Part shown: piece by piece, positions 1-64,000 of the stretch
How positions within the stretch are numbered: position 1 is the stretch's first letter
Layout: each line of letters starts with the position of its first letter
Assembly: GCF_024320785.1 (NCBI RefSeq)
Contig: NZ_JANDBC010000003.1
Location: forward strand, 558,001-622,000
Reading direction: 5' to 3'
Length of the DNA stretch: 64,000 bases
Source of the DNA: Gracilimonas sediminicola
GTDB lineage: Bacteria; Bacteroidota; Rhodothermia; Balneolales; Balneolaceae
Made by a program: the position numbers and the translations under genes
Notes under the pieces: model-generated
The model's database searches: none
What the model was told of the DNA's origin: nothing
Seen by the model: only the letters and a program-made list of their open reading frames with translations

Positions 1-370
1 GGGTATGATTCACCTCTTCAAATAAGATTTTATTGCCATACCAATTCTTGTACAAGTTGCGGCTGATTTTATACTGATTAGCATCTCTTTCGGAAAAGGG
101 TTCCCATACATGAATACCTCCATCAAAACTAACCTGAAAGATGGTTTTACTTCCTGTGGTGTGTGCAAGCTCGGTTAGTTTGTCATCCGTATAGTATGGA
201 AATAGGGCAAAATTTGAATTCTTACGACCTGCTGTTAATCCTCCGTTGCTTGATATAAACATCCAGTGATTTGAATCACTTACGATACTCATAAAGAACG
301 GACGCTGAGAAGCCAGATTTGAAATTTTGAACCAGTTTTCGCCTTGTAATTTTTGAACGGTGATTGACAC
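1..370 (-). CDS. N-terminus of a phosphorylase-like protein (GH94/GH149 type), cut by window edge
   Basis: An open frame runs from a GTG at 370-368 off the left edge, giving 123 codons without a stop. It starts VSITVQKLQGENWFKISN, and no ATG lies between the upstream in-frame stop and this GTG. The segment SSNGGLTAGRKNSN followed by FPYYTDD recalls the N-terminal beta-sandwich of large cellobiose-phosphorylase-like proteins. From memory, the closest fit is the beta-1,3-glucan phosphorylases (GH149) found beside laminarin enzymes. There is no signal peptide, which fits a cytoplasmic enzyme. It lies 48 bp downstream of the GH16 gene on the same strand, so co-transcription is likely. That this is a real gene is well supported; the exact family is inference because the catalytic part lies outside the window. 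Confidence 0.62.
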   Translation of the reverse strand, partial: MSITVQKLQGENWFKISNLASQRPFFMSIVSDSNHWMFISSNGGLTAGRKNSNFALFPYYTDDKLTELAHTTGSKTIFQVSFDGGIHVWEPFSERDANQYKISRNLYKNWYGNKILFEEVNHT

Positions 371-418
371 GGTTAGTTCTGTTATTGATGTTTAAGTTCT
401 TAGTTAAAGAGGAGAGAT

Positions 419-1243
419 TTACTCTGCATAAACCCTCACGTAATCTACAACCATTGTTTGGGGAAATGGTGTACGGCTATTGGGTGATCCAACAAATGAA
501 CCTCCAACGGCCACATTCAAAATGATGTAGAATGTGTTGTCATTAAAAACCCATTCTCCGTTTACATCCCCGGGATTGATCTCATTATATAATTCATCAT
601 CCACGTAATACTTAATAAAATCAGGGCCCCATTCTATCGCGAAAAAGTGAAAATCGGTATCAAACCGACTATTAGATAGAACATAGCTATCTGTAACGGC
701 TTCACCGGCAGAATAGCCCGGCCCGTGCACACTACCGTGTACAATGGTGGGTTCTTGTCCACGATACTCCATGATGTCTATCTCCCCGATTTGAGGCCAG
801 TTCACCGTTCCATTGCTATCATCTCCAAGCAGCCAAAAAGCCGGCCATATGCCCTGACCGAATGGTAATTTTATGCGGGCTTCAAACCGGCCAAAAGTTT
901 TTTCGAATTTACCCCTGGTAAGGATGCGGGCTGAAGTATAATCGGAGCCTTCAAATGATTCTTCCCTGGCTGTGATCTCCAAAAAACCATCGTTTATCCG
1001 AACATTCTCGGGACGGTCGGTATAGTACTGCAGCTCATTGTTACCCCAACCCGGACGGCCAAAAATTTCAACTCCGGTTCCTATATCATATGACCAATAA
1101 TCCGAATTTAAACTACCGGAGCCATCAAACTCGTCTTGCCACACAATTTCCTTCTCTTTTTTGTTGGCATCATCATTTATACAACCTGAGGCAAGTCCAA
1201 ATACGATAAACAACAGGGCACATCCTCTCAAAAAGTTACTCAT
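419..1243 (-). CDS. GH16 endo-beta-1,3-glucanase (laminarinase-like) lipoprotein
   Basis: A 274-residue secreted lipoprotein with a hydrophobic signal and lipobox LASGC (Cys21). The rest is one GH16 jelly-roll domain. The family signature GEIDIMEY gives nucleophile E154, D156 and acid/base E159, and the WPAFWLL strand precedes it as in laminarinases. The C-terminus VVDYVRVYAE is typical of the family. GH16 enzymes with this signature hydrolyse internal beta-1,3 links of laminarin by a retaining mechanism; a lichenase-like specificity cannot be excluded. The protein probably sits on the cell surface or the outer leaflet. It lies in a minus-strand series behind a binding lipoprotein and a hydrolase-barrel fusion. 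A second GH16 lies at 8622-9467. Confidence 0.93.
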   Translation of the reverse strand: MSNFLRGCALLFIVFGLASGCINDDANKKEKEIVWQDEFDGSGSLNSDYWSYDIGTGVEIFGRPGWGNNELQYYTDRPENVRINDGFLEITAREESFEGSDYTSARILTRGKFEKTFGRFEARIKLPFGQGIWPAFWLLGDDSNGTVNWPQIGEIDIMEYRGQEPTIVHGSVHGPGYSAGEAVTDSYVLSNSRFDTDFHFFAIEWGPDFIKYYVDDELYNEINPGDVNGEWVFNDNTFYIILNVAVGGSFVGSPNSRTPFPQTMVVDYVRVYAE

Positions 1244-1268
1244 TGATTGTCTGTAGTTTTAATGATGA

Positions 1269-3155
1269 TTAATTCTGTGTGAAATTATCGATGTAGAAAG
1301 TGCCTGAAGTTGTACCCGGTGCATCCATAAATAATACAACCCTGCTGTACTCAGCGCTGGATGAAAAATCAAATGAGAGTTCTTCCCAGCCACTACCCGA
1401 ATGGTTGGCCGTAATTTCGATATCCTGTGCACCATTGGCCCCGCCTTCAAACTTCAACAACACCGGAATAGTGGTTGTGGAATACACGTCCATTGTGATG
1501 GTAGATCCGCTGGAAAGATCCACATTGTTTTCGAGATCTACATAGGCTCCTTCAAAAGCAGCTCCGATATTTGTAATACTTCCAACTTTCGAAGCCGAAG
1601 CATTCGATCCAGATAATATCGGGTTATCAATTACCTGAAATGAAGCCCCATTGAATACTTCAAAAGTGTAATCAATAGCAGGATCGTCAAACGTTATAGG
1701 AAATGATGGGGGATTTCTGTCCGGTACTATTATGCCACTATCATAGTAGTAAATATTATCTACAAAGATATTAGAAATGGTCGCATCTGAAACGAAGAAG
1801 AGTAGCCCTATTTCAGAGCGTTCTGTTAGCCCGCTGAAGTTATTCAATGGAATATCCAGGCTAACCCATTCGTTTTGTTGCAGGGTGTTTGAGTCGATAG
1901 TAAATGACCCGGATGTTTCATTGTTGCCCACTGAGTTAATCAACTGAAGGCGTATAAAATCACCTGCATCAATAGCTTCTCTTACATTGATATCTACATG
2001 AAGATGGGTCATTCCGGAGGCATCAATACTTGCAACATCCATGAATGTACCAATACCAACAAAATTTAAATTGGTATAATTAATGATGCCATTTCCATCC
2101 ACAACGATATCAGCCCCACCTTCTCCGGTTCCTCCAAGGGTTGTCTGTCCGTCTCCGTTAAAGAAACCGTTGTAATAATCTACAGGTACGTTGTCATACG
2201 CATCACTGAATATCGAAATTACATCGGCGGGATCTTCATCGGGTACCGGAGCAGGTGTGAAATCACCTATCGACTGTATAGTTAATGAACCGGCAGCTGT
2301 TACTTCATCAAGCGAAGCTGTAATTACTGTAGTTCCCTCTCCTACTACCGAAACCTCGCCATTCCCATCAACTGTTGCTACGCTGGGATCTGACGAATTA
2401 AAGGAAAAATAAGCGGGGGCAGCTGTAACGGTTATATCTTCCCCACTTCCCAAATTAACGGTCTGTGTTAACTCGTTTATTTCCGAACTCAACCCAGTAA
2501 AACTTGTCAACGTATCATTTCTTCCGCTTAATATTGATGGGCGGGGCTGAGCAATGGTGCCCAGGTTTTCGTATTTCAAATCATCAATCCAGAATGAGTA
2601 ACCGTTCCCCTCTTCCGGGCCCTCGGCATACCAGAATAGTCCTTGCTCAGAAGTAAGTTTGGACGCATCAGGTACAGGAATCACATACTTTTTCCAATAA
2701 GTGGTCAGCTTTAAATTATTGAATGAAACCAGGTATTGGTTTTGCATAAAGTCCTGCCCAATACCAAGTTCATTGATAGTTCCCGGGATAGAACCTTTAG
2801 CATAAAAAGTGAGGGCGTTATACGAACTCAGATCTCGGCCTCCATTATCATCTCTGAAAATTGCTCCTGAAAACGCCCCTTCAGAACTTCCCACATTGGG
2901 GATATCCAGGCGCATTGAAGCATCGCTTCCATCATAGGTAACATCACTATCTACGTTGAAGGCATCTAACTTTGAGCCTTCAAACGGATAGTATTCCAAC
3001 CCGGAACTAAAGCCATCTATAAAAACTTCCGGATTTTCTGTGAAATCCGGTTCTTCAAGTCCATCAACAGAACGCTCACACCCTTGAGCAATGGCCATAA
3101 TTAATAAACCGGCCAGTAAAGAACGAATTGTGATTTTTGAATCTAAATCTTTCAT
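1269..3155 (-). CDS. Surface carbohydrate-binding lipoprotein with Ig-like (Big_2) domain
   Basis: A lipoprotein of 628 residues from the ATG at 3155. A GTG nine bases further upstream is also open, but AGGTGA lies six bases before the ATG and overlaps that GTG, so the ATG is preferred. The signal ends in lipobox IAQGC. An N-terminal beta-sandwich (about 40-200) resembles CBM11-like domains, with WKKYVIPVP and FWIDDLKYEN. A Big_2-type Ig domain follows (about 215-300, with SSDPSVATVDGNGEVSVVGEGTTVITA). Two further beta-sandwich modules end in SNIFVDNIYYYD and GTFYIDNFTQN. No catalytic motif is visible. Position between GH16 and a glycan hydrolase suggests a surface glycan-binding protein that holds beta-glucan; this is inferred. 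Confidence 0.85.
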   Translation of the reverse strand: MKDLDSKITIRSLLAGLLIMAIAQGCERSVDGLEEPDFTENPEVFIDGFSSGLEYYPFEGSKLDAFNVDSDVTYDGSDASMRLDIPNVGSSEGAFSGAIFRDDNGGRDLSSYNALTFYAKGSIPGTINELGIGQDFMQNQYLVSFNNLKLTTYWKKYVIPVPDASKLTSEQGLFWYAEGPEEGNGYSFWIDDLKYENLGTIAQPRPSILSGRNDTLTSFTGLSSEINELTQTVNLGSGEDITVTAAPAYFSFNSSDPSVATVDGNGEVSVVGEGTTVITASLDEVTAAGSLTIQSIGDFTPAPVPDEDPADVISIFSDAYDNVPVDYYNGFFNGDGQTTLGGTGEGGADIVVDGNGIINYTNLNFVGIGTFMDVASIDASGMTHLHVDINVREAIDAGDFIRLQLINSVGNNETSGSFTIDSNTLQQNEWVSLDIPLNNFSGLTERSEIGLLFFVSDATISNIFVDNIYYYDSGIIVPDRNPPSFPITFDDPAIDYTFEVFNGASFQVIDNPILSGSNASASKVGSITNIGAAFEGAYVDLENNVDLSSGSTITMDVYSTTTIPVLLKFEGGANGAQDIEITANHSGSGWEELSFDFSSSAEYSRVVLFMDAPGTTSGTFYIDNFTQN

Positions 3156-3171
3156 GTCTCTCACCTGTGTA

Positions 3172-6100
3172 TTAATTCGTTATATCAATTTGGATATAGG
3201 TTCTGAACTCCCACTCTGTACCATTGTCAAAACCGGGAGCTGTTGGATCCGGAACCCGTTCACCGCTCGTGTTAAGCGTGTAAGTAGGGGCATAACGGGG
3301 TGAGTAGTCACTTAATGATCTCCAGGTACCCCGCACTCCAATTCTGGTTGAAGGCAAATCAAACCAATCCGGTTTGCCAAGGTTCATGGACAGGTCGCCC
3401 ATAAGCTGCAGCGGATAGGTCAAGTTAAAGTCACGGTGGTAGTCATAAGGTCCCCAATCATTCACTTTCACAAATGAACTGAACTTAGACTTCTTGTAGA
3501 TCACCCGGACATCTCCGCCATATCGTGTAATGAGCCTTGGGTCGCTGCCATTTGCCTGAGCGTCTCCGCCATATAAATTCGCAATGACACCTAAATTTGT
3601 ATTGAATTTAGATACTATACGGGCATGTACTTCCCATAAATCTCTTGCCGGAGGAGCCCCCGGGAATGGAAAGAATGTACGACCATCTGGTAAAATACCT
3701 ATTGCAGCATCCTGAGTGGTTGGTAAATGCCGGTAAACAAAACCAAGACTCATGGCAAATGGGGCGTCTTCTGCTATATCGTTATTCCAGTCGTACATAT
3801 AGGTACCCGGCGTAGGGTCGAAAGTCAGCAGCAGTTCCCCGGCTATTTGCTCTCTATTAGCACGTACAACAAAAGGATCATCAAGAATATTTCTTGGTCG
3901 GGCGGGTGCTTCAAGATCACCTGGAATCGGTCCTTCAATAGGTTTCTGCCATAAAAAATTAGGCGCAAACTGTATGTTGCCGATATTGTAAGTAAAACCG
4001 GACAGGACATTATACTGATTACCACTGCCGCTGTCTTTCAATCTCCATCCGGTGAAGGTCATTGTTTGATCTGCTCCGCCGTTAGCAACCAGTCCCATGA
4101 TTGACGATTGTGCGTACCAGTTAAAAACACCCTTGGTGTAAGTTACTTTCAACTTACCACCCCAGTTATCTGAAGATTTAATCTCATCCACATATACATT
4201 ATATGAGCCATCATCCTGTTCGCGGGCCAGCTGAAATTCTCTGCCGTTCAGCGGCTGACCTGCCCAAATACCGCCTAACTCTACTCCGAAGTTTCCAAAA
4301 TTCCGTGTTACATAGATAGTTACTCTTCGGGTTTTGGGCTGAGGAATCGCATACGAGCTTCCGGTTAGTCCCTGTCGCTCGATGTCTTCATGATAAATAC
4401 CTGTCAATGAAGTTTGACCGATGCCATAAGTATATTTGAGCAACACTGCGGGGTTTGCTCCCCACCACAATTGCGGACCAAAAGCAAATTTGAGGCCATC
4501 AAATGCTTTCTTCCCTTCGGCTTCAAACCCAAATGGAGCTTCTCCATTGTAAATATCGATCTGCTCCCCATAATTAGCCTCAGGATAAAGCCCAAAGAAA
4601 TCACCTTCATATCCCCAGTGGTAGTGGCCGGTTCGGTAAAAACCATCAATATTGAAATACTCTTGACTCCAGTTGTAGCTGGCGCTATAAATCTGAACCC
4701 GGTTGAGAGACTCTACTGTGATAGCATCATTTCGGGATAATAATTCTACCGGGCGCCCTCTGTTTTCATAAAAAATCTCATCAATAGGATTTTCTGCTAC
4801 ATTCCCGAGGATATTGGTTACTACTTCTGCCCTCATGTTTGGAGCCGGCTTTGCTTCTACCCCTATGAAATATGACTGCATGTGGTCAAAACCTAATTCA
4901 TCTGGATAGGCAGTCCGGGCAGGGTCTTCATCAGTGGGTGTTGTTATCAAAGATCCCCCGGTGTTGTAAGTTTCGAAGGTGGCTGAAAAACGACTCAGGG
5001 AAATGAGTTCCGAACCTCCATCTGACTGATTGCCCCCGGACTTAGCGCGGAGATCAGCTTCAACGATGGAAATATTTGAGAAATGACTTTTCAGGCTTTC
5101 ATATGTAACACCTGCGGCATAAGGATTAAATTGATGAACTTGTTTTAACATGTAATATGCCGTTCTGGGGTAAAGTTCATAAAAACCATTGACATCTGTA
5201 GGCCCTTTTGCCATAATGCCAAACCACTCTTCGTTCATATTGTCCTCACCTTCTGCAAAGTCAAACTGGTAACCTCCATTCGACCATGAGGCATTAACAT
5301 CATGAACGTCCAGGTTCTCAGTTTGGCCAAACTTCCACCAGCCATCACTAAACTGAAAGGTAAATCCCCCAATTGAATTATCTGTGCCGCCCAAACCTGC
5401 AGCATTTTTGTATATCTCTTTCCAGTTGCTGAACAGATACCTCGCCTGGGCTGTTTGAGCTTCTGTAAGGGTTTGGGCATTGAAAGCATCAGAACCAAAC
5501 TCCGTCAACAGTACCGGCTTTCCATATTCATTCCGGACTCTTTCGTACAGGTCGGTAAAAGTCATACCCCGATAAGTATTTGTGCCAAAAATATCTATAT
5601 CGGGAGCCAGTTCATCTATAAGATCAAGAAAAAGTAAATCACCATTTGCAATGGCTATCGGCCTGCTTGTGTCAATTTCTTTCATTGCCAATGCAGCATC
5701 ATTGAATAACTCGTACATCGCACGGGCACGTATCGTCGATTTTCTATTCTCCATTGGAATGTCTTCGGTTTCTGCTCCCCCCCAGAAAAGACCGTAGTTA
5801 TTTTCATTACCTAACAGATAAATCAACAACCCGGGTGTTCCCTTGTATTCTTCCACTAACCGGGTTACTTCACTCAATAGTAGCTCTTGTACTCTTGGGT
5901 CAGAATATTCTGTATTAGCCATCCAGGCACCATCTATTGTTAAACCATACCTTCCAAATGAATGGTTCAACATAGTGTAGATACCATAATTCTCGTATAT
6001 ATAGGTGATCCACTTTTTTGGGATACCCGTGTAAACCCGAATTGCATTAACACCCATATTTTTCAGAAGAGACATCTCATAGTCCAATGCCTGTTCGATA

Positions 6101-6309
6101 AATTCGGGTGATTGATTCCAAAGGCTGTAAGCATAATTGGTGCCTCTTGGAAAGTAATCCCAGTTCATCCCATTTATGATGACAGGCTCACCGTCAACAA
6201 GCAATTGCCACCCCTCGTCAGCTTGCTCAACCACCACCTGGTTTGATTGCGCAATAATTGTGGGTGAGAAATAAAACAAAGTGAAAATTAACAATGCGAT
6301 TCTTTTCAT
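3172..6309 (-). CDS. Clan GH-A glycoside hydrolase fused to a C-terminal outer-membrane beta-barrel
   Basis: A 1045-residue secreted protein with a signal peptide cut near IIA-QS (residue 20). Residues about 30-390 form a clan GH-A TIM barrel: INGMNWDYFPRGTNY near the start, NAIRVYTG, acid/base E169 in LLGNENN, and nucleophile E270 in LLTEFG. This resembles the GH2 catalytic domain or newer beta-1,3-glucanase families; which one cannot be told by eye. From about 430 to the end the protein is an array of amphipathic strands with aromatic girdles and short turns, typical of an outer-membrane barrel of perhaps 14-18 strands. An enzyme tethered to its own barrel is unusual. The gene heads the minus-strand series down to position 1, 16 bp before the binding lipoprotein. 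The upstream 416 bp contain operator-like dyads. Confidence 0.85.
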   Translation of the reverse strand: MKRIALLIFTLFYFSPTIIAQSNQVVVEQADEGWQLLVDGEPVIINGMNWDYFPRGTNYAYSLWNQSPEFIEQALDYEMSLLKNMGVNAIRVYTGIPKKWITYIYENYGIYTMLNHSFGRYGLTIDGAWMANTEYSDPRVQELLLSEVTRLVEEYKGTPGLLIYLLGNENNYGLFWGGAETEDIPMENRKSTIRARAMYELFNDAALAMKEIDTSRPIAIANGDLLFLDLIDELAPDIDIFGTNTYRGMTFTDLYERVRNEYGKPVLLTEFGSDAFNAQTLTEAQTAQARYLFSNWKEIYKNAAGLGGTDNSIGGFTFQFSDGWWKFGQTENLDVHDVNASWSNGGYQFDFAEGEDNMNEEWFGIMAKGPTDVNGFYELYPRTAYYMLKQVHQFNPYAAGVTYESLKSHFSNISIVEADLRAKSGGNQSDGGSELISLSRFSATFETYNTGGSLITTPTDEDPARTAYPDELGFDHMQSYFIGVEAKPAPNMRAEVVTNILGNVAENPIDEIFYENRGRPVELLSRNDAITVESLNRVQIYSASYNWSQEYFNIDGFYRTGHYHWGYEGDFFGLYPEANYGEQIDIYNGEAPFGFEAEGKKAFDGLKFAFGPQLWWGANPAVLLKYTYGIGQTSLTGIYHEDIERQGLTGSSYAIPQPKTRRVTIYVTRNFGNFGVELGGIWAGQPLNGREFQLAREQDDGSYNVYVDEIKSSDNWGGKLKVTYTKGVFNWYAQSSIMGLVANGGADQTMTFTGWRLKDSGSGNQYNVLSGFTYNIGNIQFAPNFLWQKPIEGPIPGDLEAPARPRNILDDPFVVRANREQIAGELLLTFDPTPGTYMYDWNNDIAEDAPFAMSLGFVYRHLPTTQDAAIGILPDGRTFFPFPGAPPARDLWEVHARIVSKFNTNLGVIANLYGGDAQANGSDPRLITRYGGDVRVIYKKSKFSSFVKVNDWGPYDYHRDFNLTYPLQLMGDLSMNLGKPDWFDLPSTRIGVRGTWRSLSDYSPRYAPTYTLNTSGERVPDPTAPGFDNGTEWEFRTYIQIDITN

Positions 6310-6725
6310 ATCGATGGTGTTTTATTCTGAAGGCTGCATCAGAGTGACTTCATAAATTAACTGCTATTTCGATGAGTGAGTGAGTACCGGACATTAACCG
6401 TGTTCTCCCCAAATGGCAATATTTACAATGTATATACAGTGATATACAAAAGCGCTTTTCCGGGTAATTTATGGGGTTAAGTAGCTTTCAATGGACAATT
6501 TTCATGTCAGCCAAACTTTTTGTTCTGTAATCAAAAAAAGCACCATTGTATATACTTTATAAATGTGCATGCATCGCTATTTTAGTACTGTATTTATAGC
6601 TGTCACCACTATTAAGAATTTCAGTGCAAGCTCAGCCAAAAGCTTCTGCTTGAGAAGGTTTTAGCTAATTAAATCTCACACCTAAACCGGTTTATTTTGT
6701 AAAACTGAACCTGTACCGATTAAAC
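6310..6725. other. Intergenic control region, 416 bp, upstream of the hydrolase-barrel operon
   Basis: No ORF is supportable here. The sequence is AT-rich, with inverted repeats at 6429-6459 listed separately and a second copy of TGTATATAC at 6547-6555. It lies between the 3' end of the GH5 gene (6726) and the start of the hydrolase-barrel gene (6309), so it should hold the promoter for the series 6309 to 1 and probably the end of the GH5 transcript. I could not place a convincing -10/-35 or -7/-33 pair. Confidence 0.6.
6429..6459. promoter_or_regulatory. Two adjacent dyads, candidate LacI-family operator
   Basis: TGTATAT-N6-ATATACA at 6429-6448 abuts a perfect 12-bp palindrome AAAAGCGCTTTT at 6448-6459. 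Palindromes with a central CG flanked by A/T runs are typical LacI-family operators. They lie about 120-150 bp upstream of the hydrolase-barrel start. A LacI-type regulator is encoded at 25828-26832, and an imperfect AGCGCT-centred site lies at 25523-25532 near its own divergent promoter. Binding is inferred. Confidence 0.45.
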
Positions 6726-8477
6726 TTAGTCTATAATCAATTTGGCGATATTAAATCCGCCTTCATCAATTTGGAGTCTTAGAGTATAAGTACCACCTGA
6801 AAACTGATCGGATCCCAGGTTCACTTGTCGCCAGTTTTGATAACCCCCGGTGGCCGGTATGTTTGTTGTATTTCCAACCGGCCGCCCGTCAGAGAATAAC
6901 CGAATTCGCCCTTCTCCGGACGGTGATGCTACAATAACTCTGATATCATACGTGCCTTCTGTTACTTCTACAGTGTATTCCAGCCACTCTCCATCTTCCG
7001 TCCAACCAACGTTATACTCTAATCCTTCGAGAGCTGAAGGCTCAATATCCACTCCATCATTGCGATATACCCAACCTGAGTTCCCCCCTGTTTGATCCGG
7101 GTCCCCATTTACCCTTTTATAATTCATATCATTATAAGCGATCAGGTTATCTCCTATGTCATAGTTTACAGCATCTATGGTTCCGGGTATAGAATGGGAA
7201 GTATATGGGACGTTTTCATTATTAAATGAAGGTGAGAACAAAGCAGCTACTACATCTGGCCTAAAGGTTGTATTCTCGATTTTCAGACCTTCCGCCATAT
7301 CGAATAAACCCTGTTGTGCCTCGTTAGCGGTTGGTTTAGGACCTTCACCCTTCCAATAGGCCAACACTTTTTCGTAGTTTGGGTTAGATGGGGCCGATAG
7401 TGGTGATGTTATCGTTTCAAGTTTTTTATGGGTCCACCAATTCCACCCTATGCCATTTGATTCTACCAGTCTGACAGTTTCGTTGAACCATGGATTAGAA
7501 TTTTCTCCTGACTCACCCAGCCAAAGCGGGGTATCTGTTTGATCTCTTAATCCAAGTAAATAGTTGATGGTACCCTGATCGGTCTCATTCCAGTATTTAT
7601 GAAATGCATATACAATATTGTCGTAATAGGCAGCAAGTATGTCTAACTTATCGAAGGTGGTTGAATAGTAATTACCATTTATAAACAGGATATGGTTTTC
7701 ATCTATTTTTCGAATTTCAGGTATTAAATCCGTATGGAAACGCAGAACATCATCAGCTCCATATCCGGCTGGGGTTACCGGTTCGTTTAATAAATCGTAC
7801 CCGATTATGATGGTTTCATTTTTATATCGGCGGGCAATTTCAGTCCAAATCTTAATGGTTACCGGCATATATGTATCATATTCTGTCCAAAGGCGGGCAA
7901 CTCCATCACTGTCGGCAATCTCTTTACTACTTTGTGCCCCCGGTGCGCCATGCATGTCTAATATTACATCTACTCTATTTCGCTTACACCATATCAATAG
8001 TTGATCCAGACGATCAAACTCTCGCTCATTAAACTCTTCGGTCTCCATATCATAAAACACCTTATGATTAAATGGAACCCGAATATGATCCGCACCCCAC
8101 TCTTTCATCGCAATGATATCTTCTTCTTGAACATAGTTCGTTCTGAATTCTTCGAACCAGCGGTCTGTTTCTGATTCTCCCAACAAATCTGTGATAGCAT
8201 TCCTGAGCTTGGTCGGCCCGAAATCGCCCGGCATATTAAACATATACCCTTCAGGCATCAGCCAACCCCCTAAACCGAAGCCTCTAATTACAACCGGTTC
8301 CCCCTGTCGGTTCAATATCTGAGTTCCGGAAGTGCTGAAAAAAGTGTCATCGGTATAGCCGGGAACATCGGTTGAATTATCGGAATTACTTCCCGTTGGC
8401 GATGAACACGATAAAAATGAAATGAATAGTAATGCTACAAGAGCTTTAAAATTGCTGAACCCGGGTGTTTTCTTCAA
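6726..8477 (-). CDS. GH5 beta-glucanase lipoprotein with C-terminal CBM6-like domain
   Basis: A 583-residue lipoprotein starting at TTG (8477), with GAGAGG about five bases upstream; Cys24 follows FLS. Residues about 50-380 are a GH5 TIM barrel: RGFGLGGWL near the start, HIRVPFNH, DMHGAPG, acid/base E232 in LLNEP and nucleophile E322 in LWLGESGE. The GGWL start recalls exo-beta-1,3-glucanase-like GH5 members. The last 140 residues (GTIDAVNYD, then GWTEDGEWLEYTVEV, then GFNIAKLIID) look like a CBM6-type beta-sandwich, a module often binding beta-1,3-glucan ends. The GH16 gene upstream is 144 bp away on the same strand; a 16-bp palindrome lies between. Subfamily and exact linkage are not determined. 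Confidence 0.9.
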   Translation of the reverse strand: MKKTPGFSNFKALVALLFISFLSCSSPTGSNSDNSTDVPGYTDDTFFSTSGTQILNRQGEPVVIRGFGLGGWLMPEGYMFNMPGDFGPTKLRNAITDLLGESETDRWFEEFRTNYVQEEDIIAMKEWGADHIRVPFNHKVFYDMETEEFNEREFDRLDQLLIWCKRNRVDVILDMHGAPGAQSSKEIADSDGVARLWTEYDTYMPVTIKIWTEIARRYKNETIIIGYDLLNEPVTPAGYGADDVLRFHTDLIPEIRKIDENHILFINGNYYSTTFDKLDILAAYYDNIVYAFHKYWNETDQGTINYLLGLRDQTDTPLWLGESGENSNPWFNETVRLVESNGIGWNWWTHKKLETITSPLSAPSNPNYEKVLAYWKGEGPKPTANEAQQGLFDMAEGLKIENTTFRPDVVAALFSPSFNNENVPYTSHSIPGTIDAVNYDIGDNLIAYNDMNYKRVNGDPDQTGGNSGWVYRNDGVDIEPSALEGLEYNVGWTEDGEWLEYTVEVTEGTYDIRVIVASPSGEGRIRLFSDGRPVGNTTNIPATGGYQNWRQVNLGSDQFSGGTYTLRLQIDEGGFNIAKLIID

Positions 8478-8559
8478 AATAGCCTCTCAGAATCTATGTT
8501 AATACTTTACCTATTATATCAAACGATTGTAAATAATCTGTGAATAAACACTTCTTTCA

Positions 8560-8575
8560 GGCTATTTGAATAGCC
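8560..8575. promoter_or_regulatory. 16-bp perfect palindrome between GH16 and GH5 genes
   Basis: GGCTATT-TG-AATAGCC lies 83 bp upstream of the GH5 start in the minus-strand intercistronic gap 8478-8621. A TATAAT-like hexamer occurs closer to the gene (rc of about 8514-8519). It could be an operator or a short RNA hairpin; there is no long U tract on the minus strand. Confidence 0.35.
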
Positions 8576-8621
8576 ATAATTTTCTTTTTATAAGTCTCTG
8601 TCACCGCCTTACTTCACCAGT

Positions 8622-9467
8622 CTACTCTACTTCCTGATAAACCCGAACGTAATCAATTACGAATTGCTGAGGAAAGATCGTATCGTCAACGCCCTGAGCT
8701 CCTCCCCAGTTACCGCCGATTGCTGTATTTAGTATGATGTGAAACTCCTTATCGAATGGCCAATATTCCCAACCACGGCCTTCATTTAGATATTCAAAAT
8801 ATTCATGCCCATCTACAGAGATTGTAATTTTATCTTCATCCCACTCCAAAGCATAAACATGAAATTCATTTTCTACTCCACCCACTTGCACGCTTGCACC
8901 GGCTTGAGTTCCCTGAGTGTGGTTTCGTTCGTCTGTATGCACCGTTCCGTGTATCACATTCGGTTCATACCCCACATACTCCATGATATCAATCTCTCCA
9001 TTATCGGGCCAACTGCCGTTTCCATAATTCCATTCTTCAGGAAGCATCCAGAATGCCGGCCATGTTCCTCTTCCTCCCGGAAGTTGTGCTCTCATTTCTA
9101 TTCGCCCATATTTCCATGCATGTTTATCGCGTGTAACCAACCGGGCAGAACGATAGCTTTTACCTGAGGTGCTATTTATCAAAAATGCAGTAATGATTAG
9201 ATTACCATCCTCGACACGAGCTGTCTTAAGATCTTTAGCCGTATATTCCTGTAGCTCATTGTTGCCCCATCCGTGACCGCCTACATCATAGCCCCAATTC
9301 TCGGAATCGGGTAATCCGTCTTTATTAAACTCATCATTCCAAACCAGTTCATAACCCTCAATCTCCGGTATGTCGTTGGCACTGGTAGAATCGTCATTAC
9401 AACCGGAAACGAAGCCGGTAAAAAGTAAACTCAGGGTAGTCGCATAGATTTTAATTAAAGCTGTCAT
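8622..9467 (-). CDS. GH16 endo-beta-1,3-glucanase lipoprotein (second copy)
   Basis: A 281-residue lipoprotein with lipobox FVSGC (Cys23), followed by a single GH16 domain. The catalytic signature GEIDIMEY gives nucleophile E158, D160 and acid/base E163. WGNNELQEYT, TWPAFWML and the C-terminal FVIDYVRVYQE are standard laminarinase features. It is clearly related to the GH16 protein at 419-1243 but differs in loops (for example NYGNGSWPDN before the catalytic strand). The pair probably diverged to cut different lengths or branching patterns; this is inferred. It starts at ATG 9467, facing the GH3 gene across a 595-bp divergent control region. Confidence 0.93.
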   Translation of the reverse strand: MTALIKIYATTLSLLFTGFVSGCNDDSTSANDIPEIEGYELVWNDEFNKDGLPDSENWGYDVGGHGWGNNELQEYTAKDLKTARVEDGNLIITAFLINSTSGKSYRSARLVTRDKHAWKYGRIEMRAQLPGGRGTWPAFWMLPEEWNYGNGSWPDNGEIDIMEYVGYEPNVIHGTVHTDERNHTQGTQAGASVQVGGVENEFHVYALEWDEDKITISVDGHEYFEYLNEGRGWEYWPFDKEFHIILNTAIGGNWGGAQGVDDTIFPQQFVIDYVRVYQEVE

Positions 9468-10062
9468 AACAATAGGTATAATGATTAGAGAGGGCGATCA
9501 AAATTTTACAGAAATGAGGATGAAAAAAGCTTTCTTCTCAACAACTTATTATGGAAGAAACTATCAGCTTCATTACTAAATTAATTTAGTGAATCCTGTC
9601 CTAAAACTGAAACCTGAATTGCCCTAAAATACGTTATTTAACGAACTACTTATTTGATGTAATGACCACCTATTTACATCCTCCCCTGTAATTAAATTTA
9701 TGCCCCCATAATCTCACTCTCAAATTCTTTTCATTCACCTGGAAGAGAAAACATGAGGCAACTTGAGAATATACGTTTGGTAAATTAACCACCAGTAATT
9801 TAATGCTTTTTATTTTATTGTTTTTTATTCTTTTACACGCCTAAAAAATCGCTTATCAATAATATTTTTATAGTCGGAAATGAGGTGGTGAAATTTTTTT
9901 TCACTAAACATTATTCATTGCTGATTCATATAATTATGAGAACCTGAGGGATACATAAATACATAAGGTATTTTATAATTGTAAATTTCAGCGCACACTA
10001 CCTTTTTACATTCATTTTTTTACACATTTTGAAAATCATTAAACATACAATAATTGCTCATT
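9468..10062. promoter_or_regulatory. Divergent control region between GH16 (-) and GH3 (+), 595 bp
   Basis: No supportable ORF lies here. The region is very AT-rich with long A/T tracts. Two perfect palindromes stand out: ACTAAATTAATTTAGT at 9575-9590 and CGTTATTTAACG at 9632-9643. Both are the right size for dimeric repressor sites. Promoters for both neighbouring genes must lie here; I could not fix their core hexamers. Confidence 0.5.
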
Positions 10063-12372
10063 ATGAATAGCCCAATAAATAAATCATTTCTGATTATATG
10101 TTTTTTAACATTGATGCTTACCCCAATTGTTTCCAATGCACAAAATGTGCTCATCAAACCGGAAATAGAAAAACAAATAGATGATCTGCTTTCCAGAATG
10201 ACCCTGGAAGAAAAAGTAGGCCAACTTAATCAGCACAGTGGCTCCTGGGATGTAACCGGGCCCATACCTGAAGATAATGAGTATGTTGCCGAGCGGGCAC
10301 GCTTGCTTAAGAACGGTGGAGTTGGGTCTTTGTTAAATGTAACCGGGGCAGAAGCCACCTATGCTGCACAAAAATTAGCTGTTGAAAACAGCCGATTGGG
10401 GATCCCATTACTGTTTGGCTTTGATGTGATTCATGGCTACAAAACTATTTTCCCAATCCCCCTGGGTGAAGCTGCCAGCTGGGACCTTGATATAATTGAA
10501 AAATCAACCAGAACAGCAGCCATCGAAGCGTCGGCAGCCGGTATTAACTGGACTTTTGCCCCTATGGTAGATATAGGTCGTGATCCCAGATGGGGACGTG
10601 TAATGGAGGGAGCCGGAGAAGACCCTTACCTTGGGTCGCAAGTAGGACTGGCCAGAATGAGAGGTTTTCAAGGCAACGATCTATCTGAAGTAAACACCAT
10701 TCTGGCAACGGCTAAACATTTGGCAGGTTATGGATTTTCTGAGGGTGGCCGTGATTATAATACAGTAGATTTTAGCCGCCGCACCCTGCATAACATTGTG
10801 TTACCCCCTTTTAAAACCTTAGCTGAAAATGGCCTTGCCACAGTAATGAACTCTTTCAACGATTTGAATGGGATTCCTGCAAGCGGAGATCGTTATCTGC
10901 AAACTACACTTTTAAAAGAAAAATGGGGATTCAATGGGTTTATCGTTTCCGATTGGGGATCTATCCGTCAAATGATTAATCACGGATATTCTAAAGATCT
11001 TGAACAATCCGCTTTACATGCCATTACAAGTGGCAACGATATGGACATGGAATCAGAAGCATATCAACGACATTTAGTAGATTTGGTAGAATCAGGTGAA
11101 GTTGATGTTGCGGTATTGGATGAATCGGTTCGCCGTATTCTGCGAACTAAATTTTTGTTGGGGCTATTTGACGACCCATACAAGTATTCTGACCCTGAGA
11201 GAGAGGAAAAATTAGTTTATTCTGACGAGCACAGAACCATTGCCAGAGATGTAGCAAAACGCTCAATTGTTTTACTGAAGAACGAAAAAAACACACTCCC
11301 CCTTTCAAAAGAAATTTCCTCAATAGCTGTAGTCGGTCATTTAGCCGCTGATAAAGATGCCCCTCTTGGAAACTGGAGAGGAAGAGGAGAACCCAATTCT
11401 GCCGTTTCTCTGCTGGAAGGTATAAAAGCAGCTGTTAGTAATAATACAAAAGTGAACTATACGGAAGGTTATACCCTTGCAGCAAATAATGGCTCTTTCG
11501 CTTTTGCTTTAGAATACCCGGAAGATGACGGATCCGGTTTCGAAGCAGCCATAGAAAATGCCAAAAACTCGGATGTAGTCGTAATGGCGGTTGGAGAAGA
11601 GGCCCTGCAATCAGGCGAAGGGCGTAGCTTAGTCGATATCAGCTTGAAGGGACGGCAGCTGGAACTCTTTAAATTGATCCGGGAAGTCAACGAAAACATT
11701 GTGGTGGTATTAATGGCAGGCCGCCCGATGATTGAACCCGAGCTCTATGAAGGGGCATCCACCATTTTGAATACCTGGCATCTTGGAACCGAAGCCGGAA
11801 ACGCTATAGCTGATGTGCTTTTTGGGGATTATAACCCTTCCGGAAAGCTTCCGATGTCGATTCCAAGAGCCATTGGGCAGATTCCTGTGTACTATAATCA
11901 TGTGAGCCCCGGTCGTCCGCAAACCGGCCCAGGTGATGACGGCGCCGTGTTCTGGAGTCACTATAACGATGAAGTAAACAGCCCCCAGTTTGTGTTCGGT
12001 TATGGTTTAAGTTACACTGATTTTGAATATTCCAACTTCGAGCTCAGCAAAAACCTGATGAATATGGATGAAACCATTACGGCACGTGTAGATGTAACCA
12101 ACACTGGCGAAGTACCCGGTGAAGAAGTTGTACAGCTTTATATACGCGACCATTTTGCAAGTTCCATGCGGCCGGTAAAAGAGCTTAAGGGTTTTGAGAA
12201 GGTTATGATCAATGCCGGAGAGACAAAAACCATCACTTTTAAGCTGGATAAGAAAACTTTTGAATTCTATGCAGCAGACGGCACCTGGAAAACGGAACCC
12301 GGTATGTTTAGCATCATGGTTGGAACCAACTCAAATGACGTGCAAACTCTGGAACTTAACATAGAGCGCTAA
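10063..12372 (+). CDS. bglX: GH3 beta-glucosidase (BglX-like), secreted
   Basis: From ATG 10063 the protein has 769 residues; a TTG three codons upstream is also open, but the ATG directly precedes a normal signal peptide ending SNA-QN (about residue 26). Order: GH3 N-terminal TIM barrel, with GFDVIHGY, the substrate-binding KHLAGYG and the nucleophile Asp (D297) in GFIVSDWG; then the alpha/beta sandwich with GEGRSL; then a C-terminal fibronectin-III-like domain ending near VQLYIRD. Length and order match BglX. It removes terminal glucose from beta-linked oligosaccharides, here probably laminari-oligosaccharides, in the periplasm. It is the first gene of a plus-strand pair with the MFS sugar carrier. 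Confidence 0.95.
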   Translation: MNSPINKSFLIICFLTLMLTPIVSNAQNVLIKPEIEKQIDDLLSRMTLEEKVGQLNQHSGSWDVTGPIPEDNEYVAERARLLKNGGVGSLLNVTGAEATYAAQKLAVENSRLGIPLLFGFDVIHGYKTIFPIPLGEAASWDLDIIEKSTRTAAIEASAAGINWTFAPMVDIGRDPRWGRVMEGAGEDPYLGSQVGLARMRGFQGNDLSEVNTILATAKHLAGYGFSEGGRDYNTVDFSRRTLHNIVLPPFKTLAENGLATVMNSFNDLNGIPASGDRYLQTTLLKEKWGFNGFIVSDWGSIRQMINHGYSKDLEQSALHAITSGNDMDMESEAYQRHLVDLVESGEVDVAVLDESVRRILRTKFLLGLFDDPYKYSDPEREEKLVYSDEHRTIARDVAKRSIVLLKNEKNTLPLSKEISSIAVVGHLAADKDAPLGNWRGRGEPNSAVSLLEGIKAAVSNNTKVNYTEGYTLAANNGSFAFALEYPEDDGSGFEAAIENAKNSDVVVMAVGEEALQSGEGRSLVDISLKGRQLELFKLIREVNENIVVVLMAGRPMIEPELYEGASTILNTWHLGTEAGNAIADVLFGDYNPSGKLPMSIPRAIGQIPVYYNHVSPGRPQTGPGDDGAVFWSHYNDEVNSPQFVFGYGLSYTDFEYSNFELSKNLMNMDETITARVDVTNTGEVPGEEVVQLYIRDHFASSMRPVKELKGFEKVMINAGETKTITFKLDKKTFEFYAADGTWKTEPGMFSIMVGTNSNDVQTLELNIER

Positions 12373-12383
12373 AACAAAATACT

Positions 12384-12454
12384 TGTGATGTTGCTACATT
12401 TTTTTGTGACAATACTCTCCATTATTGTATCACTAATCAAATAGTAACATCACA
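12384..12454. repeat. Nested intercistronic stem-loop between GH3 and transporter genes
   Basis: The outer arms TGTGATGTTGCTA (12384-12396) and TAGTAACATCACA (12442-12454) pair over 13 bp with one mismatch. Inside them GTGACAATA and TATTGTATCAC form a second, bulged stem. The element fills most of the 128-bp gap. No clean U tract follows, so it looks more like an mRNA-stabilising or processing structure, or a DNA cruciform, than a terminator. Confidence 0.6.
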
Positions 12455-12500
12455 TCCTTTTTAGTTGAAATTTACTATAACCCCATAACTATAATTCTAT

Positions 12501-13850
12501 ATGGCCAATCAGAATAACAACTATCGATCTGCATTTATCATTGTCACTGTTTTATTTTTTATGTGGGGTTTTATCACCGTACTGGTTGATGCTCTCATTC
12601 CGAGACTCCGGGATGTCTTTGAGTTATCCTATTTTGAAGCCGGGCTTGTTCAGTTCTCTTTCTTCACCGCCTATTTTGTTTTCTCAATTCCGGGTGGGGG
12701 ACTTATTTCAAAAATTGGTTACAAAAAAGGGGTAGTTGTTGGGTTAATAACGATGGGAGTTGGATGTTTACTCTTTTACCCTGCAGCCTCATTCCGGGTA
12801 TTTCCAATATTTCTCATGGCTATGTTCGTGTTAGCGGGTGGAATTACCATTTTGCAGGTAGCTGCCAACCCATATGTAGCCGCTTTGGGGCCTGAAGAAA
12901 CATCTTCCAGCCGGCTGAATCTTTCACAGGCTTTTAATTCGCTGGGCACCACCATTGCCCCCCTTGTAAGTGCGGCATTCATCCTGAGCAACACCGTTAT
13001 GAGTTCTGATGAAGTGGCCACCTTAAATGACGCCCAACAGATGGCCTATTATCAGGCTGAGGCAGCAGCAGTTCAGGGGCCTTTTATCATTTTAGCCATT
13101 GTACTTATTGTTTTAGCAGGAGCTTTCGCCTTATTTAACCTTCCCAAAATTCTGGAAGGTGATGACGATAAAAGCGGAAGCTACCGAACGGCTCTTAAGA
13201 TTAAGCACCTGATGTTTGGAGCACTTGGAATCTTCGTATATGTAGGAGCTGAGGTATCCATTGGAAGTTATCTTGTAAACTATTTCTTAGAGCTTGATGT
13301 GGAGGCTCTTGTAGAAGGAAGTGCCGTTATGACTTCAATCGCTTCCACCCTATCAACTATTTTCTCTGATACCAATATTCAGGATATGAATGCTTCTCAA
13401 CTGGCCGGTACCTATGTGTTTTTCTACTGGGGAGGTGCCATGGTTGGACGCTTCCTGGGTTCAGCACTCCTACAGAAACTAAAAGCAGGCAACTTGCTGG
13501 CTTCTTACGCCGGTGTTAATGTTGTGCTACTCTTGATAAGTATGAATACCGGCGGGTTGCTTTCTTTCTGGAGTATTTTGTGCATTGGATTATTCAACTC
13601 CATCATGTTTCCTACTATTTTCACTCTGGCAATTAAGGGAATTAATCAGAATACCGCACAAGGTTCCGGGATACTTTGTACTGCCATTGTGGGCGGGGCA
13701 ATCATTCCTCCGCTATATGGAGCAATGGCAGATAGTTTTGGCCTTAAGATAGCCTTATTGGTACCAGCAGTTTGTTATCTGTACATACTTTGGTACGGGA
13801 AGGTAGGGTCAAAGGTCGAACTTGAAGAAGTGGCTGAAGCTAAAGTTTAA
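12501..13850 (+). CDS. MFS glucose/galactose-type transporter (FHS family, FucP/GluP-like)
   Basis: A 449-residue integral membrane protein with about 12 hydrophobic helices. The N-terminus FFMWGFITVLVDALIPRLRD, the SFFTAYFVFSIPGG segment and LQVAANPYVAALGPEETSSSRL are hallmarks of the fucose/glucose/galactose:H+ symporter family. It should carry a hexose across the inner membrane with protons. Placed 128 bp after the GH3 beta-glucosidase on the same strand, it most likely takes up the glucose that GH3 releases. Length is close to family norm (about 410-450). The start codon ATG is clear, although no strong Shine-Dalgarno is seen. Confidence 0.93.
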   Translation: MANQNNNYRSAFIIVTVLFFMWGFITVLVDALIPRLRDVFELSYFEAGLVQFSFFTAYFVFSIPGGGLISKIGYKKGVVVGLITMGVGCLLFYPAASFRVFPIFLMAMFVLAGGITILQVAANPYVAALGPEETSSSRLNLSQAFNSLGTTIAPLVSAAFILSNTVMSSDEVATLNDAQQMAYYQAEAAAVQGPFIILAIVLIVLAGAFALFNLPKILEGDDDKSGSYRTALKIKHLMFGALGIFVYVGAEVSIGSYLVNYFLELDVEALVEGSAVMTSIASTLSTIFSDTNIQDMNASQLAGTYVFFYWGGAMVGRFLGSALLQKLKAGNLLASYAGVNVVLLLISMNTGGLLSFWSILCIGLFNSIMFPTIFTLAIKGINQNTAQGSGILCTAIVGGAIIPPLYGAMADSFGLKIALLVPAVCYLYILWYGKVGSKVELEEVAEAKV

Positions 13851-13970
13851 TAAACCTGATTGATTTCATTTAAACATTTACTCACATCATTTCTGATTTT
13901 GAATAGAGATGGTGTGAGCTAATCTGCTGTAGCTAACAGTTATTCGCTCTTTCAGAAAGTTAGCGAAGAT

Positions 13971-15692
13971 TTACAGATCATAAATCTCATCAAATAACTC
14001 TCTGTTGATAGTAATCTCGGTTTCCGATCTTAAGCTATCGACTTTTTTATTCAGGTAAGTATAGACTCTGTACATTCTATCCAAGTCCCTGTCAGTTGAA
14101 TCTTCAGGTGTTGTTTCTACGAAAGCCCTGTTTTTGACGTTAATAACAGCCCACTGGTTTAGGTTAGCTTTAGTTACTAACGGAGTCCCCATTCTTACTT
14201 CATCAATAACTGCATAGTCACTTTCAGATGGAGAAAGTGTGATGTCTTCAAAAAATTGGTAATTCGGAAAACTCTGAGGAGGCGCACCCGCAGCAATTTC
14301 TCGCCTTATAAGCTCTGCTTCTTCTCTCGAAGTTGCCGGAACTTTCCAGTATGAAGTTTCAAGATTGAAGGAACGGCTTCTTACCACCTTTCGCTTGAAC
14401 TCGTCAGAAATTTCCATTTCAGTGGTATCTTGTAAGGCTTCCTGAATCAATTTTTGTTGATAAAGGTCAGAAAGGACTTCATTACCCCTTTTCCGTACTA
14501 AGTTTTCTAAGCGTTCATCTTCTTCATACCCCTTTGCCTGAGATAACTGCATCAATACTTCATTTCTCATGGCCCTTCCAACCGAGGCCCCGGTACGATT
14601 TCGGGATTCATTCAGGGGCAGATAAGGTAACCAGTACAGGTAGTCCTGAACGGTAAACTCATGCCTTTCGCCCATTAGTACGTACGTACCCAATACGGAT
14701 TCATTAGCTACTTCCAGCTTTAACTCTTCTAACCTTCGGTCGTTCCAGGTTGCCGCTTCAACATCTGCCTGTTTTTCTTGTTCAATATTTTTAACAGACG
14801 GCAGGTTTTGGATTTCCTCCATTACGTTAACCAACACCTCTCTGTTCATTTGCACATCAAGTGAGCCCATAAGGTTTCGGATGTAACTGTTTGCCTGAAG
14901 CGCTTGCCTTCTCTGCTTAAGCTTATTTTCTATACCTTGTTTGCGAACCTGGTATTCGCTTTCTATCAGCATAGCCTGCCGTATCACTTTTTCAACATAT
15001 ACAATATGATATCCAAAACTGGTACGTATGGGTTTTGAGAATTCACCCTCATTTAATGAAAAGGCCGTCTCCGCAAAATTTTCATCAATTCCGAAATAGG
15101 TAATTGGCCCCAGGTAACCGGCGGTAGAATCATACTCCTGGGTTTCATAAAACTCGTTTGCCACATCAACAAAGTCCTCCCCCTGTTCCAGTTCTTGATA
15201 ATACCTGTTTAGTTTATCCTTGTCTTTAGAAAAGAGGTGACGAACATACACTTTGCGTTTAGACTTGGCATATGCTTTTCGAATTTCATCGTCCGATGGG
15301 GCTTCAAGTCTTTCGTTCATCTGATCCACGAAATATAAATCAGCGAGCGACTTCCTTTTCTGATACCAAATCGCATCCTGATAAACCGGGTTGGATAAGT
15401 AATTCTGCCCGATGGCTTCATCAGCCAGTACCAGGTTATCAATCATCTCGTTCAGAAACCGATAGCGTTGATCACGGGTATCGTTGCGGCCGGTTTTGAT
15501 TAGGTATTCTACATAGTCTTGCTCAAAATCAGATACAGTAATTTCTGAATCATCAACGGTGGCTAAAACCTGTCGATCTTCTTGATCCTTTGAACAACCA
15601 GTAGTTAAAACTGTTGAAGAAATGGCCAAAAAAAAGAATAGCCACACAAATTTTGAGTGGCTATTCTTTTTTAATAAACTTTTTTGAAGCAT
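13971..15692 (-). CDS. Parvulin-type (PpiC/SurA-like) peptidyl-prolyl isomerase lipoprotein
   Basis: A 573-residue lipoprotein with basic n-region, hydrophobic stretch and lipobox LTTGC. An N-terminal SurA-like helical part (about 40-125) leads into one PpiC rotamase domain (about 130-240): VYVRHLF, FYETQEYDSTAGYLGPI, FAETAFSLNEGEFSKPIRTSFGYHIVYV. The remaining 330 residues are helical and charged, with a possible second degenerate rotamase. Likely role: periplasmic chaperone for outer-membrane or secreted proteins. The ATG directly follows the TAA of the PorV-like gene, so translation is probably coupled. Unusually, a perfect terminator hairpin (15630-15672) lies inside codons for the signal peptide. 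Dropping that segment would destroy the signal peptide, which supports this start. Confidence 0.85.
   Translation of the reverse strand: MLQKSLLKKNSHSKFVWLFFFLAISSTVLTTGCSKDQEDRQVLATVDDSEITVSDFEQDYVEYLIKTGRNDTRDQRYRFLNEMIDNLVLADEAIGQNYLSNPVYQDAIWYQKRKSLADLYFVDQMNERLEAPSDDEIRKAYAKSKRKVYVRHLFSKDKDKLNRYYQELEQGEDFVDVANEFYETQEYDSTAGYLGPITYFGIDENFAETAFSLNEGEFSKPIRTSFGYHIVYVEKVIRQAMLIESEYQVRKQGIENKLKQRRQALQANSYIRNLMGSLDVQMNREVLVNVMEEIQNLPSVKNIEQEKQADVEAATWNDRRLEELKLEVANESVLGTYVLMGERHEFTVQDYLYWLPYLPLNESRNRTGASVGRAMRNEVLMQLSQAKGYEEDERLENLVRKRGNEVLSDLYQQKLIQEALQDTTEMEISDEFKRKVVRSRSFNLETSYWKVPATSREEAELIRREIAAGAPPQSFPNYQFFEDITLSPSESDYAVIDEVRMGTPLVTKANLNQWAVINVKNRAFVETTPEDSTDRDLDRMYRVYTYLNKKVDSLRSETEITINRELFDEIYDL
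15630..15672 (-). terminator. Intrinsic terminator hairpin inside the parvulin-gene signal sequence
   Basis: Perfect 16-bp arms, 15630-15645 (AAAAAAGAATAGCCAC) and 15657-15672, are separated by an 11-nt loop. Read on the minus strand the stem is followed by eight U (15635-15628). It begins 20 nt into the parvulin ORF and just after the PorV-like gene. The U/A-rich arms also give a T tract on the plus strand, so it could terminate both ways. Confidence 0.8.
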
Positions 15693-16733
15693 TTAAAAAT
15701 ATAGTTTGATATCGATGAGAGTAGTATTGCCTAAATATTCAAATGGAACTTGGGCAAAATCAAAACCAAGAGCAACATTGCTGGCTGTTTTCAGAGTAAA
15801 CCCGGCTCCATAAGTGAAGTGCGAATCGATCTGGTTGCCGAGGAATAAATCCTTATACCCTGCTCTTGCATGAAATTTGATAGTATTAGTGACATAACTG
15901 AGCTGAGATCCGGTATCAAGATTCAGATCATTATCATTTGTTTGGTGAGCATCAGCTAATATTGTCCATTCCAAATTATCTTTCTTAACCACCGGCACAT
16001 TCACGCCAAATTTGAATGACAGTGGTAAATCCCATTCGTCCATATAAATTCTTCCGGGAACCGATTCATTATTCCCTTCACTCGTTTCATCTACATCTAC
16101 CAGGTATTCCGCGTTAATACCATCCATTTGCATACTTCCGCCAAAGTTGTTGATACTGGCTCCCAACTTCATACCATTCAGGTATTCGGTAAGCAGTGTG
16201 AAGCCAAAATCGAAAGCAAATGTCTCAGCAGTCATATCATAGATTTTCTGTTGAACCAGCTTAGCCGTCCCCCCAAAGTAAAATGATTCGGTTAGGTTTT
16301 GCGCATAAGAAACCCCAATACTTAAATCGTGGGCTCCGAATGTAGCACCGGTACCTTCCTGTTGCTCAACAGTACGGATGTCCATTCTCCCGTAGTCAAG
16401 AAAGTTTAGCCCAATCCCAAAGCTTTTGCCTTCCGATATGTTAAACACAAGTCCTGATGCGTACGCATTAACGTCAACGAAGAGCTGATTGTAGGATAGG
16501 TATCCTGAATTATATGTACCACCCTCATTCTTTAGGGCGATATTGGCCGGGTTCCAAAACAGGGCTTCCGCTCCTGATGTGTTCACTGTGTTAGCATGAC
16601 CAAGCGCAGATCCTTTTGCGCCTACACCCATCGTAAGGAATGGGGCTGCGGTGGTTCCCACCCTGCTTTGCCCTTGCAAAGAAGAAGTGATACTCAGTAA
16701 CAAAATTACAGCTAATGTTGATAAAGGCTTCAT
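15693..16733 (-). CDS. PorV/PorQ-family outer-membrane beta-barrel protein
   Basis: A GTG at 16769 is open, but the ATG at 16733 starts directly at a good signal peptide (MKPLSTLAVILLL, cut near LQG-QS), so it is preferred (346 residues). The mature start RVGTTAAPFLTMGVGAKGSALGHA with ALFWNPANIA is diagnostic of the PorV/PorQ/UPF0164 group of FadL-like barrels. Alternating strands follow to the end, DIKLYF, a normal barrel C-terminus with terminal Phe. PorV works in T9SS substrate handling at the outer membrane; other paralogues serve as companions of one secreted protein. It directly follows a giant T9SS-tailed protein, which makes a dedicated partner likely (inference). Confidence 0.85.
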   Translation of the reverse strand: MKPLSTLAVILLLSITSSLQGQSRVGTTAAPFLTMGVGAKGSALGHANTVNTSGAEALFWNPANIALKNEGGTYNSGYLSYNQLFVDVNAYASGLVFNISEGKSFGIGLNFLDYGRMDIRTVEQQEGTGATFGAHDLSIGVSYAQNLTESFYFGGTAKLVQQKIYDMTAETFAFDFGFTLLTEYLNGMKLGASINNFGGSMQMDGINAEYLVDVDETSEGNNESVPGRIYMDEWDLPLSFKFGVNVPVVKKDNLEWTILADAHQTNDNDLNLDTGSQLSYVTNTIKFHARAGYKDLFLGNQIDSHFTYGAGFTLKTASNVALGFDFAQVPFEYLGNTTLIDIKLYF

Positions 16734-16771
16734 AATTGAACGATTTATAAACTTACTTTTATTTTCCACGG

Positions 16772-19700
16772 CTACTTGACGATTGCAAATTTATCAACAT
16801 GCTCGCCGACTCCCTCTGCATATACGTGGTAGAAATAAACCCCGTATGCAATGTCTTCATTATTTGCTGTACGAAGATCCCAGGAAATGGCTCCGTCACT
16901 TATAGAACCATCGTGCACAAGAGTATTGATTAACTCTCCCCGTACATTAAAAATCCTGATTGTACATCGCTGAGGAAGATTGTAGAAGTATATTTTTCTT
17001 TCTCCCCGGCCAACCTGGTCTGAGCTTCGCTCCCAGGAAGCAGCTCCTACATATGGGTTTGGAGCAACATAAATGTCATCCAGCTGACTGGAGGCTAACT
17101 CGTTGTCAACGCCGGACTTTATTACACCAAACTCAAATGAATCCCCAGTTCCAAAAGCACGAGTACTGGAAATTCGGAATTTATCACCGGCTGATGGAGG
17201 TGTGTTCCCCTCAAGAGCATTAAACTGTAAGTTGTAACGGTAGCGGTATTGTCCGCTGGTCTGCAATTCTGCAACAATCAGGTTATCCCCTTCATTGAAC
17301 TCATCATTCTCATCATTATCAATTATGAGAAGAACAGCATCTTTATTTGCCGTTACATTTCTGGCAAAAATGGGGATCTCGGTTCGTAAGAACTGCCCGC
17401 CAAAAAGGAATGGAGGAGTATAAACCGTATCCTGAGGATCGCTCCAGGTTAACTCAAAGTCATCATCACTTAAGAAGAAACCGGTTGTAGATATACCTGT
17501 CGGTGTCAAAATATTTCGGGATATATCCACTTCCCAATCAGTATCCAGTCCATCTAATTCTAATGGATTTAAGCCAAACAACTCATTTTCTGATCCTTCA
17601 TTTGAAACGTATCCCGTTCTATTGTCACGGATTCTGGCGGGTTCGTCATTATCCATTTCAAATGTAAACCCATCAACCACCCGGGTTGATGACGTAAACG
17701 GGCTCTTGGTTATGATGGTATCACCTGATGTAATTTCCACCATATCGTAGCCGGAAGTAATCCCATAATCACCACTGGTTGAAAGGGTATCGTAAAAATT
17801 CACGCGGTATTGATTCGCTGTATTTACCTGGGTCCTGGACAGAACATTAATGTTTGCACTACCTGTTCCGTCACCCGTAGTAAGCTGAGAAAGATCTGTA
17901 GTTGAACCACCGGATACATATCCCAACGGATATGTTTTCGGAACTACTGCAGCTGCATTTATGGATGTGGCTATTACATTACCGGCAAGATCAAGAGAGA
18001 TGTTAAATGTGTTCTCCTGTGGATCAACACCCACTGATTCGGAACCCGCCTCAGGACGAACTCCACGATCGTAAGCAACCAATGCGTAGTAGTAGGTTTT
18101 TCCATTTGTTACGGTTGTATCAACATAATTGAATTGCAATCCTGTATTGTCTCCCAGATCAAAAATGGCTTCTCCTTCCAGAACCGGAATGGTACCACTT
18201 ATGTCGTTATTAAGGTCAAACTGTGCAATTGGATTGTAAAAGGTGGGGGTTCCATTTACATCAGTAATGGATCGTGAATCTGAAAGTAAATTATTGGTAC
18301 CTCGGAATAATTTGTAACCTTCGAAATCAAATTCCTGAATAAACCGATCATAACTTTCCAGGGATGCATCATCCCAGGATAATAGCACCCTTCTGTCTCC
18401 AGCCTCTGCGGTTAATTGTGGAGTGATTGGGGGTTGGGCAAAGTTATAATCTGCATTATAAATATTTTGAACTGTTCTTCTGTTTTTGAAGAAATCCTCT
18501 TCATTGCTTCCAAATATCCATGCTGTGGAAAAGAAATCAGTGGATTTACCATTCAAATCATTTTCACTATCAAGTTGAACCTCACCCGACATAAACAAAG
18601 CAAAAGGCTCATTGTCAGCAACGGTTTGAACCGGTTCTTGTCCCACCGGAAATTTACTCAATACAATACGTTCAAATAGCCAGGTATCATCCCGCAAGTT
18701 ATTTCCACTTTCATAAAACGGACGAGTATTCAAGTCAAAACCGGTCAAACCAATTTGATCAGATTCATCAACATCCAATTCATTAAAGTTAGGTTCGCCA
18801 GGCGTAGGCATACCATCTGCTTCTCCTTCATCGGGGCCCGGATAACCTTGATCAAAAGGTCCTAAACCATCCCGGCCATAGTCATTATTAAGTAATTCTC
18901 CGGAATCATATTCGCCGTTCCCGTTATCATCGCTATAACCAACCCAGTCGAGCTCTTCATCGGAGGTGTACCATACACCGGCCTGGTATGCTGGGCGATC
19001 TTCAAGCGGTCCATAATAGTTTTCAAACAGCGTAATATTATATCGGGCATTCACTTCAGCTTCAATTGCAGCCTGTCCCACAATTGGAGTAAATACGTTA
19101 TTCTCAAATCGGGACTCATCCGTTATACCGTCCTGATCGGCATCCACCATATTATTATCCTCATCGGATGGCGATTCCAGGAATGCAAAACCAGTGTAAC
19201 CCAGGTTGTAATTTCCACCACCCTGAGTTGGTGTACCAATTCCGTTTCTATCCCACCCGTAAACAACATCTAAAAGAGGATCATAAGCGGCATTGTCGTC
19301 ATCCTCTTCGTTTCCAAGACCATAATCTACAATCTGAGTGAAGTATAACCGGTCCTGAGTATAGTCGCCTTTGTTCGTGATTCTGTAAATCAGAAACATA
19401 GTATCTTCGGCAAGAATATTGGCCCACTGGAAGATGCGGACTTGCATTTGCAGCCCTAAACCACCCATGGTAGAATCTGATTCCGGGCTTGGATAATATA
19501 CTCCTAACGGGCTATAGGGTTCTCCTGTTTGTGGATTTACGTGATATTCTTTGTCCGAGAAGTCATCCATCACGTAATAAGATTCCAGATCCGCATTAGC
19601 TAATCGTCCATCCCGTCCATTCCAGGTTCCAGGCCATCCTGCATCCTCTTCATTCAGGCGATCAGGCCAAAATTCAGGCCACGAAGTTTTATCGTCACTT

Positions 19701-20179
19701 AATGCCGGAGTTGGTGTTAGAACGGAAGTTACTGAATCAATTCTATCCGGATTGTTAAAGCCGGGCAAGGGCAACCAAGCCCATGTTTCTCCGGTAAATG
19801 GACTTTGCCGCAACCCTGCTTCCCGATAGTTTATACTAACCGGATTGAGTAGGGTATCTGCCTCGCCGTTATAAAACGCCGGGTAATCTGATCGGTTGCC
19901 GTTAACATATCCGGCAACAATTACACCAACACCATCAATATGGCGCCCTCCTACCCCTCGAGGCCACACTCCCCATGGTAAATCGTTCCACCTGGATAGT
20001 TCCCCGTGATTTCTGAAATTCGTTTCAATCAGGTTACCATCCAATACACCACGTGCAACCGATTCTGTTTCTCCTCGGTATATGACTCCATTGTACTCGT
20101 CGGGTATAACCTGGGCAAATAAACTACCTGAGTAAAAAACCGACCAAACGATCAAGAAAAGGATTTTGCTGTACTTCAT
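16772..20179 (-). CDS. Giant secreted protein with T9SS-type C-terminal sorting domain
   Basis: An 1135-residue protein with a signal peptide ending SLFAQ. The first 560 residues are aromatic, acidic and aspartate-rich and include calcium-loop-like runs (DADQDGITDESRF, DDNGNGEYDSGE, DVDESDQIG), like thrombospondin-3 or EF-hand-like repeats. A fibronectin-III-like module lies around 590-700 (RVLLSWDD, GKTYYYALVAYDRG). The last 95 residues (VAPNPYVGAASWE, RIFNVRGELINTLVHDG, GVYFYHVYAEGV, FAIVK) are a T9SS type A or FlgD-like sorting domain. No enzyme motif is visible. The TonB receptor is 38 bp upstream and the PorV-like barrel 38 bp downstream, so a surface-protein export set is likely. Function is unknown. 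Confidence 0.8.
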   Translation of the reverse strand: MKYSKILFLIVWSVFYSGSLFAQVIPDEYNGVIYRGETESVARGVLDGNLIETNFRNHGELSRWNDLPWGVWPRGVGGRHIDGVGVIVAGYVNGNRSDYPAFYNGEADTLLNPVSINYREAGLRQSPFTGETWAWLPLPGFNNPDRIDSVTSVLTPTPALSDDKTSWPEFWPDRLNEEDAGWPGTWNGRDGRLANADLESYYVMDDFSDKEYHVNPQTGEPYSPLGVYYPSPESDSTMGGLGLQMQVRIFQWANILAEDTMFLIYRITNKGDYTQDRLYFTQIVDYGLGNEEDDDNAAYDPLLDVVYGWDRNGIGTPTQGGGNYNLGYTGFAFLESPSDEDNNMVDADQDGITDESRFENNVFTPIVGQAAIEAEVNARYNITLFENYYGPLEDRPAYQAGVWYTSDEELDWVGYSDDNGNGEYDSGELLNNDYGRDGLGPFDQGYPGPDEGEADGMPTPGEPNFNELDVDESDQIGLTGFDLNTRPFYESGNNLRDDTWLFERIVLSKFPVGQEPVQTVADNEPFALFMSGEVQLDSENDLNGKSTDFFSTAWIFGSNEEDFFKNRRTVQNIYNADYNFAQPPITPQLTAEAGDRRVLLSWDDASLESYDRFIQEFDFEGYKLFRGTNNLLSDSRSITDVNGTPTFYNPIAQFDLNNDISGTIPVLEGEAIFDLGDNTGLQFNYVDTTVTNGKTYYYALVAYDRGVRPEAGSESVGVDPQENTFNISLDLAGNVIATSINAAAVVPKTYPLGYVSGGSTTDLSQLTTGDGTGSANINVLSRTQVNTANQYRVNFYDTLSTSGDYGITSGYDMVEITSGDTIITKSPFTSSTRVVDGFTFEMDNDEPARIRDNRTGYVSNEGSENELFGLNPLELDGLDTDWEVDISRNILTPTGISTTGFFLSDDDFELTWSDPQDTVYTPPFLFGGQFLRTEIPIFARNVTANKDAVLLIIDNDENDEFNEGDNLIVAELQTSGQYRYRYNLQFNALEGNTPPSAGDKFRISSTRAFGTGDSFEFGVIKSGVDNELASSQLDDIYVAPNPYVGAASWERSSDQVGRGERKIYFYNLPQRCTIRIFNVRGELINTLVHDGSISDGAISWDLRTANNEDIAYGVYFYHVYAEGVGEHVDKFAIVK

Positions 20180-20217
20180 GAGTTATTATCTGATATTCTT
20201 ATTGTCTCTGAATTATT

Positions 20218-22962
20218 TTAAAAAGTGTATTTCAAGCCAACTCTGACTGTTCTGGGAGGTCCCAGCATAGCTTGGTTGAGAATGAATTCTTCAAAACTGT
20301 TTACCCCACCCGGAATTGAATTACCCCGTTGGATATCTGCCAAGCGCTCTGATTCTGTTGCTAAGCCCGTTTCGCTGAATACGGAATATTGTGGTCGAGA
20401 ATCGAATAAGTTGTCCACTTGTAAAAAGAATTGGACATCCGGTTTTAGCTTAACCGGCTTGTAATAAACTCTCATATCCGTATTAAACCATATAGGTTTA
20501 TCTTCATTATTATCTATAAATGACACTCGGTCTTGCCTGATTGTTGTATATGGTGTACCTGTTTGAAGGCTACTAATTGTTGAAACGGTCAGGCCAAAAT
20601 CGGTTCTGTAGGTCAGAGTATTGTTCAATACATTTCTTCTATCCCAGTTCAATCTTCTTAGCTTAATCGTTGGTTCAAGTCCTGATTGAAACCTTGTGAA
20701 CGCATCGGTGGGATTTGATGCTGAGCCCTTAGCAAATTGAAGGGTATAATCTAATGTCCAGGAAAGAGGTCCATCTCCTCTTTCATACAATGATAAAGTA
20801 GCTCCTTTAACGGTTCCATAATCAAGGTTAACAAACCTGGAGATATTCTGACCATCAAATGCACGCCCGAATTCTACACCTGTCAGATTTCGGATGTCTT
20901 TTGAGAATAAGGTTAAATCCAAACCAAGGGTTTCTGTAATCCCCTGCTGAAGACCCACTTCAAATGAAAGAGTACGTTCCGGATCTAAATTTGCATTACC
21001 AAATTGTGCCGGTGAGGCTACAGGGTTTTTCTCGTACTCGGAATTAGTATATAGTATTGATAGCTGAGGAGTCTGGAAAAATAGTCCGGCTGAGAAACGC
21101 ATTACTCCTGTTTCTGAGATAGGGAAAGCTATCCCTAAACGAGGGCTAACCTGGAAGGTGTCATCCGCATATTTTCTGTTATAAATCATTTCTGACGGAT
21201 CATCAGGATTGACGATCATGAGTCTTGAGGCCTGTGTCCAGTCTAAAGGAACCTCAAAATTCGGATTAAAGTAATCGGCTCGCAAACCGGCATTTACAAT
21301 CAGATTCGGATACTCAATTTTTGTTTGAGCATACACGGCACCTTCATACGGACTTACATCAAGCGCATAAGAATCAAAGGGGCTTTCATTAACCCTTGGC
21401 TCATCGTTTAAAACGGTAATACCGAAGGTGTTTACATCCAAGTTATGGAGCCGCCCGGAAAAACCGGTTTTAATTGAAACCACACTATTTAGCTGTGAAC
21501 TAAAGCTACCAACAACGCCTGCTGTTTGTACAACATCCCGGGTAGAAAATAGTTGATTACCGCCTACTGCAAAGGCCTCTCTTCCCTGTTGTGAAGACTG
21601 TTCTATCGGCACATAAGCACTGGATAGGTTTAATGAATCTTCGGGAGGTGAATGTAGCCATGAACCTCCATTATCATTCAAATAACTAAAAGAAAGATTA
21701 GCGAATGATTTTTGGCCAAAAACAAACTTAAAGCCAAGAATATGGTTCTGAGAAAGGTTGTGATATTCGTTCACACCGTTAGGGTTATATTTAAACCCAT
21801 GATTATAACCCTGGCCATCCAACTTCTGTAAAAACAGGTTATAGTCAACTTTTATTCTGCTATTAATTTGATATACAACGGAGGAGTTGAGCGAATAGCG
21901 ATCCTGGTAGTTCATATATCTGTAATCACCGGATCCAGTTGATTCAATAATCCAATCGTTTCTGTCACTGTTACTTAACCCGAATGATTGATCTGAGGGC
22001 CTGAACAAATCTTTACCAAGCAGGTGACCCGGCTCCGACAAGTATCTCAGCGAAACCCTGAAACCTAATTTCTCTTTGAGGATGGGTCCTCCGACAGAAA
22101 CTTGTAAGTCTCTGTTTTCAAGCAATGGAGCCGCTTCAGTAAAGGTTACTTTTTCCTGGGTAAAATCTTCGTAGCTCAAAAACTGTCCGGCATCTGCTTC
22201 CCGTTCTACGAATTCTAATTTCCTGTTACTTAATATTTGCCCCACGTAGGCAAGTGCATTTCCTGTCCATTCTGAAGGAACCCCTTTGGTTTGAATATCC
22301 ACAACACCACTTAAAGCCTGTCCGTACTCAGCGTTAAACACTCCACTGATTACTTGTAAACTGGATACCATATTTTGTTCAACCGTAAAGGCCGCCGTAT
22401 TGCTGTATGCATTATTGATGGGAACCCCATTTACCAAATACGTTACCTCTGTGGCTCTTCCTCCCCGGAAGTGACCATCTACCACACCTGCCTGATTGTT
22501 AATGGCATCTGACAAGTTTACAACCGGTAAATCATCCAGTTGTTCTGAACTAATATATGCCGTTGTGGTAGTTCTGTCTTTTTCAACTATGGGCCTTTCA
22601 GCCGTTACAATTACTTCTTCACCCTCAATAACCGCTTCACTCATAGTAGCGTCTATTCGGGTTGTTTTGTCAACAAATACTTCAACATTCTCAACTTTAT
22701 ATGTTGTAAAACCCACATAACGAAAAACGATTGTGTACGTGCCCGGATCTACATTATTAATGTTATAAAGTCCGTCAATATCCGTGGTCATACCCTTTGA
22801 AGTTCCCTCTATAAAAACCTGTACACCAATAAGAGGCTCTCCTGTACTTTCTTCCAATACTTCACCGGCAATTTTCCCTGTTTGAAAAGCGAACAAAGAA
22901 TTAGCAGATATCAAAAATATGAATAGAAAGAAAAGCTGTCTGATAATTTTAAATCCCTTCAT
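20218..22962 (-). CDS. TonB-dependent outer-membrane receptor with carboxypeptidase-regulatory-like domain
   Basis: A 914-residue protein with a signal peptide cut near LFA-FQ. Residues about 28-115 are a CarboxypepD_reg-like domain (GKIAGEVLEESTGEPLIGVQVFIEGTSKGMTTDIDG). A plug domain follows (about 120-225: LPVVNLSDAINNQAGVV, GGRATEVTYLVNGVPI, AEYGQALSGVVDIQT), then a 22-strand-type barrel ending in RVGLKYTF with terminal Phe. It is shorter than classical SusC (about 1000) and has no SusD neighbour. The ligand is unknown; the order glycan-binding protein, this receptor, giant T9SS protein hints at a glycan or peptide substrate. A hairpin at 22982-23009 lies 20 bp before the start codon. Confidence 0.9.
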   Translation of the reverse strand: MKGFKIIRQLFFLFIFLISANSLFAFQTGKIAGEVLEESTGEPLIGVQVFIEGTSKGMTTDIDGLYNINNVDPGTYTIVFRYVGFTTYKVENVEVFVDKTTRIDATMSEAVIEGEEVIVTAERPIVEKDRTTTTAYISSEQLDDLPVVNLSDAINNQAGVVDGHFRGGRATEVTYLVNGVPINNAYSNTAAFTVEQNMVSSLQVISGVFNAEYGQALSGVVDIQTKGVPSEWTGNALAYVGQILSNRKLEFVEREADAGQFLSYEDFTQEKVTFTEAAPLLENRDLQVSVGGPILKEKLGFRVSLRYLSEPGHLLGKDLFRPSDQSFGLSNSDRNDWIIESTGSGDYRYMNYQDRYSLNSSVVYQINSRIKVDYNLFLQKLDGQGYNHGFKYNPNGVNEYHNLSQNHILGFKFVFGQKSFANLSFSYLNDNGGSWLHSPPEDSLNLSSAYVPIEQSSQQGREAFAVGGNQLFSTRDVVQTAGVVGSFSSQLNSVVSIKTGFSGRLHNLDVNTFGITVLNDEPRVNESPFDSYALDVSPYEGAVYAQTKIEYPNLIVNAGLRADYFNPNFEVPLDWTQASRLMIVNPDDPSEMIYNRKYADDTFQVSPRLGIAFPISETGVMRFSAGLFFQTPQLSILYTNSEYEKNPVASPAQFGNANLDPERTLSFEVGLQQGITETLGLDLTLFSKDIRNLTGVEFGRAFDGQNISRFVNLDYGTVKGATLSLYERGDGPLSWTLDYTLQFAKGSASNPTDAFTRFQSGLEPTIKLRRLNWDRRNVLNNTLTYRTDFGLTVSTISSLQTGTPYTTIRQDRVSFIDNNEDKPIWFNTDMRVYYKPVKLKPDVQFFLQVDNLFDSRPQYSVFSETGLATESERLADIQRGNSIPGGVNSFEEFILNQAMLGPPRTVRVGLKYTF

Positions 22963-22981
22963 AGAAATAATGTTTTAAATA

Positions 22982-23009
22982 AGGGCATAGCCTTTTAAAG
23001 CTATGCCCT
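22982..23009 (-). terminator. Intercistronic hairpin before the TonB-receptor gene
   Basis: 10-bp perfect arms AGGGCATAGC (22982-22991) and GCTATGCCCT (23000-23009) with an 8-nt loop. On the minus strand the stem is followed by UUAUUU, a weak U tract. It may act as a partial terminator or attenuator lowering receptor expression relative to the upstream glycan-binding protein. Confidence 0.55.
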
Positions 23010-23040
23010 ATGATATATTGATGAATTAATCAGATTATCA

Positions 23041-25458
23041 TTATTTGATAAGCATCATTTTCTTAGCTGAAGTAAATGATGTTCCGGCATTAATTCGATA
23101 AAAGTACATACCTGATGACAGGTTAGTGGCATCGAATGTCTGGTTATGGGTACCTGCAGTAAGCGCCTCATTATTAAGCAGAGTCGCAACTTTTTGTCCC
23201 AGTACGTTAAATACTTCAAGCGTTACTTTAGAAGCTGCTGGCAACGTAAAGCTAATGTTAGTAGTAGGGTTGAATGGGTTTGGATAGTTTTGATCCAAAC
23301 TAAACTTCATTGGATTATCAGAACCTAATTCTTCATTTGAAGTTATTACGGCATCTGCTCCAACAAAAGCTACTACCTGCCACTGCCATGGATTTTGCCA
23401 CCAGTCGCCATTAACTGCGTTAGAACCCCACGCAACTTGAATGTCACGAGCTGCTGCGTCATTGTCATTCATAGCAATTTGGAATGGATATAGATCTACA
23501 TCTGTGCCAGAAGGGAAATCAAAAGCTACATCATCTCCGGTAGCCATGTTCACAGTGCTGAGTACAGTAAGTGTTCTGTATCCTGTTGCTGTAGCTTCTA
23601 TGAGTGTCTGAGAATTCGGCACTTCGCCATCGATACGTTCAGCTGTATAGCCATAGGCGTGAATAAACCCTCTCACGCTACCATCTCCGGCAGCATCTAC
23701 AAGGCCTCCGCCTCTCAACTGCCAATCAGGTTCTGCACCACCCATACCAGAAGAGCGTTGTGGGCCTGCAATGAAAGACTCAGGAGTATAGTTTCCGATA
23801 CCCATCTCCCATGAATCATAGTTCCAGGCTCCACCTGAACCATCTGCTTCAGTAGCATATACTACAGAATCATCCATCACTTCTGCATATATAATCATCT
23901 GATTGTTTTGAGTTTCAAAACCTATCCAGAATTTACTGGAAAGATCTTCTGATGGAACACTTGATCCTATTACAGGAACTCCACTTTCGTTATCGATTGT
24001 AAATGGAACGTAATTTTCCGGGAAGAATGATGCCAGAGTTGAAGCCTCAGGAATCTCTTCATTACTGAAAGCTGTTACTACAGCGTTTACTGCATCCTGA
24101 CTTAATTCTAAGGCATAACTTTCAGCTGAAGTCATGCCGGTTTCTATAGAACCGGCTGCCAACTCACCGGCAGTTCCTTTCTCCGTTTTTGCCACAACAC
24201 CATAGTGAGCTGTAAAATCATACGCTACGCTTGGATGTGGAGCAACCGTTGTATGCTCTAATGTCAACCCACTGTCCGGGTCAATAGTACCAATGAATGA
24301 TCCGCCTTCCATTTCAGTAAAGGCAGAATCCGCAAAGAATACATCATAGGTGGCAGCACCTTCAACTTCACCCACCGAAATAGTCACAATACCATCGGCT
24401 TCTGAAAGCGTAAGCGTTGGTGCAGGAGGTGCAATTTCTGTAACTCTTTTAAGGATTACATTATCGAACCATACTGAAGCGGTATCAAAGGCTACTTCAA
24501 AACCAACCTTCATGTTTGCCCAGTTTTGAGTTGCATCAACATTCAGTACATAATTAGTCATTTCGTTGGTTAAGTCTACTCTGGGAGCAAAGTTAGTCCA
24601 ATCGCCATCGGTTCCGTTATTACCAAAGAAAACCTGAATTGTTTTGGCTTCGGTACTTGCTTTAGCGTCAAAAGACATCTCATAAGGACCAGCATATATT
24701 GAATCTATTTGCTCCTCATCCAATTCTTGCCTGATCTGAACAGCATAACTATCAATTCCTTCAGGTATGTCTGATATTTTAAATGCTCCATTATCTGCAC
24801 TGAAAGTAGCCGATCCTTCGGTTACCCAGTTTCCGCTTAAGGTATCACCTACAACCATTTCACCATCTTTCAGAATGTTGTTAGACATTCTCTTCAGGCT
24901 GATATTGTCCAGGTAAACTGCCTCTGTAGCAAGCCCCATCTCAAATCCTAATTTCATACCGGAATCGGATGTATCAAATACCTGAGCTACCTCAAATTCC
25001 TGGGAAAAAGTGGTCATTTGATCGTCTAACGTTACCGGAGATGCGTAATTGGCAAAAGCCCCTCCATTTTGACCAAAATAGACATTGAGTCCTCTGGATG
25101 CGCCGGATTCAGTTCTGGCATCAAATGATAATTCGTAAGTAGCACCTGCCTTTAATGCTGCAATCTGCTCAGGAGTTAATATCTGATTAAACTGAATGTG
25201 CCATGGCTGCGAACCATCCGCTGCAATATTCGTTACCGCTAACTCTCCTGTACTGGCATCAAAATCTGCTGATGCAGCAGCAAAGTCAGCTTCATATGTT
25301 GACCATACTGCTGAAATACTATCACCAGCAAAGTCACCATCATTAATTACCTCATCACCACTAAATGTGTACTGTGCAAAAGAGTTTGTCATAAACCCTA
25401 TAGACAGGAACATCAGGAAAAACAGTGACGAAGTATTCTTAATCGTAGCCTTTTTCAT
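23041..25458 (-). CDS. Secreted multi-domain glycan-binding protein with T9SS sorting domain
   Basis: Starts at ATG 25458 (805 residues). An open GTG-type extension of 12 codons exists but would push the signal peptide inward. The signal ends NSFAQ. Two tandem CBM4/9-like beta-sandwiches (about 20-195 and 200-345) share the pattern [33 protein letters not shown] and [33 protein letters not shown] fibronectin-III-like linker follows, then a CBM9/DOMON-like domain (about 460-690, with DWQLRGGG and a Trp-rich end). The last 85 residues ([29 protein letters not shown]) are a classic T9SS type A domain. No catalytic motif. It lies divergent from the LacI regulator, suggesting it belongs to the beta-glucan regulon; ligand unknown. 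Confidence 0.85.
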
Positions 25459-25827
25459 AATTCTTGTTTTTATAATTAATAATTGAATGGACATGATTCT
25501 ATAACGAGAGTATCGAACCTTCGAAGCGCTCCCACAGAGTGAATGAATGCCACATGAATTTTATCGAATCCCTTTCAGAAATACAATAATTTTTTCTCAT
25601 TTATGGGATTTTTTATCACAAGCATGATAATTCACGTCCTTTTCAACCTACAAATAACATATGAAGATGTTATGAAGCCCTTTTATTCAATAATATCGGC
25701 TACAAAATCATTTTTTCTTAAAAAAGCCCTTTCATAATTGCTTATAATTTACGATTCTTATGAAAATATTTTTCATGACAGTGAATAACTTTCTATCAAT
25801 TACAGATTATTAATTCTGGGGTGAATT
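25459..25827. promoter_or_regulatory. Divergent control region between T9SS glycan-binding gene and lacI-type gene, 369 bp
   Basis: No supportable ORF. Strongly AT-rich. An imperfect AGCGCT-centred dyad, GAAGCGCTCC, lies at 25523-25532, and a perfect palindrome ATGAAAA-TAT-TTTTCAT at 25760-25776, 50 bp before the regulator start. GGGGTGA at about 25815-25821 is a fair ribosome-binding site for the regulator. Autoregulation through the palindromes is likely but inferred. Confidence 0.5.
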
Positions 25828-26832
25828 ATGAAGCCGACTTTAAAGGATATCGCGGAACAAACCGGGCTATCAATTTCAACGGTATCAAGAATCTTACGTG
25901 GTGATTCGAATAGCAGTAAGGACAATGTGGAACAAACAATCCATGTTGCTCAAAGACTTAATTATCCCATAAACTCCCGGCTGCTAAATCAGCAGTACGA
26001 GTATAAATCAACACTTCAGGTTGCTCTGATTAGCTCTTTTTATCCTGACGAATTCTATTCTGCTTTCTTTTATGGAATCAATAATGCAGCTAAAGCAGAA
26101 AATATTAACATGTCTTACCACATTTATACTCCCGAAGATGAAAACCTTCACTCCCTGATTAACAGCCTAAGCCATAATTTTATTGATGCTGCTATACTAT
26201 TCATCCCTACCCTGCAGGAAAGTGACTATAAAGAAATAATTGAGAATGTACCCGAGAGCTTTCCACTGGTTTCCTTGGCACCGGCCTTTAATCCGGTTAT
26301 AGATACCATGACTTTTGACTCATACCGAGGTGGCCACCTGGTAGCAAAACATTTTTATGATCGCGGCTATAAAGACATGGGAATCATAACGGGACCTCAT
26401 ACTAAGAATGAGGCTATTTTTCGAAAAAACGGGTTCACTGATTTTATTAATCAAAAAGAAGATGCTACACTGGTGTGGCAAGTTGAGGGTGATTACACTT
26501 TTGGGTTCGGTAAACGCGCGTATCAGTCATATGCTAAGTTGGATAAGAAACCCCGGGCTATTTTTACCAGTAACGACTATATGTGCCTGGGATTTCTTGA
26601 GCAGGCTACCAGAAATGGAGTTAATATCCCCGGAGATGTAGCTGTAGCAGGATTTGATGACCTGCCGGCCTGCGAATATGTTCATCCGGGAATAACCTCG
26701 GTTCATACCGATTATGACATTCTTGGGAAAAAAGCGTTCAAGCTTCTAAATGATAAGATAACCCCGCCCCATGAACACAGCGGAATTCTAAGTGTGGTAC
26801 CGGTGACTCTGACCGTTAGAGAGTCCTCTTGA
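25828..26832 (+). CDS. LacI/GalR-family transcriptional regulator
   Basis: 334 residues. The N-terminal helix-turn-helix is canonical: TLKDIAEQTGLSISTVSRILRGD, then the hinge region near NYPINSRLL. Residues about 60-330 form a periplasmic-binding-protein-like sensor (VALISSFYPDEFYSAFFYGI, GPHTKNEAIFRKNGF, AIFTSNDYMCLGFLEQATRNGVNIPGDVAVAGFDD, HPGITSVHTDYDILGKKA). Such proteins repress sugar genes until a small sugar binds. Divergent from a glycan-binding protein gene and surrounded by beta-glucan enzymes, its effector is probably glucose or a laminari-oligosaccharide; this is inferred. It has a good Shine-Dalgarno (GGGGTGA). It ends 52 bp from the convergent SGNH gene. Confidence 0.95.
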   Translation: MKPTLKDIAEQTGLSISTVSRILRGDSNSSKDNVEQTIHVAQRLNYPINSRLLNQQYEYKSTLQVALISSFYPDEFYSAFFYGINNAAKAENINMSYHIYTPEDENLHSLINSLSHNFIDAAILFIPTLQESDYKEIIENVPESFPLVSLAPAFNPVIDTMTFDSYRGGHLVAKHFYDRGYKDMGIITGPHTKNEAIFRKNGFTDFINQKEDATLVWQVEGDYTFGFGKRAYQSYAKLDKKPRAIFTSNDYMCLGFLEQATRNGVNIPGDVAVAGFDDLPACEYVHPGITSVHTDYDILGKKAFKLLNDKITPPHEHSGILSVVPVTLTVRESS

Positions 26833-26884
26833 TTGTAATTGGGTAACTATGTGTCTTTTCAAATCCTGAAGGGTGTCGAAAGAC

Positions 26885-28648
26885 TTATCTTCTTGACTGT
26901 AAAAATTTTTGGTGATACCGGGTGGCCTCAGCTGTGTCTTCTTTAAAGAGGTAATACCGGGTCAGATTATAGTATAAAACCGGTTCATTGGATCCTAACC
27001 GCAAGCTTTCATCCAGCCAGTATTTGGCTTTGTCGTATGCTTTGTTATCCGTGTAAATGGATGAAAGTACATTCATATATCTTGGGTCATATGCTCCCTC
27101 ATTTAGCACCTGTTCGATTATATTCACCAGATATGCATTAGCCTGAGGATTATTAATAGCATATTCGATACCCCTCTCTATCAAATCAACAGAATTGAGC
27201 TGCCACTTAAGCATCTCATAATAATGAGGCATCACTTCCCGGGCATTATCCGCCTTCATCTGCTGATCTACAATTTTCTTTAGCGCATCGGGTACTGATT
27301 TTTGATTAACCTTAGTTACCGCTGCGATCGAATCAACATAAGATGATCTCATTAAGTCCTTATAGACCTCATTGAACTTTTCCAATTCTTCAGTTTCAGA
27401 AAGGCCCTTTTGAAAAGGATACCCACTCATAAGCCTGGATACAGTGATTTCCGCATAGGCCTTTTCAAATTGACTGATATCCTCTGGCGTATCAAATACA
27501 TTGGGAGAATAGGCTCTTTTGATCCTTTCTAATTCAAGAAGGTGCTCAAAGAAAAGATCGGCCATAAGTTTATGCCCCATGAAGTTGGGATGTAAATGAT
27601 CAACAAACATCGACTCATCCTCAATCCCGCTGGTGGAGTTGCTTCTTATCATTCTTTCAACATCCACCAGATGTACATTTGGGTCTTTAGCAAAATCATT
27701 TATTAGCTCATTAATCTCGTTAGGTGCCCTGAACCTGATCTCATCCAGCTCTTTTGCTTCATCAAACAATGTTATTGCTGCATTTTTATCACCGGTTTCG
27801 AAATGCTTCTCCCCTTCAGCATATGCTTTCAGGGCTTCATTTTTATCTGATAACGGCGGCTGATCCTTTAAGTTGGAAGCAACCGTTCCCAGTAATATGG
27901 GAACTCCATTGCTTTTGAAAAGCTCTGCCACATCTCCGATGTTTCTTTTGAATTGTTTTATTCCGGATGAATAGATTTCACCGCCAAGTTCAATTTTGGA
28001 TTCTCTGATGACGGAAGCCATCATCGTTCTCTGCTTATTCTTTTCATTATCCTTGGGACGAAATAGATTCTCTAAAAGCTGATACAGCCTCAGGTTCTTG
28101 AGGCTCAGAACCATCCTTTTTACTCTGATACTATTAATTAACCCAAATTGAGTAGTTCCTGCCCCAAATGACCCATAGTATTCATTATGGCCGGCATAAA
28201 CGATAATTGCATCGGGTTGATAATCCATCAGCCTATTTGAAATATCCCAAATCACGTAACTGTTTACGGCAGTCATGCCAAGGTTAACAACCTCTATATT
28301 TAGCCCGTCTGTTTCCAACAGCAGCTTTTGTTCTAATTGTTCAGCAAAGCTATAGTAGAAATTATAAGGGTAGCCTTGCGTGGATGATCCACCTAAAACA
28401 AAAATCCTGAAGGTATTTGCTTTCTTCTTCTTTAAGAATGGTGATACCGCTACTTGTGGTTTGAAAGATGGAAAATAGCGGGGCACAAAAGAGGAATTTG
28501 TAATCAAATAATCCGGCTGAGAAGGAACCTCAATAAAAAGGTCTTGTGCTTCCTCATTATACCCTCCAATTATCAGGGCAATTTCTATAAAACCCAGCAA
28601 AAAAAGCGGAAAAAGCAGTGTTATAATCCAGTAGATTTTATTTTTCAT
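26885..28648 (-). CDS. Membrane-anchored SGNH/GDSL hydrolase with C-terminal TPR-like helices (copy 1)
   Basis: 587 residues. One N-terminal membrane segment (about 5-28) is followed by an SGNH domain: block I FVLGGSSTQGYP (nucleophile Ser88), block II GMTAVNS, block III YAGHNEYYG, block V DHLHPNFMGHK with the catalytic Asp-x-x-His. A small TPR-like insert sits around 265-290 (EALKAYAEGEKHFETGDKNAAITLFDEAKEL), and the last 100 residues are helical repeats ending in a TPR. SGNH enzymes remove or transfer acyl groups; the GHNE form of block III is seen in membrane-bound acylhydrolases of this type. Substrate unknown. It follows a clear paralogue 124 bp upstream. Confidence 0.85.
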   Translation of the reverse strand: MKNKIYWIITLLFPLFLLGFIEIALIIGGYNEEAQDLFIEVPSQPDYLITNSSFVPRYFPSFKPQVAVSPFLKKKKANTFRIFVLGGSSTQGYPYNFYYSFAEQLEQKLLLETDGLNIEVVNLGMTAVNSYVIWDISNRLMDYQPDAIIVYAGHNEYYGSFGAGTTQFGLINSIRVKRMVLSLKNLRLYQLLENLFRPKDNEKNKQRTMMASVIRESKIELGGEIYSSGIKQFKRNIGDVAELFKSNGVPILLGTVASNLKDQPPLSDKNEALKAYAEGEKHFETGDKNAAITLFDEAKELDEIRFRAPNEINELINDFAKDPNVHLVDVERMIRSNSTSGIEDESMFVDHLHPNFMGHKLMADLFFEHLLELERIKRAYSPNVFDTPEDISQFEKAYAEITVSRLMSGYPFQKGLSETEELEKFNEVYKDLMRSSYVDSIAAVTKVNQKSVPDALKKIVDQQMKADNAREVMPHYYEMLKWQLNSVDLIERGIEYAINNPQANAYLVNIIEQVLNEGAYDPRYMNVLSSIYTDNKAYDKAKYWLDESLRLGSNEPVLYYNLTRYYLFKEDTAEATRYHQKFLQSRR

Positions 28649-28772
28649 ATGATGAGTAAAATGTTCAGAATGGTCCTATTCAAAGAATTACAACCCGGTA
28701 AAGTGTAATCAGCAAAATTGGAGACCCTCCTTTTCTCATTTTTTTGATGAATACCGAGTCATGTGTTTCAAC

Positions 28773-30545
28773 CTATTGCTCATTTCGTAAACGAATGTAC
28801 TTTTCAAATGCTTTTTTTGCGTTGGTTGTATCTCCTTTCAGGGCATAAAGCCTGGCATAGCTATACCAAAGCAAAATCGAATCTTCATCCCGTTCTTTAA
28901 CTTTTTGCAACCAGAATTCACTTCTTTCTAAATCTTCATGAAGTAAGTAAAGGGCTGCAAGAGTGTTTGCAAAAAATGGGTCTTCACGCTCAATGCTTAG
29001 AATGGTGTGAAGGATACTTACTGAATATGAATCATATTCTCGATCATTGATTGCATAGTTTACACTCTTTTTAAGCAAATCAGTATTGAATAATTGCCAA
29101 TGCACAAAATCCCGGTAGTGTTGTAATACTGAAATAGTATCTGTTTGGTTATTCTCATAGTTTATGACATCCGTGAGTGCCAACGGAATATCGCGTTGCA
29201 TTCTCCAGGACGAAGCCGCAATAGAATCTATATAGGAGCGGCTAAGATAATTGTTGTACTCATTCTGAAATTGAGCAAATTCCTGTTGCCCTGTTAACCC
29301 TTTTTTAAATGGATATCCCGCCTTCAGTCGCTTGATCTGAACATTCGCATAAATTTTTTCAAACTCAGATATTGAGGTATTGTCGTATAATGGATTCACA
29401 GTGTATGCTTCACTAATTCGGTCCATATTTTCCCTGAGTGACTCAAAATACAGGTCTGCGATCAACTGGTGGGCTTCCCAATCGGGGTGCAAATGATCAG
29501 TAAAGAAACTGCTGTCCTGTATGCTGCTCTCCGAAGCTTTAGCAGACGCCAAATTCACATCAACCAGGTAGGCCTTGTACTCTTTTGTGGCTTTTCTAAT
29601 CACATCATTCATTTTCCCAGGTGCCCTGAAGCGTATATCATCATATTCCTTGGCTTTCAGATACGCTACCCGTGCAGAGTCAATGGATCCGGAATCAAAA
29701 TAGTCGTTTCCTTCGCTGTATTTACTGAGGGCTGCTTCACCATTTCCCAGAGGTGGCTGATCTTTCAGATTTGATGTCACAGTACCTACAAAAACAGGTA
29801 TCGATTGGTCGCTAAATAATTCCAGGATATCCGATAAATTTTCCTCAAATTGCCTGACCCCCGCTTGGTATAACTCACTATTTACCGGTATTCCGGACTC
29901 TTTTACGACTCTCGCCATCAGGGTTCGATTGTTTGCATTACCGTCCCCATCCGGACGAAGAGTATCTTCAATTAGCTGATATAGGCGCCAGTTTTTGAGG
30001 TTCAAAATCAAGCGTTTCAAACCTACTCCTTTCCCAAAACCAAATTGAGTACTGCCAACTCCAAACGATCCGTAATATTCGTTATGACCTGCATAGATAA
30101 GTATTGCATCAGGGTCGTAATCGAGTAACCGTTTGCTTAAATCCCATAAAACAAAACTGTTTACAGCGGTCATCCCAAGATTAATTACCTCAACACCAAG
30201 ACCGACGGTTTCCATCTGTAACCTCTGTTGCAGCTGCGAAGAAAAGCTACTGTAAAAATTGTAAGGAAACCCTTGGGTTGAGGAACCTCCAAGTACAAAA
30301 ACCCGAAAGGTTTGATTGTCCTTCTCCTTCAAAAAAGGGTTTTTTGCTACATCGGGTGTAAATGCTGGAAAGTACCTGGATACAAAAGCAGGATTGACAA
30401 CCACATACTCAGGCTGAATTGCCACCTCTACAAAAAGTTCTTGTGCATCTTCGTTATAGCCTCCCAATCGTAAACCCAATTCCAGTAATAGAAAAAGAAA
30501 TACCGGAAACAGAATGGTGAAAGCCCAAAAAACAATTTTTTTCAT
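28773..30545 (-). CDS. Membrane-anchored SGNH/GDSL hydrolase with C-terminal TPR-like helices (copy 2)
   Basis: 590 residues, co-linear over the full length with the downstream gene: N-terminal membrane segment, FVLGGSSTQGFPYNFY (nucleophile Ser), GMTAVNSFVLWD, YAGHNEYYGSFG, FFTDHLHPDWEAHQ, TPR-like insert (EAALSKYSEGNDYFDSGSIDSARVAYLKAKEYDD) and C-terminal TPR. The two are tandem duplicates that have diverged to roughly half identity by eye, so the duplication is old and both appear functional because every catalytic block is kept. GH30 lies 111 bp upstream on the same strand. A role in removing acyl groups from glycans would fit but is inference. Confidence 0.85.
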   Translation of the reverse strand: MKKIVFWAFTILFPVFLFLLLELGLRLGGYNEDAQELFVEVAIQPEYVVVNPAFVSRYFPAFTPDVAKNPFLKEKDNQTFRVFVLGGSSTQGFPYNFYSSFSSQLQQRLQMETVGLGVEVINLGMTAVNSFVLWDLSKRLLDYDPDAILIYAGHNEYYGSFGVGSTQFGFGKGVGLKRLILNLKNWRLYQLIEDTLRPDGDGNANNRTLMARVVKESGIPVNSELYQAGVRQFEENLSDILELFSDQSIPVFVGTVTSNLKDQPPLGNGEAALSKYSEGNDYFDSGSIDSARVAYLKAKEYDDIRFRAPGKMNDVIRKATKEYKAYLVDVNLASAKASESSIQDSSFFTDHLHPDWEAHQLIADLYFESLRENMDRISEAYTVNPLYDNTSISEFEKIYANVQIKRLKAGYPFKKGLTGQQEFAQFQNEYNNYLSRSYIDSIAASSWRMQRDIPLALTDVINYENNQTDTISVLQHYRDFVHWQLFNTDLLKKSVNYAINDREYDSYSVSILHTILSIEREDPFFANTLAALYLLHEDLERSEFWLQKVKERDEDSILLWYSYARLYALKGDTTNAKKAFEKYIRLRNEQ

Positions 30546-30656
30546 ACTTACTAAATCATGTAACAGAAACTAAGTAACGGTCATAATAATTGCGTTCTGT
30601 TATTTCCTCATCAAAACAGAAAGAATGCGTATCGAATTATGAATTCAAATTACTTT

Positions 30657-32072
30657 CTACCAGATAACCGTTCCTACCGCACCTTCAAATAATGTCAGCC
30701 TTTTTATCTCCCCATCTACCGAGATCAGGAACTCTTTTAAAGAGTCCGAGTCATTGAGAATAATAATAACGATCTGACCGTCTTCATTAATAAAAGCCAC
30801 ATTGGGTAAATCTTCGGGAACATTGGATTCTATTCTTTGAGCCCCGGGTAGAACAAACTTTGAGGCATGAGCGATAATGTAATAGGCAGGATTTCTGGTA
30901 ATTTCATTCCCGATTATGGTCAACGCACCGAGGCATTGAGTGCAACCGCCATTGGTGTGCGGATCCTGATTTTGATCAGCGGCCAGGTTCCATTCCAGCA
31001 CATTCCGGCTCCAATTCCTTGTAGCTCCGATAATCAGGTTTCTGGTATGCCAGGCTAAATCTTGCGCAAAGTTTCCCGGAGCTCCAACCCATTGCTCCGT
31101 AAAATAAAGATTCTTATCGGGATGGGCGTTATGAACCTGGCTAAGAGCAGAAATATCTCCCGCGTATAAATGAAAAGCCGAACCATCTATGTATTTTTTT
31201 GCGTCCGGATCATTTAAAATTGAAATGGGGTATTCGGGTCTGTCGGCATTGTGATCATAAATAATGATCTTGGTTTCAATTCCCGCATCTTCAAAAGCAG
31301 GCCCCAGGTGATTCTTCACGAAATCGGCTTGTTCATTGGCCGACATATGCATACTGGGGTTATTTCCATCATGAAGTGGCTCATTTTGAACAGTAATAGC
31401 ATCGATGGTAATCCCCTCCTCTGCCATTCCTTGTATATATTTCACAAAATAGAGTGCGTAAGCATCATAATATCGGGGCAGTAAACTTCCACCCACGGTG
31501 TTGTTGTTTGATTTCACCCAGGTAGGAGCCGACCAGGGCGAACCCATAATTTTGAGTTCAGGATTAATGGCCAGAATCTCTTTTAATACCGGAATCAAAT
31601 ACTCACGATCTGGGTCAAGGCTGAATTCCGACATATCCTCGTCTGTCTCTCCGGCCTGTAAATCATTATAAGAGAATGTATGTGGGTCTAAATCGGAAGA
31701 ACCAATACTCACACGCAGGTAGCTTACTCCGATACTCCCTTCATCACGTCCGAAAAGCTCTTGCAGTAATTCCTGACGAGCTGAAGCACTCATGTTACTA
31801 ATATGAAGGGCACTCCCGCCGGTAAGCGAATACCCAAAGCCATCAATAGTTTGATAGATGTTGTTTGAAGTAATTTCTATTGTTGGCAGTTCTGGGTCAG
31901 CTTTGGCTTCGGTAACTCTGTCTTCAATTTCTTCAAGGAGTGCGGTTTGATCAGCGGTTGTAAGCCACAAATCTGAATGTTTATTACCATTGTCCCCCGC
32001 TGTTTTACATGATTGGTTAAAAAGGAAAATTGAAATGACAAGACTAACAGAGCAAAGAGTTTTGGTATTCAT
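30657..32072 (-). CDS. GH30 glycosidase lipoprotein, probable endo-beta-1,6-glucanase
   Basis: 471-residue lipoprotein, Cys22 after FNQS. The GH30 domain is complete: TIDGFGYSLTGGSALH at the start, YLRVSIGSSDLDPHTFSYND, GSPWSAPTWVKSN, acid/base E231 in AITVQNEPLHD, nucleophile E326 in LYFTEQWVG, then a C-terminal beta-sandwich. The arrangement matches GH30 subfamilies 1 and 3; with laminarin enzymes nearby, beta-1,6-glucanase (subfamily 3) that clears side branches is most likely. Glucosylceramidase or beta-xylosidase activity are alternatives. It follows the 30-residue-repeat protein by 27 bp and may share its transcript. Confidence 0.88.
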   Translation of the reverse strand: MNTKTLCSVSLVISIFLFNQSCKTAGDNGNKHSDLWLTTADQTALLEEIEDRVTEAKADPELPTIEITSNNIYQTIDGFGYSLTGGSALHISNMSASARQELLQELFGRDEGSIGVSYLRVSIGSSDLDPHTFSYNDLQAGETDEDMSEFSLDPDREYLIPVLKEILAINPELKIMGSPWSAPTWVKSNNNTVGGSLLPRYYDAYALYFVKYIQGMAEEGITIDAITVQNEPLHDGNNPSMHMSANEQADFVKNHLGPAFEDAGIETKIIIYDHNADRPEYPISILNDPDAKKYIDGSAFHLYAGDISALSQVHNAHPDKNLYFTEQWVGAPGNFAQDLAWHTRNLIIGATRNWSRNVLEWNLAADQNQDPHTNGGCTQCLGALTIIGNEITRNPAYYIIAHASKFVLPGAQRIESNVPEDLPNVAFINEDGQIVIIILNDSDSLKEFLISVDGEIKRLTLFEGAVGTVIW

Positions 32073-32099
32073 AAAATCCTATAAATCAATAACTATCAA

Positions 32100-32960
32100 T
32101 TAATTGTTTTGAAAAAGGGCTACAACTTCTGAGGGGCTCATGCTTTCCAGCATATCCCTGCGGCCAAGTTCGCGGATGAAATCTTCGGTAACTCCGTTTG
32201 CATGAAGGGCTATAATCCCTGAATAATCCAATTCTTCCAGGTAATCATATCTGTTTAGAGTTTGCATGTAATCCATTGGTACATCGTTAGCATATAAGCC
32301 CACCACACCTGAAAGGTCAAGCTCATCTAACAAATCAAGACGGTTCAATCCGCGAAGGTATTCTTCTGAAACACCGTTTGAATGCAACCCGATTACGCCA
32401 GTGTAATCCAGCTCATCCAGGTAATCAATCCGTTCTAAATTTCGGATATAATCGGCCGGTACTCCGTTGGCATGTAAACCAATCAAAGCGGTGTAGTCTA
32501 ATTCCTCCAGGAAATCGGCACGCTCCAGCTCGCGCATGTACTCCACAGGCACCTCATTTTGATACAGCGCCATGACCTGATTACGGTCAGGCGTTTCACC
32601 AAAATCAAGTTCGTTAACGTCATCGATGTACTCCAGTATTCCACCCGAAAGACCTGCCGGATTCTGAACCACTTCCGTCACCTGTCCGCTGTTTCCTCCG
32701 ATTCCCAGTGCATCGAGCGGCCGCCAGTCATTAAACCAGATAAAGAAAATGACCAGAAATACCCCTAAAACAATAGCATCCCGTTTCAGAGTACCCTTCT
32801 TTTCCTCGTTGAATTCCGGCCGGACGTAATCCAGGAAACCCCCATCCTCCTTAGGGTCTTCTCCTCCACCGTCAAAATCTATTTCCGGCTCCTGTTCTGC
32901 ATCATTATTGTGCAGATGATTCTTGATACGATTGCTATGTTTGTCTTTTTGGGGTGCCAT
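32100..32960 (-). CDS. Single-pass membrane protein with five exact 30-residue repeats
   Basis: 286 residues. A hydrophilic acidic N-terminus (1-60) leads to one membrane segment (about 62-79), then a linker, then five tandem units of exactly 30 residues each (137-166, 167-196, 197-226, 227-256, 257-286). Each has the pattern V-P-x-D-Y-[IM]-R-x-L-x-R-x-D-Y-L-[DE]-E-L, then [DL][YL][ST]G[VI][IV][GA]LHANG. Repeats of the GVTPEYIRELR type occur beside BlaR1-like peptidases and anti-sigma-type proteins, which this recalls; that link is from memory. No signal-peptide cleavage site, so it is likely anchored with the repeats in the periplasm. Function unknown. It ends 27 bp before GH30. Confidence 0.8.
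   Translation of the reverse strand: MAPQKDKHSNRIKNHLHNNDAEQEPEIDFDGGGEDPKEDGGFLDYVRPEFNEEKKGTLKRDAIVLGVFLVIFFIWFNDWRPLDALGIGGNSGQVTEVVQNPAGLSGGILEYIDDVNELDFGETPDRNQVMALYQNEVPVEYMRELERADFLEELDYTALIGLHANGVPADYIRNLERIDYLDELDYTGVIGLHSNGVSEEYLRGLNRLDLLDELDLSGVVGLYANDVPMDYMQTLNRYDYLEELDYSGIIALHANGVTEDFIRELGRRDMLESMSPSEVVALFQNN
32103..32552 (-). repeat. Five in-frame 90-bp tandem repeats
   Basis: These 450 bp encode residues 137-286 of the membrane repeat protein. The units are the same length with no partial unit at the end, so the gene stops on a repeat boundary. DNA-level similarity is lower than protein similarity, suggesting old repeats held by selection. Confidence 0.75.
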
Positions 32961-33017
32961 ATCCCGAATGTATGAATTGCGGAGCTAAGATTGTACAGGG
33001 AAGACCTATTTCTTTGA

Positions 33018-33185
33018 GAAGCCCTGAAGGACTTCGCTTGTTTACCGGAATAGATGAGTGGTAATAGATAGAATGCTGACTAAGTTTTACATTTTGGGTA
33101 ACCCGATCGCCCATCGAAAATCGCCAATCGATCACTCGAAAATCAAACAAAGCTGCGATGAACCTATTTTCGGATAACGATTAAC
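33018..33185. repeat. Intergenic repeat A, copy 1
   Basis: The first 38 bp (33018-33055, beginning GAAGCCCTGAAGGACTTC) are identical to 34483-34520. Patchy identity continues for about 130 bp, including TTTTGGGTAACCCGAT and AATCGATCACTCG. The start can fold: CGAAGTCC and GGGCTTC pair across TTCA. It lies between the repeat-protein gene and the thioredoxin-fold gene. Confidence 0.8.
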
Positions 33186-33191
33186 AAATTA

Positions 33192-34400
33192 CTAACGAGA
33201 CAGTTCTTCAACAATCGCGTTAAATCTTTGATCAAATTCCTCATAATAGCTGCCGGTCGCCGGTCCGGTGAAATAGCTATGAACGTAACGGGCGTAGCCA
33301 TCCTTATCTATAAACACCAATGTTGGGAAAGCGACAATCTCATCCATAAAAGAAAAGGCCTCAGCTGCTTTTGATTTAGATAGCCGGCCGCCGAGAATCA
33401 TTTTATATGGTACATCAAGACGGTTTTTGTAGGTTTGAATACGGCCCAATCCATATTCCGGAGAATAATTGGCTTCAAAATTTACTGCCAATATTTCCAC
33501 TTCTTTACCGGGATTTTCCCCTACCCATTCAGCCAAATAACGGGTTTGGTCCTGGCTGTTAGAACACCAGGTTCCCATCAGCTGAACGATAAGCACTTTA
33601 CCTTTATACTCTTCCGGATTGATCTTCTGCTCGGCCAATACAGCGAGCCTTTCCAAATCAGGCCTGATATTCTTTCCGGTTAAATCAACCATTTCAAATG
33701 GATCGGGCAGCTCAGCAGAATCATCCCGGGTTGCTATCCAGGGACGTGAATAGCCGTTATCCAGAACCAGTTCGCCGCTCCACCTTTCTTCACTTTCGTT
33801 GTATGTTCCTCTCAACAGGAAAGAATGCACCCCGTCAAATGTTGACATTTCGATGCTATTGCCTTCCACCTTTCCCTCAAAAAAACGATAGTCGCTTACT
33901 TCAGTCATAATGGTTCCGGTAACCCGGTTTCCGTTCTGCTCAAATAACCCGACAGCAGGGTATTCACTGCTTCTGCCCATATTCACGGTCATATCCCATC
34001 GATTACCAACTACTATGGGGTTTTCCTCTTCTGCCATTTCATACCGGGGCAAACCATATTCAGCCCTGAACGAGTAGCTTTGATTGCGATAATGCTTGAA
34101 AAGCCGACCTTCCATGCTATCAGAACCCTGTTTCATTTTCAGGGTGATGTCGAACCCAAACATGGGAATAATCAGGCTGTCGTTTCGAACAGTGGCTTCC
34201 AGCGAAGCCCGGTCTTCTCCGTTAATAAAAGTAAGTACCGGTGATTCAGAATCCTTAGGGTATTCTACCTCAAACTGAAATGGAATCTCCGCGTTGCTAT
34301 AAATAATGGTTCCTTTCCAGGTTCCTTCTTTTGGAATTTGGGCGGCTGCGAATGACTGGAATACAATGAGGAGTAGAAATAGTCCGGCTATATTTTTCAT
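33192..34400 (-). CDS. TlpA-like thioredoxin-fold protein with CxxS active site, secreted
   Basis: 402 residues with a signal peptide cut near AAA-Q (about residue 20). Residues 22-225 are a beta-rich region with lipocalin-like repeats (GTWKGTIIYSNAEIPFQFEV, then WDMTVNMGRSSEYPAVGLFEQNGNRVTGTI). A TlpA/AhpC-type thioredoxin fold follows (about 236-400: KGKVLIVQLMGTWCSNSQDQ, cis-Pro region IVAFPTLVFIDKDG). The usual WCxxC is WCSNS (Cys279, Ser282), so the second cysteine is missing. Single-cysteine variants may act as isomerases, reductants through glutathione-like thiols, or binding proteins. It is flanked on both sides by copies of intergenic repeat A. Substrate is unknown. Confidence 0.85.
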   Translation of the reverse strand: MKNIAGLFLLLIVFQSFAAAQIPKEGTWKGTIIYSNAEIPFQFEVEYPKDSESPVLTFINGEDRASLEATVRNDSLIIPMFGFDITLKMKQGSDSMEGRLFKHYRNQSYSFRAEYGLPRYEMAEEENPIVVGNRWDMTVNMGRSSEYPAVGLFEQNGNRVTGTIMTEVSDYRFFEGKVEGNSIEMSTFDGVHSFLLRGTYNESEERWSGELVLDNGYSRPWIATRDDSAELPDPFEMVDLTGKNIRPDLERLAVLAEQKINPEEYKGKVLIVQLMGTWCSNSQDQTRYLAEWVGENPGKEVEILAVNFEANYSPEYGLGRIQTYKNRLDVPYKMILGGRLSKSKAAEAFSFMDEIVAFPTLVFIDKDGYARYVHSYFTGPATGSYYEEFDQRFNAIVEELSR

Positions 34401-34482
34401 GGGGAGAATATAGTTAATTCAGGTTGAATAGCCATTGATGATCGGACACAAACAAATCCGTTTTATAGTAGCTATGTAACGC

Positions 34483-34645
34483 GAAGCCCTGAAGGACTTC
34501 GCTTGTTTACCGGAATAGATCTGAGATAGTATATAGAACGGTACCTGAGTTTGACATTTTGGGTAACCCGATTGTCCATCGCAAATCGCTAATCGATCAC
34601 TCGCAAATCAAATAGCGCTATAATGACCCAAATTCCGATTAACGA
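34483..34645. repeat. Intergenic repeat A, copy 2
   Basis: Matches 33018-33185 in the same orientation, with the first 38 bp identical and later blocks well conserved. The copy lies between the thioredoxin-fold gene and icmF. Its start, GCGAAG with CTTCGC 10 bp later, is a short dyad. It carries no ORF. Confidence 0.8.
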
Positions 34646-34662
34646 ATACCTAAAAAACTAAA

Positions 34663-37600
34663 TCACATGTTTCTGCGATACTGCCCGCCTACTTCATATA
34701 AGGCATGTGAAATCTGTCCCAGCGAAGCTACTTTAACCGTTTCCATGAGTTCTTCGAAGAGGTTGCCGTTATTTCGGGCTACTTCTTTGAGTCGCTCGAT
34801 GGCTATATCGGCGTCTTTTTCGTTTCGCTTCCAGAACTGCTCGAGGTTTTCAATCTGCTGGCGCTTCTCTTCTTCGGTAGAACGGATGAGGTCGATTTCT
34901 TTATCGCCTTCTTCTCCTTCGCCTTCTTTCTGGAAGGTATTCACACCAATAATCGGAAGCTCTCCGGAGTGTTTTTTGGATTCGTAATAGAGGGATTCAT
35001 CCTGAATCTTGCCCCGCTGATACATATTTTCCATAGCGCCGAGTACACCACCACGTTCAGTGATGCGATCAAACTCGGTAAGAATGGCTTCTTCAACCAG
35101 ATCGGTCAGCTCATCAATGAAATACGATCCCTGGTTAATGTTCTCATTCTTAGCCGTTCCCAGCTCTTTATTAATGATCATCTGGATAGCCAAAGCACGG
35201 CGTACAGACTCCTCAGTTGGAGTGGTAATGGCCTCGTCATAAGCATTGGTGTGCAATGAGTTACAATTATCGTATATCGCCAATAATGCCTGAAGTGTGG
35301 TTCGGATATCATTAAACTGAATCTCCTGGGCGTGCAGAGAGCGACCACTGGTTTGGATGTGATACTTCAGCTTCTGTGAACGGTCGTTGGCTTCGTATTT
35401 ATTCTTCATGGCTACGGCCCATATACGTCGCGCCACACGACCGATAACCGCATATTCAGGGTCAAGTCCGTTACTGAAAAAGAACGACAGGTTATGGGCA
35501 AAATCATCCACATCCAGTCCGCGTGCCAGGTAATATTCCACAAAGGTAAAACCATTGGCCAGCGTAAAAGCTGCCTGCGTGATTGGGTTCGCTCCGGCCT
35601 CGGCAATGTGATAGCCGGAAATTGAAACCGAGTAGTAATTACGGACATTATGCTCGGTGAAATAGGTTTGAATGTCCCCCATCATCTTCAGGGCGAATTC
35701 AGTGGAAAATATACAGGTATTTTGTGCCTGGTCTTCCTTCAGAATGTCAGCCTGAACCGTTCCGCGAACCACGCTCAGGGTGTTTTCCTTAATCTCGTTA
35801 TAGGTGCTTTCCGGTAATAAATGATCTCCTGAAATACCAAGGGTAGCCAAACCAAATTCATCATTACCTTCCGGAATTTCATTGCTGTATTGCGGTTGTT
35901 CCACTCCCCGCTCTTTGAAGTAAGCTTTGATTTTCTTCTTCGCTTCTTCCCACTTGCCGTTTTCTTTCAGATAGCGTTCTACTTCCTGGTCAATGGCGGT
36001 ATTCATAAACATCGCCAGAATCATAGGCGCCGGACCGTTTATGGTCATCGATACCGATGTTTTTGGGGAAGTCAGTTCAAAGCCGGAATACAGCTTCTTC
36101 ATATCATCCACGGTACAAATACTGACACCGGAGTTACCGATTTTACCGTAAATATCCGGCCGATAACCGGGGTCTTCACCATACAGTGTTACCGAATCAA
36201 AAGCCGTGGAAAGTCGGGCAGCCGGCATGCCCTCACTCACGTAGTGAAAACGCTTGTTGGTTCGCTCCGGGGTTCCTTCTCCCGCAAACATCCGGGTTGG
36301 GTCTTCACTCTCCCTCTTAAATGGGAATACACCGGCGGTATATGGGAAATATCCCGGCAGATTTTCTTTCAGGGCAAACTTCAGCTGCTCCCCTTTGTTC
36401 TTTGTTTTGGGAAGAGCCACTCGCGGAATCTGTAATCCGCTCAGCGATTCACGATATAATTTATTCTTGAAGGTCTTGTCACGGATTTGAACCTCAAAGT
36501 GTTCTTGCTGGTATTGCTCAAATAATTCATTCCAGCCCTCCAGTATTTTCTTAGGCAGCACATCCAGCTTAGTAAGCCAGTGTTCACGCATTTTAGCCAG
36601 ATTATCCTGCATCACCTGCTTCTCATCCGGATTCCAGCTTTCCAGCTGATCCATGGTTCCTGAAACCTGATCCAGTTTGGAAGCGGCATCCACCTGCTCT
36701 TCCACCCATTCGTGGTAATCCCGTACAGTTTCTGAAATTTCGGATAAATACCGAACCCTTTTTCCGGGAATGATGGCCTGCGCCTGAATATCCTCAGCCG
36801 GCTTGGGATTCATATAAATCTTGGTTTCCCAGCCAATTTCATAATGGCCGTTGATCTTATCCACCAAGGCCTTAAACAAACGGTTCACGCCTTCATCATT
36901 GAACTGTGCAGCTATAGTTGGGTAAACCGGCATATCTTCCTGCTTGGCATGCCATGAGCCCGTGTTTCGAATCATTTGCTTGCGTACATCCCGCAGAGCA
37001 TCCAACGATCCTTTCTTCTCAAACTTATTAAGCACCACCAATTCAGCGAGATCAAGCATGTTAATCTTCTCAAGCTGTGTAGCTGCCCCGTACTCACTCG
37101 TCATTACATACATCGGGATTTCGGTGATATCCACAATCTCGGTGCCGCTCTGCCCGATTCCGGAGGTTTCCACTATAATCAGGTCAAATCCGGCTGCTTT
37201 GTACAATTCAATGGCTCCAAGCAGTCCTTTACTGGTAGACCGATTGGATGCCCGGGTAGCCATACTGCGCATAAATACCCGGTCGGTGTCGATGCTATTC
37301 ATGCGGATGCGGTCGCCCAGTAAGGCCCCGCCTGTTTTCACTTTGGAAGGATCTACGGAAATGATCCCGATGGTCAGGTCTTCAAACTCAGTTAAAAATC
37401 GCCGGACCAGTTCATCGGTGAGGGAACTTTTACCGGCTCCACCGGTTCCTGTAATTCCAACCAGAGGAATGGTTTTATCGGATAATTCAATGTCCTTGCC
37501 TTTCCCATCCAGGAGCTTACCGTCTTTCAGCGCTAAAATATCTTCGTGTTCATTCTCAATAGCCGTGAGCGAACGGGAAAGGGCAATCGTATCATGTTTT

Positions 37601-38136
37601 TTGAGTTTCTTGAAGTCGGGCCTGGCAACAGAAATGGGATCGAAATCACATTCCTCCAGCATAAAGTTGATCATACCCTGCAGCCCCATTTTACTGCCAT
37701 CTTCAACAGAAAAAATGCGGGTTACGCCGGCTTCATGAAGTTCTTCGATTTCATCCCCAACAATAACTCCGCCGCCACCGCCAAATACTTTGATGTGTCC
37801 GGCTCCGTGCTCTTCAAGCAGTTCAATCATATACTTGAAGTACTCTACATGTCCGCCCTGGTACGAGCTGATGGCAATACCCTGGGCATCTTCCTGAATA
37901 GCACAATTCACAATTTCATGCACTGAGCGATTGTGCCCGAGGTGAATGACTTCAGCCCCGCTGCTTTGCAAAATTCTGCGCATGATATTGATACTGGCAT
38001 CATGGCCGTCAAACAAACTGGCAGCCGTCACAAAACGAATTTTATGCTCAGCCTGGTACGGCTCTTGCACGTGGTTATTCTTATCTGATTTTGCTGCAGC
38101 TTTCTTAGCTGGTGATGTTTTCGTTTTTACCGACAT
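34663..38136 (-). CDS. icmF: Fused isobutyryl-CoA mutase IcmF (B12 domain, G-protein chaperone, mutase)
   Basis: From ATG 38136 the protein has 1157 residues; an 11-codon upstream extension is open but less likely. Order: B12-binding domain (about 30-165) with [23 protein letters not shown] and VFGGGGGVI; MeaB/ArgK-type GTPase (about 210-440) with P-loop [12 protein letters not shown] at 227-238; methylmalonyl-CoA-mutase-type TIM barrel (about 560-1150) with [36 protein letters not shown]. This order is specific to IcmF. The enzyme interconverts isobutyryl-CoA and n-butyryl-CoA (some members act on pivalyl-CoA) with coenzyme B12 and GTP-dependent cofactor loading. It serves branched-chain acyl-CoA metabolism. 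No other pathway gene is adjacent. Confidence 0.95.
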
Positions 38137-38225
38137 AATCTTTTTTCTTGATAGTGGAAGCGGTCCCATAAGATATGGATTTGAACAGGAAGTATTAAAT
38201 ACCTTAACGGAATATTATATCTTGC

Positions 38226-39125
38226 TCAGGATCTGGCGTTTTCGCCACCTTCAATGCTTTTTGGAGGATTGTTTTTATAAACCAACGTTCGATAAGGGAA
38301 TGGTATTTCAATTCCTTCGGCGTCAAATCGTTTTTTAATGCTTTCAAGCAGGTCACACCCCATTACAAATGCATCCGGTGGGTTACTTGCCCAGCTCCAG
38401 GCTCTTAAGTTCACCGACGATTCACCCATCATTACAACCCTAACCGGTACGATATCATCACCGGCTTCAATTTGCTCTTCTGTCCGCACATCTACAAAAT
38501 GTGGATGTTTGAGGACTTCTTCTTCCATGATCTTTTTAGCGAGATCGATGTCGGAATCATAACTGATGCCCATATCAATCCACTTACAGATTTTATTATC
38601 CTCGTAGTTTGAATTGATGACCACCTCATTGCTGATCACGGAATTGGGAATAATAATGCGTTTATTTTCAAAATTACGGATTACGGTGTGGCGGAGATTT
38701 ATATCCTCAACAACTCCGGTTAAATCGGTTCTTACTTCAATCCGGTCAGAAATTTTGTAGGGCTTGAAGAGAACGATGAATAAACCGCTGATAACATTGG
38801 AAAGAGCAGCCTGGGAGGCAAAACCTACAGCTACAGCGAGTAAACCTGCACCGGCCAGCAGGGAAGCTGCAATAACCCGAAGCTGTGGAATCATATAAAT
38901 GGCAAAACTGATGCCGGCCAGGTAAATCAACACGATGATTGAGCGCTTGAAAAATACCAGGCTGGTGACATCATCATTGTCTTCCGCTTCACGATTTCGT
39001 TTGATAATGGCGTTCAAAACCCTCGATGTGATCCCTGCTATCACAATGGTAATGAGTATAATCATACCAATCAGGATGGGCAGGTGCCAGATTTCATCAA
39101 TGTAAGTTGAAAGCAGTTCTTTCAT
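38226..39125 (-). CDS. MscS-family mechanosensitive ion channel
   Basis: 299 residues with three membrane helices (about 15-35, 60-80, 88-112). The third helix LLAGAGLLAVAVGFASQAALSNVISGLFI is the MscS pore signature, and KPYKISDRIEV begins the cytoplasmic beta domain. The C-terminal vestibule is complete. Small-conductance channels of this size open on osmotic downshock to release solutes. The ATG follows the stop of the Ig-like lipoprotein gene by 4 bp, so the two are very likely co-transcribed and translationally coupled. Gating cannot be judged from sequence. Confidence 0.93.
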   Translation of the reverse strand: MKELLSTYIDEIWHLPILIGMIILITIVIAGITSRVLNAIIKRNREAEDNDDVTSLVFFKRSIIVLIYLAGISFAIYMIPQLRVIAASLLAGAGLLAVAVGFASQAALSNVISGLFIVLFKPYKISDRIEVRTDLTGVVEDINLRHTVIRNFENKRIIIPNSVISNEVVINSNYEDNKICKWIDMGISYDSDIDLAKKIMEEEVLKHPHFVDVRTEEQIEAGDDIVPVRVVMMGESSVNLRAWSWASNPPDAFVMGCDLLESIKKRFDAEGIEIPFPYRTLVYKNNPPKSIEGGENARS

Positions 39126-39129
39126 GGCT

Positions 39130-40752
39130 TTAATCGAATGTGATATTTACTTCGGAAGTAAATCCTTCCTGAACTTTTAAATTCCGTTGTACATAATAGT
39201 GCTCGGGGGTATTAAAGGGAATCACCGTGCCACGATCCCACCTTTCATTGCCATTCTCGTCTTTGAACAGGATAAGGGTATATGAAAGCGGGGGCAAACC
39301 CGTAAGTACGGTTGACTGACCAAATGAGGTAAACACCCGTTCCTCTCCTCCCGGTGATAACAGTTGTACGTAATGAATATCGGTTGAATCTACATTTTGG
39401 AGGTTGATTTCAATATCCCCGTATTCGGTAGAATCCCATACTTCCGGTTCAAACAGTTTTCTTCTGAGGGTTTTAGGATTCCAAACCAGGAATTGGTAAT
39501 CAACCCCTTCAATCCACTCCCCCTGCGGTGCCACCCATAATTCGTTTCGGTTAGTTTGAACCTCGGGCCAGTCATCAAAATCCACCTGTCCCTCTATAAC
39601 CACCATTGAGTCTGTTATCTCCGGCTCTGTTATCGGAGCGGCATAAGTCACTTTAAAGACTTCATCCTGAAGTAATCCATTGGTCCCGTTAGCAGTAATG
39701 ATACGCTGACTCGTAGTGTCTTCCTGGGCGGTTCCCGTAAACGACATCTCTTCCGTTTCAAGTGGATTACCCGCACCATCTGTAAAACCGGATAGCCGAA
39801 GCGTGTATTCAGCATTTTCCAGTAAAGGCCGTTCGCTTTGGGCAAAAGCCACGAAAGGCTCTTTTTCAGGAATATAAAGGGGGTAAGCCGAAGTATAGTT
39901 TTCGCCGGCCGAATCCTGAACTATTAACTCTGCATCTTCTTCAATGCGAATGTTTTCACTAAAGCGTAACCGCATGCGGTTAGTCGAGAATAATCCCACT
40001 CCTTGCAGTGACGGTGCAACAGAATCCACCTGGGTTGCATAAATTACATCGAGCGTATCACTGCCTTCTTCTTCCAGGGTTATAAATTCATCAAAGAACG
40101 GATAGGCTGACTCACTACCTCTATCCCATGTCTTATTGCGATTGCGATCATCCACAAGCAAAGCTTTATACCGTCCGTCAGCGAGATAGGAAAACCGGAA
40201 TACGCCACCAGTATCTGTTTGGGCTTCGTAACTGGCTTTATTACTTAAATCGAATGGCTGCCGGTATAACAACACTCTTCGGTCTCCCGCTCCTGTTCCA
40301 TCGTCAGCAATTCGGATTCGACCCATGATTTTCCCCTCATCAATTTCATTTCCGGTTGAGATGGCAAGGGTAACCGGGCGCTCCATTTTATTATTCCGGG
40401 TATCGGACAGGTCGGTGCCGAGTTTAATAATGACGGTGGTGGAATCCGGAAAGCGTTCTTCAAACTCTATGGTCATCGTTTTTCTTCGCCATGAAACGTC
40501 GTACTCGATACCAAGATCCGGCTCCACAGTGATGGCTCCCCGCACGGAAGAACGACCAATAAACTCATCAAACTGAAATACAAAGGTTCGCCCGGTAAAA
40601 TTGGTGGTTCCAGTTTCCGGGGAGGTAAATTCGACTTTAGGGCCGTCTTTATCTGCCGGTCCGCCCGTTGGGGCTATGGGAGTGGCACAGGCTGCTATTC
40701 CGGCAATGATCAATCCAAATAAGAAAAAAAGAAGCTTTTGTCGGGTCTTCAA
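39130..40752 (-). CDS. Ig-like (Big_5/SbsA-type) domain lipoprotein
   Basis: 540-residue lipoprotein starting at TTG (40752), with Cys22 after GIAA and the ATPIAPTGGPADKDGPKV start typical of a Bacteroidota-like lipoprotein family. A Big_5/SbsA-type Ig domain (about 38-135) has FDEFIGRSSVRGAITVEPD and TVIIKLGTDLSD. A prealbumin-like part follows (GKIMGRIRI, GGVFRFSYLADGRYKALLVDD), a second Big_5 repeat near 250-330, and a C-terminal part with YTLILFKDENGNERWDRG. No enzyme motif. Located upstream of MscS in the same operon. Probable outer-membrane-associated structural or envelope protein; exact role unknown. Confidence 0.82.
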   Translation of the reverse strand: MKTRQKLLFFLFGLIIAGIAACATPIAPTGGPADKDGPKVEFTSPETGTTNFTGRTFVFQFDEFIGRSSVRGAITVEPDLGIEYDVSWRRKTMTIEFEERFPDSTTVIIKLGTDLSDTRNNKMERPVTLAISTGNEIDEGKIMGRIRIADDGTGAGDRRVLLYRQPFDLSNKASYEAQTDTGGVFRFSYLADGRYKALLVDDRNRNKTWDRGSESAYPFFDEFITLEEEGSDTLDVIYATQVDSVAPSLQGVGLFSTNRMRLRFSENIRIEEDAELIVQDSAGENYTSAYPLYIPEKEPFVAFAQSERPLLENAEYTLRLSGFTDGAGNPLETEEMSFTGTAQEDTTSQRIITANGTNGLLQDEVFKVTYAAPITEPEITDSMVVIEGQVDFDDWPEVQTNRNELWVAPQGEWIEGVDYQFLVWNPKTLRRKLFEPEVWDSTEYGDIEINLQNVDSTDIHYVQLLSPGGEERVFTSFGQSTVLTGLPPLSYTLILFKDENGNERWDRGTVIPFNTPEHYYVQRNLKVQEGFTSEVNITFD

Positions 40753-40997
40753 CAGGATGTATATCTATTTGTTAAAGCCCAAATATAGGCATTTTGCGCT
40801 CCCTGTCGAATGAGAACTTTAATGAATTTATGGGAAACCGGTTGACTCTTGTTCTGCCGCTCTGTTGCAAAACTTTATTCTAAGCTCCGTCTCAGAATTG
40901 ATTGGGAAAGAGCTTAAAAATTCCATATCTATTCTTTATTATATATCGGTAAATCTATTGGTTGACAAGCAAAGCAAATAGTATAAGTTTTTAGCTT

Positions 40998-42302
40998 ATG
41001 AAACGGTTAACGGGGTTCATTGCTTTAATTTTTTTGATGGGTGGCTGTGCTGCTTACCAGCTGGATACAGCCCAGAATGAGCTGCGTACATCCTTTGCCT
41101 CCGGAGACTATGCTACAACGGCTCAGCTCATCGAAAAGCTCGAAAAGGAGGAGGTTTACCAAAATAAGGAAAAGGTACTTCTTCACCTCGAACACGGATT
41201 GGTAAACCATTTTGCCAGCAACTATGAACAAAGCAGTTACCATTTCACCCAGGCTGAAAACGAAATGGATGTCCTTTTTTCAAAAAGTGTAAGCCGGGCG
41301 GTAAAATCCTTTGTGGTAAATGATAATACCCTGGCCTATGATGGAGAAGATTATGAGGACATCTACCTTAACATCTTCAAATGCCTCAACTATATCCACC
41401 AGGATGAACTGGAAAGTGCCCTGGTTGAAGTCCGCCGTGTGACCTACAAGCTCGAACGTCTGGATCAAAAGTATAACGGACTGGTGGAGTCGTTATCCAA
41501 AGCGGATACCACCAGCACCGATGATGATAAATGGAAAACCGGTGATACAAACATCCAGAATAGTGCCCTTGGGCGCTACCTTTCCACAATCCTGTATGCA
41601 AAAACCAATAAGCCCGATGATGCCCGCATCGAATACGAAAACCTGCTGAAGGCTTACAGAGAGCAGCCTTCTGTGTATGGTAACAAGCCTGATGAGAGTA
41701 AGCTGCGCCAAATCACTGAGCCCGAACGATACAATGTGCTGGTGCAAGCCTTTGCCGGCAGAGCTCCAATCAAAGAACAGAACGACATCCGGCTTTACCT
41801 GGACGAATCGGATACTTACCTCAAGTTTTCACTCCCGAGTCTTAAAACATTCAACTCTCAGGTAAGTGCCGTTAAAGTGAAGTTTGAGAATGGGAACCCA
41901 ATTCAGCTCGACTTGATAGAAGAAATGGATCAGGTTGCCAAGGAAGTATATAAGGTGAAAGAACCCATCATCTATGCCCGAACCTTTGTGCGAACCTTCC
42001 TGAAAGCCGCCGCGGCAGCCAAAATGAAGAAGGAAGCCAAGAAAGAAGACGAAACGCTCGGTAGTATTGTGAATATTTTGGGTAAAATTGCTCAGGAAAC
42101 CACTGAAAAAGCCGATTTAAGAAGCTGGCAGACCATGCCCGGCAAAGCCTACGCCACCGTCATGAATCTCCCGCCGGGGGAACATACCGTGGAAGTACAG
42201 TACTTCGGACATTCAGGGCAACTAATTCACGCTCAGCCCCGCACTATTACCGTACGGGAAAACGAAACTTTGAAACTGGTTGAATCCATTTACTGGAATT
42301 AA
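40998..42302 (+). CDS. COG3014-type lipoprotein, first gene of an LpoB operon
   Basis: 434-residue lipoprotein with Cys17 after FLMGG. Residues 20-240 are helical and TPR-like (ELRTSFASGDYATTAQLIEKLEKE, HLEHGLVNHFASNYEQSSYHFTQAENEMD, DEARIEYENLLKAY). The C-terminal half is mixed alpha/beta. The features fit COG3014, a group found next to LPP20 and LpoB-type lipoproteins. It lies 23 bp before the LPP20 gene and in the same operon as LpoB, so it likely helps envelope or peptidoglycan assembly. Biochemical function is not known. Confidence 0.82.
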   Translation: MKRLTGFIALIFLMGGCAAYQLDTAQNELRTSFASGDYATTAQLIEKLEKEEVYQNKEKVLLHLEHGLVNHFASNYEQSSYHFTQAENEMDVLFSKSVSRAVKSFVVNDNTLAYDGEDYEDIYLNIFKCLNYIHQDELESALVEVRRVTYKLERLDQKYNGLVESLSKADTTSTDDDKWKTGDTNIQNSALGRYLSTILYAKTNKPDDARIEYENLLKAYREQPSVYGNKPDESKLRQITEPERYNVLVQAFAGRAPIKEQNDIRLYLDESDTYLKFSLPSLKTFNSQVSAVKVKFENGNPIQLDLIEEMDQVAKEVYKVKEPIIYARTFVRTFLKAAAAAKMKKEAKKEDETLGSIVNILGKIAQETTEKADLRSWQTMPGKAYATVMNLPPGEHTVEVQYFGHSGQLIHAQPRTITVRENETLKLVESIYWN

Positions 42303-42325
42303 TACCGAATCTATAACTGATTATC

Positions 42326-43366
42326 ATGAACAAGACCTTAATCCTGCTTACAGTTGTGTCCTCCCTTCTTTTGTGGGGATGTGGATCAAGTAAAAGTGCT
42401 TCTTCGGGAAGCAACGGCATTCCCAACTGGGTGAATAATCCGTCAAGTGAATTTAACGAACAGAAATACCTGATGGCTGTGGGAAGCGGAAGCACATTAA
42501 ACGAAGCCCGGGGCGATGCCTTTGCCAGCCTTTCTCAGATATTTCAGATGGATATCGATGCCACCGAGCAGCTTAACTCTGAGTTTATAGATCGGAACAT
42601 CAATAATCAGCTCTATTCGGAGAGTACCTCCCAACTCTTGAATAACATCAAAATCGGGACAAACCAGGAATTGATGAACACAACCATCCTGACCTCCGAA
42701 GTGGATAAATTCGGCACCTACCATGCCCTGGCCGGCATGGACCGTGCGGAATCATCCCGCATCTACAACCAGGAAATTTCAAACAACCGGATTAAGATAA
42801 ATGAGCTGGAACAAAATGCGGACGGCGAAAACAACATCCTTCAAAAATTAGTGCTTCTGAAAAAAGCTCAGTCATTGGCAACTGCCAACGAAATCCTAAC
42901 CCGTCAGCTGAATGTAATCCGGGGCGGAGCGGGAACCGGTGGTGAAGCAACGGAAACGCTGGTCAGGCTCCAAGAAAAATTCAGAACGGCTCAACAAAAG
43001 GCCATTGTGAAGTTGGCCTCGGATAATGCCACTTCTACCGTAAAAGCAGCGGTAGCCAGCGTACTGCAAAATGCCGGGTTTACTATTGCCGAAAGCACCG
43101 ATAACGCCATCCTTGCCGTGAATGTAAACTACCTGACCCAGAAAGCCGACTTAAACCGTGATGACGCCGAGTTTGTGAAATGGGAACTCGTAATTGAAGT
43201 CAACGATCTTCAGACAAACCGGTCTTTTAAAACCTACATGACCGAAGGCCGCGATGGTGCTCCCTCCTATGCCGATGCCCTCAAACGAGCTGATTTTACT
43301 GCGCGCTCAAAAATCGAAAAAGATTTTAATACCTTCCTAAATAACGAACTTTTGCAAATCAACTAA
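42326..43366 (+). CDS. LPP20-family lipoprotein
   Basis: 346-residue lipoprotein, Cys19 after LLLWG. The N-terminal mature part has IPNWVNNPSSEFNEQKYLMAVGSGSTLNEARGDAFASLSQIF, the LPP20 signature (PxWxxxP, then YLxAVGxGxSxxEAxxDAxAxLAxxF). A long helical middle (about 150-210) and a C-terminal alpha/beta domain follow (VKAAVASVLQNAGFTIAESTDN), resembling the Lpo/CsgG-like fold. LPP20 was named from Helicobacter; here it belongs to a conserved trio. Its partners lie 23 bp upstream and 11 bp downstream. Role is probably structural in the outer membrane. Confidence 0.85.
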   Translation: MNKTLILLTVVSSLLLWGCGSSKSASSGSNGIPNWVNNPSSEFNEQKYLMAVGSGSTLNEARGDAFASLSQIFQMDIDATEQLNSEFIDRNINNQLYSESTSQLLNNIKIGTNQELMNTTILTSEVDKFGTYHALAGMDRAESSRIYNQEISNNRIKINELEQNADGENNILQKLVLLKKAQSLATANEILTRQLNVIRGGAGTGGEATETLVRLQEKFRTAQQKAIVKLASDNATSTVKAAVASVLQNAGFTIAESTDNAILAVNVNYLTQKADLNRDDAEFVKWELVIEVNDLQTNRSFKTYMTEGRDGAPSYADALKRADFTARSKIEKDFNTFLNNELLQIN

Positions 43367-43377
43367 CACCGACCATT

Positions 43378-43983
43378 ATGAAATATCTCGCTTTATCCCT
43401 TTTTATGTGTACGCTCATTGTAACCGGATGCGGTCCATCGCAGCAGGTAAGTCGTGTAGCTGCCGACACCCAAACCGACCTCTCCGGACGCTGGAATGAT
43501 ACCGACGCCCGGCTGGTAGCTGAAGAAATGATCAGTGATGCTGTTTCCATGCCCTGGTTGTCTAATTTCAACCAAAATCACAGTGATCCTCCGGTAACCA
43601 TCGTAGGTAATGTCCGCAACGAAACCATGGAACACATCGACACCGATGTGATAACCAAAGAAATGGAGCGTGCTTTTGTAAACAGCGGCAGGGTTCAAGT
43701 GGTAGCCAGCCAGGAAGAACGCCAACAGATTCGACAGGAGCGACAGGAGCAGCAAAGCTTTGCCTCCTATGAATCTACCAAGGCTCTCGCTCAGGAATTA
43801 GGTGCTGATTTTATGCTGATTGGTAACATCAGTTCTATTGTAGATGAATCACTGAGTGGTAAAGATGCAGCTATTTTTTATTCCGTCAACCTGGAGCTGA
43901 TTGATGTAGAAACCAATCGTAAAGTATGGATTGGCAATAAAAAGATTAAGAAACTCATCGAACGCCGGAAGCTTCGCGGTTAA
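43378..43983 (+). CDS. lpoB: Penicillin-binding-protein activator LpoB-like lipoprotein
   Basis: 201-residue lipoprotein, Cys18 after IVTG. The body matches LpoB: DLSGRWNDTDARLVAEEMISDAV, PPVTIVGNVRNETMEHIDTDVITKEMERAFVNSGRVQVV, then ELGADFMLIGNISSIVDES and a strand pair ending VWIGNKKIKKLIERRK. In gamma-proteobacteria LpoB sits in the outer membrane and activates PBP1b. Here the operon with COG3014 and LPP20 proteins is the arrangement seen widely outside Enterobacteria. Its PBP partner is not in the window. A terminator follows directly (44005-44037). Confidence 0.88.
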   Translation: MKYLALSLFMCTLIVTGCGPSQQVSRVAADTQTDLSGRWNDTDARLVAEEMISDAVSMPWLSNFNQNHSDPPVTIVGNVRNETMEHIDTDVITKEMERAFVNSGRVQVVASQEERQQIRQERQEQQSFASYESTKALAQELGADFMLIGNISSIVDESLSGKDAAIFYSVNLELIDVETNRKVWIGNKKIKKLIERRKLRG

Positions 43984-44004
43984 GATCGAACGTTTTCAAT
44001 TTTT

Positions 44005-44037
44005 AAGGCTTTCTGTTGTGCAGAAGGCCTTTTTATT
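44005..44037 (+). terminator. Intrinsic terminator after lpoB
   Basis: AAGGCTTTCTG (44005-44015) pairs with CAGAAGGCCTT (44021-44031) with one G-U pair and a 5-nt loop, followed by a T-rich tail to 44037. It ends the lipoprotein operon just 11 bp before the pncB start codon. Confidence 0.75.
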
Positions 44038-44048
44038 TTCACAAAGAC

Positions 44049-45446
44049 ATGCTCTTACAAAAACCAACGCTGTACACCGACTTCTATGAACTCACGATGG
44101 CTCAGGGATACTTCCTATCCGGTCGTCATCAGCAACCCGCTAATTTCGATTATTTCTTCCGAAGCCTCCCCTTCAAAGGCGGCTATGTGATTTTTGCCGG
44201 ACTATCTGACCTTTTGGAAATCATCGAAAATTTCACCTTTCATGAGGATGAATTAGCCTACCTGAAAGAGCAGGGTTTTAAGAGTGAGTTCCTGAGCTAT
44301 TTAAAAGATTTTCAGTTTCAGGGGGATATTTATTCAGTGAAGGAAGGTGAGGTCATCTTTGCCAATGAACCGGTACTTCGTGTTGAGGGAAACATTCTGG
44401 AAACACAGATACTTGAAACCGTGATACTGAACACGCTCAATTTTGAGTCTTTGATTGCCACTAAAGCTTCCCGTATTAAACTGGCAGCCGGCGATAAATC
44501 CGTTTTGGATTTTGGACTAAGAAGATCACAGGGATTGGGTGGCTTGCAGGCTTCCAAAGCTTCGGTTATTGGCGGCATAGGTGGATCTTCCAATGTATTG
44601 TCCGGTAAGATGTATGACATTGACGTGAGCGGAACCATGGCTCACTCCTGGGTGCAATCATTCGGGGATGAAATCACAGCTTTCAGAACCTATGCCCGGC
44701 ATTATCCTGATGCCTCCATCCTGCTGGTTGATACCTACGACACCCTGAAAAGCGGGGTTCCTAACGCCATTAAAGTTGCAAAAGAACTGGAGGAAAAGGG
44801 TCATAAACTCATTGCTATTCGGCTGGACAGTGGTGATCTGGCTTATCTTGCCCGCCAAAGCCGAAACATGCTGGACAATGCCGGTTTAGACTACGTGAAA
44901 ATAGCCGCTTCCAACCAGCTGGATGAGTATGTGATTAAAAGTCTGCAAAACCAAAATGCCCCAATCGACTTGTTTGGAGTGGGTACAAAACTGGTAACCG
45001 CTTATGACGATCCTGCCCTGGACGGCGTGTATAAACTGAGCTCCATCAATGGAAACCCAACACTTAAGATCTCGGAAAACATTGAGAAAATAACCCTGCC
45101 TGATACCAAAAAGATTGTTCGATATCTCAATGAAGATGGCAGTTTTTATTGTGATGGGGTTTTACTTGAAGATGAAGGTGAACAGGACGTAGTTTATCAT
45201 CCCCACGTAACTCATAAATCTTCTAAGGTAGCTGAGTTGAAATCAGAAACTTTGCTGAGTAAAATAGTGGATCAGGGGCGGGTTACCATCATCCCGACAA
45301 CCCCAAAACAAAGTGCCGCATACGCCCGAGAACGCTTAACGAAACTAAATCAGGAGCATAAACGCTTTGATAATCCCCATGTGTACAAAGTGGGTGTGAG
45401 TAAGAAACTTCGAGACTTAAAAGATCAATTAGTCCAAAAAGGTTAG
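44049..45446 (+). CDS. pncB: Nicotinate phosphoribosyltransferase
   Basis: From ATG 44049 the protein has 465 residues. A TTG-started extension to 44016 is open but would begin in the terminator loop and is rejected. Family motifs: KPTLYTDFYELTMAQGYF at the start, FRSLPFKGGYVIFAGL, then DFGLRRSQGLGG (active-site region), GTMAHSWVQSF (catalytic His), and IAIRLDSGDLAYLA and DLFGVGTKL in the phosphate-binding part. It converts nicotinate, PRPP and ATP to nicotinate mononucleotide in NAD salvage. pncA is 4 bp downstream, giving the full nicotinamide-to-NaMN route. It starts right after a terminator, so its promoter must lie inside lpoB or transcription must read through. Confidence 0.95.
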   Translation: MLLQKPTLYTDFYELTMAQGYFLSGRHQQPANFDYFFRSLPFKGGYVIFAGLSDLLEIIENFTFHEDELAYLKEQGFKSEFLSYLKDFQFQGDIYSVKEGEVIFANEPVLRVEGNILETQILETVILNTLNFESLIATKASRIKLAAGDKSVLDFGLRRSQGLGGLQASKASVIGGIGGSSNVLSGKMYDIDVSGTMAHSWVQSFGDEITAFRTYARHYPDASILLVDTYDTLKSGVPNAIKVAKELEEKGHKLIAIRLDSGDLAYLARQSRNMLDNAGLDYVKIAASNQLDEYVIKSLQNQNAPIDLFGVGTKLVTAYDDPALDGVYKLSSINGNPTLKISENIEKITLPDTKKIVRYLNEDGSFYCDGVLLEDEGEQDVVYHPHVTHKSSKVAELKSETLLSKIVDQGRVTIIPTTPKQSAAYARERLTKLNQEHKRFDNPHVYKVGVSKKLRDLKDQLVQKG

Positions 45447-45450
45447 TACA

Positions 45451-46062
45451 ATGAGAGCTTTAGTGATTGTTGATATTCAGAACGATTTTTGTCCGGGCGG
45501 AGCACTGGCCGTACCCGGCGGCGATGAAATCATTGAGCCGGTTAACAAACTGGCCACCGGATTCGATTGCATCGTTCAAACACAGGATTGGCATCCTCAG
45601 GACCATCTCTCCTTTGCTTCCAACCATGATGGAAAAGAGCCCTACGAAACCATTGAAATGGATTACGGGGAGCAGGTGCTTTGGCCTGATCATTGTGTGC
45701 AGGGAACCAAAGGAGCTGATTTTCATCCCGAATTAAAAACTAACCCCTCTCAGCTCATAGTCCGTAAAGGATTCCGAAAACACATCGATTCCTACTCTGC
45801 CTTTTTTGAAAATGACAATGAAACCGTTACCGGCTTACACGGCTATCTGCAAGAGCGCGGAGTGAGTGAATTGTTCGTGGTTGGGTTAGCCACCGACTTC
45901 TGTGTAAAATGGACGGTTCTGGATGGACTGAAACTTGGTTATGATGTACACCTGGTTGAAGATGCCATTCGAGGTATCGATATTGATGGATCGGTGGATG
46001 CTGCCATGCAGGAAATGAAAGATGCCGGTGTAGTTCTAACGCATTCAAAAAAATGTATATAG
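45451..46062 (+). CDS. pncA: Nicotinamidase (pyrazinamidase)
   Basis: 203 residues, an isochorismatase-fold hydrolase. Catalytic triad D8 (VIVDIQNDF), K106 (VRKGF) and C151 (ATDFCVKWT) are all present, as are the metal ligands D46 and H48 (TQDWHP) and H81 (WPDHCVQGT). Length matches E. coli PncA closely. It deaminates nicotinamide to nicotinate, feeding PncB. The ATG is 4 bp after the pncB stop and it ends 4 bp before the next gene, so the three form an operon. Same-strand pairing of pncB and pncA supports the assignment further. Confidence 0.96.
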   Translation: MRALVIVDIQNDFCPGGALAVPGGDEIIEPVNKLATGFDCIVQTQDWHPQDHLSFASNHDGKEPYETIEMDYGEQVLWPDHCVQGTKGADFHPELKTNPSQLIVRKGFRKHIDSYSAFFENDNETVTGLHGYLQERGVSELFVVGLATDFCVKWTVLDGLKLGYDVHLVEDAIRGIDIDGSVDAAMQEMKDAGVVLTHSKKCI

Positions 46063-46066
46063 TATT

Positions 46067-47152
46067 GTGAGTAAATCGTTTGATTTTTGTGTACTCGGAG
46101 CCGGTTTAGCCGGTTTGTCCGTTTCAAAGCATTTAATAGATAACGGGGCTTCTGTTTGCCTGATTGATACCGGTGAAGTTGCTTCAGGAGCATCAGGAAC
46201 TCCACTTGGGTTAGTGAATCCCGCTACAGGTCGTTGGGGTACCAAGAGCTGGAGAGCTGAAGATTGCCATCGGGCCATCTATGAGGATTTGAAGGAAATT
46301 CAGGAGCAAACTCCGGTTCGTCTATTCGATAAGACAGGCATTTTACGTCCGGCCCAGGACGAAGAAATGGCTGAACGGATGTATGATAATTTCGAGAAGA
46401 ACGACTGGCCGGAAGACTGGTGTCATTGGCTGGATAAGAATGAAGTAGGTTCTATAAATCCTGAACTGAATTGTGTTGAAGGTGGAATGTGGCTTCCGCA
46501 TGGACTCACGGTAAACGTTCCCACTTATCTCAAATCGAAAGCCGGTTATCTGTCTGACAAAGGGCTGCACATTATCACGAATGCAGATTATACCCTTGAT
46601 CAACGTGGCGACCATTTTGAGCTTTCATTTAAAGATGGAAAAACACTCGAAGCCAATTCGGTAATCTTTACGGCCGGACATCAAACCAAAGAATCCAAAT
46701 ATTGGGATTTTCTCCCCCTGCATGCCATTAAAGGACAGGTTGCTGTTTTTGAGTCAACCCAGGCGCGCAAGTTTGATTACTCGATTTCTGCCCTTGGTTA
46801 CATTGCTTCTATCTCTGATCGGCGCTTTGTGGCCGGAAGTACGTATGAACATCACTTTGAGAATGTGGAACCGGACATTGAAGGGCTGGAGTATCTTACC
46901 AACCGGCTTGGAGGTGTTTACCCTTCCCTGTTTGAAAACGCAAAGCTGGTCGATCAGTGGGCCGGTGTCCGGGCTTCAACCCCCAATAAAAAACCGATTG
47001 TGGGTGCTCATCCCGACATAGAAAATATGTATGTGTTTGCCGGACTGGGATCAAAAGGATTGTTATACAGCGTCTATCTTGGAAATGCTCTTACCGAGTA
47101 TATTCTGCATGGCGCTGCAATCCCTAAAGAGGTTTCAGTAAACAGGCTCTGA
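46067..47152 (+). CDS. FAD-dependent oxidoreductase (DAO family, MnmC C-domain-like)
   Basis: 361 residues starting at GTG 46067, four bases after the pncA stop. The FAD fingerprint CVLGAGLAGLSVSKHLIDNG is at the N-terminus, then GASGTPLGLVNPATGRWGTKSW, typical of the MnmC C-terminal oxidase group. The C-terminus has VDQWAGVRASTPNKKPIVGAHP and VFAGLGSKGLLYSVYLG, the second FAD-binding part. MnmC(o) demodifies the wobble uridine side chain of some tRNAs; this stand-alone protein may do that or oxidise a small amine. It shares an operon with NAD salvage genes, so a redox role with a related substrate is possible. Substrate uncertain. Confidence 0.85.
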   Translation: MSKSFDFCVLGAGLAGLSVSKHLIDNGASVCLIDTGEVASGASGTPLGLVNPATGRWGTKSWRAEDCHRAIYEDLKEIQEQTPVRLFDKTGILRPAQDEEMAERMYDNFEKNDWPEDWCHWLDKNEVGSINPELNCVEGGMWLPHGLTVNVPTYLKSKAGYLSDKGLHIITNADYTLDQRGDHFELSFKDGKTLEANSVIFTAGHQTKESKYWDFLPLHAIKGQVAVFESTQARKFDYSISALGYIASISDRRFVAGSTYEHHFENVEPDIEGLEYLTNRLGGVYPSLFENAKLVDQWAGVRASTPNKKPIVGAHPDIENMYVFAGLGSKGLLYSVYLGNALTEYILHGAAIPKEVSVNRL

Positions 47153-47155
47153 ATC

Positions 47156-47374
47156 CTATATCTTTAATCTGAGTGAGATTAATATTTGAGCCTCGCCTAA
47201 AAACCCTTCCAGGGTTACGGCATCAATCATAACCTTAGCAATTGGGTTTAACCCCGGCAGGGTTAGGAAGTATTCTTTATCTCGAACTCTCACTAAATAG
47301 AAAAGCTCGTCATAGTTCCCGATTAATTCGGCATCTACAACGAGCTTTCTAAGTATTAATAATGCTTTGACTGA
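47156..47374 (-). other. 72-codon in-frame extension after the DUF5723 stop, possible remnant or small ORF
   Basis: Directly after the TAA of the DUF5723 gene the same frame stays open for 72 codons to TAG at 47156-47158. It reads like protein (RKLVVDAELIGNYDELFYLV, then RVRDKEYFLTLPGLNPIAK). No ATG, GTG or TTG lies near its start; the first candidates are internal GTG and ATG. Two AACCCT/AGGGTT-type palindromes (47202-47216 and about 47249-47265) fall inside it. It may be a pseudogene piece, a product of stop read-through, or chance. Confidence 0.35.
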
Positions 47375-48907
47375 TTAGAATCGGAGCAGGAGTCCACTCC
47401 AGGCTACACCGGCAGAGGAACCGAAGTTCTCGGAATTGCCCACATTCGATGCACCAACGGTAAACTCCAGGAAGTTGAAATCTAACCCAATTCCTGCTGA
47501 ATAAGCTGCGGATGAATACCCACCTACCCTTGTACCTACCCGAATCGGAATAAATCCTAACAATCGGTATTGGGCACCGAGGCTAAGCACGCTTCGGTCT
47601 GAGTTCAGGCCGTTTTTGTTGAACCCGATTCCGTAATCGAGAGCAAGTAACAGTTTACCCATCTCCAGAGAGGCTCCGAAGTTATACATTGAAGGCAGGT
47701 TGTAAGTAATACCGGCCGTTTGCTCTGAGTTAAACTGTCCGTACACATCATTCTGCAAACTATCGGAAAGATTGTCGAAGAAATCAGAGAACTCATCATC
47801 ATCACCCGCACCCTGATAGCTGAAGTCCCCATCGGCATAAATGCTGGAAGCATCCTGATCGTACGTCAATTTACCCAAATCGGTAATAGACATAGATATA
47901 CGAAGGGTTTTTTTCTTTCTGATGAAAAGTGGAATTGGAACAGACGAAATATCCATTTCCAGAGTACCACCCAAATCAAGGCCAAATCCAGTGGCTTGAG
48001 GTGAGCTAAGGTCGTCGGTTGCATCCCCAAACTCTACGTAGTCATCAAACTTGGCGTTGTTATCCTGGTTATAAGCTGTTTCATAAGCCTGAAGCTGTCG
48101 GGAAAGCTCTCCAATAGTTTGCAAACTGTAATTGAATTCGTGGTTAATGGTGAAGTTAGAACCATTGGATCCATCATCAATCTGCAGAGTAGAGTTGAAA
48201 TCAAGATCGGCTGTGTAAACTCCATATAGATATTTAGGAGCAGCACCCACGTACAACTTGATGTCTTTGGCAAAGAACAAGTCCGGAATGTTGATGAAGT
48301 CCAGCTCTCGGGCATAACCCACTGAAATTTCAGCAAAAGCTACCGTGTTAGAACTGAAATTAACCGGAGTAGGTGTCGAGAATTTATTCGAATCCAGACC
48401 GTATGCCATCAGCTCGGCCATTCCTTTGTTAATGGAAAAGTCTTCGGTAATACGAACCCGTGAAGCTACACTGAATGCCTGATTCGTGCCACGATAAGAT
48501 ACTCCAAGTGGCGACATACTGAAGGTAGCCGAAAGCTCGCGCTCATTGGATGAACTGGAACCAAACCACTCATTGAGCATATTGGTTCTTGTTTCTCCGG
48601 CAATAAGCTTACCGGTAGTCAGGTACTTGTTATATACCGCAACGTTAGCCAGGCTTCCGCCTGCCTTTACACCGAAATTCATCAACCCAATTTGAGTTTT
48701 TGGGCGGTGAATATCCAGCATAAGGTTAGCCGGGTTAATGAAGTTGGAGTGAAAGCCATCCACATAGGCCGTACCTCCGCTTCCCATTGCAAGTGACTGA
48801 GAGTTATAGTGCCTTGACTGTGCAAACAACGAAGTAGATGCTACCCCGATAATTAGTGCTAAGAATAAACTTTTCTTCATGATGTTCTTATATAGCCTGT
48901 TATTCAT
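47375..48907 (-). CDS. DUF5723-family outer-membrane protein
   Basis: 510 residues. The ATG at 48907 has AGGTGA six bases upstream, within the last codons of the upstream gene, so this start is preferred over ATG 48880 although the latter begins at a tighter signal peptide. Signal ends SLFAQ. The start RHYNSQSLAMGSGGTAYVDGFHSNFINPANLML and later FAKDIKLYVGAAPKYLYGVY match DUF5723, a FadL-like barrel family in Bacteroidota. The rest alternates strands and ends LLLRF with terminal Phe. It overlaps in translation with the lipoprotein gene (stop-start 1 bp apart). Transport substrate unknown. An odd in-frame open stretch follows the stop. Confidence 0.82.
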   Translation of the reverse strand: MNNRLYKNIMKKSLFLALIIGVASTSLFAQSRHYNSQSLAMGSGGTAYVDGFHSNFINPANLMLDIHRPKTQIGLMNFGVKAGGSLANVAVYNKYLTTGKLIAGETRTNMLNEWFGSSSSNERELSATFSMSPLGVSYRGTNQAFSVASRVRITEDFSINKGMAELMAYGLDSNKFSTPTPVNFSSNTVAFAEISVGYARELDFINIPDLFFAKDIKLYVGAAPKYLYGVYTADLDFNSTLQIDDGSNGSNFTINHEFNYSLQTIGELSRQLQAYETAYNQDNNAKFDDYVEFGDATDDLSSPQATGFGLDLGGTLEMDISSVPIPLFIRKKKTLRISMSITDLGKLTYDQDASSIYADGDFSYQGAGDDDEFSDFFDNLSDSLQNDVYGQFNSEQTAGITYNLPSMYNFGASLEMGKLLLALDYGIGFNKNGLNSDRSVLSLGAQYRLLGFIPIRVGTRVGGYSSAAYSAGIGLDFNFLEFTVGASNVGNSENFGSSAGVAWSGLLLRF

Positions 48908-48908
48908 C

Positions 48909-51224
48909 TTACTTCACCTCCGATTCGATGGTCAATTCTGCCCGAACCGATAAAGTGATATAGTCGGAAGTCCGTATTTTAACGTCCTGGTTATTTGTTG
49001 TTTGTAATGAAGCTGAAACTTCAAGGAAACGAGTTTGATAAAGTTGATCGAGCTGATCCTGCGATAGGGCAAGCTCAATGGTACCGCTGGTTGGGTTCTC
49101 ATGATCAGAGAATCGGTCAGCACCAATTTGTGCAGCCTGCAAAGTAATTTCATCCAGAACTACAGAAACCGGAGAAAGTTCATTCTGAAGGGAATCCAGG
49201 AAGGTCACCACAAGGTCAACACCCATCGGGAACCCGTTCTCATAATCGATGGCAATAATTCCTTCAGTGATAGAGCTCTTATCTCCCTGTTCCGGTGAAG
49301 GTACACCGCTCATGTCTTGCTCTACTGTATCTGTGTAAGTAATAGGCTGGTTAGTTGATAGCCGCAGCGGAATATCTACACTGATTTTAGGATCGAAATT
49401 CAGCGGATCGATAATAGTAGCCACATCTTCGTCTTCATTTACAACAGCTTTACCAATAAAGCGAATCTCAGATGGCAGGTTATTCAGAAATACATCCACA
49501 TTGGTATTGGTGCGATCGAACTGAATAGAAGCATTGATGTTATCACCATTCAAATTCTCAGCCAGTGAAAACTTAATCATTTCATCGGCATCAAGGGGAT
49601 CTCCTGCATCTTTAAGCAGACCGGATATAGGGTCGGTGGGATCTACATCATATTCTGCTCCTGTTCCTCTCAGGTACACCTGCTCTCCATCTCCGTTAAT
49701 TCCTACAAAAGCTCCGTAAATCGTAGTCGGTACACTGATGTTGGTTTCGTAGTTGATGGAAAGAATTGGGTTGGTGAAATTCAGGTTATTCAGCTGGGAT
49801 GAAAGGTCATTCAAGCCGTCAATCTCTGTAATTTCAGCTTCGTTATCGTTGAATAAAGCTAAATCGTCATCCAGGTCAGCCGGATCGTCATCATTCAAAA
49901 GAACCGTTTGTTGCTTAATTACACCGGTAGCTCGTTCAATCTCGAGTCCTGAAATAGTAACCGAAGAAGCCACTGACTGATTTTCGTTAATCACACGAAT
50001 TTGATCACCCTGAGGAGCATTTTTGGTGTTCTCAGTTGCTGCACTGATCGTAAAAGTAATTTCGTTGTTGGTGGCATAAACTTCACACTCAGTCAACGGA
50101 ATAGTAACCCGGTTAGAACTACCTGCTCTTGATATCTCCGTGCCATTGGCTTCGGTATATGCAATCTGCAGAGAGTTCACACTGGTAATCTCTGAAATAT
50201 TGTTAGCTACAGAAGCCGGACAGTTTCTGATATCCGGGAAGTCGATGGTCACATCAATGGAAAACTCCAGATCATTTTGAATGGGATCAATGTCAATCTC
50301 ACCGGCCTTCATGCGGATAAAGTGGTTAGACTGTGTGAATTCAAACTCATCAGCGCTGAAGGTAGCCGTGCTTGAGGTTGAAAAATCCTGTGCATCAAGT
50401 GCAGCTTGTACCTGTGATGCTACCAGGTTATTACCATTCACAGAATTAACTACCAACTCCTGTGGGTTATTCGGGAAATTGAAATTATCCCAGGATACCA
50501 CAATCTCAACCCCAAGGTTGCGAAGCTGGTCGCCATCAGAAAATGTAATGGAAGCCGTTTGCGTGCTACCGTCTGTTAACTGATTTCCGTTGGCTGCACT
50601 GAAAGTAGCAGCATTGCCAATAGGTGCATTATTTGTGGTGTCGATAACCTGAATATTGGCGGTCTGAAAATCAAATCCCAAGTTATTGGTCAGTTGTACA
50701 TCTAAAGCCCCGCTTTTAATAGTGGCGCTGCTAAAGAAATCGGTGTTGGCACCAATACCGATTCGTACCGGTGAAGCAGCATTACTGCCCGCGGGTATTG
50801 GCGTTCCAGCCGGTACAAAATTAGGGTTTTGCCCTGTCACTTCTTCTATATTAGCAGACCCAAGGTCACCGGACCCGGAAGAGAAATCCGTAATCTCAAT
50901 CTCCCCTACGGCCGCATCAAAAGAGGTGGGGTCCACATCAATTACCGGAATGGCGTCGTTTAATTCACCAAAGTTAAAATCCTGCTCTTTGGAAATGGTG
51001 ATAAAGTCATCGCCATCTACCGTGAACAGTGAATCGAAGTCTGAACCTGTCGTGTCAATCATGACTGACATGGTAGAGTCTCCCATGAATTGAAACGTCT
51101 TGTTGTACATCACGGGGGCTTCTACTTTGTGTGAAGTTCTGAAATCGGGTGATTTCGGAAGTTCACACCCCGTAAAAGCCACACCAAGTGCTATACACGC
51201 TATAAAGTGTTTTTTAATCTGCAT
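48909..51224 (-). CDS. Large beta-rich outer-membrane lipoprotein of unknown function
   Basis: 771-residue lipoprotein with Cys20 after AFTG. Highly acidic and Asn/Asp/Ser/Thr-rich, with repeated Ig-like or beta-sandwich segments (ATIKSGALDVQLTNNLGFDF, LEFSIDVTIDFPDI, SINYETNISVPTTIYGAF) and no catalytic motif. I do not recognise a named family. It is directly coupled to the DUF5723 barrel gene (stop 1 bp before that ATG), a pairing that points to a lipoprotein-barrel complex at the outer membrane. It starts at ATG 51224, facing lysS across 342 bp. Any role in surface assembly or cargo binding is inferred. Confidence 0.75.
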   Translation of the reverse strand: MQIKKHFIACIALGVAFTGCELPKSPDFRTSHKVEAPVMYNKTFQFMGDSTMSVMIDTTGSDFDSLFTVDGDDFITISKEQDFNFGELNDAIPVIDVDPTSFDAAVGEIEITDFSSGSGDLGSANIEEVTGQNPNFVPAGTPIPAGSNAASPVRIGIGANTDFFSSATIKSGALDVQLTNNLGFDFQTANIQVIDTTNNAPIGNAATFSAANGNQLTDGSTQTASITFSDGDQLRNLGVEIVVSWDNFNFPNNPQELVVNSVNGNNLVASQVQAALDAQDFSTSSTATFSADEFEFTQSNHFIRMKAGEIDIDPIQNDLEFSIDVTIDFPDIRNCPASVANNISEITSVNSLQIAYTEANGTEISRAGSSNRVTIPLTECEVYATNNEITFTISAATENTKNAPQGDQIRVINENQSVASSVTISGLEIERATGVIKQQTVLLNDDDPADLDDDLALFNDNEAEITEIDGLNDLSSQLNNLNFTNPILSINYETNISVPTTIYGAFVGINGDGEQVYLRGTGAEYDVDPTDPISGLLKDAGDPLDADEMIKFSLAENLNGDNINASIQFDRTNTNVDVFLNNLPSEIRFIGKAVVNEDEDVATIIDPLNFDPKISVDIPLRLSTNQPITYTDTVEQDMSGVPSPEQGDKSSITEGIIAIDYENGFPMGVDLVVTFLDSLQNELSPVSVVLDEITLQAAQIGADRFSDHENPTSGTIELALSQDQLDQLYQTRFLEVSASLQTTNNQDVKIRTSDYITLSVRAELTIESEVK

Positions 51225-51566
51225 TACCGAGTAATTTGATTTTGAATTTTTTATTTGGACCCGAAGAAAATACCAGGAGGTAGGTTCAACAGTATTTTAG
51301 TATTCTATTTACCTAAAGCTATCAAAGCCTTGTAAGTATAGAAAGTTAAAATTGATTTAGCTAAAAAAAACGCCTGAATATGTAGTGTACAGCTGCCTAT
51401 ACAGAACGCTTATCACAGTTTCGGTGGTATTATCGGTACTATTTAATTTTTATTAACCGGATTAATTTCCTGTAAAACTAATTTCTGATGATCCTCACAA
51501 TTCTCACTACAATTCGGTATTTTTGGTACTTCGTTTGAACGCAATTAATTAATCCAATTTTTATAG
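51225..51566. promoter_or_regulatory. Divergent control region between lipoprotein gene (-) and lysS (+), 342 bp
   Basis: No ORF is supportable. TATTTTTG at 51518-51525 matches the Bacteroidota -7 element TAnnTTTG and lies about 42 bp before lysS; no clear TTG partner is seen near -33. The rest is AT-rich without obvious repeats. It should hold promoters for both genes. Confidence 0.4.
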
Positions 51567-53114
51567 ATGTCTGACCAGGAATTATCCCTCTCCGAACAAG
51601 AAGAAATTCGCAGGGAAAAACTTCAGCAACTCCAGGATTTGGGAGTTAACCCCTACCCTCACTCTTTTGACGTTACCCACAATTCGAAACAGATTTTAGA
51701 TAATGAAAATCACTTTCTGCGGGACGAGGAAACCAATCCCGATTCTGAAATCGTGACCGTTGCCGGACGTGTAATGACGCGCCGCATTATGGGGAAAGCT
51801 TCTTTCTTTAACCTGCAGGATTCCGAAGGCACCATTCAGGTGTATATTCGCCGGGATGACGTAGCCACCGAAAAACTGGGCAACGACAACTACAATAAAG
51901 TATTCAAGAAGCTGGTGGATATCGGGGACATTGTCGGTATCAAAGGCTTTGTGTTTAAGACCGGAACCGGCGAGACTACCATTCATGCCGAAGAGTTCCA
52001 CTTCTTGACTAAAACCATCCGCCCTATCCCTACTCCAAAAGAGGAGGAAACGGAAGACGGCGAAACCATCGTCCATGATGCCTTCACGGACAAAGAGCAG
52101 CGCTACCGCATGCGCTATGTGGATTTGATTGTGAATCCTGAAGTACGTGAAACCTTCAAGCAGCGTACCCAAATGGTTCAGATCATGCGTAACGTGATGA
52201 ACGAGAAAGGCTACCTTGAAGTGGAAACACCCATCCTTCAGCCTGTTTACGGCGGTGCTGCGGCCAAGCCTTTTGTGACGCATCACAACGCCCTGGATAT
52301 GGATTTGTATCTTCGTATTGCTAATGAGCTTTACCTGAAGCGATTGATTGTCGGTGGTTATGACGGCGTTTATGAATTTTCAAAAGACTTCCGGAATGAA
52401 GGACTCTCCCGATTCCACAATCCGGAATTTACCCAGGTTGAGCTATACGTTGCCTATAAAGACTACAACTGGATGATGGAGTTCACCGAGAAGATGCTGG
52501 AGAAAGTAGCTATCGAACTGCATGGCTCTACCAAAGTTCAGGTTGGCGAACATGAAATTGATTTCAAAGCCCCGTGGCCCCGGGTTCCGCTTTTTGAAGC
52601 TATTGAAAAAGAAACCGGGCATGACCTATATGGCAAAGACCTGGATGAACTGAAGGCTGTTGGCAAAGAACTGCACATTGAAATGGACGAGTCTTTCGGT
52701 GCCGGTAAAATAATCGATGAGATTTTCGGAGAATATGTGGAAGGCAAACTCATTCAGCCAACATTTATCACCGACTACCCGTTGGAGATGAGTCCGCTTA
52801 CCAAAAAGCACCGATCCAAGGAAGGATTGGTGGAGCGGTTTGAGGCCATCTGTAACGGAAAAGAAATTGCCAATGCCTACACCGAGCTTAATGATCCGAT
52901 TGACCAGCGCGAACGACTGGAAGAGCAGGCTAAACTGCGTGCCGGCGGAGATGATGAAGCCATGACCATCGATGATGACTTTATCCGAGCCCTCGAATAT
53001 GGCATGCCTCCTACTGCAGGAATAGGAATTGGAATCGACCGTCTGGCGATGATAATGACTAACTCAGAATCCATCCGCGACGTCCTTTTCTTCCCTCAGA
53101 TGAAACCGGAATAG
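51567..53114 (+). CDS. lysS: Lysyl-tRNA synthetase, class II
   Basis: 515 residues. Order: N-terminal helix, anticodon-binding OB fold (about 60-160) with [34 protein letters not shown]; class II catalytic core with motif 2 [24 protein letters not shown] and motif 3 [32 protein letters not shown] is the lysine-specific part. The enzyme attaches lysine to tRNA-Lys in the cytoplasm using ATP. Length matches the bacterial family (about 500). It ends 117 bp before a LolC/E-type permease on the same strand, with an inverted-repeat element in the gap. Confidence 0.98.
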
Positions 53115-53116
53115 TT

Positions 53117-53229
53117 GTTCGTTAATGGTATATTCGTTTTTCGAAAATCGGTTAACAACTTCCAATAACCAGTGAAAGTAACTTAGGTTGATTCATTTAC
53201 TAACTATTAACGAATAACCAATAACGAAC
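53117..53229. repeat. 113-bp intergenic element with imperfect inverted ends
   Basis: The left end GTTCGTTAATGGTATATTCG and the right end, whose reverse complement reads GTTCGTTATTGGTTATTCG, form near-perfect terminal inverted repeats of about 19 bp. The element fills the lysS to lolC/E gap up to 3 bp before the ATG. Its right end resembles the tails of intergenic repeat A copies (GATTAACGAATACC at 34637-34650). Confidence 0.6.
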
Positions 53230-53231
53230 AT

Positions 53232-54458
53232 ATGAAATTTGAGTGGTACCTGGCGCTTCGGTATTTCAAAGGCTCGCGCAAAAGCTCGGGCTTTTTGTCG
53301 TTCATCAAGTACATGTCGATTACCGGCATTGCTGTGGGCTCGGCCGGACTCCTCATCGCCCTTTCCATTGTTCACGGATTTAAATCCACGATTAACGGGA
53401 AGATCATGGATTTTGCACCGCATATCACCGTCACCACTTTTACGGACCGACCCATCGAACGGGTAGACACCGTTTTTGCCCATCTGGACCAATATCCCGA
53501 AATCAAGAGTAAGCAGATTGTGATTCAGGGTCAGGTTATGATTCAAACACGGGATGCCGTCACCGGAACAACGCTCAAAGGTGTTGATTTAGACAGACCT
53601 TCGTTCGGGGTTGGAAAGTATATCTCTGAAGGAACTTATAACCTGGGGCAAGATTCCACCGGTATGCCCGGCATTGCAATGGGTGCCCAGCTGGCCCAGG
53701 AACTTCAGGCTGAAATTGGTTCTGTAATCACCGTTTACACTATTGAAGGCATTCCCTCTTTAATCAACTCCCCCGAAATCAAGCAATTCAGGCTGACCGG
53801 TATTTACGAAACAGGCATCGACCGCTTTGATGATGTATTTGCGATGGTGAGCCGACCCCACGCCCAACAGTTGTTCAAGTATCCACCCAATGTAGCCGAT
53901 GGTATTGAATTAAGGCTGCAGGATAATGTGGACATTTTCCCCTTCAAGGAAAAGCTGAGTGAAAGCCTCACCTTCCCTTACTACAACGAAACCATTTACA
54001 CCGTATTCGGGAATATCTTTGCATGGGTGGAACTGCAGGAAAATATGATTCCCCTGGTGATCAGCGGGATGATTATTGTAGCGGCTTTTAACCTGATTGG
54101 AGCTATCCTGATGATGGTGCTGGAGCGCACCCGCGATATCGGCGTACTGAAAACCATTGGCAGTAAGTCGAAGATCATCCGCCGGGTCTTTTTAATGGAA
54201 GGACTGATGGTCGCCGGGGTTGGACTCATCATCGGGATTGGTATATCTTTACTTTTTTGGTTCCTTCAGGCCAATTACCAGATCATCCCTCTTTCACAGG
54301 AAAACTATTACATGAGTTATGCCCCCGTTGAACCGCACCTGATGGATTTCCTGATTACAGCCGTAGTCACCCTTCTCCTCTCCGCCATCGCCTCCTGGTT
54401 CCCCGCCCGTGTAGCTGCCAATACCGATCCAGTTAAGGTTATTTCGTTCGGTCGATAA
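53232..54458 (+). CDS. LolC/LolE-type ABC transporter permease (FtsX fold)
   Basis: 408 residues with four membrane helices: one at about 22-50 (SITGIAVGSAGLLIALSIVHGF) and three near the C-terminus (about 275-300, 315-345, 372-398). A large periplasmic MacB-like domain lies between (about 50-270, with GMPGIAMGAQLAQELQAEIG). N-terminal LALRYFKGSRKSSGFLSFIKYMSITGIAVG and C-terminal LERTRDIGVLKTIGSKSKIIRRVFLMEG with WFPARVAANTDPVKVI are family hallmarks. Probable role: release of lipoproteins from the inner membrane, fitting the lipoprotein-rich window. The ATPase partner LolD is not in the window. The ATG lies 3 bp after the inverted-repeat element. Confidence 0.9.
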   Translation: MKFEWYLALRYFKGSRKSSGFLSFIKYMSITGIAVGSAGLLIALSIVHGFKSTINGKIMDFAPHITVTTFTDRPIERVDTVFAHLDQYPEIKSKQIVIQGQVMIQTRDAVTGTTLKGVDLDRPSFGVGKYISEGTYNLGQDSTGMPGIAMGAQLAQELQAEIGSVITVYTIEGIPSLINSPEIKQFRLTGIYETGIDRFDDVFAMVSRPHAQQLFKYPPNVADGIELRLQDNVDIFPFKEKLSESLTFPYYNETIYTVFGNIFAWVELQENMIPLVISGMIIVAAFNLIGAILMMVLERTRDIGVLKTIGSKSKIIRRVFLMEGLMVAGVGLIIGIGISLLFWFLQANYQIIPLSQENYYMSYAPVEPHLMDFLITAVVTLLLSAIASWFPARVAANTDPVKVISFGR

Positions 54459-54729
54459 GGGCTGGCGGAAACTTTCATTCTGACGGAGAGCATCGGAATG
54501 AGGTGAAATTCCAAGCTCCAAATTCCAATGACCAATTCTATGAAAATGAAGCATTACCAACGACCGGTTTTTGCGAGGAGCATCCAAAGCCAAACGCCGG
54601 GCTAAGTGCATAACGACGCGGCAATCTCCCTGAATCTGGCAACCAAATCATTACACAATTTCATCCCTGCTAAGCAGTAGGCTGATTGGTTCTATAAGCT
54701 CTACAGCTCGTGCCTTTATACAAACTATT

Positions 54730-54864
54730 CCGACCTCTTTTGATTTCTCCTTATCAAGGAGAAAGACGCTTTAGAAACTTGGTAGTTTGATTCATTCTCT
54801 TCTCCTTTTCTAAGCTCCGAAAAAAGTCTCCTCCTTGCGAAGGAGGAGATTTAGAGGAGGTCGG
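54730..54864. repeat. Element B copy 1, 135 bp with terminal inverted repeats
   Basis: It begins CCGACCTCTTTTGATTTCTC and ends with the near reverse complement GGAGGAGATTTAGAGGAGGTCGG-type sequence. Each arm of about 40 bp itself contains a hairpin (CTCCTTATCAAGGAG and CTCCTCCTTGCGAAGGAGGAG-type). A second copy of almost the same length lies at 57741-57876 in the same orientation. No target-site duplication was found. Confidence 0.8.
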
Positions 54865-54896
54865 GGTTTAAGGGCAGTGAATTATAATGTTTGGGT

Positions 54897-54932
54897 GAAA
54901 TCATTACCTGCGAAGAAATCATTACCTGCGAA
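54897..54932. repeat. Two tandem 18-bp direct repeats
   Basis: GAAATCATTACCTGCGAA occurs twice head to tail, followed by a shortened third unit (GAAATCTACCTG). No function seen. Confidence 0.75.
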
Positions 54933-54985
54933 GAAATCTACCTGAATAATACTACCCTTCATTAAACTTTTTATTATCCCTTGTC

Positions 54986-55005
54986 ATCCCTGCGAAAGCA
55001 GGGAT
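54986..55005. repeat. REP-like hairpin with GAAA loop
   Basis: ATCCCTGC-GAAA-GCAGGGAT. The surrounding GTCATCCCTGCGAAAGCAGG is a sequence seen often between genes in many bacteria (from memory). It lies 78 bp past the end of the NERD gene. Confidence 0.7.
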
Positions 55006-55082
55006 CTTGTTATTACCAAATAATCAAAATCTGGTCCTTTAACACCAACAGTTTTCAGGTATTCGCTGCAGCTAAAACTAAA

Positions 55083-55757
55083 TTAAGCGTTTTTTGTAAA
55101 TCGACACTTTGGATAGTTTTCACATCCTAAGAACTTGGTGTCTTTATTAGGCCCCCTCTTTGCTACTCTTTCTACAAGATTAGCTCCACAGTTTGGACAG
55201 ATAGTATTTGATCTCTTTCTTTCACGTAATGAACGTAAATGATCTTTGTTTGATAAATCCGAATTAGAAACCAGCAGGTCGAGTTTGTCAATTATCAACT
55301 TAAGATCATCATTACTGACGATAATCTCCTTGTATTGTTTAATATATTTACCCAATCCGGAATTAATCACATTTTCAGGCATTTTGGTTTTAAATTCACA
55401 ATTTCCATTAAAGAAAATTATGGTGTGAATTAGTGATTCAGGAACCAACAGGTACTTTGCAAGAACTTTTTTCTGTCTAAATGTTTGTCTTAATGGATTC
55501 TGAAACGGATAGTTTTTTCCATATATAGATTGGGTCCATTTTGGCTGTTGTTCAGATCCAAAAATCCATCCTTTTTTATTCTTCGTCTCTACAATGAAAA
55601 GACCATATTTTGATATAATGATGTGATCAATCTGTGTGGTTCCGTTTTTACTTGGAATGATAACATTATGGTATCTTTGATAAGCTTCATTATCTAGAAA
55701 CAACCATATATTAAAAGCGGTCTTTTTTTCTCCAAACCATCCTTTTAGAAAGCTCAT
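55083..55757 (-). CDS. NERD-domain protein with C-terminal topoisomerase-type zinc ribbon
   Basis: 224 residues. NERD domain (about 15-125) has NVIIPSKNGTTQIDHIIISKYGLF and IVETKNKKGWIFG: D44, E57 and K59 fit a nuclease-like D..ExK centre. A C-terminal zinc ribbon (Cys187, Cys190, Cys212, Cys218) resembles the C4 finger of topoisomerase I. NERD proteins with such fingers occur in many bacteria and are suspected DNA-processing enzymes. The gene is AT-rich compared with neighbours and lies 23 bp after an unknown AT-rich gene, both between copies of element B, which suggests transfer. Activity is not proven. Confidence 0.88.
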   Translation of the reverse strand: MSFLKGWFGEKKTAFNIWLFLDNEAYQRYHNVIIPSKNGTTQIDHIIISKYGLFIVETKNKKGWIFGSEQQPKWTQSIYGKNYPFQNPLRQTFRQKKVLAKYLLVPESLIHTIIFFNGNCEFKTKMPENVINSGLGKYIKQYKEIIVSNDDLKLIIDKLDLLVSNSDLSNKDHLRSLRERKRSNTICPNCGANLVERVAKRGPNKDTKFLGCENYPKCRFTKNA

Positions 55758-55780
55758 AAACTTTAAAACATTTTATGAGG

Positions 55781-56569
55781 TTAATTGTTTTTGATAATGA
55801 ACGACCTGGTTAGCTCAAAAACTTTGCTTAAAAATTTAGTAGTCCAAATTATATATTCAATTCCACCTTGGTACATCTCAATTTTGTTAGAAGAATAGTT
55901 AATTCCTCCTTTACCATCCTCTTTTACAGTACCAAAATGAAAAGGTAACATTTCAATCGACCCATGAGAAATTGGGTGAAGTACGTGCTTTACTTGAGTT
56001 GAAAGCCAAGTTGTGTCCTTTGGGCTTAGCGGTAAACATTTCCTTAGAAATTCTAAATATGGAGGTAGTAGTATATTTCCCTTGATAATAGGGTCTACCC
56101 GCTGAAATTTACTCCCCATTTTTTTATAACTAGATTTGTATAAATCCCAAAAATCAGAATTAGGATTATCATTAATTTTTTTAATTAAATTATTTTTTTC
56201 TGAGAGATACTCTAAAAGGTCTTTCTTAGGAATACTTAGAAAAATTGCTACAGCAGAAAATTCATGAATAAGTCTACACTGCCTATAAATAGCTGGGACA
56301 TTACCAGTTGTTAAAAGGTGGTATGCGCTTTCAATTTCGCATGACGCATTGAGTATACAAATTGCTATCTGGCTCTGTTTTTCTCGGGAACTAATTATAC
56401 TGTTTAAACTTGGTTCGTCGACTTGCATGTGAAATAAGTAATCAGCAATGTCTTGTGATAACTCTTTTATTTTATCATAACCTATTGCTTCTTCAATCTG
56501 TTTTATTCTTTTATCAATTGATAGAAACCCCTTTTCAATATTCTCTGCTTTATTTAAATATTCTCTCAT
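55781..56569 (-). CDS. Unknown helical protein, possible DUF5677/HEPN-like
   Basis: 262 residues, AT-rich coding, almost wholly helical by eye. I do not recognise it with confidence. The helix AIYRQCRLIHEFSAVAIFL resembles the R-rich helix of DUF5677 proteins and contains R-x5-H, the spacing of the HEPN RNase motif. A second His-rich segment lies at HVLHPISHGSIEMLPFHFG. No signal peptide or membrane segment. It ends 23 bp before the NERD gene and starts at ATG 56569, so the two form an operon. A role in defence or RNA/DNA processing is speculative; the AT-rich composition suggests acquisition from elsewhere. Confidence 0.7.
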   Translation of the reverse strand: MREYLNKAENIEKGFLSIDKRIKQIEEAIGYDKIKELSQDIADYLFHMQVDEPSLNSIISSREKQSQIAICILNASCEIESAYHLLTTGNVPAIYRQCRLIHEFSAVAIFLSIPKKDLLEYLSEKNNLIKKINDNPNSDFWDLYKSSYKKMGSKFQRVDPIIKGNILLPPYLEFLRKCLPLSPKDTTWLSTQVKHVLHPISHGSIEMLPFHFGTVKEDGKGGINYSSNKIEMYQGGIEYIIWTTKFLSKVFELTRSFIIKNN

Positions 56570-56719
56570 GCTGTTATTTTAAATTTGAGAATGAAGTATA
56601 ATTGATCAGTGTTATTTCTCTCCTAAAATATTTCTTTGACCATTAAATTCAAGTTTAAACATTAAAAACACTAGATTAGATGGAAAATGTTTAATAAAAC
56701 CTTTCAAATATTTTAGTAA

Positions 56720-57709
56720 ATGGACCCCGTCACCCACGGACTTATCGGTGCCACCGCTTCGCAGTCGTATGCGGATAAACGAAGTTTTCGGGCGGCGGCT
56801 TTTACCGGGGTGGCATCGGCCATGCTCGCCGATCTGGATGTGTTTCTTGGCAGTGCTTCCGATCCGCTGTTAAACCTGGAGCTGCATCGGCAGTTTACCC
56901 ATTCAATCGTGTTTATTCCGGTTGGAGCGCTGATCGCCACCCTCCTGCTTTGGTGGTTCGTTAAGAAATATCTCACGGTTAAAGAAACTTACCTGTTCAG
57001 TTTAGCCGGTTACACAACTGCCGGCATAACGGATGTCTTCACCAGCTACGGCGTGCTCCTCTTCTGGCCCTTCACCGATACCCGTGTTTCCCTGGATATC
57101 ATCTCCGTCTTTGATCCCCTATTTACCTTTGGGGTTATCCTATTCACCGGAATGGCCTTCTACAAACGAAAGCAGCTCTTCGCCTGGCTTTCCCTGGGGT
57201 GGATAGCCTTCTACCTCCTCTTTGGATTTACCCAGCAACGGAAAGCGGCAGAGGTTGCCCGAAAAATAGCCGAAGATGCAAGCCACGAGATTCATCAGCT
57301 GATCGTAAAACCCACCATTGCCAACAACTGGCTGTGGAGCATTCGTTATACAGCTAACGACAGCTTGCATGCAGCCGGCGTAAAACTCATTCCTTTTTCT
57401 GATCCCGTGATTTACAATGGCGAAAGCACTCCAGTTTTGGATTGGGAATCAGCATTCGAGACATACGAAGGAACTACTTTGTACTACGATATTGAACGCT
57501 TTTCGGAGCTCTCGGATGGCATACTGATCCGTCACCCCAGCCATGAACAAGTTATAGGTGACGGCCGTTATTCCATGCTCCCAATCACCCTTTCTCCGCT
57601 CTGGGGTATTGAGGTTGATACGACCAAACCCAATCAGCATGTGCAGTTCGGGACGTACCGGGATACGGGTGAAGAGGTTAGGGAGTCTTTTTTAGAGATG
57701 TTGTTTTAG
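56720..57709 (+). CDS. YdjM/LexA-binding-type membrane metal-dependent hydrolase
   Basis: 329 residues. N-terminal MDPVTHGLIGATASQSYA (His6), ASAMLADLDVF (Asp38, Asp40) and HRQFTHSIVFIPVGALIA (His56, His61) are the conserved metal-site motifs of the YdjM group. Three to four membrane helices follow up to about 165, then a soluble C-terminal domain. E. coli YdjM belongs to this family; its reaction is unknown. The base composition is like the core genome, unlike the AT-rich pair next door, but the gene lies in the same segment between element B copies. It starts at ATG 56720 without a clear Shine-Dalgarno. Confidence 0.87.
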   Translation: MDPVTHGLIGATASQSYADKRSFRAAAFTGVASAMLADLDVFLGSASDPLLNLELHRQFTHSIVFIPVGALIATLLLWWFVKKYLTVKETYLFSLAGYTTAGITDVFTSYGVLLFWPFTDTRVSLDIISVFDPLFTFGVILFTGMAFYKRKQLFAWLSLGWIAFYLLFGFTQQRKAAEVARKIAEDASHEIHQLIVKPTIANNWLWSIRYTANDSLHAAGVKLIPFSDPVIYNGESTPVLDWESAFETYEGTTLYYDIERFSELSDGILIRHPSHEQVIGDGRYSMLPITLSPLWGIEVDTTKPNQHVQFGTYRDTGEEVRESFLEMLF

Positions 57710-57740
57710 AATCGTATTTCTGAATTTTATTCCAGCATTT

Positions 57741-57876
57741 CCGACCTCTTTTGTTTTCTCCTTATTAAGGAGAAAGACGCGTTGAAATGCTTCTTTGCTT
57801 AAATCTAATATCGTAATCTTTTATGAAGCACGGAAAAGTCTCCTCCTTGCGAAGGAGGAGATTTAGTGGAGGTCGG
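57741..57876. repeat. Element B copy 2, 136 bp with terminal inverted repeats
   Basis: Same orientation and nearly the same length as 54730-54864; the ends (CCGACCTCTTTTGTTTTCTC and GAGGTCGG) and the CTCCTCCTTGCGAAGGAGG hairpin are conserved while the middle has diverged. The pair brackets 2.9 kb including the NERD, unknown and YdjM genes. Confidence 0.8.
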
Positions 57877-58141
57877 AGGTTGCAATCATCCATCAAGCCA
57901 TTTCCACCTAACGACCCACCCCGGCCCTCCCTATTGCGCTGCGCTTATATGGAGGGAGCGCTTAATTAAAGAGTATTCCCATAACCTATATCTTTCTCCC
58001 CACACCAACTCTCACCAACGAGTCCTCTTTCCCTGCGGCCCCAGCTTAGGATTGGATGTCATACAGGCTCGCCGGAGGGAGAGAGACAGAGAGAGGGTCC
58101 TGCCGGAAATGCCTTGATTAAGGAATTGACACAAACAAAAA

Positions 58142-58173
58142 AACCCACCCCGACAATTAAGCCGGGGTGGGTT
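58142..58173 (-). terminator. Intrinsic terminator of the flagellin gene
   Basis: AACCCACCCCG (58142-58152) pairs perfectly with CGGGGTGGGTT (58163-58173) over a 10-nt loop. Read on the minus strand the stem runs into seven U. It lies 31 bp past the flagellin stop. Confidence 0.9.
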
Positions 58174-58204
58174 GGAATCAATAGATTCGCTGGATTACTG
58201 AATA

Positions 58205-59164
58205 TTATCCGAGGAATCCAAGCACAGACTGTGGTCCCATGTTAGCTTGCGCCAGGGATGAAGTCGCTGTCTGTTGCAAAATCTGCAGTTTTACAGACTT
58301 ACTTTGTTCTTTCGCAAAGTCAGTATCCATGATACGTGACTTGGCAGATTCGTTTGCGCTGATCGACTCAGAAAGGGTCTCTTCACGTACAGAAAGAGAA
58401 GACTGAGTGATACCAATGTCGTTCACTCGGTTCGACATTTCGTCAATCGCACTGTCAACCGCGCTCAGGAAGCTACGGAAGTCAGTAGATGTAGCTGATG
58501 CGTTGAATGTAAGAGCACCTTGTCCACTGGTTGTAGCCGCAGTAGCTGAGATACCTGCACCTGCAGCAACACCACCACCGGCAGTTGTTGTAGCACCCAG
58601 AGAAGCGTCTCCACCGGAAGCAAACAGCTCACCAACGTTTACAGCGTCAATGGAAGTACTGATGGTATCAGAAGCACGCTCACCTACCTGGAAGGTAAGA
58701 TCAAGTGATCCGGACATGTCATCGGTAGCACCGTTCAGCAGGTCAAAGTCCTGGAATACGGTTTGGTTAGCGATTTCGTTGATATCGTCGCCCAGAGCTT
58801 TGATCTGGTCGCCGATGTAGCCACGCTCGGTGTCGCCTAACGTGTCGTTAGCAGCCTGTGTAGCCAGGCCTTTCATCTCAACGAGGCTGTCCATAATGGT
58901 GTCGAAGCTGGACTCTGCAATATCCAATACCGACTTGGCATCGCCTACGTTCTGAAGAGATTGCTCCAGTCCGGCTGTTCTACTTTTCAATTTGGTTGCA
59001 ATCGAGTATCCGGCAGCGTTGTCTTCTGCTCTGTTGATTTTAAGACCGGTTGACATACGCATACGGCTGTCGGCCAGGTCTCGGTTTACTCGGTTCAGTG
59101 ATAACTGTGAGTCTAACGATTGAACGTTAGTATTTACTCTGTTTAGATCTCCAAAACTTGCCAT
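58205..59164 (-). CDS. fliC: Flagellin
   Basis: 319 residues. The N-terminal D0/D1 helices (NTNVQSLDSQLSLNRVNRDLADSRMRMSTGLKINRAEDNAAGYSIATKL, about 10-60) and C-terminal D1/D0 (SVREETLSESISANESAKSRIMDTDFAKEQSKSVKLQILQQTATSSLAQANMGPQSVLGFLG) are typical. The middle (about 150-230) is short, alanine-, glycine- and threonine-rich (ASLGATTTAGGGVAAGAG), a plausible O-glycosylated surface. The good Shine-Dalgarno AAGGTGA lies six bases before the ATG. It forms the flagellar filament outside the cell. A sigma-28-like promoter and a strong terminator frame it as a single-gene unit. A sugar-modification operon lies just upstream on the same strand. Confidence 0.96.
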   Translation of the reverse strand: MASFGDLNRVNTNVQSLDSQLSLNRVNRDLADSRMRMSTGLKINRAEDNAAGYSIATKLKSRTAGLEQSLQNVGDAKSVLDIAESSFDTIMDSLVEMKGLATQAANDTLGDTERGYIGDQIKALGDDINEIANQTVFQDFDLLNGATDDMSGSLDLTFQVGERASDTISTSIDAVNVGELFASGGDASLGATTTAGGGVAAGAGISATAATTSGQGALTFNASATSTDFRSFLSAVDSAIDEMSNRVNDIGITQSSLSVREETLSESISANESAKSRIMDTDFAKEQSKSVKLQILQQTATSSLAQANMGPQSVLGFLG

Positions 59165-59220
59165 GATATTTCACCTTTTGTTTAATTAAAGTTTCTTATG
59201 AGTTGCTTTGGTTACTCAAG

Positions 59221-59246
59221 TTATCGTGGGTGAAATAGCGTTCTTA
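59221..59246 (-). promoter_or_regulatory. Candidate sigma-28 (FliA) promoter for flagellin
   Basis: Read on the minus strand, TAAGAACG (59246-59239), a 10-nt spacer, then CACGATAA (59228-59221). The consensus is TAAAGTTT-N11-GCCGATAA; the -10 half matches six of eight, the -35 half less well. It lies about 57 bp before the flagellin ATG. Confidence 0.45.
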
Positions 59247-59279
59247 AATCTTACCTTAAATATTTTTATTGAACAAAAA

Positions 59280-59299
59280 AAGAGCCCCTAAAGGCTCTT
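59280..59299 (-). terminator. Intrinsic terminator between the glycosylation operon and flagellin
   Basis: AAGAGCC (59280-59286) and GGCTCTT (59293-59299) with a 6-nt loop; on the minus strand the stem is followed by seven U. It should end the transcript of the four upstream genes, leaving flagellin with its own promoter. Confidence 0.85.
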
Positions 59300-59379
59300 A
59301 ATGACTAAAAATCAAGAAATATTTAAGAGAAATGGAAATGAAACTTCATCAACAGTGCGTTTTTGTGAGCGTGAAATTC

Positions 59380-60591
59380 CTATACCGCCTGATCAGCAAC
59401 GGACCGGGCAACTGCAACCGGAAGAGGGGGTTGGATTTCCACCCTTCGGAAATTGTTTATGGCATCTATAATATAGTCCTGTTCTTCAACGGTCAGTTCG
59501 TAATAGAAAGGAAGCCGAACAAGATTATGGGAATAAAGATCAGTATAGGGCAACGTTCTTCCGTCATGCCTATCCTGAAAGAACTTAGATGTATGTAGAG
59601 GCTGATAGTGAAAAACGCTTAAAACATCCCGCTCTTTTAAATAAGCGATCAGTTCATCCCGCTGACGGCGATTTCTACAGACCAGGTAATACATATGTCC
59701 GTTATTGGTGGCATAACCGGGAATACCCGGCTGACGAATTCCCAGTCTCTTGCACACACCTTCCAATCCTTTTTGATATCGGTTCCAAATACACATTCTC
59801 TTTTGCTGAATCCGAATCAGGTTCATCAACTGGGCATATAGAAAAGCAGCATTCAGTTCTGAAGGCAAGAACGAAGAACCGATATCTACCCAGCCGTATT
59901 TATCCACTTCACCCCTGAAGAATGCCGTTCGGTTGGTTCCCTTCTCCCAAATGATTTCTGCACGTTCGGCAAATCGGTCATCGTTTATGGTCAGCATCCC
60001 TCCTTCACCCGCTATTATGTTTTTTGTTTCATGAAATGAAAATGTCCCTAAATGTGCAATTGAGCCCAGCGGACTCCGGATTCCATCCGCATGCTCATAA
60101 TAACTGTTGATGGCCTGGGCAGCATCTTCAACTACAAACAGGTTGTGCCGGTTTGCGATGTCCATCACCTTATCCATATCACAAGCTACACCGGCATAGT
60201 GAACCACCACAATAGCCTTCGTTTTTTCAGTGATCAGCTCTTCAATCTTATCTTCATCTATTCCGGGGTGGTCTTTTCTGGAATCCACAAACCGAATAAC
60301 AGCCCCTCGCAATACAAAAGCATTAGCTGTGGAAACAAAAGTATAGGACGGGATGATGATTTCATCCCCCGGTTCCACATCTAAAAGAATAGCGGCCATT
60401 TCAAGAGCATCTGTACATGAAGTGGTGAGCAGACATTTCTTAAACCCAAACTGTCGCTCAAAAAACCGATGAATCTTCTGAGTGTACTTTCCATTCCCGG
60501 AAATCTTCCCATAATCTACCGCATCCTGAATGTATTCAAGTTCGTTGCCGGTTATGAACGGTTTGTTGAAAGGAATTTTGTAGTTACTCAT
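59380..60591 (-). CDS. WecE/RffA-like sugar aminotransferase (DegT/DnrJ/EryC1/StrS family)
   Basis: 403 residues from ATG 60591, whose first codons overlap the end of the acyltransferase gene by 8 bp. PLP lysine K190 (FSFHETKNI), D156 in VVEDAAQA, and IPFNKPFITGNELEYIQDAV, SCTDALEMAAILL, IIIPSYTFVSTANAFVLRG match the WecE (TDP-4-keto-6-deoxy-glucose aminotransferase) branch, making TDP-Fuc4N. The neighbouring genes fit: an acyltransferase to make Fuc4NAc and a GT56-like transferase to use it. The C-terminal 15 residues are a short Ala/Val-rich tail. The gene is the last of the operon. Confidence 0.9.
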   Translation of the reverse strand: MSNYKIPFNKPFITGNELEYIQDAVDYGKISGNGKYTQKIHRFFERQFGFKKCLLTTSCTDALEMAAILLDVEPGDEIIIPSYTFVSTANAFVLRGAVIRFVDSRKDHPGIDEDKIEELITEKTKAIVVVHYAGVACDMDKVMDIANRHNLFVVEDAAQAINSYYEHADGIRSPLGSIAHLGTFSFHETKNIIAGEGGMLTINDDRFAERAEIIWEKGTNRTAFFRGEVDKYGWVDIGSSFLPSELNAAFLYAQLMNLIRIQQKRMCIWNRYQKGLEGVCKRLGIRQPGIPGYATNNGHMYYLVCRNRRQRDELIAYLKERDVLSVFHYQPLHTSKFFQDRHDGRTLPYTDLYSHNLVRLPFYYELTVEEQDYIIDAINNFRRVEIQPPLPVAVARSVADQAV

Positions 60592-61399
60592 AGGGCACAA
60601 ATTTTCCTTTTTCAGGAAGCAGATACTTCATGAATTGTACTTCATTTGTGGAGCGCTTTTTGGTATAGGTTCTGGAAGCCACATCGAAGTAGCTGACGTC
60701 GTCATCGAAATTGAATTCCGTAATGTTGCTTACCACCTTAACCTTCTGTGCTGATATTCCGGCCTCTTTCATGTGCATGTTCATTTTCTCCATCTTTTCA
60801 TCGAGACTCACTTCTTCAAATTGCGGACCAATTTTCTCTGAAAGAGAACGAGCCGGAGAGCCCGCATAAATTTGGTTGTACTCCATGTTCTTAGTCACCA
60901 CCGAGCCAACCATCGCCATCGATTTATCTTCAGCTTTGATGGGGGAAACAATACAGTGGCCCACAAACCAAACATCGTTACCTACCATCAGGGAGCTTTC
61001 ACTAAAAAACCGGCAGCCTTCCAGGGTATCTCCATACTTAATGTGCGACCAAAGCTGAGAGTGTGCCCCTATCCCACAGTTATTACCAATGGTCGTCCCA
61101 CCAATACTATCGATGATAGAATACTGCCCGACCCAGGCGTTATGCCCTATAACACAGGGTTTGTAGCCATGCACATTGGTGTTGTGATGAATTTTGGAGT
61201 AATCCCCCAGCTCAAAGTGATCACAGATAATTTGCACGTTCTTGCCGATGTAGCAGTTCTCCCCAATTTTGATGGTTGTGGACGGTCCGTTCAAACCCCT
61301 AATCACTGCCGACTCTTCTATAACCGTACCTTCTCCAACTTCGATTTCAACGGCATCGATATTCGGGTAGGTTGCGGTTGCTTGTACTATTGATTCCAT
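60584..61399 (-). CDS. Left-handed beta-helix (hexapeptide) acyltransferase
   Basis: 271 residues. Hexapeptide turns run from about 20 to 190 (VEIEVGEGTVIEESAVIRG, TIKIGENCYIGKNVQIICD, IGHNAWVGQYSIIDSIGGTTIGNNCGIGAHSQL, MVGNDVWFVGHCIVS). A C-terminal helical tail ends KFVPYE. Such folds acetylate or acylate amino sugars. Between a WecE-like aminotransferase and a GT56-like transferase it is the likely N-acylase of TDP-Fuc4N or a similar 4-amino sugar, though the usual WecD (GNAT fold) is replaced. The start ATG lies 1 bp after the previous stop; overlap with the aminotransferase shows translational coupling. Confidence 0.85.
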   Translation of the reverse strand: MESIVQATATYPNIDAVEIEVGEGTVIEESAVIRGLNGPSTTIKIGENCYIGKNVQIICDHFELGDYSKIHHNTNVHGYKPCVIGHNAWVGQYSIIDSIGGTTIGNNCGIGAHSQLWSHIKYGDTLEGCRFFSESSLMVGNDVWFVGHCIVSPIKAEDKSMAMVGSVVTKNMEYNQIYAGSPARSLSEKIGPQFEEVSLDEKMEKMNMHMKEAGISAQKVKVVSNITEFNFDDDVSYFDVASRTYTKKRSTNEVQFMKYLLPEKGKFVPYE

Positions 61400-61400
61400 C

Positions 61401-63095
61401 TTAATTCACCATCGCATGTTTTTTGGTTACCCTTTCCCTGATTGTTCTGCAGGATGTTACCAGATCTTTTGCCCGGGTTTCTAAGCCAAATTCATTCATT
61501 ATAATTTGTTGATTTCGGGTTTTCTGAGGTTGAGCCTTTTTCAGGAAAGATCGTATAGATGGAGCTTTTCTAAACTCTTCAAAACCCGATACACCCAAGC
61601 CATATTTCTTCAACATTTCCCAGGTTGGGTTCATCTGCTCTTTTTCACCCACCGTAATCTTCTTTTTCAGAACAGTAGTATTCCCGCTGTATAACGACAA
61701 AAGCATATTCCCGATGGCCTGTTGGCGGTTATGAGCAGTAATCAGCATTTCCGAAGCATCCACAAGAGCGCGATACTTATCCGGTTCTATAAAAGTCTTG
61801 ATGAGCTTCACTAAACCCAACATCCCAGCTGCCTTCAGCCATTTATGGATTGCAACTTCATATTCGGGGAGTAAGTTGTAGGATACCGGGAGTAGAATAT
61901 CATAATACCGCACGTCCTTCTTTGTCCTCAGCGCTTCCAGAATCTCGATATGATTATTTGAGTAATCTCCGGAGTTGCCCACAATTATTCTGGGACGGCC
62001 TTTGCTTTCAATCACCTCAGGAATGTCGCCATACAGTCCTGGGTAAGGATAACCAAAACGAAAAGTCGGGCGGTCTCCGTAATGTTTCTTAAACACTTCA
62101 ACATCGCCCTCAACCAATGAGTGAATGCTGTCGATATGTTTAACAATATCTACTACCGGCTCTTTTATTTTGATGGGATTGTAGAGGTCACCACCCCAAA
62201 TAATCCATCCAATATGTTTTTTTGAGCCGATTTCTTTGATCAGTTTTTTCTGCCATTTAAAAAACAGTCCGTGTACAAATAATGCGTCCACGTCTGAATC
62301 CAGGCATCTGTTAATGATAGCAGGAAAATCGTACTCATGATTAAACCAGGCAGCGTGTTCATTACTGCTTAAATCAGGTTTATACTCTTCAATGGCCCAG
62401 TGTGATTCTACAAATAGAAGATGCTGCTGATCATATTCCTCGTTCACAAAAGCCAGCATATCTGAAAGTGACTTCGCATACAAATGGTTGAAGCATAGGT
62501 GAATGTATTTTCCGCCTCGTGGCTTACTCTTTCTTCCAAAAGAGGTATAGAGCTTATCTTTCTCTGCTCTTGCTACTTCGAAATTGGGCTGCATATGTAG
62601 GGCAATATCGTACAGCTCCATTGCTTTCTTGAGGTCCCCTTTTTCGGAATAAATTCCGGCTAATTTATAGGCAATAACATGATTTTTTGGGTCCAGTTTA
62701 TTAGCGATGGTAAAGCACTGAATGGCTTTTTCTAAATCAGACCGCCCCTGGTAAATTTCACCCATAAACATCCAGGCCTCCAGCAAATGCTGATCTAACT
62801 GAATGGCTGCTTTTCCATAACGCTCTGCCTGTTCAAAATCTGAAAGTGCGTTAAAACATTTGGCAATTTGTAAGTAAGCATGTGGGTTTTCGGCATGCTT
62901 GATAAGAGAAGTTTCAAAGTAAACGACTGCCTTCTCATAGCTGGCTCTTACCATGTGGGCAATTCCCAGAAAGTGATCAATCAGCCAGTGCTCATTACCC
63001 TGTTCTGCCAATAAGTTCAGAACCTTTATTGCTTCATCAGCATCGGGTTGTGCCCGATCCAATAAAAGCCGGACCTTTTCTAATTCTGCTTTCAC
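61401..63095 (-). CDS. TPR domain fused to GT56-like (WecF/Fuc4NAc-transferase type) glycosyltransferase
   Basis: 564 residues from GTG 63095, 4 bp after the FkbM stop. TPR units cover about 1-185 (EKAVVYFETSLIKHAENPHAYLQIAKCFNAL, EQAERYGKAAIQLDQHLLEAWMFMGEIYQ, KAMELYDIALHMQPNFEVARAEK). From 195 a GT56-type fold has HIGWIIWGGDLYN (295-306), IIVGNSGDYSNNHIEIL (370-386) and AIGNMLLSLYSGNTTVLKK, the pattern of WecF/RffT, which adds TDP-Fuc4NAc. A TPR platform fused to a sugar transferase is a feature of protein-glycosylating enzymes. The substrate is probably flagellin (inference from position). Confidence 0.88.
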   Translation of the reverse strand: MKAELEKVRLLLDRAQPDADEAIKVLNLLAEQGNEHWLIDHFLGIAHMVRASYEKAVVYFETSLIKHAENPHAYLQIAKCFNALSDFEQAERYGKAAIQLDQHLLEAWMFMGEIYQGRSDLEKAIQCFTIANKLDPKNHVIAYKLAGIYSEKGDLKKAMELYDIALHMQPNFEVARAEKDKLYTSFGRKSKPRGGKYIHLCFNHLYAKSLSDMLAFVNEEYDQQHLLFVESHWAIEEYKPDLSSNEHAAWFNHEYDFPAIINRCLDSDVDALFVHGLFFKWQKKLIKEIGSKKHIGWIIWGGDLYNPIKIKEPVVDIVKHIDSIHSLVEGDVEVFKKHYGDRPTFRFGYPYPGLYGDIPEVIESKGRPRIIVGNSGDYSNNHIEILEALRTKKDVRYYDILLPVSYNLLPEYEVAIHKWLKAAGMLGLVKLIKTFIEPDKYRALVDASEMLITAHNRQQAIGNMLLSLYSGNTTVLKKKITVGEKEQMNPTWEMLKKYGLGVSGFEEFRKAPSIRSFLKKAQPQKTRNQQIIMNEFGLETRAKDLVTSCRTIRERVTKKHAMVN

Positions 63096-63099
63096 AATA

Positions 63100-64000
63100 T
63101 TATTTGTTTAGAATCCTGTTGTTGATGTACTTGATGGTTCCAACTTCACAAGGAACTGAAACTCCCGATGCATACACGCTGAATCCAGATAGAATGGCAT
63201 CTATCTCCCGGCGATCTGCTTCTGAATGATATTCCAGCATAATAAAGCCGGTGTTGATGAGCAGATCTTTCATGCCTTTCAGAATAGAAACTTCAGCCCC
63301 TTCGGTATCAATTTTAAGGACGTCAATCTTGTTGATTCCTTTCTCAGCAAGTGCTTCTCCGCTTTTCTGCATCCTAACAGTAACCTCATGTCCGCCTTTC
63401 ATGTGTACAGTCGTTGAAGACTGCCCTGTATTCCTCGGATGTTGAAACAGATTGATTTCACCATTCTGATCGCTCAGGGCTACCTGGGTAATAGAAATAT
63501 TATCAAGGTCTTTCATATTATGTGCCAAAAGCGGAAACACCTGTGGGTTGGGCTCAAAACTGTGGATCTGGCATTCGGGATTCCACTGGCGGGCATATAA
63601 TGAAAAAGACCCAACATTCCCGCCTATATCAACTACCACACTGTTCTCATTCAGCTGAAAAACTGAAGGAAGTCCATATTCATGTTCTTCAAATATATTC
63701 CTCAACCTGAAAAGCTCAGATTCCGGGATGGCCACACTCAATGGTTCCGCATACTTTAAACCCGGAGTATTCACTATGGCCTCTACTACTTCAGATGGAG
63801 TATCCTTGAACTTCACAAGAGACTTGTTCACATAAATCCCCTTCTTCAACGCTTTGTTTTGTTTTCCGTTTTGAAGTGATTCAGCTTGGGTTTCGGGTTC
63901 TTTTTTTTTCTGTGACACCCAAATATGATCCTGCCATTCTCCTTCGGATAAATTCTTTTCATATCCTTGCACTCTCTGAAGCCACATTTTACGGAAAGCA
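63100..64000 (-). CDS. FkbM-family methyltransferase, probably cut at the right edge
   Basis: At least 295 residues from ATG 63987; the frame stays open to 64000, and MWLQRVQGYEKN reads like mid-protein, so the true start is probably beyond the window. The FkbM domain (about 90-290) has VVDIGGNVGSFSLYARQW (SAM motif I), SFEPNPQVFPLLAHNM, VLKIDTEGAEVSILKGMKD and FIMLEYHSEADRREID. The preceding 80 residues are charged. FkbM enzymes O-methylate sugars or small molecules; here it likely methylates the glycan made by the operon. It is the first of the four coupled genes in the window. Confidence 0.85.
   Translation of the reverse strand, partial: AFRKMWLQRVQGYEKNLSEGEWQDHIWVSQKKKEPETQAESLQNGKQNKALKKGIYVNKSLVKFKDTPSEVVEAIVNTPGLKYAEPLSVAIPESELFRLRNIFEEHEYGLPSVFQLNENSVVVDIGGNVGSFSLYARQWNPECQIHSFEPNPQVFPLLAHNMKDLDNISITQVALSDQNGEINLFQHPRNTGQSSTTVHMKGGHEVTVRMQKSGEALAEKGINKIDVLKIDTEGAEVSILKGMKDLLINTGFIMLEYHSEADRREIDAILSGFSVYASGVSVPCEVGTIKYINNRILNK

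Follow-up and report, generated by a model that had tools for sequence, protein, structure and literature searches.

We found that a single open reading frame of Gracilimonas sediminicola encodes a clan GH-A enzyme and a predicted outer-membrane beta-barrel in one chain. We put a probability of about 0.58 on the reading that this protein serves a SusCD-independent beta-1,3-glucan (laminarin-type) locus as an uptake channel in the outer membrane, with a glucanase at the periplasmic mouth. The frame occupies exactly positions 3172-6309 of the window (the whole 64,000-nucleotide stretch of DNA that was analysed), as a preliminary description had given it, and lies on the minus strand; the plus strand across the same interval contains 39 stops. 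The features of the gene are as follows.

3172..6309, minus strand: GH158-like/outer-membrane barrel fusion (open reading frame, 1045 aa)
6250..6309, minus strand: Sec-type signal peptide, residues 1-20 (by eye; hydrophobic helix 2-19 in the model)
5035..6246, minus strand: clan GH-A domain nearest GH158, residues 22-425 (profile, fold and Pfam matches)
5803..5805, minus strand: codon of E169, predicted acid/base, preceded by N168 (invariant; after strand beta-4 in the model)
5500..5502, minus strand: codon of E270, predicted nucleophile (invariant; end of strand beta-7 in the model)
3175..5034, minus strand: predicted outer-membrane beta-barrel of about 24 strands, residues 426-1045 (model, fold matches, amphipathicity, loop alternation)

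A GH-A domain with two catalytic glutamates had been proposed from the sequence, and both conservation and the model agree with it. N168, E169 and E270 were invariant in 67 aligned full-length sequences (that of the window and 66 others), the two glutamates also across 28 enzyme domains, two of them stand-alone, and their places in the model are the clan GH-A positions. The domain has the marks of GH158, namely Asn-Glu following beta-4 and Glu following beta-7 in a clan GH-A barrel; N168-E169 is the equivalent of N136-E137 of BuGH158, as given in the available part of PMC7157763, and a profile alignment set TEFG around E270 against TEWG of that enzyme. The best PDB profile match was BuGH158 (6pal, E = 1.8e-7), followed by 9oro (5.2e-4) and GH2 enzymes (from 0.017), and 6pal also stood in the first row of the Foldseek result. 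Although Pfam PF02836, the GH2 TIM domain, matched above its cut-off (E = 3.4e-8), we rejected membership of GH2, since the N-terminal jelly-roll and sandwich domains of that family had no Pfam match in the fusion, whose TIM domain starts soon after the signal peptide, and since GH158 was closer by profile. By profile, the enzyme domain appears closest to the GH158 endo-beta-1,3-glucanases, whereas by fold (VIA Z-scores) GH158 chains (25.7-27.0), GH157 (27.7) and one GH2 enzyme (27.2) are tied; it probably cuts algal or fungal beta-glucan.

The last approximately 610 residues behave as the amphipathic strands that had been described for the C-terminal 600 or so: the mean strand dyad difference was 2.32, against 1.42 +/- 0.22 in within-strand shuffles, and was reached by none of 2000 of these. 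The barrel was modelled with a pLDDT of 80.5 and a pTM of 0.77, and the models, with pLDDT of 77 and 80, were built from 67 sequences at 61-85% identity. All 50 matches listed for the barrel half in each of two PDB fold comparisons were outer-membrane proteins, among them TonB receptors, AlgE, OprD-type porins, pilus ushers (aligned over residues 5-620) and chitoporin; TM-scores by query length were only 0.23-0.38, and a closed barrel with a pore is thus a prediction. A soluble beta-propeller or beta-helix, the outcome that would have spoken against the preliminary description, found no support in either comparison and was rejected. With amphipathic antiparallel strands, short periplasmic turns, long outer loops and the fold match, the model has the make-up of an outer-membrane beta-barrel, and this fold assignment is well supported. 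AlgE, OprD/Occ porins, chitoporin and pilus ushers are of the same fold class but have no sequence relation to the barrel by profile, and we know of no glycosidase fused to any of them. The barrel fits no Pfam family, and searching its sequence against the PDB gave nothing meaningful. Neither the fusion protein nor any of the 67 barrel sequences matched PF07715, PF00593 or PF13715 (no plug and no TonB-receptor barrel family) or the autotransporter families of Pfam, which gave five chance matches, one member each; NCBIfam TIGR01786 (TonB receptor) matched marginally in 4 of the 67 (best E = 0.013). A viral fold library returned five rows at E <= 0.001, with a porin and a SusC-like receptor at the top, which is uninformative, and a PHROGs match was noise.

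Short turns (median 2 residues) alternated with long loops (median 28) with unbroken parity over 24 strands (Mann-Whitney p = 1.3e-4), a count that omits short strands and the hairpin 266-284; counting 22 or 26 strands keeps the parity (p = 1.9e-4 each). Loop length and strand parity place both termini in the periplasm and the N-terminal enzyme with them, suggesting that the enzyme sits at the inner mouth of the barrel. The preliminary description had pictured a surface enzyme delivering cut sugar to the pore from outside, a picture that this parity does not support. Autotransporters, with an N-terminal passenger outside and a C-terminal barrel of 12 strands, nevertheless count in favour of an enzyme displayed on or through the barrel and cutting glucan at the cell surface, the barrel then being an anchor or a pore. 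Such a display is unlikely: both termini are set inside, the barrel has about twice the size of that of an autotransporter, and no autotransporter family was matched. A type V autotransporter as such was rejected on the same strand number and lack of Pfam match. In the available part of PMC7157763, the GH158 of Bacteroides uniformis is predicted to lie on the cell surface, which also favours display; in the present locus the surface enzymes are likely the separate GH16 and GH5 lipoproteins.

The genes around the fusion, and the transporter genes further off, are listed below.

2..370, minus strand: GH149 beta-1,3-oligoglucan phosphorylase (1136 aa), start only, cut by the window end (phmmer to 6hq6)
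419..1243, minus strand: GH16, lipoprotein by eye, likely surface endo-glucanase (Pfam PF00722, E = 3.9e-25)
1269..3164, minus strand: CBM-like lipoprotein, 7 nt past the fusion stop codon (next gene in the surveyed loci)
6726..8477, minus strand: GH5 with CBM6/35, lipoprotein by eye (Pfam; PDB matches include exo-beta-1,3-glucanases)
8622..9467, minus strand: second GH16, lipoprotein by eye (Pfam PF00722, E = 4e-21)
10054..12372, plus strand: GH3 beta-glucosidase (Pfam; NCBIfam BglX, 758 bits)
12501..13850, plus strand: MFS glucose/galactose-type transporter (TIGR01272, 327 bits)
20218-22962: TonB receptor, 14 kb from the fusion

The CBM-like lipoprotein, residues 488-603 of which match PDB 8qx6 (E = 2.8e-24), was the next gene in all 77 named loci in which the next gene is visible and likewise in all 25 loci from the window's order, and GH16 was the second gene downstream of the fusion in 71 of 74. 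RNA folding of the 41-nt stretch across the junction of fusion and lipoprotein gave nothing. GH149 is complete in one locus (L111, 11960-15370; phmmer to 6hq6, E = 0, 1479 bits) and has, by eye, no signal peptide. With GH16, GH149, GH17, GH30 and an MFS-GH17 fusion among its genes, the locus is well supported as one of beta-1,3-glucan utilisation (laminarin-type).

The enzyme-barrel arrangement is kept across many Bacteroidota species. The fusion was intact (open reading frame of at least 1030 aa) at 62-83% identity in 78 of 80 fetched named loci, a set that overlaps, to judge by contigs of equal length, with the 26 fused loci taken from the window's order; the two exceptions were L083, at a contig edge, and L100, with two open reading frames. 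For the alignment we used 66 of the 78 together with the window, leaving out eight with long called N-terminal extensions and four near-duplicates. A whole barrel without the enzyme occurred in none of 31 barrel matches from 296 genomes. Stand-alone copies of the enzyme do exist, and 20 such stretches were compared, one of them (L146) from the same class but another order. Six changes between fused and stand-alone states were needed on the tree (seven if the outgroup is treated as a third state), at least four of them forced by supported branches, the tree having been made by a quick method with SH-aLRT as its only support. Because the outgroup is distant (branches 5 to 10) and two stand-alone rows are basal, we make no call on which state came first.

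The locus had been said to lack SusD, and searching the genome with two SusD families found none on the window's contig, the SusD-like genes lying in two places, both on other contigs. The window does contain a TonB transporter, the receptor at 20218-22962. No SusC/SusD pair, by which a SusCD locus is recognised, was found at the fusion locus. None of the 26 fused loci from the window's order had SusD, and only one of the 80 named loci did, as an 86-aa SusD end at the locus edge (L045, 2-259), about 10 kb upstream of the fusion; positions 485-2041 of the same locus encode a sugar transporter (Pfam). Among the stand-alone stretches, three of 20 had SusD, directly before GH16 and the enzyme, a weak contrast with 0 of 26 (Fisher p = 0.075), and several of the 17 without it were on short contigs. 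One stand-alone stretch (L142, of genome G044), when read further, had SusC, SusD, GH16 and GH149 about 12 kb from the enzyme; it was kept out of the test, since only this stretch was extended.

Lumen-side residues of the barrel were more conserved than lipid-side residues (0.83 versus 0.71, p = 5e-9), a contrast that the setting of inner and outer strand faces by hydrophobicity may favour, and the long loops were conserved as well (0.79), which argues for a pore with a ligand or a partner and not for an anchor. This conservation bears on another explanation, less probable even than surface display, in which the barrel is closed or plugged and keeps the lipoprotein and the enzyme in the periplasm close to a separate TonB receptor that does the transporting. 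The receptor 14 kb off in the window and the constancy of the lipoprotein partner would suit such a scaffold. Against it stand the strong conservation of the lumen residues, a number of strands that a mere anchor would not require, and a phmmer search with four TonB receptors, which found one in only one of the 80 named loci (L048; flanks of at most 10 kb, less at contig ends). Conversely, the uptake-channel reading has against it that TonB receptors do occur: in two of the 26 fused loci from the window's order, in L048, whose contig has the same length as one of those two and is probably the same record, and 14 kb away in the window. Outside the main clusters, the flank scans took in 99 of 105 proteins with a length of 430 aa or more, the two family listings giving the first 25 families; among 20 large proteins read singly, there was one TonB receptor, that of L048.

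AlgE was the top VIA match of the barrel (Z 14.2), and PNAG and Pel systems have, as far as the partial sources go, a hydrolase in the periplasm close to a porin for export; the fusion might thus trim and export a self-made exopolysaccharide, like the hydrolase and porin pairs for PNAG, Pel or alginate. We consider this very improbable, since the neighbours are catabolic (sugar transporters, GH17, GH30, GH3, and GH149, which by eye has no signal peptide). Synthase-dependent export was rejected, the locus proteins scanned being hydrolases, a phosphorylase, transporters, a binding protein and a regulator, with no glycan synthase among them.

Several known systems share parts of the arrangement. 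As described in the available part of PMC7157763, the beta-1,3-glucan locus of B. uniformis (SusC/SusD, SGBP-B, GH16, GH158 and GH3) has in common with ours a GH158-type domain, GH16, a second glycan-binding protein, GH3 and the grouping of beta-1,3-glucan genes, but its GH158 is separate, with an Ig-like domain, and SusCD is present, whereas our locus lacks SusCD and carries its GH158-like domain on a barrel. The laminarin loci of Formosa and Muricauda (GH16, GH149, GH17, GH30, MFS and MFS-GH17), in the excerpts available, largely share the enzyme set, and MFS-GH17 also occurs in this genome; a difference is that those of Formosa carry SusD and TonB receptors. The 'GH2' gene named in Muricauda or published laminarin loci may be the same fusion protein, no barrel being mentioned in those excerpts. 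The atypical cellulose locus CHU_1276-1280 of Cytophaga hutchinsonii (PMC12016534, in part) is likewise an uptake-type locus, lacks SusCD and has a barrel-type outer-membrane protein, an SGBP-B-like binding protein and an endoglucanase, but its barrel and enzyme are in separate genes and its substrate is cellulose. MFS-GH17 of marine Flavobacteriia (PMC6246565, in part) likewise joins an enzyme and a transporter of the same pathway in one chain, in the inner membrane, whereas our fusion is predicted for the outer membrane. The papers listed in literature searches on the fusion, its families and its locus included no description of an enzyme-barrel fusion, in keeping with the earlier statement that no described system is known to work this way.

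In the uptake channel that we favour, surface GH16 lipoproteins would cut the polysaccharide, which the partner lipoprotein would bind, and glucan fragments would cross the outer membrane through the barrel of the fusion. The GH158-like glucanase at the periplasmic mouth would cut each emerging chain so that it could not slip back, and periplasmic GH17 and GH30, inner-membrane MFS-GH17 and cytosolic GH149 would complete the breakdown. Computation shows the fusion and how widely it is kept, two folds as predictions, the catalytic residues and the gene content of the locus; the topology, the openness of the channel, the substrate and activity, where in the cell each enzyme resides and the ratchet are inferred. 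A stronger form, which we put forward only tentatively and regard as doubtful, is an enzyme-driven importer, in which hydrolysis instead of TonB energy would make polysaccharide uptake through an open channel of about 24 strands one-way; with the lipoprotein as a lid, it would replace SusCD and be a new class of outer-membrane transport protein across Bacteroidota.

In Bacteroidota, glycan uptake is commonly deduced from SusCD pairs, and laminarin represents a very large marine carbon flow. Locus finders built on SusCD would overlook a conserved locus that seemingly swaps SusCD for an enzyme-barrel and a binding lipoprotein, and domain finders would call the fusion 'GH2'. The named loci include several strains of Flavobacterium, Chryseobacterium, Halpernia and Algoriphagus, and because the family thus occurs in cultured species, it is open to testing. 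The arrangement suggests sugar uptake without the usual import pair, and the fusion would allow one to test cleanly whether uptake can be driven by hydrolysis at the mouth of a pore.

The preliminary description had read a fusion of an enzyme to an outer-membrane barrel from the sequence, and this reading was borne out by the reading frame, by both predicted folds and by conservation. The genes concerned are as follows.

3172-6309, minus strand: real ORF encoding the fusion protein, 1045 aa
1269-3164, minus strand: CBM-like lipoprotein, directly downstream of the fusion
Contig left of the window: GH149 (matches 6hq6, E 0), GH17, GH30 and a 789-aa MFS-GH17 fusion
Further genes left of the window: two more GH17 and a LuxR-type regulator

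The fusion protein consists of a signal peptide (recognized by eye), a (beta/alpha)8 domain and about 610 residues of long strands. The sole Pfam family above its cut-off was PF02836 (GH2 TIM domain; 33.4 bits versus a cut-off of 21), and NCBIfam and PHROGs gave nothing useful. With a profile of 28 enzyme domains, however, BuGH158 (6pal) was the top match (E 1.8e-7), followed by GH158(Pro) (5.2e-4) and GH2 enzymes (from 0.017). Foldseek with the model of the whole fusion ranked 6pal first (8.2e-14) and GH157 second, and VIA gave Z scores of 27.7 for GH157 and 25.7-27.0 for GH158, with GH2 tied with these; we call the enzyme half GH158-like rather than GH158. Its invariant residues are N168-E169 and E270, with E169 (and N168) following beta-4 and E270 ending beta-7 in the predicted model. 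Their equivalents in BuGH158 are N136, E137 and E220, and alanine at any of the three abolished activity, according to the accessible text of PMC7157763.

The whole fusion was modelled with pLDDT 77.2 and pTM 0.60, and the barrel alone with 80.5 and 0.77. All 50 matches listed for the barrel by Foldseek, and likewise all 50 by VIA, were outer-membrane proteins, including BtuB, PfeA and Cir (E to 2.8e-9), AlgE (Z 14.2 over 289 residues, 5.6 A), the PapC/FimD ushers (spanning residues 5-620, about 360 residues, Z 12-14), OprD-type porins, the Mtr complex, Wzi and chitoporin. TM-scores by query length were low (0.23-0.38), so the resemblance is one of fold class, not of family. Searches of 67 barrel sequences found no fitting Pfam family, just single chance matches, and a marginal NCBIfam TonB-receptor match in four. 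These models suggest that the barrel is closed. Strand amphipathicity was above all 2000 shuffles, and conservation was 0.83 at lumen-side versus 0.71 at lipid-side positions (p = 5e-9), a contrast possibly biased by the assignment of sides from hydrophobicity; that of the outer loops was 0.79.

DSSP on the model gave 24 long strands, whose 23 connections alternate between long and short (p = 1.3e-4): the 12 long ones have a median of 28 residues (range 7-36), and the 11 short ones a median of 2, with two exceptions of 21 and 12 residues. Counting 22 or 26 strands changes only pairs and keeps the parity (p = 1.9e-4). Known outer-membrane barrels have their short turns on the periplasmic side, and the alternation would thus place both termini, and with them the enzyme, in the periplasm. 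The mechanism proposed earlier, in which cut sugar would be delivered straight to a pore, is recast by this parity, which argues for a predicted glucanase on the inner side.

A pattern scan of a species-genome collection yielded at least 575 confirmed relatives, of which we retained the 80 best. In 78 of these 80 the ORF is intact, with a length of 1030 aa or more; of the others, one (L083) ends at a contig edge, and that of a genome labelled Lewinellaceae bacterium SD302 (L100:9977-13117) lies in two ORFs of 326 and 687 aa, as the result of a frameshift or of an error in sequencing. The intact copies show 62-83% identity and carry the labels Balneolaceae, Flavobacterium, Chryseobacterium, Saprospiraceae, Chitinophagaceae, Bacteroidales and others, with one KSB1 MAG and one Thermoanaerobaculia MAG besides. 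Sampled whole genomes with a match, in some cases weak or confined to the enzyme half, numbered 30 of 57 for near relatives, 37 of 296 for the phylum, 50 of 128 for the order (with the enzyme half as query) and, for a second class, 14 of 295, 13 of these matches covering the full length. The order is taken to be Balneolales, the label of named relatives on contigs shared with it. The barrel alone matched 31 places in 30 of the 296 genomes, 28 inside open frames no shorter than 1028 aa and three as fragments (barrel residues 1-214, 523-620 and 1-64), with no whole barrel lacking the enzyme among them. Enzymes without a barrel do exist, in 20 stretches that we read (19 of the order, one of its class) and, with an internal stop, in one further genome (G436).

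In the 80 retained loci, the gene following the fusion encoded the lipoprotein family in all 77 where such a gene is present; GH16 came second in 71 of 74 and GH149 third in 51 of 73. The lipoprotein gene begins 7 nt past the fusion in the window, and the median gap is 12 nt. Acidic residues after the lipobox cysteine are a feature of surface-export signals in Bacteroidota; a lipobox-like motif was found in 59 of 79 lipoprotein copies, and 55 of these 59 carry at least two acidic residues within eight positions after the cysteine. For the final module of the lipoprotein, the match was PDB 8qx6 (E 2.8e-24), named 'PKD domain-containing protein', and related modules presumably bind laminarin; a literature search on this module found no paper.

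Comparing 26 fused stretches of the order with 20 stand-alone stretches, we found the lipoprotein in 25 versus none (p = 4e-12), the remaining fused stretch stopping at the fusion; SusD in none versus three (p = 0.075), the 17 stand-alone stretches without it including several short contigs; and TonB receptors in two versus five. In these three (L114, L143 and L145; Pfam was run on the genes of the arrangement in L114 and L145), the gene order runs from SusD through GH16 and the stand-alone enzyme to GH149, in the place taken elsewhere by fusion, lipoprotein, GH16 and GH149; SusC accompanies SusD in two, and the third sits at a contig end. A fourth case, outside these counts, has SusC, SusD, GH16 and GH149 about 12 kb from the stand-alone enzyme (G044). 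The contrast is a natural experiment, albeit still a weak one. The tree needs several changes between the two states. In L045, the stretch immediately upstream of a fused copy (L045:2-8301) holds the end of a SusD (86 aa), an MFS transporter, a GH-A lipoprotein of 313 aa that is related to the enzyme half, and a GH149-type gene, so that two arrangements for uptake may coexist there.

Elsewhere in the window, a 1135-aa protein (16772-20179), secreted by eye and without a Pfam match at E 0.01, adjoins a TonB receptor and a PorV gene (PF19572), beside which it might take the place of SusD; the block recurs in a sister species (L113/L139). Two tandem paralogues of about 590 aa each (26885-30545) have a GGSSTQG motif and appear SGNH-hydrolase-like by eye, and a 1168-aa fusion of a B12-binding domain, MeaB GTPase and methylmalonyl-CoA mutase (34663-38169) has what we take to be the IcmF-type arrangement.

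Among the papers listed by literature searches on the fusion, its families and its locus, none showed an enzyme-barrel fusion of this kind. Accessible portions of the sources describe SusCD-type laminarin loci (PMC6298971), GH149 genes in clusters both with and without susCD (PMC5827456), and laminarin loci with a named 'GH2' gene (PMC13188888, PMC11345257), which may be the fusion protein. In a cellulose locus lacking SusCD, the barrel, binding protein and endoglucanase are separate, as far as the available text goes (PMC12016534), whereas here enzyme and barrel are fused. The inner-membrane counterpart of the fusion is the 789-aa MFS_2 transporter with a C-terminal GH17 domain in the same genome (L111:6769-9138; C3 549769-552138); such an MFS-GH17 transporter-enzyme fusion is presented as previously undescribed in the accessible part of PMC6246565. 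The enzyme-barrel fusion is more aptly described, as to mechanism, as a putative pore that carries a predicted glucanase on the inside, and its conservation gives it more interest than a single gene would have.
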